Below, piece by piece: positions 1-64,000 of a stretch of DNA of 64,000 nucleotides. Position 1 is the first letter of the stretch, and every line of letters begins with the position of its first letter. The notes below the pieces were generated by a model, which had not been told where the DNA came from, did no database searches, and saw nothing but the letters and a program-made list of their open reading frames with translations. The DNA comes from Leuctra nigra (Eukaryota; Arthropoda; Insecta; Plecoptera; Leuctridae). The stretch spans positions 15,501,409-15,565,408 of the forward strand of contig OW203765.1 of NCBI GenBank assembly GCA_934045905.1, in the 5' to 3' direction. A program made the position numbers and the translations under genes.

Positions 1-720
1 TCAATACAAGTAGCATTCTCTTACAGCTGTGATGTTGTCAGTCACTTCAGTAGGCACACAATCTAGAACAATAGATTGTGTCAATACAAGTAGCATTCCT
101 GTGCAGCTGTGATGTTGTCGGTCACTTCAGTAGCCACACAATCTAGAACAAAAGATTGTGTCAATACAAGTAGCATTCCCGTATAGCTGTGATGTTGTCG
201 GTCACTTCAGTAGCCACACAATCTGGAACAAAAGATTGGGTCAATACAAGTAGCATTCCCGTGCAGCTGTAATGTTGTCAGTCACTTCAGTAGCCACACA
301 ATCTAGAACAATAGATTGTGTCAATACAAGTAGCATTCCCGTGCAGCTGTGATGTTGTCAGTCACTTCAGTAGCCACACAATCTAGAACAATAGATTGTG
401 TCAATACAAGTAGCATTTCCGTGTAGCTGTGATGTTGTCGGTCACTTCAGTAGCCACACAATCTGGAACAATAGATTGTGTCAATACAAGTAGCATTCCC
501 GTATAGCTGTGATGTTGTCGGTCACTTCAGTAGCCACACAATCTAGAACAATAGATTGTGTCAATACAAGTAGCATTCTCTTACAGCTGTGATGTTGTCG
601 GTCACTTCAGTAGCCACACAATCTGGAACAATAGATTGTGTCAATACAAGTAGCATTCCCTTACAGCTGTGATGTTGTCGGTCACTTCAGTAGCCACACA
701 ATCTGGAACAATAGATGGTG
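1..720. repeat. 80-bp satellite, nine tandem copies
   Basis: Nine head-to-tail monomers start at 1, 81, 161, 241, 321, 401, 481, 561 and 641, each exactly 80 bp and differing at a few positions only. Each junction carries an inverted repeat, acacaatct ... agattgtgt, around an 8-nt spacer. The array runs off the left edge of the window. It ends abruptly at 720, where a TIR-element fragment begins. No coding potential seen. Confidence 0.97.
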
Positions 721-723
721 TCA

Positions 724-890
724 GCATGGGCGTTCACAGGGGGGGGGGGGGGGGGGGGGGTCTCAGGTAACTTACACATTTTTGTGGTGTTTTTCGTATA
801 GTTTCATTTTGTAACAAAAAATATTTCAAAAATCATCTTAAATTGTCAAAAAAACAAATATTGCCAAAAATTTTAATTTGTCTAGCTATA
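724..890 (+). mobile_element. fragment of the catgggcgtccacag TIR element
   Basis: It starts with catgggcgttcacag followed by a run of 22 G (739-760). The A/T-rich interior (tagtttcattttgtaac, then a tattgcc block) resembles the better preserved copy at 31997-32355. No matching right terminus was found, so it is probably truncated. The G run may also be poorly assembled. Confidence 0.5.
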
Positions 891-989
891 CATATTCATC
901 CCTTAATTCGTATTCAAGATTTTTAATGGTTAAACGTTGTAGTGTCCCCACCGCTCAATAGTGTGAAGTATGATCTGTACGCCGTGTTT

Positions 990-1433
990 AAGGCCGGTCA
1001 TATATTTTTTCCCGCCAAAAGCGATTTGAAGCTGTTTTCGAGCGAAATACAAAATATAAACGACTATATTTAACAAACGGTTATGAATATCGAAAAAGCA
1101 AGACCAAGGTGACACGTATTGAACCTTTATCTACATTTTCATCGCTTACTGTCATAACTTTGCTCCTACTATGTGGTCAGTATGTGTCGGGCACGAAAAC
1201 ACTATAAGTAAATATACGGAGTGTTGTCGTACCCGACACATACTGATCACATAGTAGGAGCAAAGCTATGACAGTATGCGATAAAAATGTAGATAAAGGT
1301 TTAATACATGTCACCTCGGTCTTGCTTTTTCGATATTCATAACCGTTTGTTAAATATAGGTATTTATACTTTGTATTTTGCTCGAAAACCGATCCAAATC
1401 GCTTTTGGCAGGAACAAATATATGACCGCCCTT
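990..1433. mobile_element. fold-back element, copy 1
   Basis: Two arms of roughly 210 bp are near-perfect reverse complements around a short centre near 1210. Outer ends read aaggccggtcatat and atatgaccgccctt. The same family recurs at 38541-39002, sharing the blocks around aaacggttatgaatat and actttgctcct. No open reading frame of note. Its right end lies 14 bp from a candidate splice donor at 1447. Confidence 0.85.
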
Positions 1434-1447
1434 GCCGCCCAGATCAC

Positions 1448-1727
1448 CTGCTCCTGTTGCTGGCCAAAACTTTGAACTCGACTCTCCCGCTACGGGTTGG
1501 TTTATCTCTGGACACTTATCAATCACTTGGATGGCGATCACTTTGCCGCCGCCCTCCAGCTGAATGACGTCACTGAAGCTGGTCAACGACGTCATGATGC
1601 TGTCGTCATACATGTAGCTGCTGGCGTCGATCTGGAGATGCAGGACGTCGGGACGCCCGGCGTCGCGGTAGGGCGTCTGGATGTAGTCCTTGTCCACGGA
1701 GAACTTCTTGGCGAGAACAGTCTCGAT
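1448..1727 (-). CDS. probable internal exon of an unrecognised gene
   Basis: On the minus strand a pyrimidine-rich acceptor (TTTCTGTATTCAG) precedes an open segment of 280 nt that ends at CAG/GTGATC. Base composition is clearly more G+C-rich than the flanks, with codon-like structure. The peptide begins IETVLAKKFSVDKDYIQ and includes QLEGGGKVIAIQVIDKCPE. I do not recognise the family. Partner exons are not visible: upstream ones (higher coordinates) would have to lie across the 3.1-kb TIR element or the gap, and downstream ones to the left of the window. The plus-strand open frame over the same bases is taken as a shadow. It could also be an exon remnant. Confidence 0.45.
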
Positions 1728-2665
1728 CTGAATACAGAAATGCATTAATAAGCTCTGCTTTATTTTAACTTGTCCAAATTATTATTTTTTTTGTTATCGT
1801 GGACGTTTTTGGATCCATCGAGAAGTAGAGTAATAATTTGTATGTTGTGTAAACCATTCTGATTGACGCTTACAAATTTCAAACATTATAGCCGTAATAG
1901 AATTATAAACAAATTTAAAATTTAAAAATCTAAATAATTTAAAAATAAAACTTGGATTATTGATTTTGCACCAGCATCGTACTTCAATTGCATTATTCTT
2001 CACTTCATTTCCTTCTTGTGATGCCCTCTTTTTAACGTTATGTGCCAAGCTGTTTTATTTATCTTGTATACAATTCTTTCGATGTTTTAATTTATATGTT
2101 TGGAGGCTTATTTTATGTCAAATGCATGCACAAAGTTAAGTGTAGTACTTGAATATACAGTATCTGGGCTAAATGATTTCACGAATCGTTTGGCTAGACC
2201 CTAAGATCTCAATGCTATAAGGTGGGAAGCTGCTAGCATTCTTTTTGGTATTGTTTTTGTACAGTATTAAATTCAAATCTATCAAAAATATATTCGGGGA
2301 GGGGGCACCCGAAGAATATTTGCCATGGGCCCATCAATCTCTAGTTACGCCAATGGTTAGATTTACGTTTTTCAAAACCATCGTTCTAAACAGCGATGAG
2401 CTATCAATATTTATTTTGATATTTGAGCTTTGTACAAGATGTGATTAAATATTACAAAGATGTGCTCTCTGTTTCGAAGATTTGTTTCAATTTAAGTGTA
2501 TAAGGATCCAATCCAGCGGATAGGAGAAGGAGGGATATAGAGCACAAGAAGTCCTTATGATAATCGTGTTTTATTGTCGAACTCGGTCGCCGTAGCTGAC
2601 CTACACCAAACGTCCGCACACAAGCGAGCTCCGAAGATAACTGCCGCTAAAACTACCTGTCTTCT
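1728..2665. other. A/T-rich non-coding stretch
   Basis: I see no splice-framed open reading frame here. A short G-rich patch at 2295-2345 (gaggggg, then cccatcaatctctagttacg) looks like a transposon end but lacks a partner. Short open frames in the stretch have no coding character. Confidence 0.5.
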
Positions 2666-3061
2666 CTATGCTACTCTGGGAACCCTGGCGTCAGAACCTA
2701 CCCTCTGAGGAGTGGTCTGAACAAAGACATTCTTACTCCGCCGAGGAATCTCAAGGCTGGTCAAAAGCAAGGGGCTAGAAACTATAATGTCACCCCTCCA
2801 GCGGCGGATGTACNNNNNNNNNNNNNNNNNNNNNNNNNNNNNNNNNNNNNNNNNNNNNNNNNNNNNNNNNNNNNNNNNNNNNNNNNNNNNNNNNNNNNNN
2901 NNNNNNNNNNNNNNNNNNNNNNNNNNNNNNNNNNNNNNNNNNNNNNNNNNNNNNNNNNNNNNNNNNNNNNNNNNNNNNNNNNNNNNNNNNNNNNNNNNNN
3001 NNNNNNNNNNNNNCTGCTTACCAATGCGGGCAAGAAGCTCCTCTCCCATCCTCTCCAACAA
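2666..3061 (-). CDS. possible coding fragment broken by the assembly gap
   Basis: On the minus strand, right of the gap, an open segment (FTLLERMGEELLARIG) ends at a good donor-like GTAAGC. Left of the gap another open segment (PLLLTSLEIPRRSKNVFVQ) runs to a stop at 2666-2668 and is followed by an AATAAA at about 2565. The two pieces may belong to one gene or to a transposon product, and the gap prevents a decision. No family recognised. Confidence 0.22.
   Translation of the reverse strand: MLERMGEELLARIGKQXXXXXXXXXXXXXXXXXXXXXXXXXXXXXXXXXXXXXXXXXXXXXXXXXXXXXXXXXXXXXXXXXXXYIRRWRGDIIVSSPLLLTSLEIPRRSKNVFVQTTPQRVGSDARVPRVA
2814..3013. other. assembly gap, 200 N
   Basis: Exactly 200 undetermined bases. 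The round number suggests a default gap length rather than a measured one. It sits about 90 bp left of the GC-rich palindromic end of the 4.7-kb TIR element. Confidence 0.99.
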
Positions 3062-3104
3062 TGTAAATTGTTTAAATTCGATAAAACTCCCTATACGGGC
3101 ACTA

Positions 3105-6100
3105 CCCTACAAACACTGGGAGGTCCCTGGACGCGTCCTAGGCCGTCCCAGATGGGCGTACGGGCCTGCCCAGGGACCTCCCGTCTTATGGGTGATTAGC
3201 ATGGAGTGAGACTCCCGGGGCCTGCCACTGGGAATAAGCCCGGGCGGCGGCCTGGGCCGTCCCATGACGCCCGCGCGGGAGGTATGGGCCGTCCCTGGAC
3301 CCTCCCGGGCGGCCCGCGCGGGAGGCATAGGCCGGCCCTGGCCCCCGCCCGGGCGGCCCGCGCGGGAGCAGCTGCTCGCTTTGTAGCCCCCTCCCCCTAC
3401 GCACATTCCATAACGGTCACGTGCTAGCTTGCTAGGTACACTCTCATTCAAAATGCAGTACCTACAAAACGTGCCTCTGATCCAGACACGTGCATATAGG
3501 CACTAATTTTGAATGCGAATGTACCTGGAAAAAATACGTTTCATTAAGACATAATTAATTGCAAACGTGAGTGACACGAGAAACGGGATTTTTTCACAAT
3601 TTCGGAGAGTGGGCGTTGCCATACGAAAAAAATAATCCAGGTATTTTCTTCCAGGGTCAATGTATTAGTTCACAGTTCACGGAATATTTCACAACAGTTG
3701 TAATTTGTTATGTCAACTAGAAGAACAGTAGGTACCTACTCACACATTAGAAATGCATTTAAATGGTCAAATATTAATAAAAAAAAAATAGCCGGTACCT
3801 ATATTATAAAGTTAATCAGTGGTTATTGGAAGTCATTTTATCTCGCCATGTTTCCCTATTGTTTGAAAGCTGTTCCACTGACCTGACACATTACCTAAGG
3901 TACCTCCTACTGTTTTTATTTTTAACGCATTTTTATTTGGAGGAAATATTTTGGGATCATTTGAAATCCTCAACTTGACTGTCACATAATGGGGAAGTCT
4001 CGTGAAATTCAGATTTCAGAATAATAGACCCTTATTTTATGAAAGTTGATTATGTTGCTGAACACAGATGTGATTTTATTTTTGCTGTGGGATGAATAGT
4101 TTTCAAGGAATGAATTTACAAAGTTTGATTACTTTTAACAGGAAAATTTACAGAAAATTGACAGATGATCCACAATGGTAACACATTAGTGTAAGTGGAT
4201 TCTTGTAATACGTCGTTTTTCCCGCCAAAAGTCCCATTATAATTGAATTTCATTTGCATGAATTAATTTTTAACATTTCGCGGGTGACAAATGTCAGTAA
4301 TTATTTGCGTTGATATTTAAAAACTTACTGGAACAAAATTTCTAGAGACTTAAGTATTACCTACCTTATTCATAAAAAAATGAAGAAGGATAAAAAGATC
4401 CATAATTTTTGTTTATGAATCAGTTGTTGGATTTTGAAATTAGCAATTATTTTTTGATAATCTCTTACAGGACGATTGAATCGTTTCAATAATAATTTTT
4501 TCACATACTCTTCCCTACTTACTTAGGTACTATATTGTTTTGATAAATTACAAAAAATAAAATGCTACACATAGGAGATTCCACTGCAATTGAATTTTAG
4601 GAATAATAAAGAGCAGGAAAACACACGAAAATTAAAAAAAAAAACAGTTTCATATAATATAAACGTATATTATTGTAAAAGATTATACTACCACATCACT
4701 TAAAATTTTTAAATGTCCTTCAACCTTCACACGTCACATAGTATCAAAACATTCTGAGGTAGGTACTACCTGGCAGTGAGTCTGGCACGCTGTCTCTTTA
4801 TCGACAAGACACAATTCGGATTTTACTTCACTCACGGATATGTTGGCACAATTTTTCATCTTCAGTTTTTCAAGAAAATGAATGCTATTGAATACGTATT
4901 TCTTTCATCTGAAAAAATAAAATTGCAAAGTATTTAGGTAATGTACCTTGTACTAATAATGTTCGCAAGATATTTGCAATTATTTATTATTGTAGGTACA
5001 GATTCTAACCTAAACAAGATTTATACAAGATCTTGAAAAGTTTAGCAAGATCATGCAGCGTATTGTTAGAAGTGATTTTTATTTTTTGTGTAAATTTTTA
5101 TTCGGTTAGACCAATGAAAGTCCAACATTTACAAGATCTTGTTATCAGTAAGATCTTGTTAAATTTGTCAATATTTAACACTATTATTATGCTATGCTCA
5201 AAAGAATTTTCCGATTTAATGGCCAGATACTGGATTCCATCCATAAATTATTAGCACACGGTCTTGTGGTGTCGAGGACTGACATCCGCAATCTACGTGG
5301 ATGCAACTTCTTTTGAGCATGAGGCTGCCTAGCAAATAGTTTCTACCTACTACACAAGAACTATTTATGTAAATAACTGCAATAGCAGATAGCTGCAAAT
5401 AACAGTCTTTACAAAAATTTTAAAAATTGAATTTTTGGCACAGAGTGATCCCTAAAAAAAAGAAAGATAGATTCAATGAAGAATTTGTAAATTGATAGGA
5501 TAAACTTCTTGGCAATGAATAATACAAAAATCACTTTTGTGTTGTGTGACCTGCCACAATAATCACTTGAGGTACAATTATTACCATTAGGTACACTATT
5601 TATTTAAAACCCCAATAAAAATTTGAAACATTCTATATTGCATAAATGTGATTTATAGGTAAGGTTAGAGGAAATACTACACATATAAAATACTAAAATG
5701 TGGCTTACCATCAGAGAGTTCTGAATCATTACATCTGTAGGGTAGGTAACATTTAATCCATTAACTCGATGAAGTCCCAAGTCCTGTGCATCTTCAGAAT
5801 TCTCGCTAATTTGCCAAGAAGTAAATTTACTTTTTAATTGAAGTAGGTAGGCAATTAAATCGACTCTAGAATAAGAGCAGGGCAAGTTCACGGTGAATCT
5901 GTAGAACCTACAAAAAGTAAGGTGAAAGTTAGCAACTCAAATTAATTTCCTCTCAGCCATTCCGTGTTACGGGTGTACGGGTGTAAGATGCTATGTTCAG
6001 CATCTTATTCATCAAAATAAAAATAGTTCTAGGATCATTGTGCAGCCTTCTAAATTTTTTATGTAATTTACATGGTTCGACACGAAATTTAAATTTAAAT

Positions 6101-7786
6101 GCGGTCCCACAATTTTACTGATAACAAAATAACTATTCAAACTTAAAAAAAAACTGATTACATATTTGGAATCAGCAAGAAAATACCATGAATTTAATAT
6201 AAAAACATGCTGATTTATTTACATTTAATAATTCAGCAGTCATATGTATTATGTGGCATATGTCTGCATTCGCATGGAATGGCTGCTCTCTTACCACCGC
6301 CGCGGCGCGTTAGAGGAAATTCAAAAGGTGCGGTTTATTTTTTTGGATGACAACATTCAATCTCAAAATTTTTACTACGTATTTGAATGAAGCGGGACCA
6401 CCATTCAATGTATGTACCTATCTACTACCTCCGACAAGAATGTAATTTCCATGCAACATAATTTTTACTTTCGGATCACAGCAAAAATGTTTGTTATTGG
6501 CCTTGTAAGGTACCTACATAAACAAAAATAATTGATGTATATCTACAATCCTTGATAAAGTTAAATAATTAAAAATAATGAAAATATTTACCACTCTGCT
6601 CGGTTCGGTTCTTAATGTTTCGGCTCGGTTTGACGATACAGCTTGGTTCGCTCGCAGGACGAATACGCGCTTTGTTTCTGGAGTTCAATATCTTAATAGC
6701 CTATTTTCTTCCAGAGTAGATTCACCTTTAACAAGTAACATTATTAAAACTGCAGTAGGTACCTTGGTAGGTATGTGGGATGGTTATTGGTTAATGTAGA
6801 GGTGAAAATATTCCCAAAATAGGCGGAGGTACGTACTAGGTACCTACAGGTAGGGTTTCCTACTGACTACTACCACTGATATGTATAGACTACCACGCCA
6901 AGCAAACTGTTTACCTACTTTATTTATTTTATAAATACCTAAACTACCTAGTTGGAAATTTTACTTTGCATAAATTGCTACATTTCAAAAATTTACATGT
7001 GAGGTTAATGGTTACTGAACATTGGTCACACTACCTATTGGTTTATTAGTATCCCCAGCATACAAAACTAAAGTAACAACGATTAATGCCTGGATACTTA
7101 TGTAGTTTTACCTTCAATGGGTTGTATGGCTCTGTGATGAAAATCCAAACAAAAGAGGCACAACAAAACTGTAATTATTTCACGATTTGTGTCACATTAA
7201 ATGGTTTGAACTGAGACAAACTATTCAGCAGTGAACACTGCATTCACGGACACAGATAATAATTAAAATCACATTCAAAATCACTCAAAAGGACGTAAAG
7301 TACACACTCATGACACTGTGTAAAATATCAACAAACGTCAAACGCCGCGTTTGAAATGAAGAAGGGAGAACGGAAACAAGTTGATTCACGAAGATGGCCG
7401 ACTGCCGAGTTCATAAAAGAAACTTTACTAATAACGTTTAAAATGGTATGAATACTTTGCTTTGGAAATGTAAACATATTTATTCTTAAATCAATATATC
7501 CATGTGAAATGTAGATGTAATTATTATAGAAATGAAGTTATAAATATGAAAAAAATAAGTCATTAGAGCAGCTCAAATTCAAACAGTCGTAGCGCCCGAG
7601 AGGGCCGTCCCTAGCCATTCCCGGGCGGGACCAAGACGGGACATTCCTAGAAATTTTACAGCCAGATAAAACGGATCGGTTGGGCTCCGTTGGGCAGGCC
7701 CAGGGCATGCCCTAGTAGTTCCCGCCCGGGACGTCCCACTTGGGCGCTAGATGGGCAGAAGCCCGGGCCGCCCAGTGTTTGTAGGG
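3105..7786 (+). mobile_element. 4.7-kb TIR element, copy A
   Basis: It is bounded by perfect 16-bp inverted termini CCCTACAAACACTGGG / CCCAGTGTTTGTAGGG. About 300 bp of GC-rich, self-palindromic subterminal repeats (units around cccgcgcggg and cccgggcg) follow the left end, with a smaller GC block inside the right end. The interior is A/T-rich with no long transposase frame. A near-identical copy lies inverted at 15823-20515. Flanking dinucleotides are TA on both sides here, but AG on both sides of copy B, so the target duplication is unsure (2 bp at most). The superfamily is not identified; it is either non-autonomous or its gene is spliced and decayed. Confidence 0.85.
5365..5898 (-). CDS. 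spliced exon pair inside TIR element copy A
   Basis: This is the counterpart of 17724-18257 in copy B. Exon a (5709-5898) runs from a CAG acceptor to a GTAAGC donor. Exon b starts at 5451 after a T-rich acceptor and ends at a stop near 5365. Splicing keeps the frame open (about 90 residues; recognisable stretches SRVDLIAYLLQLKSKFTSW and DLGLHRVNGLNVTYPTD). Product not recognised. It may be a transposase remnant or a captured host gene fragment. Confidence 0.4.
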
Positions 7787-8630
7787 TAAATTGAAGGATT
7801 GATTGAATCAGTTCGTGCATTTTAGAGCCCCCGAATCAATTTTAAACTGTTTAAATTACACAAAATGACCCTGTGGGACTACAATCGTTTCTATAGAGTT
7901 CTATAGAGATCTTTTCCATTCTGCGGTGTCGCTGCGTGGTAGATAATCTTAGAACTAAGTGGTCTTGTTCGCTGTCAGTCCGATAGGGGTCAGTGTTTCG
8001 TCTCGCGCTACGCATGTAGCCACCACGCATAGCTTCGGTGTCATATTGGCTGCCTGACCACATAATCATAATCACAATAAAAGTCATCATAATAATATGC
8101 ATTACATTTATTTATTTTTAAGTGGCAGGGAAATTACTTCAAAAGACATACAATTTCCATTTGGCAACTGACTATTATTATCAGTAGTAGGAACAAGGAG
8201 TTGGAAATAATTAATTATGTATTATCATGATATACAGTTACGTACCCAATTAAATATTCCCAACTATAGGCAATTACTTGATGTATAATTTTAGTAGAAT
8301 TTAAAGTCGCACTATTCTGCAACTAGTCTAATGGTGGTGGATGAATGATATTTAAGATAATAGGAAATGATGTAGAGAACAAGGCAAGGAAGGATGTGGG
8401 AATCAGGTTGTCGTGGCCTATTGGTACGGTACCTTTCCAATATTTGGCTCTAACTGAATATCATAAGTAACATAAAACTAACACAATCATCACAAACACT
8501 CGACAAACAGAAACTTCTGTCGTGAAGGACAGCCTTGGGAAACAGAGTCATGACCCTCGGAATATGACCCAGTGAGTTGCAGCCTGATCCAACTTGTTCA
8601 AATTTCAGCCGCCATTTTGTTAACAGGAAG
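7787..8630. other. non-coding stretch between repeats
   Basis: A short segment at 7810-7850 (cgtgcattttagagcccc) matches, in reverse, the interior of the hAT element near 25830-25860, so at least part is repeat-derived. The 83-residue minus-strand open frame at 7851-8102 shows no domain or splice context. Nothing else supportable. Confidence 0.5.
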
Positions 8631-9360
8631 TGGTGCCATATCTCGAAAATGACTGGACCGATTGGAACGACGCTTTCGCTTTTCTGGATGTAATATATTG
8701 CAAGAATTATTTAGTACCAAACGCAAATTTTCTTAGTAACCAAATCGGAAATGGCAAATTTTTTTTAAAGTCATTAGTCATTGTTGCTTCGATATGTGTT
8801 ACAAGTTGTGAGAATAATATAAAAAAAGGAGTGATATCCCCATAAAAAACACTCAGTAGTGATATCAAAAAAGGGCCAAGTCAAAACTTAATTTTAAAAC
8901 CCAAAAAATACATGGCGCATCGTGTATATAAATTGCAAAGAGGCGTGCCAAAAATCAAATGTAGCTAAATATATTATATCTATAATGCCCTTAAAAACGA
9001 TGCGCTAAGTATATTATGTTTTTAAAATTAAGTTTTGACTTGGCCCATTTTTTGATCACTACTTTTCAGTGCTGAATTTTTAGATTCCTTCTATTTTTTT
9101 GTAGCTGAAGAGACTTTGCAGATATTTTAACACGGCGTGTTTTTTTTATGGGGATATCTCTCATTTTTTTAGATTATTCTAACAACGTGTAACAAATATC
9201 GGAGAAGCAATTACTAATTCCTTTAAAAAAAATATGCCATTTCCGATTTGGTCACTAAGAAAAGTTGCGTTTGGTACTAAATAATGCTATTAATGATATT
9301 ACATGAAGAAAAGCGTAAGCTTCATGCCAACGGTTCAGCCGCTTTCGATATATGGCATCA
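8631..9360. mobile_element. fold-back composite, copy 1
   Basis: Outer arms (tggtgccatatctcgaaa ... tatatggcatca) pair across the whole element. An inner fold-back core at 8838-9153 begins ccccataaaaaacact and ends gtgttttttttatgggg. It belongs to the same family as 33332-34427, 52477-52870, 54618-55001 and 58135-58516. The left inner arm is shortened here. The sequence just left (cagccgccattttgttaacaggaagtgg) is a degraded form of the GGCGG/CTTCCGG module seen in the other copies. Confidence 0.8.
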
Positions 9361-11353
9361 CAATCATACAAAACTTAACTGAATGAGAAAAAAAAATTGG
9401 AACCACAAATACCAATTCCAAGCTATTTTTAGTTGTTTGTTGACATTGGGTTGCTTGGTCACGGCTAATCCTTTACTATAATACGCTTAAAAGAGAAGAA
9501 CGTCGTCTTCGTAGCAACGTGGCTGAAAATTTGGTTCTTTATACAAATCTTGAATTTTCCACCGATCGTGTTGAAACTCGCCAGTAATGTACATAATTAC
9601 GTGACTTGATTTATAGTAACACTTTCACGACATTCTGTTCAGTATTTATCGAGTTATTCGTGAAAAACACCGCTTTTTCTGGTGTCTTAATTTTAAACGT
9701 CAATTTCAATTGTGCGGTGAAAATGAATTTTAGTAGGCAGTGCAACTAATTTTCACAAATCGACCAGAACAATATTTGGCCATGATATCCGGAGCTCGGA
9801 AGTTGCGTTACGATTAGCGTCTATAGACAACGAGAAATTTAGCACAATTTTCAACGAAACTTGACTTTTCCTGTACATAATTTCAAGCGAACTGCCCAGC
9901 AAAAAGATTCGTTTGAATCCGATAAGTATTTAGAGAGATATTAAATAGAAACCAAATTGTCATTGAAAAAGTCACATTCTAAACTTTCGAACTGTAGTAG
10001 GCCGTGCATCCATTTGGCAGTGAAGAAAATAATGGAATTTCCACTGGAGACCTTGACTAGAATCACGGCAAACCAACATTTCATGTGAATAAATGCTGAC
10101 TTTTTTGGGGTGGGTTATGTGGGGGGGGGGGGGCACAGGGAACATTTCTGTCCAGGGTGTATTTTATTGTTACCTTTTGATATTGAACCTTATTTCCAAT
10201 ATTACGGCTCTCATTTGATATGAATAAACAAATATCAAGCAAGCAAGAATATACATTTTGTGCTGACTTCACAACTTAGCATTTTATCAAAAGATTTTAG
10301 ATAGTACACCTACATAATATTGTATTGTTCATTGATGTTTTCATGTGTGCAGAGAATATGCGAACGATTAAATAATCAGGATAAGTTAGGTATAAAGTGG
10401 AAACATGCATAACATTTTATATAGTAAATTTCGTAATTTTTTAAGATTACATAAAAAGTGACGAACTTCGATTAAATCTCGATACCACTTTTCGTTCATC
10501 ATAATTGCATATCAAATCATATTCCATTTTATTATCAATCACGCCTATTTGTTTTAATTCAGTCTCAAATATATATTCTTATTTTGGACCCCCCCCCCCC
10601 CCCCCCCCCCCCCCCCCGAGATGGACAAGGCCAGTCGGTTGCGGAGAAGAATACCCCTAGACTATGATGTTACATCCCTGACATGATAATTAAATTGGAA
10701 ACAGGATTCGATTAAATAAAATTTTGGAACCTGAATTACATCATCATGTTGGATACAGTTTATTCTGTTGTGTTTCAAATATTATAAAAATCATTTTAAT
10801 TCTATATACCATGCAACTGTAGTTTTTGTTTTTATTCTTCATTGAGTCGTATCTGTTCATATTTTTTTATCATGCTTAAAATGTTTTAATAATATTGAGT
10901 TATTCACGATATATTTAAATATTTTCAAAATAGTTTCACATGTTTTCTTTGTTTCTAATTTACGTATGTACACTACAGATGTGCATTGGGGTTAGTGTGG
11001 GATTATAGTAAACCTTCCACAGATATAACTATAAATAAGCCTTGATTTGCATTTATGATCGGTCATTCCGTGAGGTGAAAAACATTGTCACGAGAGACAA
11101 TTCTTTGCCAGCATATCAGAGTAGTTTTAATTTAATGGTGGTCCATCTTCTGTTATGCATTGCCTTGCCCAGAAAGAGAGCTTATTGGGTCATGTATTAC
11201 TTGGCGGGGCTCTCTAGTAAGATATAAAACAAATTGAAGATCATCTCGTGCGAATTTTTCCGATTTCTTCCGGTAAAGTAGCGCTGGGGTTATCCATACT
11301 AGTTTTGCCAATAAAGTGCAGGAATTTTTTGCTAAGAATACTCGTTATTCCAG
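9361..11353. other. non-coding stretch upstream of the broken lectin copy
   Basis: A/T-rich. It contains a G run at 10120-10133 and a 29-base C run at 10589-10617, both places where assembly may be weak. I looked here for lectin exons 1 and 2 matching the other copies and found none. Confidence 0.55.
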
Positions 11354-13153
11354 CCCCTCCAGCTCGCCCTGGGCCTGGATACGAACTGCACGCTGGCATT
11401 AGTTTCTACTAGGAAAACGCTCTGAGTAACGCGTTGATGAGCGAGCACGGATACGCGCAACACCTCGAACCGAAATTATGTTTATCGAAAATGTCATTAA
11501 AAGCCAATAATTCTTGAATTTTGTCACAGACTTGTATGAAAATCTCCAACCATTCCTAAAATATTGGTCCCAATAACCATGCAAAGTTTAAATTGATCGA
11601 TTGAACCTTTATGATTGACCAATTCCTTGTTAATTTCCAAAAATCACAGGATATCGTTCAAAAAAATTTTAAACGGTCATATCAGTTTCATAATATACGT
11701 TTGAAAGTTTCTGCTCTAACAACCTTGAAGTGAAGATTCGAAGATGCCGTGAAATATGAAATTCGAGAAGTATGATAGCCAACACGCAAAATATCCGTAA
11801 ACTGTCAATAACTTTTGAATTTAAACACAGTTTAGTCTGAAAATTGTCCAAAAATACAAATAATGTTGGACCCGATGACCATGCAAAATTTTAAGTTGAT
11901 CGGTCAAACGGTTCTGGCTTAAATTTCAAAAAGCACATAAAATATTTTTTTAAAATTTTAACTAATGGGAGGATTTGGCTGAAAATTTGTAAAATAAGAG
12001 ACAATGTTGGTCCTAATGACCATGCAAAATATAAGGTCGATCACATTTGTCGAAGTCCATTTTCATTTTTCAGCCTATCAGGAGATGTTTATTTAAATTT
12101 CAACCAATTGATGGATTTCAAAAAAATTAGGGTCTGCAAACAGAGAAGGTTGGTTTTACATGTGTGCAAAATTTCAGATCGATCGGTGAAACGGTGCGAC
12201 CTGTGTATCGGCTATTAGCCAAAAACAAAAAAAAAAAAAAAAAAAAAAACAGAGGTCTGTGCCAAAAGAGCCAAAAGGAGACGCTCGCTTCGCTCGCTCA
12301 ACAAACTGCACAGAGCCACAAAGACTTGGTTCGACGCAAAGAAACCTGCGAAGAAGAAGGAAATCACCTAGTTGTCATCAATTCTGAAGCAGAGCTCTCG
12401 GTTCTGCTGAGTATGATGGCCAGACATCCGGCGGTTGTGTCTCACGCTTTCGTCGGCTTTCATGACCAATATTCAGAGGGGCAATACTTGACCGTTTTCG
12501 GTGAGTTTCTTTGAAGGATTTGTAGAAAGGCGGGTTGAAAGTTGAAAGTGGACCCACATGACCGATCAACTTCAAATTTCCATGGTAATCGAGACGAACA
12601 TTTTAGGTATTTTGACATATTTCGGACACATTGATCAAACCCTTCAAGAGTTTTTTTTTTATATAACGACTTACATTTTATGCATGTTTTGAAATATTTG
12701 TTACCATTTATTTAAGAATCACTGGATACATATTCATGAAAAATGTGAGAATGGGTATGAGAAATAATCAGCGGGAAAATTGTTATACACCAATATAATA
12801 TGAATCCATGCAATCTAAGATTATTTTAGCATACCGATTTTCTCAATATCTTTTAACTCTTTCACTCATCTCTCCTGTTTCTGACGGATTTGATAAAAAA
12901 AAAATAAGAGTATTGATAAAAATGTCTTGATAGAGTTCGTAAGGTCCGTTGAGCAGCATCACGAAGGCTCTCTTATCATTGTCCTGTGCTCTTTGCAGAT
13001 GAGCCTCTGAGCTCCACTGGCTTCACTCGCTGGTGCAAGAATGAGCCGAATGGTGGTGGGAATGAGAACTGCGGCACCATCCACCCCACCTGCTCTCTCA
13101 ATGATATTGGATGCTCCGTACCAATTCCGTTCATCTGCGAGCAAGAACTGTAG
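11354..13153 (+). pseudogene. C-type lectin copy 1, 5'-truncated and broken
   Basis: Exon 3 begins at 11354 after TTCCAG (PPARPGPGYELHAG...) and is split by a Helitron-like insertion at 11409-12301. It resumes at 12302 and ends at 12500 before GTGAGT. Without the insert it is 254 nt where the closest paralogue has 255. One A is missing in the AAGAAAACC stretch (near 12342), which shifts the frame inside the lectin domain before the CEEEG motif. Exon 4 (12999-13153) is still open. It keeps Cys positions, an EPN motif (mannose-type in known C-type lectins), NENC, LND and the terminal FICEQEL. Exons 1 and 2 are not present upstream. Likely a dead gene, although exon 4 could serve as a conversion donor. 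Confidence 0.85.
11409..12301 (-). mobile_element. Helitron-like element inserted in lectin exon 3
   Basis: Read on the minus strand it starts TTGAGCGAGCGAAGCGAG and ends GAGCGTTTTCCTAG, 893 bp. A poly-A/T tract lies near its 5' end and an AACGC...GCGTT stem lies just before the terminal CTAG. Intact paralogues show the empty site (gcagtttgtagaag): the insertion lies between G and T with no duplication. No protein encoded. Other copies: 22047-22957, 23054-23955, 29602-30747, 42203-42760. Confidence 0.7.
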
Positions 13154-13172
13154 ATTTAGATGTTATGATTGA

Positions 13173-13178
13173 AATAAA
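13173..13178 (+). terminator. polyadenylation signal of lectin copy 1
   Basis: An AATAAA hexamer lies 20 bp after the stop codon of exon 4. Position and sequence fit a eukaryotic poly(A) signal. Confidence 0.5.
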
Positions 13179-13823
13179 TGTCATATCTTCTAGGATGTTT
13201 TAAAAGTGTTCTGGGTCCGTATCTAAGCTTTATTTCGTATTTGAAAATGTTGTGCATGCGATCCATTGTGTTGTTCAAGAGGAATTATAAAACCATGCTT
13301 ACTAATGTAAGGAAAGATACATCAGAGTTTTTTAATAAAATGTACGAAATAAGTTGATCAGTCTATCTCATATTAATTTCCAAATTTGCAATTTGTTCCA
13401 TATTGTTCATATGAACACGAAAATCTCATCTGTCGTAAGGACCAACATCTAACTGGGATACAGATGCTGTCAGTAAATAAGTAATCACAATCTTCCTTGA
13501 TTTAAATTCCCTGTCCTTTCAATACTATTTGTGTCTTTGATCATCTTTCTTTCACAACAATATTTAAAATATTAAAACTATTTTGAAACATAACCTGTTC
13601 CCCAGCAAAATAAGCTTGATTAAGGTGTGTTACCCTAGAAACCAGGGTGATGGAAACCCTACAAAGTTAATTATGCTTTGTTGTATAAATCAAAAAGAGT
13701 CGCACAGCTTTGTTTATGAAAATATCGAGAAATATAATAGAAAGATAGAGAAATATAATAGAGAAATATGTCTGGTTTCCTGGCTAACTCCATCCTTCTC
13801 CCACCACTGGTTGTTCTGACATG
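13179..13823. other. intergenic stretch before lectin gene 2
   Basis: A/T-rich, no gene seen. The last 40 bp (ctggctaactccatccttct...) are conserved upstream of lectin genes 2, 3 and 4 and so may be proximal promoter. Confidence 0.5.
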
Positions 13824-13858
13824 TATAAGTATCGGCCATCTTGGTTGTCGTGCTCAGT
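13824..13858 (+). promoter_or_regulatory. TATA-Inr core promoter, lectin gene 2
   Basis: TATAAG at 13824 lies about 32 bp before the A of a TCAGT arthropod initiator (13854-13858), the normal spacing. The start codon follows at 13878, giving a 5' leader of about 22 nt. The same block precedes lectin genes 3 and 4 almost unchanged. Confidence 0.75.
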
Positions 13859-13877
13859 GACTCGCGGGCTGAGAACT

Positions 13878-16800
13878 ATGAAGTGTGTTGTGTTTCTCTC
13901 ACTGCTCTGCGTCTGGACGGCGCGAGTTCGAACCCAGGCGATGGACAAGTGTTTACCAGGGAATATGACGTCAGTGAGGTTCGCAGTCAAAAGCCACATC
14001 AACCAAACAGGACACTGGATTCATCAGGTAACAATTAAATAAACTTTTGAAGAAGAAAGCAGTGAACTGAACTCTATGGTACGATCGTTAATTCTTTTTA
14101 GTGTTATCCATGAATTGGTATAAAAAATAACTTTAAGTTATCCAAAATATTCAAAATTATTTTTATTGTGTCAAAACAAAATTTGATTAAAGTGTTTATG
14201 AATAAACATACGAGTATATAGGCATCCTGCGTGAGAAAAGGTTGTCATAGCAACCTACATAAAAGTAAAGGGAATAAACAAATCTGACAGTGGCAATCCA
14301 AATCTCATATTTAGAGTGATTACTTGTGAAAGAAAGATATTTAAGTGAGTACAAGTTAATAATAATACGCAATATTTATCCATACACATGTTCAAGTTAA
14401 ATATTCATCTGAGAAATATGATTTATATCTATTATTTATAGCTTTGACACATTTCCTCTACCAGAGCATCCTCCATTTTTCTACCACTGTGACGTCACGA
14501 GCAGGATTCCTATATTCCAATCAATTTCTTCAAATCAGATTTTCGTAATTTTTTGTTATAATAATAAGATAATAATACCATGGTCATTATTTTAGCAAAA
14601 GAAAAGGCCTCATAATAATTTTTTAAGGTAATTTGGTATAGTGATTCAATATTTCTGTGTAAGTATACATAAGATGACGTTGCATATTACAGGTCGACAT
14701 GCAGCAGGAGAAGAAGAGAACTGAACGACCTTGGACTGTTGAAGTGGAGCAGAACAAAGTCGACTGCGATGGAGTCGACTACTGGCAAACTAGAACCAGA
14801 CTTATAGGTAGGAAAACAGTAATGTCGTGACATCTTACGGATCAATTAAACCAGATATCAGCATACTTCATAGAGATAGTTTGCATACCGACCCAGACGT
14901 CATACGAAGACGTTCAAAACAATACGAGGAAAGTGCTCTACGTAAGTCAATGATAAGAGAGCCTTCGTATTAAATGGGTATTAAATATCATGTAACATAT
15001 TCTGACCTATAATATAGACCTTGCATAATCTAGACAGACATCATGTGTCAAGAACAGTGATAATTTTGCATTTGAATTTCATCTTTTGTAAATATTTAAA
15101 AACAAAGATAAAATTTTAGTTATAGGAAAAATACCCTTGACGTTTATAACATATTTGTCTCAAATATTTTTAAAACATCTATAATATTGGTCCTAATTAT
15201 GACACGAAATGTTGATCTGTCACACGGTAACATTTATAATATTCAGATCAAATTTGACCTGACCTTACCATTTAGATGTTTGACATTGAACTGTAATTCT
15301 AGTCCCTCCAGCTGCCGCCATTGTAACTGGCTACGAACTGCACGCAGGAATTGGCTTCTACAAACTGCACGAAGATAATAAGGCTTGGAGCGATGCAAAG
15401 AAGATCTGCGAAGAGGAAGGCGCGCATCTAGCTGTTCTCAATTCAGAAGCAGAGTACCAGGTTCTCTCCCACATATTGGCCAAACATCCAGATGTTCGTG
15501 ACTTTGCTTTGATTGGCTTCCACGACCTTTACGCAGAAGGGAAACACATGACAGTATTCGGTAGGTTGCAAGTACTCCTTGACCGGCAATGGTCCACGAT
15601 TTGCACTTTGTATTAGCAGAATAATGTCTTCCCATATTATATTAATTAATTTGCATAATAAAGACTTAATTATACGATATAGGGCAAGAGCCCTTGAGTG
15701 GGAAATGAACCCTGTAGTGGTTGTTAAACTATGTTATGGCATTTATCATAATAAATCGCCAATATTATAGAATGGACATCCAGGAGTCACATTTTATCCT
15801 CATTGCGTGAAAGCAGCTCAAGCCCTACAAACACTGGGCGGCCCGGGCTTCTGCCCATCTAGCGCCCAAGTGGGACGTCCCGGGCGGGAACTACTAGGGC
15901 ATGCCCTGGGCCTGCCCAACGGAGCCCAACCGATCCGTTTTATCTGGCTGTAAAATTTCTAGGAATGTCCCGTCTTGGTCCCGCCCGGGAATGGCTAGGG
16001 ACGGCCCGCGCGGGCGCTACGACTGTTTGAATTTGAGCTGCTCTAATGACTTATTTTTTTCATATTTATAACTTCATTTCTATAATAATTACATCTACAT
16101 TTCACATGGATATATTGATTTAAGAATAAATATGTTTACAATTCCAAAGCAAAGTATTCATACCATTTTAAACGTTATTAGTAAAGTTTCTTTTATGAAC
16201 TCGGCAGTCGGCCATCTTCGTGAATCAACTTGTTTCCGTTCTCCCTTCTTCATTTCAAACGCGGCGTTTGACGTTTGTTGATATTTTACAGAGTGTCATG
16301 AGTGTGTAGTTTACGTCCTTTTGAGTGATTTTGAATGTGATTTCAATTATTATCTGTGTCCGTGAATGCAGTGTTCACTGCTGAATAGTTTGTCTCAGTT
16401 CAAACCATTTAATGTGACACAAATCGTGAAATAATTACAGTTTTGTTGTGCCTCTTTTGTTTGGATTTTCATCACAGAGCCATACAACCCATTGAAGGTG
16501 AGTCTTCATCATAACCTCTCTAATCATAACTACATAAGTATCCAGGCATTAATCGTTGTTACTTTAGTTTTGTATGCTGGGGATACTAATAAACCAATAT
16601 GGTGTGACCAATGTTCAGTAAACATTAACCTCACATGTAAATTTTTGAAATGTAGCAATTTATGCAAAGTAAAATTTCCAACTAGGTAGTTTAGGTATTT
16701 ATAAAATAAATAAAGTAGGTAAACAGTTTGCTTGGCGTGGTAGTCTATACATATCAGTGGTAGTAGTCAGTAGGAACCCTACCTGTAGGTACCTAGTACG

Positions 16801-19800
16801 TACCTCCGCCTATTTTGGGAATATTTTCACCTCTACATTAACCAATAACCATCCCACATACCTACCAAGGTACCTACTGCAGTTTTAATAATGTTACTTG
16901 TTAAAGGTGAATCTACTCTGGAAGAAAATAGGCTATTAAGATATTGAACTCCAGAAACAAAGCGCGTATTCGTCCTGCGAGCGAACCAAGCTGTATCGTC
17001 AAACCGAGCCGAAACATTAAGAACCGAACCGAGCAGAGTGGTAAATATTTTCATTATTTTTAAATATTTAACTTTATCAAGGATTTTAGATATACATCAA
17101 TTATTTTTGTTTATGTAGGTACCTTACAAGGCCAATAACAAACATTTTTGCTGTGATCCGAAAGTAAAAATTATGTTGCATGGAAATTACATTCTTGTCG
17201 GAGGTAGTAGATACATACATTGAATGGTGGTCCCGCTTCATTCAAATACGTAGTAAAATTTTTGAGATTGAATGTTGTCATCCAAAAAAATAAACCGCAC
17301 CTTTTGAATTTCCTCTAACGCGCCGGTGGTAAGAGAGCAGCCATTCCATGCGAATGCAGACATATGCCACATAATACATATGACTGCTGAATTATTAAAT
17401 GTAAATAAATCAGCATGTTTTTATATTAAATTCATGGTATTTTCTTGCTGATTCCAAATATGTCATCAGTTTTTTTTTAAGTTTGAATAGTTATTTGTTA
17501 TCAGTAAAATTGTGGGACCGCATTTAAATTTAAATTTCGTGTCGAACCATGTAAATTACATAAAAAATTTAGAAGGCTGCACAATGATCCTAGAACTATT
17601 TTTATTTTGATGAATAAGATGCTGAACATAGCATCTTACACCCGTACACCCGTAACACGGAATGGCTGAGAGGAAATTAATTTGAGTTGCTAACTTTCAC
17701 CTTACTTTTTGTAGGTTCTACAGATTCACCGTGAACTTGCCCTGCTCTTATTCTAGAGTCGATTTAATTGCCTACCTACTTCAATTAAAAAGTAAATTTA
17801 CTTCTTGGCAAATTAGCGAGAATTCTGAAGATGCACAGGACTTGGGACTTCATCGAGTTAATGGATTAAATGTTACCTACCCTACAGATGTAATGATTCA
17901 GAACTCTCTGATGGTAAGCCACATTTTAGTATTTTATATGTGTAGTATTTCCTCTAACCTTACCTATAAATCACATTTATGCAATATAGAATGTTTCAAA
18001 TTTTTATTGGGGTTTTAAATAAATAGTGTACCTAATGGTAATAATTGTACCTCAAGTGATTATTGTGGCAGGTCACACAACACAAAAGTGATTTTTGTAT
18101 TATTCATTGCCAAGAAGTTTATCCTATCAATTTACAAATTCTTCATTGAATCTATCTTTCTTTTTTTTAGGGATCACTCTGTGCCAAAAATTCAATTTTT
18201 AAAATTTTTGTAAAGACTGTTATTTGCAGCTATCTGCTATTGCAGTTATTTACATAAATAGTTCTTGTGTAGTAGGTAGAAACTATTTGCTAGGCAGCCT
18301 CATGCTCAAAAGAAGTTGCATCCACGTAGATTGCGGATGTCAGTCCTCGACACCACAAGACCGTGTGCTAATAATTTATGGATGGAATCCAGTATCTGGC
18401 CATTAAATCGGAAAATTCTTTTGAGCATAGCATAATAATAGTGTTAAATATTGACAAAATTAACAAGATCTTACTGATAACAAGATCTTGTAAATGTTGG
18501 ACTTTCATTGGTCTGACCGAATAAAAATTTACACAAAAAATAAAAAACACTTCTAACAATACGCTGCATGATCTTGCTAAACTTTTCAAGATCTTGTATA
18601 AATCTTGTTTAGGTTAGAATCTGTACCTACAATAATAAATAATTGCAAATATCTTGCGAACATTATTATTACAAGGTACATTACCTAAATACTTTGCAAT
18701 TTTATTTTTTCAGATGAAAGAAATACGTATTCAATAGCATTCATTTTCTTGAAAAACTGAAGATGAAAAATTGTGCCAACATATCCGTGAGTGAAGTAAA
18801 ATCCGAATTGTGTCTTGTTGATAAAGAGACAGCGTGCCAGACTTACTGCCAGGTAGTACCCACCTCAGAATGTTTTGATACTATGTGACGTGTGAAGGTT
18901 GAAGGACATTTAAAAATTTTAAGTGATGTGGTAGTATAATCTTTAACAAAAATATACGTTTATATTATATGAAACTGTTTTTTTTTTAAATTTTCGTGTG
19001 TTTTCCTGCTCTTTATTATTCCTAAAATTCAATTGCAGTGAATCTCCTATGTGTAGCATTTTATTTTTTTGTAATTTATCAAAACAATATAGTACCTAAG
19101 TAAGTAGGGAAGAGTACGTGAAAAAATTATTATTGAAACGATTCAATCGTCCTGTAAGAGATTATCAAAAAATAATTGCTAATTTCAAAATCCAACAACC
19201 GATTCATAAACAAAAATTATGGATCTTTTTATCCTTCTTCATTTTTTTATGAATAAGGTAGGTAATACTTAAGTCTCTAGAAATTTTGTTCCAGTAAGTT
19301 TTTAAATATCAACGCAAATAATTCCTGACATTTGTCACCCGCGAAATGTTAAAAATTAATTCATGCAAATGAAATTCAATTATAATGGGACTTTTGGCGG
19401 GAAAAACGACGTATTACAAGAATCCACTTACACTAATGTGTTACCATTGTGGATCATCTGTCAATTTTCTGTAAATTTTCCTGTTAAAAGTAATCAAACT
19501 TTGTAAATTCATTCCTTGAAAACTATTCATCCCACAGCAAAAATAAAATCACATCTGTGTTCAGCAACATAATCAACTTTCATAAAATAATGGTCTATTA
19601 TTCTGAAATCTGAATTTCACGAGACTTCCCCATTATGTGACAGTCAAGTTGAGGATTTCAAATGATCCCAAAATATTTCCTCCAAATAAAAATGCGTTAA
19701 AAATAAAAACAGTAGGAGGTACCTTAGGTAATGTGTCAGGTCAGTGGAACAGCTTTCAAACAATAGGGAAACATGGCGAGATAAAATAACTTCCAATAAC

Positions 19801-21663
19801 CACTGATTAACTTTATAATATAACGGCTATTTTTTTATTATTAATATTTGACCATTTAAATGCATTTCTAATGTGTTTGAGTAGGTACCTACTGTTCTTC
19901 TAGTTGACATAACAAATTACAACTGTTGTGAAATATTCCGTGAACTGTGAACTAAAACATTGACCCTGGAAGAAAATACCTGGATTATGTTTTTCGTATG
20001 GCAACGCCCACTCTCCGAAATTGTGAAAAAATCCCGTTTCTCGTGTCACTCACGTTTGCAATTAATTATGTCTTAATGAAACGTATTTTTTCCAGGTACA
20101 TTCGCATTCAAAATTAGTGCCTATATGCACGTGTCTGGATCAGAGGCACGTTTTGTAGGTACTGCATTTTGAATGAGAGTGTACCTAGCAAGCTAGCACG
20201 TGACCGTTATGGAATGTGCGTAGGGGGAGGGGGCTACAGAGCGAGCAGCTGCTCCCGCGCGGGCCGCCCGGGCGGGGGCCAGGGCCGGCCTATGCCTCCC
20301 GCGCGGGCCGCCCGGGAGGGTCCAGGGACGGCCCATACCTCCCGCGCGGGCGTCATGGGACGGCCCAGGCCGCCGCCCGGGCTTATTCCCAGTGGCAGGC
20401 CCCGGGAGTCTCACTCCATGCTAATCACCCATAAGACGGGAGGTCCCTGGGCAGGCCCGTACGCCCATCTGGGACGGCCTAGGACGCGTCCAGGGACCTC
20501 CCAGTGTTTGTAGGGAGGTTGAGTCAGATTAAAATAAAATGTTTATGGCGGTGTGAGATATTTCAGAATATTGTTTCCGAGAATATTGGTGTCCGCAGAG
20601 CTGGGTAGTAACTTAACGAAAGTAACGCGTTACCGGTAACGCGTTACTTTTTTGTAACTTTTACAGTAACGCGTTCCTGCTATGATAGAAGTAACTTAGT
20701 AACGTGGAAAGTTCCTTTTTGTTGTGGAACTTTCACATTTATAAAAGTTCCTTTTGCAGTTACTTTTAGAGCAGAATGTACCTTCCCTCAACATTCAAAA
20801 CTACACCATTTCTGCCCTTCAATATGTACCTGATTTTCTCTGATAAGGAATTTTAGGTCACCTGCACAAAACCGCATTCCAATCACGCCGTTCATGCTTA
20901 GTGCGTCACCAGTTCGCCCTCTCACTTGCACTTGACCAACCCTGCCGTGCCCGTGGCATGGGGGAAGGGGGTAGAATTAGATGCAAGCCTTCTTACTGGG
21001 AGGAATTTCGTCTAAAATTTTGTTTTCCACGGAGAAAAATTACAGCCTGAATTTGTGTTTTAGCAAATTGGCTGCATTCCGGAAATAAAATGGTCAAGTA
21101 ACTTTCAAAGTAACTTTTCATTGAAAAGGAACTTCCAGTTCCTCTGATTAGTTGAGGAACTTTAACTTTAACTAGTTCCTTTTTTTCGGAAAGTAACGTA
21201 ACTTTAACGCGTTCCTATTTTTTTGGTAACTTACCCAGCTCTGGGTGTCCGTACACCAATTGATGGTTTTGTAGAAAAATCACACGAGAATCAAATATGA
21301 CGTGAATGTTACAAAACTTTCCCATCATGTTGGTAACGCGTCAATGAATTAAAAATGCAATATGTTGAATTTCAAATATAATTGCAAATTGCAAAGAATT
21401 TTACATTAAAATGGACATAACCACTACTGGGCGGGTAATATCACTTCTAATTCACTGCTGTTACATCTGAGTGTATTCTGCTGTTTGCAGACGAGCCTCT
21501 GAGCTCCACTGCCTTCACGCGATGGTGTCCTAATCAACCGAACAACTCTGATGGGAATGAGAACTGTGGCTCCGTACATCGCACCTGCCCTCTCAACGAC
21601 ATTAGTTGCTCTGTCCCTTATCCATTCTTCTGTGAGATAGAACTCTCGGGAGACGATTCCTAA
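13878..21663 (+). CDS. secreted C-type lectin, LPS-binding-protein-like (gene 2)
   Basis: Four exons: 13878-14027, 14693-14807, 15303-15560 and 21491-21663, phases 0/1/1, 231 aa with an unbroken frame. Residues 1 to about 20 (MKCVVFLSLLCVWTARVRTQ) are a signal peptide. NMT and NQT sequons follow in exon 1. The linker exon has VDMQQEKKRTERPWTVEVE. The lectin domain starts at GYELHAGIGFYKLH and shows CEEEGAHLAVLNSEAE, LIGFHD, NQPN, NENC, CPLND and PFFCE. The layout matches insect hemolymph LPS-binding-protein-like lectins, which recognise microbial sugars outside the cell. QPN in place of EPN/QPD makes sugar preference unclear. The start was chosen because transcription should begin at the TCAGT near 13856, which excludes the upstream in-frame ATG. 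Intron 3 is inflated by TIR element copy B and a hAT element. Confidence 0.88.
16290..16497 (+). other. leader-exon-like segment inside TIR element copy B
   Basis: It follows a cgcggcgtttgacg block and a TTTTACAG acceptor-like site, and ends at ATTGAAG/GTGAGT, a strong donor. In copy A the matching donor is GTAAAA. This may be a non-coding first exon of the element's own transcript, which would be read on the plus strand in copy B. Confidence 0.35.
17724..18257 (+). CDS. spliced exon pair inside TIR element copy B
   Basis: Exon a 17724-17913 lies between TTCTACAG and GTAAGC. Exon b starts at 18171 after a T-rich TTTTTTTTAG and reaches a stop at 18255-18257. Joining them keeps the frame open (NSLM then GSLCAKNSIF). 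About 90 residues are visible. Both exons and their splice sites are preserved in copy A. No family recognised. The upstream partner may be the leader-like segment ending at 16497. Whether this is the element's decayed transposase or a captured gene piece cannot be told from here. Confidence 0.42.
20596..21243. mobile_element. non-autonomous hAT element, 648 bp
   Basis: Termini CAGAGCTGGGTAGTAACTT and AACTTACCCAGCTCTG are inverted, with one small difference. The perfect 8-bp target duplication GGTGTCCG flanks it (20588-20595 and 21244-21251), diagnostic of hAT. The interior is dense in gtaacgcgttac-type repeats. No transposase. It lies in intron 3 of lectin gene 2, 250 bp before exon 4. Confidence 0.93.
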
Positions 21664-22046
21664 AATGGGCATTTAATCTAGCTTATGCATAAGTTGCTGC
21701 AAATATTTAATTAATTGCATGTCCTTCTTCGTACGATCTCACCCCGCAATCCTCCAATTTACAATTTTATGTGATTTTTTAACAATATTTCGTGCACACA
21801 ATAATATTGTGTTTTATCGTCATGATTTGGGCTTCATCTTTCTATTTTCGGACCACTTGCTTCGGACATCCGGGACGATGAATTTACTTTTATGAATTTA
21901 TATGAGCATTATATCGCGTACAATAACCATTGCCTATTTAATATACAATATATTCAATCTTCATTCCAACAAGTAGATGTATTGTTTGCTATTGTAAAGT
22001 TGCTTATAAGTATAAAAAAATATGCATCTGATACTTTAATAAATTG
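21664..22046. other. 3' flank of lectin gene 2
   Basis: A/T-rich 3' flank. Its end (tatgcatctgatactttaataaa, with AATAAA near 22038) is related to the 3' flank of lectin gene 3 around 28996-29030, supporting tandem duplication. No other gene seen. Confidence 0.5.
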
Positions 22047-22097
22047 TTGAGCGAGCGAAGCGAGCGTCTCCTTTTGGCTCTTTTGGCACGGATCTCT

Positions 22098-22136
<39 letters not shown>

Positions 22137-22957
22137 TTTTTGGCTGCTAATAGCCGATACACAGGTCGCACCGTTTCACCGATCGATCTGAAATTTTGCA
22201 CACATGTAAAACCAACCTTCTCTGTATGCAGACCCTAATTTTTTTGAAATCCATTCATTGGTTGAAATTTAAATAAACATCTCCTGATAGGCTGAAAAAT
22301 GAAAATGGACTTCGACAAATGTGATCGACCTTATATTTTGCATGGTCATTAACACCAACATTGTCTCTTATTTTACAAATTTTCAGCCCAATCCTCCCAT
22401 TGGTTAAAATTTTAAAAAATATTTCATGTGCTGTTTGAAATTTAAACCAGAACCGTTTAACAGATCAACTTAAAATTTTGCATGGTCATCGGGTCCAACA
22501 TTATCTGTATTTTTGACAATTTTCAGACTAAACTGTGTTTAAATTCAAAAGTTATTGACAGTTTACGGATATTTTGCGTGTTGGCTATCATACTTCTCGA
22601 ATTTCATATTTCACGGCATCTTCAAATCTTCACTTCAAGGTTGTTAGAGCAAAAACTTTCAAACGTATATTATGAAACTGATATGACCGTTTAAATTTTT
22701 TTTGAACGATATCCTGTGATTTTTGAAAATTAACAAGGAATCGTTCAATCATAAAGGTTCAATCGATCAACTAAAACTTTGCGTGGTTATTGGGACCAAT
22801 ATTTTAGGCATTGTTGGAGATTTTCATACAAGTCTGTGACGAAATTCAAGTATTATTATTGGCTTTTAATGACATTTTCAATAAACATAATTTCGGTTCG
22901 AGGTGTTGCACGTATCCGTGCTCGCTCATCAACGCGTTACTCAGAGCGTTTTCCTAG
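22047..22957 (+). mobile_element. Helitron-like element
   Basis: It starts TTGAGCGAGCGAAGCGAG, carries a long T tract at 22100-22135, and ends GAGCGTTTTCCTAG followed by T. 911 bp, no target duplication, no protein. Very similar to the next copy about 100 bp downstream. Confidence 0.75.
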
Positions 22958-23053
22958 TAGAATAACATGGTCCTTCCGAATCCTTATTTTGTTCACTTTT
23001 CTTAAAATACATTTTGTACTTTCTGACTTTGTGTTAAAAATAAAACATCTTCA

Positions 23054-23104
23054 TTGAGCGAGCGAAGCGAGCGTCTCCTTTTGGCTCTTTTGGCACGGAC
23101 CTCT

Positions 23105-23140
<36 letters not shown>

Positions 23141-23955
23141 GCTGCTAATAGCCGATACACAGGTCGCACCGTTTCACCGATCGATCTGAAATTTTGCACA
23201 CATGTAAAACCAACCTTCTCTGTTTGCAGACCCTAATTGTTTTGAAATTCATTAATTGGTTGAAATTTAAATAAACATCTCCTGATAGGCTGAAAAATGA
23301 AAATGGACTTCGACAAATGTGATCGACCTTATATTTTGCATGGTCATTAACATTAACATTGTCTCTTATTTTACAAATTTTCAGCCAAATCCTCCCATTG
23401 GTTAAAATTTAAAAAAAAAATTATGTGCTTTTTGAAATTTAAACCAGAACCGTTTGACCGATCAACTTAAAATTTAGCATGGTCATCGGGTCTAACATTA
23501 TCTGTATTTTTGACAATTTTCAGACTAAACTGTGTTTAAATTCAAAAGTTATTGACAGTTTACGGATATTTTGCGTGTTGGCTATCATACTTCTCGAATT
23601 TCATATTTCACGGCATCTTCGAATCTTCACTTCAAGGTTGTTAGAGCAGAAACTTTCAAACGTATATTATGAAACTGATATGACCGTTTAAAATTTTTTT
23701 GAACGATATCCTGTGATTTTTGGAAATTAACAAGGAATCGTTCAATCATAAAGGTTCAATCGATCAACTTAAAACTTTGCGTGGTTATTGGGACCAATAT
23801 TTTAGGCATTGTTGGAGATTTTCATACAAGTCTGTGACGAAATTCAAGTATTATTATTGGCTTTTAATGACATTTTCTATAAACATAATTTTGGTTCGAG
23901 GTGTTGCGCGTATCCGTGCTCGCTCATCAACGCGTTACTCAGAGCGTTTTCCTAG
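23054..23955 (+). mobile_element. Helitron-like element, adjacent copy
   Basis: Same ends and orientation as the copy at 22047-22957, 902 bp, again followed by host T after CTAG. T tract at 23106-23140. The two copies differ by scattered substitutions and a shorter T tract. Confidence 0.75.
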
Positions 23956-24237
23956 TTTTATGTTATAGGGAGTATTCTCTATGATATTACTTTTAAGTTT
24001 CACGTCTGAATGCTTTGATATGTTATGCCTCTTTGTGATCTGGACATTAAAATGTATCAAATTTCTCCATCTCGAATATTATGTTTACCAGAAGTTTATT
24101 TCTCCTTCTTTGCGACATAAAACAAGTGCTGTACGACAATTGTGTGCGAGAATATTGAGTAACACATTGTGACAACTCCTCTAAATTGGTTTCCAGGCTA
24201 ACTCCATCCTTCTCCCACCACTGGTTGTTCTGACATG

Positions 24238-24272
24238 TATAAGTATCGGCCATCTTGGTTGTCGTGCTCAGT
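24238..24272 (+). promoter_or_regulatory. TATA-Inr core promoter, lectin gene 3
   Basis: TATAAG at 24238 and TCAGT at 24268-24272, same spacing as in gene 2. The start codon is at 24292. The block from about 24195 to the start is nearly the same as in genes 2 and 4. Confidence 0.75.
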
Positions 24273-24291
24273 GACTGGCTGGCTGAGAACT

Positions 24292-27200
24292 ATGAAGTGT
24301 CTTGTGTTTCTCTCACTGCTCTGCGTCTGGACGGCGCGAGTTCGAACCCAGGCGATGGACAAGTGTTTACCAAGGAATATGACGTCAGTAAGGTTCACAG
24401 TCAAGAGTCACATCAACCAAACTGGACACTGGATTCATCATGTAATTACTATAGGCACCGAGTGTTCATACCCCCAGCGCCACTAGCGAGAGAAATCGGC
24501 AAAACTGTGCAGCGAAGAATCAGCAATATTATAATCTCTAATTGGCCGTGGCAATAGCAACCGATAAAAATCCACAGATAACTCAAAATAGCTCAGAATT
24601 GGTAAAAGAGAGAAGCAAACTAATAATTTTATCAGACTCAGTGGAATTTTTGACACTTCATACATTTTGCACAGCGAAATTACATTTGGAGTATTATTGT
24701 AAGAATGCATTCAATGAGTAATGTTTACTAATTGCTGCAACTAAGGGTATGAGGATCATACCAAGAGTTGCTAATTTATGCCAACCATGGTGCTGTTTCT
24801 CATTTTCAGAAACAAAAAAGAGTCATCACTCGGAGCTTATAGCGTGTTATTTTATTTGTGATTATAATGTTCATTTAGAATTATTAATTCAAAAAAGTAA
24901 GAGAAAAGTTGATACAGCAAGCCACTGTACCTACAAGATACATATATTTGTTTTGTGTTTGCAAGCTGTAAGCTTTAATAAAAAAGCTGCAAACAATTGA
25001 GAAGTAATACCTCACTGTCAGAGACTCCTAGAGCTTAAGCATCGACCACTGAGGTCAATGCACATCCCGTGAAAAAGGAAACCGCAAAACATGACGCTCT
25101 TCGAACAATAACATGGATTGCACAATATCACGTAGAGGTTCTACTACGGTCGGATTCAACTAATGATGATACCTGCTTAGCATGGGCTGCTCTATCCCTG
25201 GCCATGCAAAACAGGTATCATCATTAGTTGAATCCGACAGTACAACATTATTGCTGGTAATTGTACATTTATTTTCTTTTAGCATACGGTCGCTTATTCT
25301 TTCCAGTGTTCCATGAATTGGTGTAAGAAATAACTAATCAAAACGATTTCTAATACATTTCTTCAGAACAGATATTTTGTAATATTTTGTTATAATTAGA
25401 AGACCAGCTCGTCAGCAAAAGAATTGCCCTCACTACAATCAGGCGCGGTTCTAGGATAGAAAATTTGGGAGGGCAGACGAGATCCGACCAAAAACACGAC
25501 CCGCGGGGGGTGTGGGGGGCAAAGCCCCCCACTTGCCCCGCAGGGATTTTTTTTGAAATTGGATGAGCGTAGAAGTGTTTCTGAGTGTTTCCGGAATATA
25601 TTTGACGCCAAAATCATTTAACAAATTGTCCCACTTAATAATACAAACATCATTTTGTTTCCTGTTTACATTCTAAGCCAAAGGTACTCAACCTTTTTGA
25701 CTTGCGGGCCAATAATGCTCGTGAGGAAAACTACATTTATATGGTGGAATGTGGGGGGTGGCGAAGCCCCTCTGTTTTAGCCCCGCAGGGCGTTTTTTTA
25801 GAATTTAACAATTTAAAAGTGATTCTGGGGCTCTAAAATGCACGAACTGAAGCAAATTAAAAAGTGATCCTTCCTCCGTGCCTGGTTCATTCAGTGTCCT
25901 TTGTTTATTATGAAACAAATTGAACAATATTTCACACGCCAAACCAAACACTTTTTACAATTTTCGGAATTGGTAAAAATGGCTTCATTTTCATTGCAAC
26001 TAGTATGAAGTTTCATTTCATAATACTTCGTTTCATCGTAGACCAAGCGTTAGTCAATCACTTACAAAACAGCCGGTTAAATTGCGGACTATATCAACGC
26101 AATAGAACATTGCCCAAGCAAGCCAGTAAAATAAAACTAAAATATTAGGTGACCTAGCGAATAAATTGGTGATATCACTGTAGCGAAAAGTCTACAACAA
26201 CTTCTGCTCTCGACAAGAAACAGGATACGACTGAGCTGCTTGAAGATGCACTTCCGGCGCTAGCAGGTCCTGCAGGCTACATGCTAATAAAACAGGGGTG
26301 AGGGGAAGGGGTTGTTGTCGTCACTTAGAAGGCGTTGGGGCAGTGGAACATTTCATGACTCATCTTTGGTCAATGCAAGAAGCTCATTCTGCACATGCAT
26401 TCTGAGAAAAACAGGGTGTAAACAATTGCTTGAACTCTCTATCACGGAAGAAATTCTCGACTTCTGCAAAATATTTTAGATTTTTACACAAAATCTTAAT
26501 GAGTAGGATAGTGAGAATGATAATTCACATGACGAGACAAAAATTTGGGTGGGCGACCGCCCACCCTGCCGCCCCCTAGAACCGCGCCTGACTACAATGT
26601 TTCTAATGTAATTTCGTTATAAATACAGTTTAATTGTTCGGTGCAAGTATATATTTAAATGATTCCAGATAGACATGCAGCAGGAGAAGAAGAGAACTGA
26701 ACGACCTTGGACTGTTGAAGTGGAGCAGAACAAAGTCGACTGCGATGGAGTCGACTACTGGCAAACTAGAACCAGAATTATCGGTAGGCAAACATACACG
26801 TAGTGTCGTGTCAACTTACGTTTCAATACCTGTCATCAGCATAGTTAACATGAGATAGTTTGCATACCGATACAGACGTCATACGAAGACGTTCAAAACA
26901 ATACACTAAGAGAGCCTTCGAGTTGAATGTGAATTAATCCATGTGACAGTTTCTGACCTATAATATACCTTGGATAATCTAGACAGACAATATTAGTAAA
27001 AGGAACAGTGATAGTTTTGAATCGGAATTTCATATTTTGATAAATATTTTAAAAGAAGCATAAAATGTTAGTTAAATGTAAAAATGCTCTTGACGTTATC
27101 ACAGATAAGCCTAAAAAATTGCATTTGCACCTATAATATTAGTCCCAATGATCAACGTATTTGAAGTTGATCGGCAATACGGTTCCATTTATAATATTCA

Positions 27201-28603
27201 GATCAAATTTAACCTGACTTACCATTTAGATGTTTGACATTGAACTGTACTTCCAGTCCCTCCAGCTCGCGCCATTGCACCTGGCTACGAGCTTCACGCT
27301 GGTATTGGCTTCTACAAACTGCACAAAGATAAAAAGTCTTGGAGCGATGCAAAGAAAACCTGCTCAGACGAAGGCGCGCACTTGGCTGTTCTCAATTCAG
27401 AAGCAGAGTACCAGGTTCTCTCCCACATGATGGCCAAACATCTGGATGTTGGGGACTATGTTTTAATTGGCTTCCATGACCTTTACGCTGAAGGAAAACA
27501 CATGACAGTGTTCGGTAGGTTGCAAGTAGTACTATTTAGGGTGAGCCCTGCTAATATACCTACTCATATATTATACTGGATATCGTCTCTGTTGTACAAA
27601 ATCTAAGTTTTAATTACCCCCCCCCCCCCCCCCAGCCATCCGTTGAAAATTTATGAAATCATCACTAAAACTACTCTACTTGCCCTTGATAGTGTGGACA
27701 GTCGTTGTAAATACTTAAAATGAAGATAGTAATGGTATCGAGATTCACATCATTTGCAGAGTTTTCATTTTTTCCTGTCTATTATTTGATTTGTAATAGT
27801 AAAGAAAACGTGTTAACTTCCCAACTATATATGCTTCAACTGCACCACAATCTTAAACATATGCAACTACCTGTTGGTTTTGTGGAACATAAAACACTAT
27901 CTGCTACGTAAATATCACCATATAAAGCACCGTCAAGGCACTTACCCCTTATTACAAATAATTTTACTATATCCTCACCAATGGACTGCCAACTTGATGC
28001 GGTGGTGGGGCTTAAGGGGCCGCCTCACATTACGAGTGTTGGTCCAAACTAGGTGCAGTCGAGGGTCGACCTAGTCCCACACCCTTCCCAAATTCGCGGG
28101 CCCTTCGGGCTGGCCACCCCCCTCGAGATGGTGATCCCCCTGAAATCGGGTCCCACCGGCCCAAAGCCTCACGCCCCCCGGTCTGTCCCCATTCTATAAA
28201 CTGGCTTTCCCACCAGTTTCAGATTCCCCCGGTTCGGACCCGTTAGGTCGACCCCTTCCCATGTCCTCATCTTATCATCAATAAAGTGTAAAGTCAAAAT
28301 TAATGTGCGCAATTTAACCTCGTCGTTGACGCGCCGTTAAACCATATTAATCTGATCTAATCTAACTATCTGCGTGTGTGAACCAATGTTTTATCTTCTA
28401 ATGCGCCGCTGCTGAGTATTCTGCTCTTTGCAGACGAACCTCTGGGCTCCACTGGTTTCACGCGATGGTGTGCTGGACAACCGGACAACGCAGGTGGGAA
28501 TGAGAACTGTGGCTCCATCGTCCGCACCTGCCCTCTCAACGACATCAGTTGCTCTGTCCCTTATCCATTCTTCTGTGAGCTAGAACTCTCGGGAGACGAT
28601 TAG
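24292..28603 (+). CDS. secreted C-type lectin, LPS-binding-protein-like (gene 3)
   Basis: Exons 24292-24441, 26669-26783, 27257-27514 and 28434-28603 give 230 aa. Signal peptide MKCLVFLSLLCVWTARVRTQ. The linker exon differs from gene 2 at its first residue (IDMQQEKK). The lectin domain has GYELHAGIGFYKLHKDKKSW, SDEGAHLAVLNSEAE, LIGFHD, GQPD, NENC, CPLND and FFCELEL. QPD is the galactose-type motif in known C-type lectins. The first donor is CAT/GTAATT where the paralogues have CAG/GTA, so exon 1 ends in His and the donor is weaker. Intron 1 contains a strong hairpin and a hAT element, and intron 3 a GC-rich repeat. The last residues ELSGDD extend beyond the domain as in gene 2. Confidence 0.87.
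25149..25238. repeat. perfect 27-bp inverted repeat (hairpin)
   Basis: Arms 25149-25175 and 25212-25238 are exact reverse complements. The 36-nt loop contains a second stem, GCATGG/CCATGC. It starts gtcggattcaac and ends gttgaatccgac. The total of about 90 nt is pre-microRNA-sized, but perfect pairing also fits a tiny fold-back element. It lies in intron 1 of lectin gene 3. Confidence 0.8.
25440..26590. mobile_element. non-autonomous hAT element, 1151 bp
   Basis: Perfect 16-bp TIRs CAGGCGCGGTTCTAGG / CCTAGAACCGCGCCTG are flanked by an 8-bp duplication ACTACAAT (25432-25439 and 26591-26598). GC-rich patches near both ends. An internal piece (ggtactcaacctttttgac) resembles another hAT terminus, suggesting nesting. 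No transposase frame. Its right end is 78 bp before exon 2 of lectin gene 3. Confidence 0.93.
28010..28275. repeat. GC-rich dispersed repeat, copy 1
   Basis: It shares blocks such as ctcgaga, ggtcccaccggccca, gtccccattct and ccttcccaccagt with 40970-41340. Ends are undefined. No long frame. It lies in intron 3 of lectin gene 3. A C run at about 27620-27634 lies to its left. Confidence 0.6.
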
Positions 28604-29376
28604 TAAAAGTACATTTTAATCTGATCTAATACGTTCGGCTGCAAATATTGTTTTTACTTCATTACCTTCTTCGTACGATCTCTAAGTTACAATACAGTTT
28701 GATCATTTGATTTGTGACAATTTATTATCTATGAAGAATGGATTTAAGCAGCAAGATACAAATTGGTATATTAGGTTTAACTCAGTAATGCTGTGTTTTA
28801 CCTTGATTGTGGGCTTTTAAATCTCTATTTTTCCTGACCGTTTTCCTTGTGATATCTGAATCTGAATAAGCATTATTTCGCGTTGGTTCTATAACCTTTG
28901 GGTATTTAATATAGGTACAGAAGAAATTGAACAGAAATGATTGAAGTAATTGTGTAGTTTGTTAGGAATTGTAAAAAATTTAGTTGTTTATCTTTATAAA
29001 TAAATATGCATATGATACTTTATACATTGTAGCAAGTAACTTGGTTCTTTCAAATCCTTATTTTGTTCACTTATTTATATAAGTACGTTTGTTTTTTCAG
29101 ACTTGTGAATGAAATTCAATATCTTTAAACTAAAGGTTATTCTCCATCAGGTAATTTTATTTTTCTATTCACGTCTTGTGATCTGGACATTCAACAATTT
29201 TAATTTTTGTCCACCTTAAAAATACATTTTAAGTATGTTTCTCCTCCTTGTCGCACAAAGCAGTGCTGTACAACTATTGTGGGCGGTATTATCAAGGGTA
29301 AAAACCATTGATAACTCCTCTTGTCTGGTTTCCTGGCTAACTCCATCCTCCTCCCCCCACTGGTTGTTCTGACATG
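28604..29376. other. intergenic stretch, lectin genes 3 to 4
   Basis: A/T-rich; an AATAAA at 28999-29004 could be the poly(A) signal of gene 3. The 45 bp before the TATA box are conserved with genes 2 and 3. Confidence 0.5.
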
Positions 29377-29411
29377 TATAAGTATCGGCCATCTTGGTTG
29401 TCGTGCTCAGT
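29377..29411 (+). promoter_or_regulatory. TATA-Inr core promoter, lectin gene 4
   Basis: TATAAG at 29377 and TCAGT at 29407-29411 (followed by GCC where the other two have GAC). The start codon is at 29431. Confidence 0.75.
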
Positions 29412-29430
29412 GCCTGGCTGGCTGAGAACT

Positions 29431-32400
29431 ATGAAGTGTCTTGTGTTTCTCTCACTGCTCTGCGTCTGGACGGCGCGAGTTCGAACCCAGGCGATGGACA
29501 AGTGTTTACCAGGGAATATGACGTCAGTGAGATTCGCAGTCAAGAGTCACATCAACCAAACAGGACACTGGATTCATCAGGTATTTCACTTTTCTACATT
29601 ATTGAGCGAGCGAAGCGAGCGTCTCATTTTGACTCTTTTGGCACGGACCTCTGTTTTTTTTTTTTTTTTTTTTTTTTTGGCTGCTATCTGGAGCAGTTGA
29701 AGTCGCACCGTTTCACCGATCGATCTGAAATTTTGCACACATTAAAGACAACCTTTGTTGTTTGCAGGCCCCATTTTTTTAGAAATCCATTTATTGGTTA
29801 AATTTTAAATAAACATCTCCTGACAGGTTGAAAAATGAAAATGGTCTTCCATAAATGTGATCGAACTCATATTTTGCATGGTCATTAGGACCAACATTGT
29901 CTCTTTTTACAAATTTTCATCCCAATCAATTAAGAATGTGTGAACTATTGACATTTTTAAAAGCTGTCAGAAATGAAGTATTGAAAATGAATGTTTTTCC
30001 AATGCAACTGAATCTGATTTGCTTTAGGTACAAGAGTGTATAGATGCTACTTTCCATTTTCAGTGAAAATCAGATACTTTTATGTTGAATGAGTTGATTA
30101 TATTTTGATAATTCAATGTGAAACTTATTTCCAAACAAATCATTTCGATTTTTCACAAAACTAAGGACCTTGATTGACTTTTGCTAATTCGTAGTTCTGA
30201 TGGCCGTGCTTCCTGTGTAACTACTTTGCAATAATTTCTTTGAGTGGCGTTTGTTCTCTTCTTGTGATCACACGTCATTTCAAATCTCTCCAGCATTTTG
30301 CTTATTTTCGTTGAAAAGTTTGGCAAATTGGTGTTCTTGTGAAGGTTATAGTACAGTTTCCCCGCTTTTATTGCAGGTGGAGGTGAACATTATATATCGA
30401 GAGTTTTTGTCAGAACATTGATATTTCATAATTGTCTCTTTGGTACTTGTGGAAACGTTGGATTCATTCCGTTTCTGAGTTTCTTTCTAGCCTGACATTT
30501 CCTTGAAGGGTGCTAATTTTTTGAAAGGTTTGATTTATTCAGTTCAGAACATTACATTGTCTTATTCTAATTGTGGAATGATTAATTCCGTTTCTAAACT
30601 AGGTACTGTAACGTTTAATCTAGGTTTAATAAAACGTAGGTTAAAACGATAAATAATGTTTTCTATGTGTTAACGCATCTTCGGTTCTATGTTTGCGCAC
30701 GTGTCCGGTGCTCGCTCATCAACGCGTTACACGGAGCGTTTTTCTAGTTTTAGGAAATGTGTTGCTACTTCATTTTGCGACTCGTTTATAGTGCGTCACA
30801 TTCGCAAACCAAAATCGCAGACACTCTTTCAACAAGATACCGACAAATGCATGTTTTTTTATGTTTTCTTTGTCATTAGAAATGAAAGCTTTTAAAAGTG
30901 TAACTCAGACTTTTCGCAGCTCACAATAAGTTGCTACAGCAACAATATATGCTACTGGTCAATGAGAATCCATACACATAAGGAATCAAAAATCATAACA
31001 ATGGAGTCGAACAATTACTAATATATCGATAGCGGAAAAGTCTGTAGATTCTACGAGTAGGTTTTATATTTTTACAACTATTGAGATTTGTATCAATCAG
31101 GTAAACAATTCACCCTATTGACGTTTTATTCCTATCCAGATATTGATTTATACATTTTTTAAACACTTTTTTTATAGTACAAGAATTTAACTGTTAGTTT
31201 GTAATGCCCATGGCTGTATATACAAATTTAAATTGTTATAAGACAAAAAAGGAAATAACCTACGGAACAGGTTAGCTGAGTGGTAACGCTCTGAACTTGT
31301 ATTCCGGATGCCCGGGTTCGATTCCCGCGGCCGTTCTTCCTGACTGGGTTTTTTCGTGGTATTCCTTCAGTCGACAGGCAAATGCTGGGGAGGCAACACA
31401 CTAATAGGCCACGAACTTCCATCCTTACCTACTCTTCACCATCATCTCCCAATCATCATCATAATCATTCATCCGTCGCCCTCGCTGCAGAATAGTGCGA
31501 CGTTTTTATCGACCGATTCCAGGTAGACATGCAGCAGGAGAAGAAGAGAACTGAACGACCTTGGACTGTTGAAGTGGAGCAGAACAAAGTCGACTGCGAT
31601 GGAGTCGACTACTGGCAAACTAGAACCAGACTTATAGGTAGGAAAACACATTGTCACCATCGTCATGTTACGCTAATATTCTATCAATTAATAAATACCA
31701 ACTGCATATTGAAACGATTTGCCAACTCTGGACTCGAACCAACGTCTCTAAGTTAAGCTGGCTAAGTTAAGCTAAGTTAAGCTGGCATTCCAATCTGCAG
31801 TTTACAATCAACTATATTTCTAAAGTCCAAACTTGATGAAATGGTCTTAAAACCGGTGAATCTGACCACGCTTGACAACTGACATTCATCTTATTGTTTG
31901 AATTTTCTCATTTAAGATGAATTCTTATATAATATGTGAAAAATGATTTTTTCCTGATGACCTCAGAGGGTGATGATAACCAATATATATTATATACATG
32001 GGCGTCCACAGAGGGGGGTGGGCAAGGGGGGCGCTTGCCCCCCCCCCCTCCTCCTGGATGTCAAGAAAAAATAAAGTTTTTGCTAGTTTTATTTTGTAAA
32101 CAAAAACACTCATAAAAAACTCATTTCAAAGTGTCAAAAACCAATAAATTGCCCTGCGGGGCAAGGTGAAGTAATGCCCTCCTCCACCCTAAAGTGGATT
32201 TTTTTAAATATTGAATATTTCAACATAATACACCTCACAACGATTGAAATTGATTCCAAAGTGTCCAAAAACCAATAAACGTAAAACATTACCGCGGAAA
32301 AAATTGTTTTCCTTGCCTTGCCCCTCTTCTGGCAGTAATTCTGTGGACGCCGATGCCTGTTCTATATTACTATCGATAAGAGTTATGTTACTGGACACAA

Positions 32401-35400
32401 ACACCTAAACCCAGTTCCTCAATATTCTTTGTCGGCCATCTGATATATTATTATCATCACAGAGTCAAACACTGACGTTTCCTTTTTCCAGCCCCTCCAG
32501 CTCGTGCCGGACCTGGATACGAGCTTCACGCTGGAATTGGCTTCTACAAACTGCACAGAGTCACAAAGAATTGGAGCGACGCAAAGAAAACCTGCGAAGA
32601 GGAACGGGCTCATCTTGCTGTCATCAACTCTGAAGCAGAGCTCTCAGTTCTGATGAAGATGATGGCAAGCTATCCGGCTGTTGGATCCTTCGCTTTCATT
32701 GGCTTTCATGATCAATATGACGAAGGGAATTACGTGACCATATTCGGTGAGTTACAAACATTCTTTTCTTGAAAATATTAATGAAATGATTAAAAGATTA
32801 TGAAATCAATTAACTATAAGCAAACAACAAATAAATGATGATACTATTGATAGGGTATTGTTCGACAGTCGGTGGAATTAGAAGGGTAAATGGCATCACC
32901 ATTAAAATGAACATGGGCGTTTTCACCACTGTCTATTGTGCAAAGTAAATTGACTAAGTGCCCTTATATTACGATCAGAAATCTTATTTGTCACGAAATA
33001 AACTATAACATATTATATTTCACAATACAGTTTATAGCCTGGTTAAAAGAGACTAAAAATAACTTGATCCCAAAACTATAAATGACGATTTTTTTTTTAT
33101 TTTGGTGGGCTTTGTGCTACTTTCCGAACGATTTGATTTCGAGACAAAAAACGAAAAGCAATTTGCTTATTTCGGATCATGAACACTTCTGTCAAGTTTT
33201 GTCAAAATCGGAGTGGTTTATGAAATGTATAATTTGTGGAATTATTTTGATGAAAAGGTGGTGTTCACATACCTGCAGTGTTCAGATTTAGCCGGTTATG
33301 TGATTATTATTTTACAAAGCTGAAGGCAATGGATATCCCAGAAAAAAACACTCCGTGTAAAAACGGCAGCCAAGTCTCTTTACTTCAAAAAAATTCAACA
33401 CTGAAAAGGAGTGATATCAAAAAAGGAGCCAAGTCAATGACATTTCCAAATATTTAATCGTATTTTTGAAATAAAAGAATAAACACCGAGAAATACTTTA
33501 CAAAAGGACTTGGCGCATCGTTTTTTTAAAGACATCATTCTATCCTAAAAGTAGAAAGAAATTTACAAATAGGTAGGTACATTTTCCTCTTTCTATTAGA
33601 GCCAGAATCTATTAATCAAGATACTTTTAATAATAGCTATTTTATAGTTTTGTCAATGGCGATAGAAGAAAGATTTCATGCTGTAATAGATAAGTAATAT
33701 AAGGATGGAAGAATTAAATAACAATTGGAAGTGGGCTCATACATATTCTTGCAGTACCTACTGTTAATATGGTGATATTAGAAGGGAATCTTTTCATAAT
33801 TTGATCTTGACTGAAGGAAATCATGAAACGTTGTCAAATAATTACTTACTATCTATGGAACACTATTATATATTTTTGAAGTGTCAAGTGTATAAAGTTA
33901 TTTTTTTTTAATAGAAATACAATGTGACTTCACTGTGTACTTTGTGAAATGTATTGCTATAAAATGCAGTAGAAATTTATTTCATGATGAGAAGGATTAA
34001 CGCATTAGACTTACCTAATTAATATGTTGCCACGAAACAATATTACGAAGATAACTATTGTGTATTTATAGAAAACATAGGCAACAGTTTCATCGCGTAT
34101 ATATTCAAATAGAAAATATTTTACAGTAGGTATGTGTAATAAGTAATTGAAAGATGTTTCCCTATTATTCTAAAAATTCTTACTGACGGTTGTTTATAAA
34201 TGGCATATGCTTATGAATAGAAAAATGTCTTTAAAAAAACGATGCGCCAAGTCCTTTTGTAAAGTATTTCTCGGTGTTTATTCTTTTATTTCAAAAATAC
34301 GATTAAATATTTGGAAATGTCATTGACTTGGCTCCTTTTTTGATATCACTCCTTTTCAGTGTTGAATTTTTTTGAAGTAAAGAGACTTGGCTGCCGTTTT
34401 TACACGGAGTGTTTTTTTCTGGGATATCACTTCTTTTGTTAGTTTATTCATACAGCTTGTAGCACATGTCCGAGCAAGGACTAATTTCTTTAAAAAAATA
34501 CGCCTCAACCGATTTGGATAGGTACTAAGAAAAGTTGCGTTTGGTAAAAGATTAAAATGATTATCCAAAAAAAATAGCTTAGGTTTCGTTACAATCGGTC
34601 CAGCCGTTTTCGATATTTGACGTCACTTCCGGTTTTGAAATAGGGGCCGAAAATAATGTCTTCTTGAAATCATAATTAGAAGTCCTACAAAATTACATAA
34701 TTTGATAACAATCGGTTTAGCCGTTTTCGATATATAACGTCACTTCCGGTTTTGAAATGGCGGCCGAAAATAATGTTTTCTTGAATTCATAATTATTAGT
34801 CCTACATATTTCCAAAATTTGGTTGCAATCGGTACAGCCGTTTTCGATATATGACGTAAATTCATGTTTTAACAATGGCGGCCGAAAATAATGTCGTCTT
34901 TAATTCATAATTATTAGTCCTACACATTTCCAAAATTTGGTTGCAATTGGTACAGCCGTTTTCTATATATGACGTCACTTCCGGTTTTGAAATGGCGGTC
35001 GAAAATAATGTCGTCTTGAATTCATAACAATAGGTCCTACATAATTGCATAATTTGGTTGCAATCGGTACAGACGTTTTCGATAAATGACGTCACTTCCG
35101 GTTTTAACAATGGCGGCCGAAAATAATGTCGTCTTGAATTCATAATTATTACTCCTACACATTTCCAAAATTTGGTTGCAATCGGTACAGCCGTTTTTGA
35201 TATATGACGTCACTTCCGGTTTTAACAATGGCGGCCGAAAATAATGTCGTCTTGAATTCATAATTATTAGTACAACACATTTCCAAAATTTGGTTGCAAT
35301 CGGTACAGCCATTTTCGATATATGACGTCGCTTCCGGTTTTAACAATGGCGGCCGAAAATAATGTCGTCTTTAATTCATAATTATTAGACCTACACATTT

Positions 35401-37180
35401 CCCAAATTTGGTTGCAATCAGTACAGCCGTTTTTGATACATGACGTCACTTCCGGTTTTAAAAATGGCGGCCGAGAACACTGCAACCTTGAATTTATAAT
35501 TATTCACAATGTACGTTTACTAATATCTATTTAAAAGTATAAAGTGGTGAATTTAATGTCATTTTACATATTTATGACGTAATTCATCAATCATCATATT
35601 TATGACGTCATTTCCGGTATAGGTAATAAGAATACAATCTAGTTTTATCTAGTTGATACTTCATGAACGACCATCTGAATTCATAATCCCTATATTTCCG
35701 TAAAATCGGTCATGCCGTTTGTAATATATGACGTCACTTCCGGTTTCATTTAGTGGTTCCTGCCGCCATTTCCGGTACCGTTAATTTGTTTATTCATTTT
35801 TCCCAATTGATTTTTCAAATAAATAGTAGAATGAATACGCAGGAGCTAGTTCAGTTGCAATCGGTACAGGCGTTTTAGATATATGACGTCACTTCCGGTT
35901 TCAGAAATGGCGGTCGAGAACACTGCAACCTTGAATTTATAAATTGTATTGTCTACATTACAATGTAAGTTAATTATGTACGTATTTTAAGTATAATTTG
36001 TTGAATTTAAGTGAAATTTTGCGTATTTATGACGTCACTTCCGGTTTAGAAAATAAGAAAATAATTTTTTGTTATTGATACTTCATATAGATGACCATAT
36101 AAATCGAATGGCGCTAATTTCGTTCTAATCGGTCCAGCCGTTTTTCATATATGACGTCACTTCCGGTTTAAAAATGGCGGCACAAAAAATCACAAGAGGC
36201 AAGGTATCATCAGACGCCAAAAGTGCATATGTGGTAAAAATTTCAGGTTGATCGGTTCAGCCGTTTAGGCTGTGGCGGTGACAGCGACCTTTTCTGATAT
36301 CATCTGAAGAAGAAGAAGAAGAAGAAGAAGAAGAAGAAAGCGGTGTAATTTCACGATTTTCACTGCCCTCTAGGTCGTAAACGGCATGACTGGTTGTTGT
36401 CGCGTGATGTATATGTTGTCAGGTGGGCCATAGCTCAAAATTAAGACATTTCACAACAATGAGAGATTTTTCATAGTTGAGATCCAGTAGGCTGAAAATG
36501 CTATGTTGTTGCTTACAGTAAAAGTAGTTGGTCTGCTCCTCAGTTTATATAGGCATTTACGGTATATGTAGAGTGACTGTGAGTGTACGGTACGACTTGG
36601 CTGTGTGGAGCGACCGCTCCACTAGATAGTAGTTAGTTCCAACCTAGTATTACCAGGCTATTACAGATCAAACAGCGGCTGCCGGCTTGCAAGTTTCGCG
36701 GCAATTCATACATGCCCGTGAATCGGGTCGCCCATGATCAAAACATCCATCAGCTGCATACCGTATTTGATTCAAACGCTCAGTTTCCCTATCCTTTTAA
36801 CATTGTGACGTAATCATCTGGGCGTGACCTTGAGTCGAATCTAGTCGAATGAATGGAAATACAGTCATCCATATTGGATCAGAAAGCCCAGGCTTTTGAG
36901 TTGATGTATTGTGCACAGGTTTGAGTTCCGTTTGATGACGCGGCAAGTTTGATTTAACCCGTAAATCCTATGGTGACGTCACACGCCGAACTCGCCCCTA
37001 TTGTGTGTGTTGCTGATTGCAGACGAGTCTCTGAACAGCACCGGCTTCACACGCTGGTGCGGTGGTCAGCCGGACAACTACAATAGCAATGAGAACTGTG
37101 GCTCTGTCCATCGCATTTGCGGACTCAACGACTGGTTGTGTTCCCATCGTGGTCCTTTCTTCTGCGAGCAAGAGCTGTGA
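29431..37180 (+). CDS. secreted C-type lectin, LPS-binding-protein-like (gene 4)
   Basis: Exons 29431-29580, 31523-31637, 32492-32746 and 37023-37180 give 225 aa. Exons 1 and 2 are almost the same as in genes 2 and 3. Exon 3 (PPARAGPGYELHAGIGFYKL..., LAVINSEAELSVLMKMM, FIGFHDQYDEG) is closer to the broken copy 1. Exon 4 has GGQPD (galactose-type), NENC, LND, then WLCSHRGPFFCEQEL, one residue type away from the canonical W-N-D region. The C-terminus lacks the SGDD tail. Intron 1 holds a Helitron-like element and a SINE, intron 2 a TIR element, and intron 3 a 3.3-kb fold-back composite. The gene therefore looks like a mosaic: N-terminal half of the gene 2/3 type, lectin domain of the copy 1 type. 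Confidence 0.87.
29602..30747 (+). mobile_element. Helitron-like element in intron 1 of lectin gene 4
   Basis: It begins TTGAGCGAGCGAAGCGAG 21 bp after the exon 1 donor and ends GAGCGTTTTTCTAG before host T. 1146 bp. The first 330 bp match other copies and the middle is different. A stem lies before CTAG as in the family. It may be two fragments brought together. Confidence 0.6.
31262..31500 (+). mobile_element. tRNA-derived SINE
   Basis: A tRNA-like head has an A box (TAGCTGAGTGGT, from 31273) and a perfect B box (GGTTCGATTCC, 31315-31325). A non-tRNA body (ctgggttttttcgtgg, aaatgctggggaggc) and a CATCAT-rich tail ending near ctgcagaatagtgcgac follow. It ends about 20 bp before exon 2 of lectin gene 4. 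Confidence 0.75.
31997..32355. mobile_element. short TIR element, about 359 bp
   Basis: Ends catgggcgtccacag and ctgtggacgccgatg are inverted with one mismatch. A G/C-rich block (gaggggggtgggcaag ... gcccccccc) follows the left end. A related fragment occurs at 724-890. No clear target duplication. Intron 2 of lectin gene 4. Confidence 0.75.
32747..33331. other. intron 3 start of lectin gene 4, no feature
   Basis: A/T-rich. A short piece (gtcaaaatcggagtgg) resembles 40185-40200. Nothing else seen. Confidence 0.45.
33332..34427. mobile_element. fold-back element of the ACACTCCGTGTAAA family, large loop
   Basis: Left arm 33332 to about 33530 (gatatcccag, aacactccgtgtaaaa, gacttggcgcatcg) pairs with the right arm from about 34228 to 34427. 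The A/T-rich loop is about 700 bp. Arms end in gatatccc/gggatatc. Other copies have loops of only a few dozen bases, so the loop here probably holds extra inserted sequence. Confidence 0.8.
34428..36625 (+). repeat. composite repeat with 118-bp minisatellite
   Basis: After the fold-back, a tandem array of 117-118-bp units spans about 34590-35480. The TGACGTCACTTCCGG landmark recurs near 34619, 34737, 34853 (mutated), 34971, 35088, 35206, 35324 and 35442. Diverged units continue to about 36175. A GAA microsatellite lies at about 36304-36338. The composite ends in a perfect 8-bp hairpin gtggagcg-ac-cgctccac followed by TAG (36605-36625). The same end occurs at 54350 and 59329. Open frames across the array only read the repeat. 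Confidence 0.85.
36626..37022. other. intron 3 end of lectin gene 4, no feature
   Basis: No repeat or gene recognised between the composite's terminal hairpin and the acceptor TGATTGCAG of exon 4. Confidence 0.5.
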
Positions 37181-37269
37181 GATGCCACTACTTTCATTAC
37201 AAACTTCGCGCTCGACGGACTAACGATATCCATTTCTCATTGGTGAATATGTACTATTATGACTACAAC

Positions 37270-37714
37270 TTAAGAGGCAAACGGAAGCGAGCGGGAATCG
37301 CACGGTTCGTCAAAGCGATTTTTTGAAAATTTGTCTTCCCACTAAATAATTTCAAAAAATCAGATAGTTACGACCCATTACAGCCTAATAGACTAAATAA
37401 TGCCGCACACTGGAGTTCATTATGACCTCTGGTACGACCTCAAAGTGTTAAATACGATATTTTTAGGTAAATAATAAAAAATAATCGTATTAAATACGAT
37501 ATTTTTAGGTAAATAATAAAAAATAATCGTATTTAACACTTTGAGGTCGCACCAGAGGTCATAAAGTACTCCAGTGTGCGGCATTATTTAGTCTATTAGG
37601 CTGTTATGGGTCGTTACTATCTGATTTTTTGAAATTATTTTGTGAGAAGACAAAATTTCAAAAAAACGCTTTGACGAACCGTGTGATTTCCGCTTGCTTC
37701 CGTTTGCCTCTTAA
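37270..37714. mobile_element. fold-back element flanked by TTAA
   Basis: TTAA at 37270-37273 and 37711-37714 bounds inverted ends GAGGCAAACGGAAGC / GCTTCCGTTTGCCTC. The arms pair over about 200 bp. The centre holds a direct duplication of about 42 bp (aaatacgatatttttagg). TTAA duplications are typical of piggyBac- and Kolobok-type elements. It starts 90 bp after the stop of lectin gene 4, so it may lie in that gene's 3' UTR. Confidence 0.8.
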
Positions 37715-37716
37715 GT

Positions 37717-38540
37717 GCTGTGTAGATACCAAGACCGGTTGTACCCTAGACGTGTGTTTACACCCTCCCTCCCAACAAGTTCTTAGCAATCGTATTATTC
37801 TATCTAAATTTCAAGCCTCTGTGCGCACAGATTCCTGCGTGTGTTTTCTGTGTTTCATCGGTTTATCTACTGAGCGTAAATTCTTGAGTGTGTTATTCCT
37901 TTGGCGTGTGTGCCCCCTTCCCTCCCCCAACAAGTTCTTAGCAGTCGTATAATTATACAATAATTAATAATTCAATAATCTACAAAAACATTATCTGAAA
38001 TATACTGAATTCATCGTAGTTCTTGACAATTATATTCCTTGTTCTCTGCTGCTTTAAGGATCATTTTGTGATACTCGCTTTTTTCAGTGTTTGTGTGATT
38101 ATTCTAGTTAATTCATTATCTACAACAGCCTGATTTAAACCATAACAAATATCATGATAATTATTGATTTTTTTTACTACTCTGTTTATGTTCACCAACA
38201 AGTAATATTCATGTCCTTACACTTTTGGTACGAGAAAAATTTACTGTCTAATCATACTTTTGTACAAAAGCTAAAGAAGGCACCTAATGTAGCCCTGCAA
38301 TAGCCATCCTGCCTCTGGCAGGTACCACAATAAATAAAAATAATGTACGCTAGTTGTACTGCTTATTGTGTTGATTTATTTTATAATTGTTTGGAATGAA
38401 GAGAAACGCGGCACTGCGGCGTAAGTTCGATGCAGCAGTCAATGCCAAGGGGGGGAGTCAAAAATGAGAAAAGTATGGGGCCCTAAAAAGTATGCTGAGG
38501 GAGGAGGGGGCAATATCTGAATTTACGCCACTGATGTTGA
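37717..38540. other. intergenic stretch, no gene seen
   Basis: The 107-residue open frame at 37629-37952 starts inside the fold-back arm and has no coding support. ccctccctcccaacaagttcttagca occurs twice in similar form (37766 and 37916), a local direct repeat. G-rich patch at 38450-38510. Confidence 0.45.
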
Positions 38541-39002
38541 AAGTGCGGTCATTTTTTTCCACCAAAAGTTGTTTTGGAGCGGTTTTAGAGGTAAATACGA
38601 AATATAAATTGCCATATTTGGCAAACGGTTATGAATATTGAAAAAGCAAGAAAAGGCATGACATGTATTGAACCTTTATCTACATTTTCATCGCTTACTG
38701 TCATAACTTTGCTCCTCATGTGGTCAGCATTAGTCGGGCACGAAAACGCTCCGTTTCTCGTCCGTCGCTCGTCCGTCTCTCACACGGAGCGTTTTTGTGC
38801 CCGACATATACTGACCACAAAGTTGGAGCAAAGTTATGACAGTAAGCGATGAAACTGTATAGATAAGGGTTCAACATGTCATGTCTTTCTTGCTTTTTCG
38901 ATATTCATAACCGTTTGCCAAATATGGCAATTTATATTTCGTATTTCCCTCTAAAACCACTCCAAGACGATTTTTGGCGGGAAAAAATATATGACCGCCC
39001 TT
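38541..39002. mobile_element. fold-back element, copy 2 of the 990-1433 family
   Basis: Ends aagtgcggtcat and atgaccgccctt. The arms pair over about 210 bp. The centre is gctccgtttctcgtccg ... cacggagcg. It shares aaacggttatgaatat and agcaaagttatgacag with copy 1. Confidence 0.85.
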
Positions 39003-39020
39003 AAATTTCAACTAATAAAT

Positions 39021-39316
39021 ACACGGGATGTGTGTGAAAAATGTCCGACCGAACCGGGGCTCGAACCCGGGACCTCTCACTTGCAGGGCGAGAGCTCTAC
39101 CAACTGAGCTACCCGATCGGACGGACGGACATTAGACACAACACACTGATGAGGGTTAGAGATCTCCGAAGAGAATGTTCGTAATGTTCGACAGATCGTA
39201 GAAGTATTCTCTACCTTCATTCCATTCTCCTCGGAGATCTTTAACCCTCATCAGTGTGTTGTGTCTAATGTCCGTCCGTCCGGTTCGGTCGGTTTTTTTT
39301 CACAACACACATCCCT
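39021..39316. mobile_element. fold-back element carrying a tRNA-like sequence in one arm
   Basis: Left (gggatgtgtgtgaaaa, ccgaccgaaccgg, ggacattagacacaacac) and right (gtgttgtgtctaatgtcc, ccggttcggtcgg, cacaacacacatccc) pair. The left arm alone contains an extra block of about 60 bp with the tRNA-like sequence at 39047-39118. Confidence 0.7.
39047..39118 (-). tRNA. tRNA-Ala(TGC)-like sequence, probably a pseudogene or SINE head
   Basis: On the minus strand it forms a 7-bp acceptor stem with wobble pairs, a D arm (AGCTCAGTTGGTAGAGCT), an anticodon stem CTCGC/GTGAG around loop CCTGCAA, and a T arm with GGTTCGAGCCCC-type B box. Position 33 is C instead of the near-universal T, and the G3:U70 alanine identity pair is absent. 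A working tRNA is therefore doubtful. Confidence 0.5.
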
Positions 39317-39585
39317 TCATATCATCCTGACTCCATGGAAGTTTTCCAAAGAAACCTACATTATCATTAATAAAGACACTTCACAAGAAATAAATCACAT
39401 AGCTTTTTGAGAGTAAAACGTCGAAAATTGATTGAAGAATGATATTGACTGTTCAGTATGTTATTCAGCCACTTCATTCATTATCCGCAGTTTCCTTCCA
39501 CCTCATTGGCGTTGCGCTTCCCCTCTTTCCCCTCCACTCGGAACCTCTGTGATGTCACTTGAAGTTGACAAGAGGTCGAGTCAAG

Positions 39586-42500
39586 ATGGTGACGATTCAG
39601 TGCTTCATAATGCTCGCTCTGTCCTGGACAACACTGGTTCGACTCCAGACGACGGAGGTGTGTTTGCCGGGGAATGCGCCGGCAGTGAAGTTCAAGGTCA
39701 GCAGTCACTTGAACCAATCAGGACACTGGATTCATCAGGTATGAGGTATAGATATGTAGTATAGCGACAGCAAACAGTTTATATTATCATTCGCTACAAT
39801 ACAGGATGGGGTTTATGTTGAAACCACATATCAATAGAAATACCACTTTTACCAACAAGATTACGTAATTTCATCGCAACCTAATTAGTAATTAGCAAAT
39901 ATCAGCGATCATATGCACTGCAGGAATTGTTCCAGCTATTATTGAGATTTTCTGCTTTTTTCTCCCAAAAGGCATATTTTATTTGTGATTCTCTGATTTA
40001 CTGAAGTCATTGGCCCATTGAAAAGTAATATTTTAGTCAGTTCGCGACGATTTAGGTCACTTTGAGTGTGATTTGACGTTTTGCGAGGTCCATATTTCCC
40101 AAACAATGAGATTTAGAGGAAAACGCTAAGAGGGCTATTTGTGTTCATTTAGAATGGTGAACAATTCTACCAAGTTTCGTCAAAATCGGAGTTACATGAA
40201 AAAAAGTTTCTTTGCTAGATGGAATTAACATGGGAAATTAACTTAAAAAGTGATTAAAAAGTACTTCCGGCGCACGTGTTTTGGAGGATTTTGGATATGT
40301 TGTAGAGGGCATTTTTCTGATTCGATTCATCTTTTAAAACCTTCTGATGCAATTAGTGGTGGGTTTAGCTCTTTTTTGCTTTAAATTACTGGACAACTAG
40401 ATCAGTTGCAGTTTGCGTTTCATAGAATTAGCGAGCCAAGAGAGCTAGAGAAATAGAATTCACAAACAATTGTTACTGTGACGCATGATGTGTTCCATTT
40501 CCCCTATGAGCTCTCTTGGTCGGTGACGCCATGGTCGCTAATTCCAATTCAGCCGAACTCTTCTCAATTTAGGGGATGGGATAACTTATAGTACATAACT
40601 CAGAGAAAAACGAATACAATATACATTTAGTTTGTGGGGAAGCAGCGCCGAGGATTAAAATAGGAACTGGCCTGTAGTAATTTCATTGCATGTAATACCT
40701 ACTTAGTATTAGAAAATACATGCAATTTTCTACTGCCTCTGAACACATTATCTATATTTTCTTACTTAAAAATGTGTTACTACAATAAAGTAGCAGATTT
40801 AAAATAATAATCGTAATTTCATATCTTATAGTTTGGAATTCCTGAAGAAAGAAAATAGTTTTAGTTTCACATCCATCTTGAGCATTTAGTCTTTGACAAA
40901 ATTGTAATGACACAAAAACGAGTTGCATAGATTCAACAGGTCCATCTCAAAGCTTAATGAGATCGCTCTCCTCTACGCCCCCCGACGGCTACCACCTTAG
41001 CACGGGGTAGGGTTTGTCTTAGCCAATGATCCATTGTAGCTAAGCCGGCGAGCATATGCTCATGTGTAAGGGCTACCCATGCCATACAGGTCAGTAGAGA
41101 GGTCCAGACAAAGAGTAGCCACGGTCGACCTACCCATGTCCTCCCTTGAATTCACGGTCCCCTCGGGCCGCCCCCCACCCCCCCTCGAGACGGACGTCCC
41201 ACCCAATCTGGTCCCACCGGCCCAAGCACTCCCGCCCCCGATCCGTCCCCATTCTGGCCTGGCCTTCCCACCAGTACTGGACTCCCACGGACCGGGCCCC
41301 TTTGGTCGACCCCTCCCCATGACCTCCATGATAAAAAAATATAACACTTATCTAATCTATTCTCCTTCTTCGTTATTAAATAGTAAAACATCGTGCAAAC
41401 AAATGTTCCGTTTGAAAACATTGATTTCAATAAGTTGTCCTGTTTTTCTCAGAACTGAACGAAGAAGAGATGGCCTGGTTCGAATCTAGGCAACCTTGAA
41501 TGTGACGTCAGTGATGTGTCATGTTGGTACACCTGCAGGTGGTTGTTCAGAAGGAGAAGAAGCCTCAACGACCTTGGACGGTGGAAGTTGAGGAGAGCAA
41601 AGTGGTCTGCAATGGAGTCGACTTCTTGGAAACCACAACAAGGTTCATTGGTAGGCTTTCAACACTGTTCACTGCTGACATCTTTTTTAAAGATGTTCAG
41701 TCGGATGGCAATGTTATTTTCGTTTTATCAATACCAATAACAAGTATGTACAAGGTATCCAGTAACAATACTAGAACTACGCTCTACGTAACGCATTGAT
41801 AAGCGAGGTTTCGCATTGCAATATGCGAATTAATATTCGTGTGAAAGTTGCTGCTCTACAATGATCTTGTAAATTGCAGGGAAGATATATTTTTTTAAAT
41901 TTTCATTGAAATTTCTTTAAGTATACCTAAATTTGAAAAATTTTCAAAGCATAAATAAAATGTCAGTAAAATGCAATCAGCTTTTAAAGTTCTTGACTAA
42001 TTGATCTGAAATTTGTCTTTAACATGTCATATTTGAAGTTGATCGGTTTTACTGTTCCTGAATCAATTTCAACCAATCAAAGGATCTTCTTCAACTTTAC
42101 TTGTGGCCGCTGGAATGACATTAGTGTTTGTACAAAAGTGCAGATCGATTGGTTGAACGATGCATTAAAAAGATAGTGCAAAGGTTACCATAGTGACTAA
42201 TACTAGGAAAACGCTCATTGTAACGCGTTGGTAAGCGAGCACTGATACGCGCTATACCTCTAATACCAATGCAACACTTGAAATAAATTGTAATATTATA
42301 AGGAATATATTTTATACAATGACAAAGATTTACCGAAATTCATGAATCAAAAATTGATTCTTATCAATTTTTTATTTCAAATCCATTTGTGATGGAAAAA
42401 ATGTCAAAATCGTATTACCTACTTTAAAAATTTTGCAAATTATTGACCCCTGTCTCTCATTTGAATCAAAGGAAAACAACCTTTTCTTAATGGTGGGGGC

Positions 42501-44136
42501 GGGCTGGCTGGTCATTAGTGGAGGGGTGGGGTGGACAGGATGCAACTTGGGTCAACTCAGCAGGGTGTCGCGCGGCAAGGGTAATACATAAAATAATCAA
42601 CTTTTTGATTTGAATATTGCTGAAAAAATATTCCAGGCCGAAATTAGAATGATATTAGTGTATGTTCAAAATTTTAGCTCGCCAATATGGCGCGAACAAA
42701 AAAAAACAGAGAAAGAGGCATAAGAGTCCCGCCGTAGTAACGCTCGCTACGCTCGCTTAATTAAAGATGGTAACCGTCCTCAGCACCTCCAGCTGCTCGA
42801 GTCCCCGGCTACGAACTCCTCGAGGGCCTCGGCTTCTACAAGTTTCACTCCTCGGCTGCCACATGGCCGCGCGCTAGAGAGGTGTGTGACCTTGAGGGCG
42901 GCCATCTTGTCGTCATTAACTCCGAGCAGGAGTCGCAGGCGATGGTTCAACTCTTCGCCAAGAACCCGAACATCGTCGGAGCGACGTACAACCAGAGGGC
43001 GTGGATCGGCCTGCGAGAGTCGGAGACCACGAACGGCAAATACTTCACAATATTTGGTAACACCTAATATTTTATTTGTTTATATATATGGTATATCAGT
43101 CACTATCTAATCCTTCACTATCTTGTTTATCTATTATTATTAAAAATTTATCAAATGAGGAACAGAGAGTCGCCATAGTTATGTAGATTCGATCTCCGTA
43201 TCATCTAGAGCGTACTATGTTATTACCGTCAAAGTTTTCAAAGAATAGCAAGTAAAAAATATGACCATGACCATGACAAAATGAATTAAACCGCAGTAAA
43301 AGCAAATGTCTCCTGATGTAAATTAATTCCATAAGTATAAAAGAGCAAATATAAAGATAGTTTCCCTTCTTACACCAAATTATTTGCCCTAAAATAGCTT
43401 TAAGCAGGCTAACCAATATAAATCCACTACCATCAACATACAAGCAAAAGCAACATGTAAAATGACCAAATTGTGTGTGATGCTCTATGTATACTGTGAT
43501 GCGTATGGTCCAAGGTTTCTACGAATGGGGTTGTTCACGCAAAACTATTGTAGATGGCACTGCTGTTCTAATCGTCCGAGAGAGAGCCAATCAAAATGCA
43601 TCTAGCGGAATGGAAGGTTTTTAAACCTTGGCGGGAGTTTGATTCATAGATCTTGGATTCAGAGACCAACCAATCAGAGAGAGACACCTCCAATGCCGCT
43701 AGCGCTGCGAGTGAGAGCAAATGGCAGTGAACAACCCCATTGTTTTCCTATCCATATCTACGTTGATCACCACTATACAATAACAAGGGACACACTGTCA
43801 AGTTACTCTCAGCTTTCTGTATCATGACCGAATAGCAGAGACGTAGGTAAGGTCATGTGACAGATTTCATCCAATTGGAGAGCTGCTCTTCACTCAGCTC
43901 TCTGCTTGTACTTGACAGTGTGTCCCTTGATCGCATCAAAACTAATAACTTGATCTGTCTATACAGGCGAACCCTTCGAGATGACCGGTTTTACTCGCTG
44001 GAGTAACCAGCGTCCTGTACCCGGCAGTGTCGGCGATTACGTATACGTCTTCCAGATCAACGGAGGTCTCGTCGACGTGCCCGTCAACAACAACTGGAAG
44101 TTCGCCTTCATCTGTGAACAGGAGTTCTGGTGGTAG
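39586..44136 (+). CDS. divergent secreted C-type lectin (gene 5)
   Basis: Exons 39586-39738, 41539-41650, 42784-43056 and 43967-44136 give 235 aa with the family's intron phases. Signal peptide MVTIQCFIMLALSWTTLVRL. The CLPGN and NQSGHWIHQ motifs match the paralogues. The linker has VVVQKEKKPQRPWTVEVEES. The lectin domain has GYELLEGLGFYKFH, CDLEGGHLVVINSEQE and AWIGLRESE. The last exon replaces EPN/QPD by NQRPVPGSVGDYVYVFQING, and the NENC/LND region by PVNNNWKFAFICEQEFWW. Canonical calcium-site residues are therefore missing. Exons 3 and 4 are more GC-rich than in genes 2-4. A Helitron-like element ends 23 bp before exon 3. Directly after the stop, the end of exon 4 is tandemly repeated. 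Confidence 0.85.
39739..40969. other. intron 1 of lectin gene 5, first part
   Basis: No feature beyond A/T-rich sequence and a short piece (gtttcgtcaaaatcggag) shared with 33195. Confidence 0.45.
40970..41340. repeat. GC-rich dispersed repeat, copy 2
   Basis: Longer copy of the repeat at 28010-28275, sharing ggtcccaccggcccaa, gtccccattct, gtcgacccc and cttcccaccagt. The left part (tacgccccccgacggctacc, gggctacccatgcc) has no counterpart in copy 1. Open frames of 92-136 residues on both strands are GC-driven. Confidence 0.65.
41770..42202 (-). mobile_element. diverged Helitron-like remnant
   Basis: It begins acgctctacgtaacgcattgataagcgagg, a degraded form of the family end, followed by diverged interior matches (gtgaaagttgctgctcta, ttgaagttgatcggtt). 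It abuts a better preserved copy. Confidence 0.4.
42203..42760 (-). mobile_element. Helitron-like element next to exon 3 of lectin gene 5
   Basis: On the minus strand it runs TTAAGCGAGCGTAGCGAG ... TGAGCGTTTTCCTAG followed by host T. 558 bp, shorter than the other copies. Its end lies 23 bp before the exon 3 acceptor AG, so the branch point and part of the pyrimidine tract probably come from the element. Confidence 0.65.
43057..43523. other. intron 3 of lectin gene 5, no feature
   Basis: A/T-rich; the 80-residue minus-strand frame has no support. Confidence 0.45.
43524..43741. mobile_element. small fold-back/TIR element
   Basis: Perfect 15-bp ends aatggggttgttcac / gtgaacaaccccatt, with further internal complementarity (gatggcactgct, atgccgctagc) and a central palindrome aaggtttttaaacctt. 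218 bp. In intron 3 of lectin gene 5. Confidence 0.7.
43784..43929. mobile_element. small TIR element, 146 bp
   Basis: Perfect 20-bp inverted ends caagggacacactgtcaagt (43784-43803) and its reverse complement (43910-43929). No clear target duplication. It lies 37 bp before exon 4 of lectin gene 5. Confidence 0.75.
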
Positions 44137-46196
44137 TCAGCGTCCTGTACCCGGCAGTGTCGGCGATTACGTATACGTCTTCCAGATCAACGGAGGTCTC
44201 GTCGACGTGCCCGTCAACAACAACTGGAAGTTCGCCTTCATCTGTGAACAGGAGTTCTGGTGGTAGTCAGCGTCCTGTACCCGGGAGTGTCGGCGATTAC
44301 GTATACGTCTTCCAGATCAACGGTCAACGTGCCCGTCAACAACAACTGGGAGTTCGCCTTCATCTGTAAACAGGAGTTCTGGTGGTAGTCAGCGTCCTGT
44401 ACCCGGCAGTGTCGGCGACTACATCTACCTCTACCAGATCAACAGTCGACGTGCTCGTCAACAACAACTGGGAGTTCGCCTTCATCTGTGAACAGGAGTT
44501 CTGGTGGTAGTCAGCGTCCTGTACCCGGCAGTGTCGGCGACTACGGCTACGTCTACCAGATCAACGGTCGACGTGCCCGTCAACAACAACTGGAAGTTCG
44601 CCTTCATCTGTGAACAGGAGTTCTGGTGGTAGTCAGCGTCCTGTACCCGGCAGTGTCGGCGACTACGGCTACGTCTACCAGATCAACGGTCGACGTGCCC
44701 GTCAACAACAACTGGGAGTTCGCCTTCATCTGTGAACAGGAGTTCTGGTGGTAGTCAGCGTCCTGTACCCGGCAGTGTCGGCGACTACGGCTACGTCTAC
44801 CAGATCAACGGTCGACGTGCCCGTCAACAACAACTGGAAGTTCGCCTTCATCTGTGAACAGGAGTTCTGGTGGTAGTCAGCGTCCTGTACCCGGCAGTGT
44901 CGGCGATTACGTATACGTCTTCCAGATCAACGGAGGTCTCGTCGACGTGCCCGTCAACTACAACTGGGAGTTCGCCTTCATCTGTGAACAGGAGTTCTGG
45001 TGGTAGTCAGCGTCCTGTACCCGGCAGTGTCGGCGACTACGGCTACGTCTACCAGATCAGAGTTCTGGTGGTAGTCAGCGTCCTGTACCCGGCAGTGTCG
45101 GCGACTACGGCTACGTCTACCAGATCAACGGTCGACGTGCCCGTCAACAACAACTGGGAGTTCGCCTTCATCTGTGAACAGGAGTTCTGGTGGTAGTCAG
45201 CGTCCTGTACCCGGCAGTGTCGGCGACTACGGCTACGTCTACCAGATCAACGGTCGACGTGCCCGTCAACAACAACTGGGAGTTCGCCTTCATCTGGGAA
45301 CAGGAGTTCTGGTGGTAGTCAGCGTCCTGTACCCGGCAGTGTCGGCGACTACGGCTACGTCTACCAGATCAGAGTTCTGGTGGTAGTCAGCGTCCTGTAC
45401 CCGGCAGTGTCGGCGATTACGTATACGTCTTCCAGATCAACGGAGGTCTCGTCGACGTGCCCGTCAACAACAACTGGAAGTTCGCCTTCATCTGTGAACA
45501 GGAGTTCTGGTTGTAGTCAGCGTCCTGTACCCGGAAGTGTCGGCGACTACGGCTACGTCTACCAGATCAACGGTCGACGTGCCCGTCAACAACAACTGGG
45601 AGTTCGCCTTCATCTGTGAACAGGAGTTCTGGTGGTAGTCAGCGTCCTGTACCCGGCAGTGTCGGCGACTACGTCTTCGTCTACCAGATCAACAGTCGAC
45701 GTGCTCGTCAACAACAACTGGGAGTTCGCCTTCATCTGTGAACAGGAGTTCTGGTGGTAGTCAGCGTCCTGTACCCGGCAGTGTCGGCGACTACGGCTAC
45801 GTCTACCAGATCAACGGTCGACGTGCCAGTCAACAACAACTGGGAGTTCGCCTTCATCTGTGAACAGGAGTTCTGGTGGTAGTCAGCGTCCTGTACCCGG
45901 CAGTGTCAGCGACTACATCTACGTCTACCAGATCAACAGTCGACGTGCTCGTCAACAACAACTGGGAGTTCGCCTTCATCTGTGAACAGGAGTTCTGGTG
46001 GTAGTCAGCGACCTGTACCCGGGAGTGTCGGCGACTACATCTACATCTACCAGATCAACGGTCGACGTGCTCGTCAACAACAACTGGGGCCTTCATCTGT
46101 GAACAGGAGTTCTGGTGGTAGTCAGCGTCCTGTACCCGGGAGTGTCGGCGATTACGTATACGTCTACCAGATCAGAGTTCTGGTAGTAGTCTGAGT
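44137..46196 (+). repeat. tandem array derived from the last exon of lectin gene 5
   Basis: Eighteen copies of the exon 4 segment follow the genuine one. Taking cagcgtcctgtac as landmark they begin at 44138, 44268, 44390, 44512, 44634, 44756, 44878, 45008, 45076, 45198, 45320, 45388, 45518, 45640, 45762, 45884, 46006 (cagcgacctgtac) and 46123. The genuine segment starts at 44008. Spacings fall into three classes: 130 bp (as in the gene), 122 bp (8 bp lost around aggtctcg; one 117), and 68 bp (internal deletion joining cagatca to gagttctgg). The 130-bp copies keep the lectin frame through FICEQEFWW and TAG; the 122-bp copies shift it. No AATAAA lies inside; ATTAAA at 46392 and AATAAA at 46906 follow, so the array may be transcribed as 3' UTR. 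Confidence 0.95.
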
Positions 46197-47650
46197 TCTA
46201 GTTTTTTTTTAATTCCTCACCAATTTGTAGCAAAAATTCTACCACAAAACAGGCAAAATTTACACCGTTTCAAAATTACCCTTGAGTGTATAAGTTGACC
46301 AGAGTGGATCACTAGTTGATCTCCCTTTGACATTATGTTTGGGGTACCAGGTGTGATTCCTCTAAACAATCATGCCGTCCATGCTCGTGACATTAAATAT
46401 TTAGACACCTTGACAAAATACTGGAATATTTCCCAGAGCGCATGTGTTTTATAGTATGTAATTTCAATCGATATTCCCAGGACAGTTGTTATTCCTTGTA
46501 AAGAAGGTCTTGTGAAGTGACGCTTGTGATGGCTCCAGACAATGTTCCAGTTTTAAATGGAAGCAACTGCGACCTGGGATGGGAATACTTGATAAAAACA
46601 CTTTACTTTTTCGGTGAGTCTTTTCATGTAAACTTGGCCGAAGTAAAAATAGTTTTCGGACGAAACGAACTGGGCTGATAGATGTAATGAAGTCTATGCA
46701 AACTCGTCTTCTAACTATTATCTGCGCTCTGATTTCATTGATATTAACTAGGATTGATTATCAATGAACCTGAATGGCAATCCGTTTCGCTCAATTACCG
46801 TTTTTACTGTGACCAAGTGTACACGCACTTTGTCTGTTCTTCTAATGCCGGAAAGTTAAATTGTCAAAATAACTTTGATATACCGACCCTAAGTAAAATA
46901 GCTTAAATAAAAATGAATCACCAAATATTGAAGAGAAAGACCGCATCATCTTTGTACTCCTTATTCATTCCAATTGGTCAGGAAATAATACTACATCCAG
47001 ATCCAGGTTAAAATAATGCAATACGCTACAAAATAATACAAAATATAAACCAATGAAGTGAGCGCTCGGCCGTTGAATAGGTACGATTGGGCATGATGAA
47101 ATATCCATAAATGTATGTTTCTCTAACAGAATGTTTACAAGATCACTCAGATAGAGTTAGGCTCGGGTCTGAGGAGGCGAAGTATTATTATTGTTTAATT
47201 TTTGCTTCATTACTTCTTAAATAAACGCCAGTTTTGCAGCAAAAACGGGCAAAAGTATGCTCAATCGGTAAGGTTTGGTGACGAAGCCCTCAGTAACCAA
47301 TTTTAGAATTCGTTATCATTTTCTGTTGAAATCTTTGGAACAAGTTTTTATTTTTATGAGTTATTTTATGTTGTCCTGACATCCAGGGGGGGAGGCAAAC
47401 GCCCCTCTTGCCCCCCCTCACTATAGACGTCATTGTGTACGTTTTACTGTCATTGAATGGCATCTGAAAGATTTATACTTGATAAAATATTTCTATCAGG
47501 CGTGGCATATTTTCACTACCGACTATTTCACTTTCATAGAGCATGGTTATAATGTCATGCGGGCTATCACGAAAAGAAGTTGATTTTTAGCTAGTCCTAT
47601 CTCAAAGTAAAAAAAACTAAATAAAGAATATTTAAATAAATAACAAGCAA
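46197..47650. other. intergenic stretch after the lectin cluster
   Basis: Mostly A/T-rich. It includes a G/C patch at 47375-47425 (ccaggggggg ... gccccccct) typical of a transposon end, and the possible first exon listed separately. Otherwise nothing seen. Confidence 0.45.
46529..46613 (+). CDS. possible first coding exon, gene unknown
   Basis: ATG at 46529 opens a frame (MAPDNVPVLNGSNCDLGWEY...) ending at TTTTTCG/GTGAGT, a good donor. Base composition rises locally. No downstream partner exon was found before the retrotransposon at about 48.1 kb. It could be the start of a gene interrupted or continued far downstream, or chance. Confidence 0.28.
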
Positions 47651-47888
47651 TAGCCATTCTTTGGCGTTACGGGTATGACAAATCATCGCCCTACTGTTGG
47701 TAATAAAAGCCAAAATGCCAAAAACTCTCAATGCCACTCCTTATAGCAATTATATGAAATTTGGCACATAGTTGCATTGTATAAATATACACATGTATAC
47801 GAATTATGAGAGTTTAAATTGGATTATGTTGAATTGTATTAACAATAATAGGGCGATTTGTCACACCTGTAACGCCAAAGAATGGCCA
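47651..47888. mobile_element. short fold-back element
   Basis: Arms tagccattctttggcgttac and gtaacgccaaagaatggcca pair, followed by matching gacaaat and gccct blocks. About 238 bp with an A/T-rich loop. Confidence 0.75.
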
Positions 47889-48311
47889 ACAACGTAAACG
47901 TTTATCATGAATACTTTTTTCCTACAATTTTTTTCCAAATCACTTCCATAAATGTATCGTGTGGAAATAAAGGTGTCTCTACACTGTTTTTCTATTTGAG
48001 GAATTTAGATCCCTACGTAATATCTAAGCCATAACTTATCTGCCTCGTTTCAATGCAATTCAAATTTTTGTGATCCAAGATGGCTGACATGGGAGGAAGT
48101 GTGTTCTAGGTGCTCCGTGTTTTGTTTTCTTTTTGTTATTTAACCGTTAATATTTTCGAAGTTTACGCACTAGACAAGTATTAATAATAACAGTACTGTC
48201 ACTTTATGTCAAGTTGAGTGCAGTGAGTAATCCGTGTTTGCTAATAAAGATCATAGTTGAACTTCATTCGCGTGTGTATTCTGATACTGTGTGAAGTAAG
48301 TACCGACCATC

Positions 48312-49086
48312 ATGACGCGAAGCAAGGCAACGAGGCAGGTAGAGGCGGGAAACACTCAAACAAGTGCAGGTGAGCAAACACCTGTCCCCAGCACTACACC
48401 GCCAACAATGAAGGAAATGTACGAACTCATGCAAACGATGAAGGAATCTATGGACTTTATGAGCAGGCAATATGATGAAATAAAAACTGACACCACGCAA
48501 ATCAGACTTCTGTTAAGCGAAATATCTAGCTTGAAAAAGGAAAACGAAGCACTCAAAACTGAGCAGAAAACCATACTGAGTCGACTTAATGACATGGAGC
48601 AATATTCTAAGAGCTTCAATCTAGAATTCAGTGGGATTCCGGTGATGCCCAACGAAGATCCATACGACATGGTAGTGCAAACCTGTCAAGCCATTGACAG
48701 TGGAATCCACCGAAATGACATCGAATATTGCCACAGACTAAAAGAAAACATCGAGATCCGACAAGCCAGGCGGAGAACAGAAAATCACAAATCCGACGAT
48801 CATCGCCAAATTTTATTCTAGGCAAGCTAAGGATGAAATTCTAGCTTGCAAAAGAGACTATCCCAACCTCGCAACAAAAGACATCGACACCACTCTGCCT
48901 TTTTCAAAAATCTATATAAACGAACATTTAACATCAACAAACAAAAATCTCTTTTGGCTTGCTCGAAACTCGAAAAAGCATGGTTACAAATTTGCCTGGG
49001 TAAAAAATGGACGCATCAAAATTAGAAAAGATGAGAACTCGCCGATAATCAGTGTCAATGAAGTGAAAGACATCCCCACTCACTAA
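48312..49086 (+). pseudogene. ORF1 (coiled-coil RNA-binding type) of the CR1-like element, frameshifted
   Basis: It starts MTRSKATRQVEAGNTQTS. A long heptad-rich coiled coil (about residues 35-100, ISSLKKENEALKTEQ) is followed by the RNA-recognition-like part (NDMEQYSKSFNLEFSGIPV, IEYCHRL). The frame is lost near 48775 and regained in another frame (FYSRQAKDEILACKRDYP, IYINEHLTSTNKNLFWLAR), ending at 49084-49086. ORF1 proteins of this type bind element RNA. Confidence 0.75.
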
Positions 49087-49125
49087 GACTCTAAGAGTAC
49101 CAATTACCTACTTTCATCACCAACA

Positions 49126-52100
49126 ATGAATTCTTGGACAGAACTACAGGAAGAACTAACAAACTACCAAATAAAAACTATAACATGCACTAACACTGCA
49201 GATCTCAATAACATTAATAAATTCCAAGACTTCAAACTCCTCCATTTCAACATCAGAAGCATAAACAAACATTTCGACGAACTCATAGTGATTCTGAACG
49301 AAGTGACATCGGCATACGACGTGATCATTCTAACAGAGACTCAGATACAAAAAGACACATCTGACTATCAAATTCCAGGTTACCATATATTTTACTTCAA
49401 TTCAAAAATTCGACGGAATTGTTATATATGTAAAGGAATCTCTTTCTAACATATCAGTCACATTAGTGCATAGTCTCTCAGAAGCAAACGCAGGATTAAT
49501 TCGTTTCGAAATAAGCGGAGAAACTTACACCATTTTGGCAGTATACAGATCCCATCAGGAAATATAAAAAAGTTCCTAGAACAACTAAGTTCAACTCTAG
49601 AGAATATAAATGCTGTCCACAAATTCCTTGTAGGTGATATCAATATTGACATATTAGAAAACGAAACTAGACACCATAGTTTCTTAGAAATTGAATACTT
49701 AAATACTCTAGCAACAAATGGATATATTTCCTACATAAACGGCCCAACTCGAGTCACTGAAGACACACAATCTTGCATTGACCATCTCTTTATAAACACA
49801 AACAAAAATTACACTTCAAAACCAGTCATATTTCAAACAAGTATGACTGACCACTACGGTTTATCATTTTCCTGGAACTTTTCAAATAAAAACGGCAAAT
49901 TAAACAAGGACGCCCAACTAACTCACTCTATTACTAAGCAAATTATAAATTACAGTGAGCTTAAAGATAGTATCGGTAATGAAAAATGGGAAAACATATT
50001 TAATTGTACCGATCCTAATTTAGCTACCGATATGTTTATAAGTACGGTTAAAAAATATATAAGCGAATCCACTACTTATAAGTCATATATTCAAAACTCC
50101 AAATTTAAAAAAATAAACCTTGGATAACCAAAGGACTAATTACTTCTATAAGGAAAAGGGACGCGATGAGTCGAGAACTTAAAAAGGATAATATGTTTCG
50201 TCTACAAAATAATTTACCGCCAAATACTGAATTTCGCCAAAGATATAAGTTCTTTAGAAACTACCTTAATTTATTAATTAAAGATACTAAAAATAATTAC
50301 TATGCAAGCAAAATAGCAGCTGCAAATAATGATCCTAAGCTTATTTGGAAAATAATAAATGATGTAACACCAAGTGCAAAAAATAAATCAAAATCCCAGG
50401 GAATAGAAAAGCTTATTGTTAACAATAACAAAATTAACGTAAAATCAAACTCACAAGAAACTGCTGATGTCTTCGTCGATTATTTTACCTCAGTTGGACA
50501 AGAATATGCAGACAAAATAAAAAGCAACGCTCTTTATGGGAACTCTTCACTCGAAGAAGAACAATTAAATATAATGCATTCTATAAGTTTTCTACCTGTT
50601 ACTTCTGCTGAGATATACAAGACAATAATGGAACTGAAATCAAATACGTCTTGTGGTATTGATAACATTGAAGCATCAACTATAAAAATATTAGCCCAAT
50701 TTATTACTTACCCCCTGGAACACATAATAAACATATCTTTCTCAGCTGGAATTTTTCCCCAGTCATTAAAAATTGCCATCATCAAACCTATATATAAAGC
50801 AAAGGAAAAATTCAAAATTGAAAACTATCGACCTATTTCGTTATTGACTCACTTTTCTAAAATATTCGAAAAATGTATAAAAACAAGAGTCATGAGCTTT
50901 TTTGACAAATTTAACGTCCTCTCTTCGTGCCAATTTGGTTTTAGACCGAAACTCAGCACACAAGACGCTATTTATTCACTAACTTCCAGCATATCGCATT
51001 CATTAGATAATTCACAAAAACCTGTTGCCATTTTTCTCGATCTAGCTAAAGCTTTCGACACTGTGAACCACAAAAAGCTAGTTGAAAAACTTGAACGAAT
51101 TGGCATAAGAGGTGTCCCGCTGAACCTACTACAGAACTACCTTGAAAACAGAACTCAATACGTAAAAATTAATTCCTTCTTAAGTAAACCAATGACTCTT
51201 ACTTGCGGGGTCCCACAAGGGACCGTTTTAGGACCCATTCTTTTTCTTATTTACATCAACGACCTATGTAACCTTCACACTGGAGGAAAGCTGATATCCT
51301 ATGCAGACGACACAATACTTATATTTACCGACACTTCATTTGACTTAGCTATTAGTAAAGCAGAAATAGGACTAAAGAAAGTACATGCATGGTTAAACGA
51401 AAATCTGCTCAGTCTCAATTTAGCCAAAACTGTTTTCATGACTTTTTCAAACAATAAATTGCGCGTAAATAATTATCAAACACAACTTCAAATACATGAA
51501 CAAAATTGTATCGTTTCAAATTGCCCTTGTTCTTGCTACAAAATTCAAAAAGTATCACAAACCAAATATCTTGGAATTATTATCGACGAGCAGCTAAAAT
51601 GGAAGCTGCACATTGTCGCGCTTTTAAAATCAATCAGACTAATAGTATATAAATTTATTCGACTTAAACCAATATTAAATATATGTAACTTGAAGGCAGT
51701 CTACTACGCACTTGTTCAATCGCAAATCCAATACTCAATCATATCTTGGGGTAGCGCTGCTGCGACCTTCGTTAAACCACTAAATACCATACAAAAGTCA
51801 ATTATTAAAATTATGTTTAATAAACCTAGAGATTATTCACCAAACTCTATTTTTAAAGTTTCAGACACTCTTTCAATTAAACCATTATTTATACAAAGTT
51901 TACTTTTGCATACCTTCACTAAATTTGTTAATACTAAATCGACAAATCATCATCACTCTACAAGAACAGCATCATCACAAAATTTAGAAATCCCCAGGAA
52001 AAGCACATCCTTAGGACAAAGGCAAAGCGATTATCTTGGCCCCAAAATTTTTAATTCAATACCGAATTCCTTAAAGACTATTGATAATATTAAAATCTTT

Positions 52101-52208
52101 AAGAAGTGCATTAAAATTTGGCTCAAACAATTACCTCAATCCCATTGGGATACTGAATTAGATAGATGCTCATCAAAATTTTACTCCAGTAATTTAAGTT
52201 TCAATTAA
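49126..52208 (+). pseudogene. ORF2 endonuclease-reverse transcriptase of the CR1-like element, frameshifted
   Basis: The endonuclease region shows LLHFNIRSINKHFDEL, VGDINIDIL, IDHLFI and a TDHYG motif but is broken by frameshifts near 49410, 49548 and 50112. From 50166 a 680-residue frame covers the reverse transcriptase: SLKIAIIKPIYK, NYRPISLL, QFGFRPKLSTQ, FLDLAKAFDTVNH, GVPQGTVLGPILFLIY, and the catalytic YADD (near 51300). A CR1-type C-terminal part follows. All three breaks lie at or near short homopolymers, so some could be assembly errors. Expected role: target-primed reverse transcription. Confidence 0.88.
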
Positions 52209-52476
52209 TAAACAAATTATATCACATCAACTACCTATACTCCAGCTATCTTGATTTTTAATCTGTATTTAACCTACAAACTCCTCTCCCACACACAAGC
52301 ATTTTGCTTATGTGGGTATTTATTTATTTATAATGTATAATTTAACACTGTAATGTAAAACTGCTACTTTTTGTCTAGATATATTATCATAAAGTGTATT
52401 ATGTATGTATTTGTATGTAAAAACGCAAATGAATAAATACATTTTGAAATCTGAAAAAAAAATCGTGTAATTTATA

Positions 52477-52870
52477 CCCCATAAAAAACACTCCGTGTAA
52501 ATACACCAGCCAAGTCTCTTCAACTATAAAAAAATAGAAGAAATCTAAAAAATCAGCACTGAAAAGTAGTGATATCAAAAAATGGGCCAAGTCAAAACTT
52601 AATTTTAAAAACCAAAATATACTTGGCGCATCGTGTACATATAAATAGTATAGAATATGCTAAAAATCAAATTCACGTGAATATATATAATATACCTACA
52701 ATACTCTTAAAAACGATGCGCCAAGTATATTTTGGTTTTTAAAATTAAGTTTTGACTTGGCCCATTTTTTGATATCACTACTTTTCAGTGCTGATTTTTT
52801 AGATTTCTTCTATTTTTTTATAGTTGAAGAGACTTGGCTGGTGTTTTTACACGGAGTGTTTTTTATGGGG
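52477..52870. mobile_element. fold-back element of the ACACTCCGTGTAAA family
   Basis: ccccataaaaaacactccg at the left pairs with the right end gagtgttttttatgggg. Arms of about 180 bp include the gggccaagtcaaaactta and acttggcgcatcg blocks; the loop is short. Confidence 0.88.
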
Positions 52871-54350
52871 ATATCACTAATTTTTTTAGTTTATTTACAC
52901 AACTTGTAACACACATCGGAGCAACAATGACTAATTCCTTTGAAAAAATAAGCCATTTTCAATTTGGTTAGGTATACTAAGAAAAGTTGCGTTTGGTACC
53001 AAAATATGCTTAAAGTGATATTACATAAAGAAAAGCGAAAGATTCGTTCCAATAGGGCACTAGCCAAACTATCTCCCGCTAGGGTGCTGCCATCGGGGCT
53101 GTGCTAAGTGTGAAGTAAGCTGTTCGTGCCACTCAAAATTAAAACTCGCGAAACTTTATTTTGACAGCCGTAAGAAGATGTACTTACTGTTTAGATACAA
53201 AGATTTTTTACTCTAGTATAATAAAATGTGTAAAAATAAGAAGATAGTGCAATATCTAAAGCAAATTCTATTTCAATCTGAGGCGACACCCTCTCAATTG
53301 TTTTAATTGAAAGTTACACAATTCCATTAAGCAGTGAGTCAGTTGAAGAAAGCACTGGAAACAAAAATAATTCTGTGAGCTGTCATTACATGACCAAAAT
53401 ATAATTATTACACTATAATTTCTAATAATTATCCACTCTTTCGCTAAATAACCAATATCAACATGAATTCTTATAATATAACATGAAAATACGGACTGTG
53501 GGGTAAGAAATACGTTGATTTGAAAAGTACAGCCTCGACGCTAGCGCCAAAGGGGCCGATCCTGTCGTCCTAGCTTGGCATCGCCCCATCAGTCCAGCCG
53601 TTTTCGAGATATGGCATCACTTCCGGTTTAGCAATATGGCGGCTGAAATCACTGCCACCTAGAATTTACTTATATAAATGTTTTGTATCATTATAAGCCT
53701 TCTGAATATAGTTAATGTAGTAAGAGGTGATTAAAGTCAGATTCTTAATTTTTATGACGTCATTTCCGGTTTCGGTAATAGTACACTTCTTTTTAGACTA
53801 TTGATGTTCCATAAAGATGACCGTCTGAATCATTTGGCGCTAGTTTCATTCCGATCGGTCAAGCCGGTTTCGAGATATGACGTCACTTCCGGTTTCAAAA
53901 TGGCGGCTTCCGGTTGGTTTTATAAAAAGGAACCTCAGACGCCAAAAGTGCACATGTGGTAAAAATTTCAGATCGATCGGTTAAGCCGTTTAGGCTGTGG
54001 CGGTGATAGCGGTGTTTCCTGATATCATCATCATCATCATCTGAAGAAGAAGAAGAAGAAGATGAAAGTGATGTAATTTCACGATTTTCAAGGCCCTCTA
54101 GCTCGCAAATGGTATAACCTATTGTTGGCTCACTTGGAATATTTGGTAGGGGGGTCCATAGCTCCAAATTTAAATATTTCTCAACAATGTGATATTTCCT
54201 ATTTTTGAGATCCAGTAGGCCGAAAATACTATGTTGTTGCTTACAGTAAAAGTGTTTGGTCTGCTTCTCAGATTATTAGGCATTTACAGTATGTTGAGTG
54301 ATTGTGAGCGTACAGTACGACTTGGCTGGGTGGAGCGACCGCTCCACTAG
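52871..54350 (+). repeat. composite repeat following the fold-back (TGACGTCA/CTTCCGG modules)
   Basis: It continues as in the other copies: gaaaagttgcgtttggtacc, then modules with ggcatcacttccggttt and tatggcggctgaaat (53600-53640), tgacgtcatttccgg (53755) and tgacgtcacttccggttt with aaaatggcggc (53878-53905). Then come a CAT/GAA microsatellite and the ggagcgaccgctcc hairpin end (54331-54350). An insertion of about 540 bp (about 53050-53590), absent from sister copies, interrupts it. Confidence 0.8.
53050..53590. other. unidentified insertion within the composite repeat
   Basis: In sister copies ttcg..ccaat-cgg runs straight into tccagccgtttt. Here about 540 bp intervene, starting gcactagccaaactatc and ending cttggcatcgcccc. 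No TIRs, tail or open frame recognised. Confidence 0.5.
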
Positions 54351-54361
54351 ATTAATCTAGT

Positions 54362-55015
54362 ACAATACAATGTGTAAGAGCTTTCAGCCGCCATTTTAAA
54401 AACCGGAAGTGATGCCATATCTCGAAATCGGCTGGACCTATTGGAACGATGCTTTCGCAATTCTTCATGGCATATCACTTTAAGTTTATATTTAGCTCCA
54501 AACAATATTTTTCTTAGTAACTAATTCGGAAATAGCGTATTTTTTTAAAGGAATTAGTCATTGTTGCCCCAATAAGTTTTACAAGTTGTGTAAATAAACT
54601 AAACAAATTAGTGATATCCCCATAAAAAACACTCCGTGTAAAAAAAACAGCCAAGTCTCTTCAACTAAAAAAAATTATGAAATCTAAAAATTCTGCACTG
54701 AAACGTAGTGATATCAAAAAATGAGCAAAGTCAAAACTTTATTTGAAAATTAAAAAATACTTGGCGCATCGTTTTTTTAGGGCATTGTAGGTATACTATA
54801 AGTATATGTATTTATATCTAGCCTATACTTCTTAGCTATTTATTTACACGATGCGCCAAGTATTTTTTAATTTTCAAATAAAGTTTTGACTTGGCTCATT
54901 TTTTGATATCACTACGTTTCAGTGCAGAATTTTTAGATTTCATAATTTTTTTTAGTTGAAGAGACTTGGCTGTTTTTTTACACGGAGTGTTTTTTATTGG
55001 GATAATTATTTACAT
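54362..55015 (-). mobile_element. inverted copy of the composite with fold-back 54618-55001
   Basis: The cagccgccatttt and accggaagtgatgccatatc blocks appear here in reverse order to 52871-54350. They are followed by gcaattctt..., ggaattagtcattgttgc and the fold-back core (ccccataaaaaacactccg ... gagtgttttttattggg). Arms match well. Confidence 0.8.
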
Positions 55016-55452
55016 TAACATACCTTTTAATCTCATAATTTTCATTTTTTATTGATACAAATCTATCTGGTACATTTAAAATCAATCCTCTTTCTTTGTT
55101 ATAAAAGTCTGGTACTAAGGAACAAAATATCCTGATTATGCCATATATATATATATATATGTCGATTATGCAAATTATGTTGACAAACGTCTGGTACAGC
55201 CAAGTTCGTTACTTCGCAGTCCAGTCTCGAAGCAACCCAAACTGCACAGAGGGAATTTGTGTTGACTTCCAGCAAAAGTTGTCATCAAATGTTAGTATAT
55301 AACATGATCTGGTTCACTGACTCTCGAATTGATCTCTAATGCATGAGGGTAGTCAACACAACTACCAGCTGTGTATTGCGGGCTGCGTGCCCATTCGAGC
55401 TCAAGGGGACCCTGACTGGCTTCTTTTGACTCTCACTGTACGTGTTGAAGGT
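55016..55452. other. region upstream of the odorant receptor
   Basis: It contains a (TA)n run at 55144-55160. An upstream in-frame ATG exists at 55339. No clear core promoter identified. Confidence 0.4.
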
Positions 55453-56424
55453 ATGGTGTGGGATGTGGATATGGAAGAGGACTCGCCGATGACATTCCGG
55501 CAGAAGTTACATCGTCTCTGGCGCCTCTGGTTCCCTCGCATCCAGATGTTTCGGGCTTGTTACAACCTTCTGTTCGCCGTGGTCGGAATCTACATGTCTT
55601 TGGGAGATGATCTGGCCACTTTCGAGATGTTTAACGCCCTCATCTTTTACACTTTAATTATGTTTAAAACGACAACTAGTTTTGCTAGAAAGAAAGATAT
55701 TCGGGAGATAATGGAATCATTGGAGCATCTGACGTATGACAAAATCCGCCAAAACGACATTAATAACAGTATATTTCGTACTGACAATAATCGTTTTAAA
55801 AAACACTTTTTTATCGTCACAACTGCACTATGCGTTAGTACATTTAGCGTCCTACTTCTCATGGTACCAAAGGCTTTCAGAACAAAGATTATTCCATTCA
55901 AGTGGGTATTCTAGAAGATAATTATAGAAGAATGGTTTCAAAACCCAATGTCAACCTAGCACAATTTTATGTTTGATGTGGAAAGACAATGAAACTCAAC
56001 TTTGTTTCTCCAATACTCAAAATTCAATTAGTCTATACTTAATTTCTCTGATACACAAAGTGGTAAGAATCATTATAAACTACCTGTTATTAATTGTGTA
56101 AAAACCGGATTTTGAAGCTCTTCCATGCTTCATATAGTACGAGTTATACATAATTGCGTTTAACTGGTTCGATATATTTTATTGAAACATTGAGATTTGA
56201 AACTATTCTTCTCATATAATATTTACAATACCTAAATAAATAACGAAAACAAACTATTTTTGCAGCCGCTGGCAGCCATACATGATAGCATCCACCCCGA
56301 TGTTTCAAATTATGGTTGTAATCATGGTAGTTGTAGCTGTAGTGGATTACTTCTTGACCGTCTTCAGCGACTTTGTGTGCATTTTCATGATAGCTCAAGT
56401 AACGGCACAGTTCAAGATGCTAAG
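55453..56424 (+). CDS. insect odorant receptor, first two exons only
   Basis: Exon 1 is 55453-55901 (donor GTGGGT) and exon 2 is 56266-56424 (acceptor TTTTTGCAG, donor GTAAGA). The phase-2 junction gives IIPFN then RWQPYM. An N-terminal cytoplasmic tail (MVWDVDMEEDSPMTFRQKL) is followed by TM1 (ACYNLLFAVVGIYMSLG), TM2 (FNALIFYTLIMFKT) and the RKKDIREIMESL segment typical of insect 7-TM odorant receptors. Then come TM3 (FIVTTALCVSTFSVLLL) and, in exon 2, TM4 (FQIMVVIMVVVAVVDYF) with DFVCIFMIAQVTAQF. These receptors work as ligand-gated channels with Orco in sensory neurons. The later exons are missing: intron 2 contains a 7.3-kb retrotransposon insertion reaching nearly the window end. I chose the 55453 start because it gives the usual short N-terminus; 55339 is the alternative. 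Confidence 0.8.
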
Positions 56425-56600
56425 GTAAGATTTAATACCTGTTCAATACCTGTTAAGGTGACTTGGCTCAACCTAGAATAGTAAATTTTTATTTTTATTT
56501 ACAAAACACTTATATCAATCACCTAGATCAATATCTCAAATATATTTAAATTTAAAACACAGTATTTTATATTTTCCATTTTGCAAATCCTGAATTATAA

Positions 56601-56611
56601 TTATATCCTAC

Positions 56612-56612
<1 letters not shown>
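56601..56612. repeat. target-site duplication, left, of the minus-strand retrotransposon
   Basis: TTATATCCTACA, repeated exactly at 63871-63882. Confidence 0.9.
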
Positions 56613-56652
<40 letters not shown>

Positions 56653-58134
56653 AATAACATACAAATACAAATAATTACAAAATTGGTCGCAGCCACAAAG
56701 CCCCATTGAGACTTGAATGTGGCAAATAACACATATATAATTAACACATTGATATACACTTTAGTTACATATAAATAAATATAAATATAAATACAAATAA
56801 AATGCACAGAGAGAGAAGGTAGTACCTATAATATTATTTGCAAGATGTAATAAATTGAATTGAACTGAACAACAAGAGCAAGTTGTGCAAGAGCACAACA
56901 ATGAGAGAGATCGCAGCGATCGAGAGAGATGAGAGAGATCGATAAATTTTGTTATATTTTTAACTTTCAAACTATAATTGCAGCAAGGATAGAAAATGTT
57001 TTTTAATATTTACTTTTACTTCACTAAACTTTGTATATTGTCTCATATTAAACGGAATGTTGTTAAATATAATTGGAGTTTCATAAGCTAGCGTTCTCTT
57101 ACCATGTTTATTATTAAAAAGTGGCACCTGAAACTGATTTAAATTTTGAATAGCGTCCCTTGTCTCTCGATTTCTTTTTAAGCACACTTTATTATCATTA
57201 TCAAAATAATATTGTAATACAAATCTATAACGTCTTAAATATTCAAAAGGTAATATCTGGGCTTGTTGAAAATGAGTGTTAATGCCTTCATGAAGAATCT
57301 CACTCTCCAGTGTTATGCTCCTTACAATTCTGCTCTGCAAATTTGCAACTTTCTTTAAATGAACGTCTGATGCGTTTCCATAAGTAAGAATACCATAAGA
57401 TATTACAGATTCAGCTAAAGCATAGTACACTGTTCTTAGTAGATATAGAGGAAGGATATCTTTTAAATTAAATATTTGAAAGGCACACGAACGCAATCTT
57501 TTACATAAACGATCAATATGAGGCTTCCATGAAAATCTGTCATCAATAACCATGCCCAGATACACATGATTAGGTACAACCTCAATCTGATCTACACAAG
57601 TTGTACACTCATCCATATTGTATTCATCCGGGGCGTGCAAGCAATCATTGGAATGAAGCGTTATTTTTACGGAACTGTTTCTGTTACTGTTGGCAGACGA
57701 ACATATATGCATAACTTTTGTCTTTGAGCAGTTTATTATTAACTTCCTATCATGTGTCACTTTGATTATATTATTAAAATCTCGTTGAAGATAAAGCTGA
57801 GCCATCTCTAAAGATTTATGAACTGATATTAATGCTGTATCATCAGCATACATAAGCGTTTTACACATACGAACGCTATTGAAGATATCATTAACATAAA
57901 GGAGGTATAATATAGGGCCCAAAATGGATCCCTGCGGTCAGTGTTGTGACTTATCTAGATAAAATTATCTAGATAATTATCTAGATAATTATTTTTTATC
58001 TTTATCTTTATCTAGATAAATAATTTTCATGTTATCTTTATCTTTATCTAGATAAAAAAAATCGTTATCTTTTGTTTTTATCTAGATAAAAAATATGTAT
58101 CTATTTTAATTTTAAAATACCATGTAATGTAAAT

Positions 58135-59329
58135 CCCCATAAAAAACACTCCGTGTAAAAATACCAGCTAAGTCTCTTCAACTATAAAAAAATAGAAGAA
58201 ATCTAAAAATTCAGCACTGAAAAGTAGTGATATCAAAAAATGGGCCAAGTCAAAACTTAATTTTAAAAACCAAAATATACTTGGCGCATCGTGTATATTA
58301 TAGAAGTGCCAAAAATCATTGTGCCTAAATATATATAATATACCTATAATGCCTTAAAAAACGATGGCCAAGTATATTTTAGTTTTTAAAATTAAGTTTT
58401 GACTTGGCCCATTTTTTGATATCACTACTTTTCAGTGCTGAATTTTTAGATTTCTTCTATTTTTTTATAGTTGAAGAGACTTGGCTGGTATTTTTACACG
58501 GAGTGTTTTTATGGGGATATCACTCCTTTTTTAGATTATTCTCACAACGTGTAACACTTATCGGGGCAACAATGACTAATTTCTTTAAAAATAATAAGCA
58601 ATCCGATTTGGTAACTAAGAAAAGTTGCGTTTGGTACTAAATAATGCTATTAATGATAGTACATGAAGTATAGCGAAAGCTTCGATCGAATCGGTTCAGC
58701 CGTTTTTGAGATATGGCATCTTTTCCGGTTTTCAAAATGGCGGCTGAAATAACTGCCACCTAGAATTTATTTATATAAATGATATGCATCATTATAAGCC
58801 TTCTAAATATGTAGTTATTCTAGTAAAAGATTATGAAAGTCTGATTCTTCATTATTAACGTCATTTCCGGTTTCAGTTATAGTAGATTTCTACTTCAACT
58901 ATTGATATTCCATATATATGACCGTTTGAATCATTTGGCGCTGTTTCAATCCGATCGGTCTAGCCGTGTTTGAGATATGACGTCACTTCCGGTTTCAAAA
59001 TGGCGGCTTCCGGTTGGTTTTATAAAAAGGCACCTCAGACGCCAAAAGTGCTTATGTGGTAAAAATTTCAGATCGATCGGCTCAGCCGTTTAGGCTGCGG
59101 TGGTGACAGCGGTGTTTGTTTCCTGACATCTGAATCAAGCTCGAAATTAAGATATTTCGCAACAATGTGATATTTTTCAATTTTGAGATCCAGTAGGCCG
59201 AAAATGCTATGTTGTTGCTTACAGTAAAAGTGGTTGGTCTGCTCCTCAGTTTATATAGTCTTTTACGTTATGTTGAGTAACTGTGAGTGTACAGTACGAC
59301 TTGGCTGGGTGGAGCGACCGCTCCACTAG
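58135..59329 (+). mobile_element. fold-back (58135-58516) plus composite repeat inside the hAT
   Basis: ccccataaaaaacactccg ... gagtgtttttatgggg arms come first. They are followed by ttgcgtttggtac, a cttttccggttt/aaaatggcggctg module, cgtcatttccgg, tgacgtcacttccggttt with aaaatggcggc, and the ggagcgaccgctccactag end. No minisatellite expansion and no 540-bp insert here, so this is a compact reference copy. Confidence 0.85.
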
Positions 59330-59345
59330 ATTAGAATTCATAATA

Positions 59346-60162
59346 CCGGGTGGCGCAAAAAATAATCACCCTGATTGAGACGGTTTTATATCGAAACTAT
59401 TTTAGATAGGATATTGACATTTGTACACATACCTATTAGAAAACATACCAAAATGTAATATGTGAAAGTTTCAAAAACATTACTATTGTAGGAAAAAAAT
59501 TACAGCTGTTCAAATTTGGTTGCCAAAATATTGATTATACGGAGCTCTAATAGCGCGCGTCCAGAAAACTTCTAATGGCCGGGATGCTGTTTCTCAAAAC
59601 TACGTAAGATATCAAGCTGAAAATTTCAAATTAAATTCAAAATAGATTTAGATCGATTGTGTAAAAATTTCAATCAATATCAATTTATGTAACGAAAGTT
59701 ATTGTATCTTGAAGTTGAGCATGAAAACAGAATAGTGGGGGAAAAATCACTTTTATAACGTGTGTAAAATTTAGAAATAATCTACATTATTCTGATTTTA
59801 CGCTCAACTTCAAGATCACATAACTTTCGTTCAATTTATTTAAATTGATTGACATTTGTACACAATTGATCTTATATTTTCGATATATTTTGAAATTTTC
59901 AGCTAGATATCGTACGTAGTTTTGAAGAAACAGCGTCCCGGCCATTGGAAGTTTTCTGGACGCGAGCTATTTGAGCTCCGTATAATTAATTTTTTGACAA
60001 CCAAAATTTGAACAGCTGTAACTTTTTTCCTACTATAGAAATGTTTTTGAAACTTGCACATATTACATTTTGTTATGTTTTCTAATATGTGTACAAATTT
60101 CAGAATCCTATTTATAATAGTTTTGACTTCTCAATCAGGGTGATTTCTTTTGCGCAACCCGG
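59346..60162. mobile_element. TA-flanked long-arm TIR element (mariner-like target)
   Basis: Ends CCGGGTGGCGCAAAA and TTTTGCGCAACCCGG are inverted (one extra base apart) between TA dinucleotides at 59344 and 60163. Arms pair over most of its 817 bp (for example cagaaaacttctaatggccg with cggccattggaagttttctg). No transposase. Confidence 0.82.
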
Positions 60163-62733
60163 TAGGTATATTAAGGAAAGAAGCTTAACTTAATATTATG
60201 TCTTACATTCTATTTACTTACTCAGGTACCTCATCGTTCCTACCAAAAATACCGTATCCTATCCGCCAATACTTTTCAAAACATTTGTTAGAAAATAATG
60301 TTATAATGAAAACTGTGATAGATAATGAGGCATATGCGACGTTTCCAAATTTACGCATTAGAAAATTAAAATTAAAATCCCGTATAGTAAAAATAGTTCC
60401 TTGCCTTTTAGTAAATTTTAATCACAGGCAGTAGGAACATCAATAATCTGGTTAGATATGCCTATAAAGTAAATGTTTATAGATACCTTATTATAATACC
60501 TATGTAAAATGAAATTAGACGAGATTTTAGAAAATTATCTTTTATCTTTTAATATTTATCTAGATAATTTTTTTTTATCTTTATCTATTATCTAGATAAT
60601 TTTTTAAACAATTATCTATTATCTTATCTAGATAAATTTTTGGCAGTTATCTATTATCTTTATCTAGATAAAAATAAAATTATCTAGTCACAACACTGCC
60701 TGCGGTACACCTGTAACATATTTATTTTTAACACTATAATTTTGACCTATTTTAACAACTATATGCCTATCTAAAAGATAACTCATAAACCATTGCAATA
60801 CAGGTCCCCTTATCCCTACTCTCTGCAAGGCCGCTATCAGCTTATTATGATCTAAAGTGTCAAAAGCCTTTGTATAGTCAATAAACATAACTAAAATGTG
60901 CATATTATTGTTTATCTTGCTATTTATGTAGTCTGAAAATAATGATAACAAATTCCCTGTTCCTTTCCCCTTTTGAAACCCAAACTGCGCGGAATTTATT
61001 ATATTGTAAGTTTTCAAATAATGTGACAATTTTTCTTCTACATAACGCTCCATAACCTTTTCAATCGCTGGTAATATCGCAATAGGCCTGTAGTTGCTAT
61101 ATTCCAAGTGGTTTCCCTTTTTAAAAACAGGACGCACAATAGATACTTTTAGTTTCTCAGGCACAATACCCCTTTTGAAAGATACATTAAACAGGTTTGA
61201 CAACACAGGACTTATTTTTTCGGCAACCAACACTAAATCCTTCATCCTGATTCCTTCAATTCCAGGTCCTTTACTTACATTCATTCCATTAATGATAGAT
61301 TGCACCACCCCAGGACTAACCGGCCGAAGAAACATTGATTGCATTATACAGTTTTCAGCCTCATTACTAATTTGCATATGACAGTCATGCTTCAAATTAT
61401 TGACTTCACTAATAAACGAATCAACAAAAATGTTTGCAATGTTCAGATCAGACTGTGTCTTACCAAGGTATCTGTGTATGACTTCATCAACAGACAAATT
61501 CCCACTTTTACCTATAATTTTGTTTATTGTTTGCCATGTCTCCTTAATGCAATACTTAGACCTTTCTAACTCGATCTGATAGAAATAAATTTTTGCTTTT
61601 TTAATATCGCTAACGACTTCATTTCTTATTTTATTATAATCAATTTTAAGTGTAGCCTTTAGCGTGTTATGACAGCTTTTAAATCTTTTGAACGCTATAT
61701 CACGGTTGCGCACCTTTTCAAGCAGCTCTGGAGTCATCCATTGCTTCCTTGCTTGCTTCCTTATACCTACATTAGACACAGTGAACATTGACCGCTTATA
61801 ACAATCATCAAATCTATTTACTATTTTATCGTACAATTCAACACAGTCATCCACATTTAACAAATCCGCCCACTCTACAGACTCAAGTATAGTTTTTAAT
61901 TTACGTTCATTTAATATTTGCTTAGGTAGGCTTTGCTTTTTTCCAATAAATTCTTCTCGATTGAGCAAATTTACATTTACACCAACAAAATAATGATCTG
62001 AGAGTTTTGACGTGTAAATTAAGGAGGAAATACCTGCATAATTAGAACGCAAATAAATATGGTCTATGCAAGATTTAGTTACAATATTTCCCAAAAGCTC
62101 CTCTCGAGTGACTCCATAAATACATTTCTTAAATCCATTCACAGCCAAAACACTTTCATACTCTTGTACAATATTATCATTATTATTTAGCAAGTTTAGG
62201 TTCACATCTCCAACAATTGCAACATTACTAATTTTTATTCGTGATATATAATTCTCCAATTCACGTATAAAATTGAATTTGTCTGCCGCTGGAGGTCTAT
62301 ATATCGCAATTATGCAAATTTTTGAACCCGATTTTGTAGTTAGCACACCACTTATGTTCTCAAAGCTGACAAACTTAACGTTATCTCTTACAAAACTTGA
62401 ATCATCTTTTACAAACAATATCAGCCCTCCTCCTCGCTTGATTTCCCTAACAAATGAAAAAGAATTATAACCTTGAAAATTAAATACCTGCGTCTCGAAA
62501 TCATTGTTCAAACCTATCTCTGATAACACCAACTCATCAAAACATCCAAGAATATTGCTCAAGATCACATTTAATTTATTCCATTTTTTTTTTATTGATC
62601 TAATATTAACATGTAATATTGTAAACCCTTCTCTTAATATCCACTGACCTAAGTCATCAACAACAACCTGGATTCCGTTATCAATATCATGTTCGTCGTC
62701 AAATATTTGGAACATGCAAAACACCTAACAGGA

Positions 62734-63717
62734 TTAGAGCTTACTCAAGTCCGGGAATGATGTTATTGAAATAGCTTGACGGGTATTTTCGTCTTTTCTG
62801 ACAAGAATTTTATTTCGACTAAACCAAGTATACTTATAGCCCTTTTCTTTGGCTGAATTTTTAGTTTGCCAAAAAAGCTGCTTGAAGTACGGGTTCAAAT
62901 TCTCATTGAAATAAACACTCAATTTCCCTGGCTGCGCGCTCGCCTCTCCCTCTGCAGGATTGTTATTGCAATTTAATAAATGTAGATCACGGCGCTTGGC
63001 GAGAAACTGGTCTCGCTTTTTCCTGCTGGCAAGCTGGACAATAATATTCGCAGGACGAGAATGACGAGTCGGGTCGCGGGACGGGAGGCGATGAGATGCC
63101 TCGATCTCCGCGGCCTCCAAAGCGATGCCCAACTTCCGAGAAATGTCGACAACAAGTTCCTCGACGTTCTCGTCTTCCTGCTCTTCAATGTTTACTATTT
63201 CGAAGTTACGGTTTCGATTATATTGGTCCAGCGAGTTCAAGTGCGCCGTTAAGCTAGTTATTGTACTGTCTTTCTTCAAAATGTCCTTTTTCATAGAAAT
63301 TAGTTCACTTTTAAGCTCCCCCACTTCATAAATTGTGTCCGTTTTGAATGTATTGAGTTCAGCAATGGAAACTTTAATAGAATTGATTTCAGCCAATATG
63401 TCACCTTTAAACACCTTTAGCTCTTCTCCAAGGCCCTTCAATGCCTCACGGACCTCGTTTTGAAAGCTAATAAGAAGTTCTTTTAGTCCAGACTCTGGAA
63501 AAACAAATACCTCTGCTGACTCAGCACCTGGTGTTGGCGTTTTCTTTCGGCAACTAGGACAGCGCCACTCGTCCTTTGCTTGCTGAGATTTCGACGTGTA
63601 GGTTGTTTGCTTTAGTCCAGAACACTTATTATAATGCAATTCAGATTGGCACCCATTGCACTTGACATAATCACCAGCTTTAGGCAAATCTTCGTTGCAC
63701 TTGCTACATTTCGACAT
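62734..63717 (-). CDS. ORF1 of the CR1-like element: PHD-type zinc finger plus coiled coil
   Basis: Start MSKCSKCNEDLP at 63717 is chosen because the cysteine pattern begins there; the frame is open further upstream but without domain character. The N-terminal finger is C-x2-C, C-x2-C, H-x4-C, C-x2-C (CNGCQSELHYNKCSG, WRCPSCRKK). A coiled coil covers roughly residues 75-170. An RNA-recognition-like part follows (NSLDQYNRNRNFEIVNI, EASHRLPSRD) and then a C-terminal block with LSVYFNENLNPYFKQLFW. The stop lies about 10 bp before the ORF2 start. Expected role: ribonucleoprotein formation with element RNA. Confidence 0.88.
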   Translation of the reverse strand: MSKCSKCNEDLPKAGDYVKCNGCQSELHYNKCSGLKQTTYTSKSQQAKDEWRCPSCRKKTPTPGAESAEVFVFPESGLKELLISFQNEVREALKGLGEELKVFKGDILAEINSIKVSIAELNTFKTDTIYEVGELKSELISMKKDILKKDSTITSLTAHLNSLDQYNRNRNFEIVNIEEQEDENVEELVVDISRKLGIALEAAEIEASHRLPSRDPTRHSRPANIIVQLASRKKRDQFLAKRRDLHLLNCNNNPAEGEASAQPGKLSVYFNENLNPYFKQLFWQTKNSAKEKGYKYTWFSRNKILVRKDENTRQAISITSFPDLSKL

Positions 63718-63870
63718 ATTAATACACACCAAAACACACGCTACCGCACTGACGTAATAACCTATAACCGGCTTGACTGAGCGACAACAACCTCTCTCCT
63801 CTGCGTACGTGATGCGACTCACACTTAGTATACACTTAATACACTTAGTATACACTTATTATATCCCCAC

Positions 63871-64000
63871 TTATATCCTACAGATTATAACTTAACTCTC
63901 TTCAGATCTTGAACTCTCTTGTCAAATAAATAATCATTTTGTTTGAACTTGTCTCAAGTTCTTATATTTATGATAAAATAGTATATTTCGGTTAATATTC
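63871..64000. other. right target duplication and intron sequence of the odorant receptor
   Basis: TTATATCCTACA at 63871-63882, then A/T-rich sequence to the edge. The remaining receptor exons are expected beyond the window. Confidence 0.7.

Follow-up and report, generated by a model that had tools for sequence, protein, structure and literature searches.

A probable passive minisatellite derived from the coding end of a lectin exon in Leuctra nigra

Repeats and silent cassettes in described systems

Minisatellites (VNTRs) are known, also within 3′ UTRs, and in the case of Prdm9 the repeats are translated in frame. The array described here, which follows lectin gene 5 in a stretch of 64,000 nucleotides of the stonefly Leuctra nigra (hereafter the window), shares with minisatellites and VNTRs its head-to-tail units of about 100 bp, the indels common to several units, the exchange between units, the similarity of neighbours and a part that is coding, whereas it differs from the Prdm9 array in that the stop codon lies inside the lectin unit, so that the first copy alone would be translated. 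The existence of coding minisatellites is exemplified by the Prdm9 zinc-finger array (PMC3890296). Another kind of likeness is offered by vlsE/vls of Borrelia, where, according to an excerpt of PMC11499132, one expressed copy lies beside contiguous similar silent copies, some of them frameshifted. The same excerpt gives vls a head-to-head arrangement in which the junction bears inverted repeats, and describes its cassettes as often having long open frames, with heterogeneity concentrated in variable regions; the lectin array, in contrast with what is described there, lies on the same strand as the expressed copy, is mostly frameshifted and shows no excess of amino acid changes. As for tandem arrays arising from exon ends or placed after a stop codon, none appears in the titles and abstract openings of the 30 open-licence PMC matches listed.

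The lectin gene and the units of its array

Gene 5 and its relatives in the window resemble what we take to be the insect LPS-binding-protein kind of C-type lectin-like genes, the likeness residing in the Lectin_C match and in the clustering of related genes with related exons, and the difference in that the three other exon 4 copies found in the window are unrepeated, whereas that of gene 5 is repeated (Table 1). Translated together, exons 3 and 4 scored above the cut-off of Pfam Lectin_C (E 6.5e-11, 43.4 bits, cut-off 22.6), a PDB sequence search gave 8 matches at E ≤ 0.001, the best-named being C-type lectins and their receptors, and the predicted product, judged from its sequence, belongs to the C-type lectin-like domain superfamily. 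For exon 1, a crude search gave two signal-peptide-like start candidates. Ca-dependent sugar-binding C-type lectins carry an EPN/QPD-type motif together with an inner cysteine pair; in the alignment, the exon 4 sequence of gene 5 carries RPV where the paralogs have an EPN/QPD-like motif, and one cysteine versus five in each of three paralogs, for which reason sugar binding by its product is doubtful, and on motif and inner cysteine pair the gene fails as a lectin of that class. In the alignment, the first residue of the repeat immediately precedes the EPN/QPD-like motif of the paralogs, which is presumably part of the ligand site, so that the unit would cover the ligand-side segment of the domain.

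The related stretches are distributed along the window: those of exon 2 at 14705, 26681 and 31535 (58% identity over 31 aa), those of exon 3, detected by tblastn, at 12332, 15308, 27259 and 32494 (E 7e-11 to 1e-19), and those of exon 4 at 13001 (E 2e-5), 28436 (E 0.003) and 37025 (weak, E 0.02), while no exon 4 was found for gene 2. GC3 was 0.73 in exon 3, 0.76 in the part of exon 4 within the array, 0.62 in the 13 codons preceding it and 0.49–0.67 in seven paralog exons; this comparison gave no array-specific rise in GC that would mark biased gene conversion. Gene 1 may be a damaged gene; the lectin match of its exon 3 (12131–12514) begins at query residue 29 and adjoins a repeat copy at 11404–12304. 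A 4.7-kb inverted duplication (3105–7786 and 15823–20515, 98.3% identical) encloses gene 1 together with exon 3 of gene 2 and is adjoined by a 200-base N gap (2814–3013). Matches to RVT_1 (reverse transcriptase) at 50109–52205 (+) and 60691–62724 (−) would correspond to non-LTR retroelements, and for a frame at 55333, considered as an insect olfactory receptor, Pfam gave no match and the best PDB E was 0.09, which is not meaningful.

Table 1. Coordinates of lectin gene 5, the units of the array and the first polyadenylation hexamer
Feature	Position in the window	Strand	Basis
Probable exon 2 of lectin gene 5 (approximate ends)	41539..41642	+	Translation VVQKEKKPQRPWTVEVEESKVVCNGVDFLETTT at 41542-41640; splice sites by eye
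Exon 3 of lectin gene 5	42784..43056	+	tblastn relatives; Lectin_C; splice sites by eye
Exon 4 of lectin gene 5, TAG at 44134-44136	43967..44136	+	Reading frame, paralogous exons
u01, coding repeat copy: end of exon 4 and one base past the stop	44008..44137	+	Unit splitting
u02, 130 bp, same sequence as u01	44138..44267	+	Unit splitting, comparison with u01
u03-u07, five 122-bp units, each frameshifted by the 8-bp deletion	44268..44877	+	Unit splitting
u08, 130 bp, in frame, 2 differences from u01	44878..45007	+	Unit splitting, comparison with u01
u09 (68 bp), u10 and u11 (122 bp), u12 (68 bp)	45008..45387	+	Unit splitting
u13, 130 bp, in frame, 1 difference from u01	45388..45517	+	Unit splitting, comparison with u01
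u14-u17 (122 bp), u18 (117 bp), u19 (68-bp type, last, end ~46190)	45518..46190	+	Unit splitting
First AATAAA/ATTAAA past the stop codon (ATTAAA), beyond the array	46392..46397	+	Hexamer search

When cut at the conserved start CAGCG[T/A]CCTGTACCCGG, the array resolves into 19 head-to-tail units in the same orientation and without spacers, that is, the exon copy u01 and 18 more, the latter spanning 44138–46190 directly after the stop codon of gene 5; Tandem Repeats Finder reports 44008–46174, with a period of 122, 17.4 copies and a score of 2478. The preliminary description, in which 18 additional copies of a 130-bp exon end extended to 46196, thus holds as to number, orientation and absence of spacers, but full length is retained by only 3 of the 18, and its end took in a few flanking bases, u19 stopping near 46190. 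Besides these three 130-bp units there are eleven of 122 bp, which carry an 8-bp deletion that shifts the frame, one of 117 bp (u18), with a private 5-bp deletion, and three of a 68-bp type (u09, u12 and u19) with one large deletion common to all of them. Units u01 and u02 are identical in 130 of 130 positions, fifteen different sequences occur among the 19 units, four of them twice, and u03 combines the 5′ variants of the 130-bp class with the deletion that marks the 122-bp units. With up to 3 mismatches allowed, a 21-mer taken from the 122-bp class has 14 matches in the 64-kb window (9 of them exact), all within the array, against 0 in 100 shuffles. Beyond the window, a protein search for relatives gave 18 candidates sharing words, none at E ≤ 0.001, in a collection presumed poor in animal sequence, and among viral contigs, from a collection likewise presumed animal-poor, there were 0 exact 25-mer matches and 0 of 11 pattern matches were confirmed as relatives.

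Variation, reading frames and transcript end

The units differ from each other by a mean of 4.4% in pairwise comparison with gaps excluded, and neighbouring units resemble each other more closely (Mantel r = 0.27, p = 0.005, distance versus spacing). The four-gamete test, applied to 11 sites chosen by us from 19 variable sites plus the deletion, with the two commonest states of each, indicates at least 3 exchanges within units if no mutation was repeated; in the analyses of distance, clustering and exchange, columns 53–120 of u09, u12 and u19 were masked, the alignment there being an artefact of the deletion. Change among the units fits neutrality: 6 of 22 different changes with respect to u01 are synonymous, 4.0 being expected at random (P(≥6) = 0.18). 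In the first 54 nt the proportion is 5 of 12 versus 2.2 expected (P = 0.052), a surplus that could weakly indicate constraint, whether past or present, and that is the opposite of diversification. The clustering of the variable sites is weak (p = 0.059; p = 0.087 for all the changes), although the four positions diagnostic of the two main classes occupy a 15-nt block (44037–44051, u01 positions 30–44; p = 0.004 for sites picked after seeing the data), which hints that this block may stem from one multi-base event rather than from independent drift; a 21-mer search of the window for its source found no matches outside the array.

The exon reading frame is kept over the first ~50 nt in all 18 downstream units, and it runs through to the normal stop in three of them (u02, u08 and u13), being broken in the other 15. 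The predicted end of u02 is identical to that of the exon, that of u08 has two changes and that of u13 one, whereas in the 122-bp units translation stops after 33 residues in 10 of 11 cases, and in u11 continues in the wrong frame. A long frame or readthrough across the array was not found, since among the frames of at least 40 aa overlapping 43800–46600 the longest from stop to stop has 140 aa; nor is a role as alternative terminal exons supported, as two simple patterns detected neither a GTRAG donor nor a pyrimidine-tract acceptor within the array. From the stop codon to the first polyadenylation hexamer there are 2256 nt in gene 5, compared with 20, 396 and 293 nt in the three paralogs whose exon 4 was found; for randomly placed starting points outside the array the median is 280 nt (95th percentile 1420). 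As the first canonical hexamer appears only beyond the array, the latter would probably lie within the 3′ UTR of gene 5, provided that it is transcribed and the canonical signal is used.

Explanations for the origin of the array

The array is most likely a passive minisatellite seeded by the duplicated end of a lectin coding exon and probably placed in the 3′ UTR of that gene. It is formed, as minisatellites (VNTRs) are, of contiguous head-to-tail units of tens to more than 100 bp, and the Mantel and four-gamete results point to homogenisation by exchange between units. It would have started with a single tandem duplication of the coding exon end, whose break points seem, by eye, to share at most one or two bases; afterwards, slippage during replication, together with unequal exchange and short conversion tracts, would have spread and homogenised the units, and the recurrence of the 8-bp deletion, as well as that of the large deletion in three units, is what would be expected from spread by exchange. 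Selection would have acted on the first unit alone, as this must retain the reading frame and the last cysteine. Given that u01 is the same as u02 and nearly the same as u08 and u13, the exon end seems to form part of the exchanging block, so that, over evolutionary time, exchange is likely to reach the expressed exon; the coding end could then take changes from the array, which would constitute a mutational hazard, and it could also seed the intact units u02, u08 and u13. The formation of arrays would not be unusual in this region, because two more of similar unit size are found in the window, one at 1–723 (80-bp unit, 9.0 copies), which reaches the window start, and the other in lectin gene 4, where it lies between exons 3 and 4 (34584–35504, 118-bp unit, 7.8 copies). 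In a toy simulation of slippage with arbitrary parameters and selection on the first unit alone, 170 of 400 runs ended with 14–24 units, and among these 170 runs a proportion of at most 3/18 intact units arose in 42% and identity of the first two units in 16, which shows compatibility only. Some features hint against passivity, namely the coverage of the ligand side, the packing of the class sites, the synonymous surplus in the 5′ part and the six variant peptides considered below.

These peptides belong to the alternative in which the downstream units are silent cassettes that would diversify the expressed lectin by segmental conversion, mainly in the first ~50 nt. Seven distinct peptides of the [GS]DYxxxx stretch occur among the 18 units, six of them unlike that of the exon, the exchange tracts are shorter than one unit, u01 and u02 are identical, and conversion is physically plausible because exchange inside units has occurred; moreover, broken units would be compatible with donor use, since some vls silent cassettes also bear frameshifts and stops, as described in the cited excerpt of PMC11499132. 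Against this, most of the donors do not keep the coding frame to the normal stop, the three intact units contribute 3 altered residues between them, a single peptide of this stretch is shared by 9 of the 18 units and that of the exon is found in 4, and amino acid changes are not in excess, the 5′ part having if anything a synonymous one. With the donors broken and this excess absent, the donor store is disfavoured and seems quite improbable to us, and its more specific form, a same-strand variant store behind the stop whose short tracts would carry the six peptide variants of the ligand-side segment into the exon, is more doubtful still; a function of the array as a store of diversity is not supported. 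The array might alternatively lengthen or structure the mRNA tail and so control stability or translation, which we consider unlikely: the first hexamer is indeed farther from the stop than in the paralogs and from random points, but this is simply what results when 2 kb of G+C-rich repeat are placed there, and, although longer pieces fold slightly better, a 1000-nt piece was matched by 3 of 20 shuffles, the z-scores with respect to shuffles were 0.04 for a single unit, −0.91 and −1.23, so that no fold clearly more stable than shuffled sequence was obtained, and Rfam, at gathering thresholds, matched nothing in the array. Least probable of all is an artefact of assembly, with a real copy number much smaller or otherwise different; four unit sequences do occur twice and the window does contain an N gap, but this gap is ~41 kb distant, and the 15 distinct sequences among 19 units, the private substitutions in several units and the private deletion of u18 make a simple duplication unlikely, since private changes would not arise from duplicated reads or graph loops.

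Thus, among the options left open in the preliminary description, the passive minisatellite (a) is favoured by broken frames, neutral-looking change and the similarity of neighbours; the donor store (b) is disfavoured by 3 of 18 units in frame, one of them equal to the exon, and no amino acid excess; and, of the structured 3′ UTR (c), the location remains likely from the hexamers, while the structure does not stand on z-scores of 0.04, −0.91 and −1.23. The rating of the array as a candidate for an undescribed system is accordingly unsupported, the evidence favouring the passive minisatellite.

If the units did convert the exon, an animal gene from a family with frequent roles in innate immunity would possess a cassette system. 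If the array is passive, it would be a natural case of a coding exon end turned minisatellite, with the sole translated unit at the edge of the array, and it would be useful for gauging the danger that exchange with broken copies poses to a gene.
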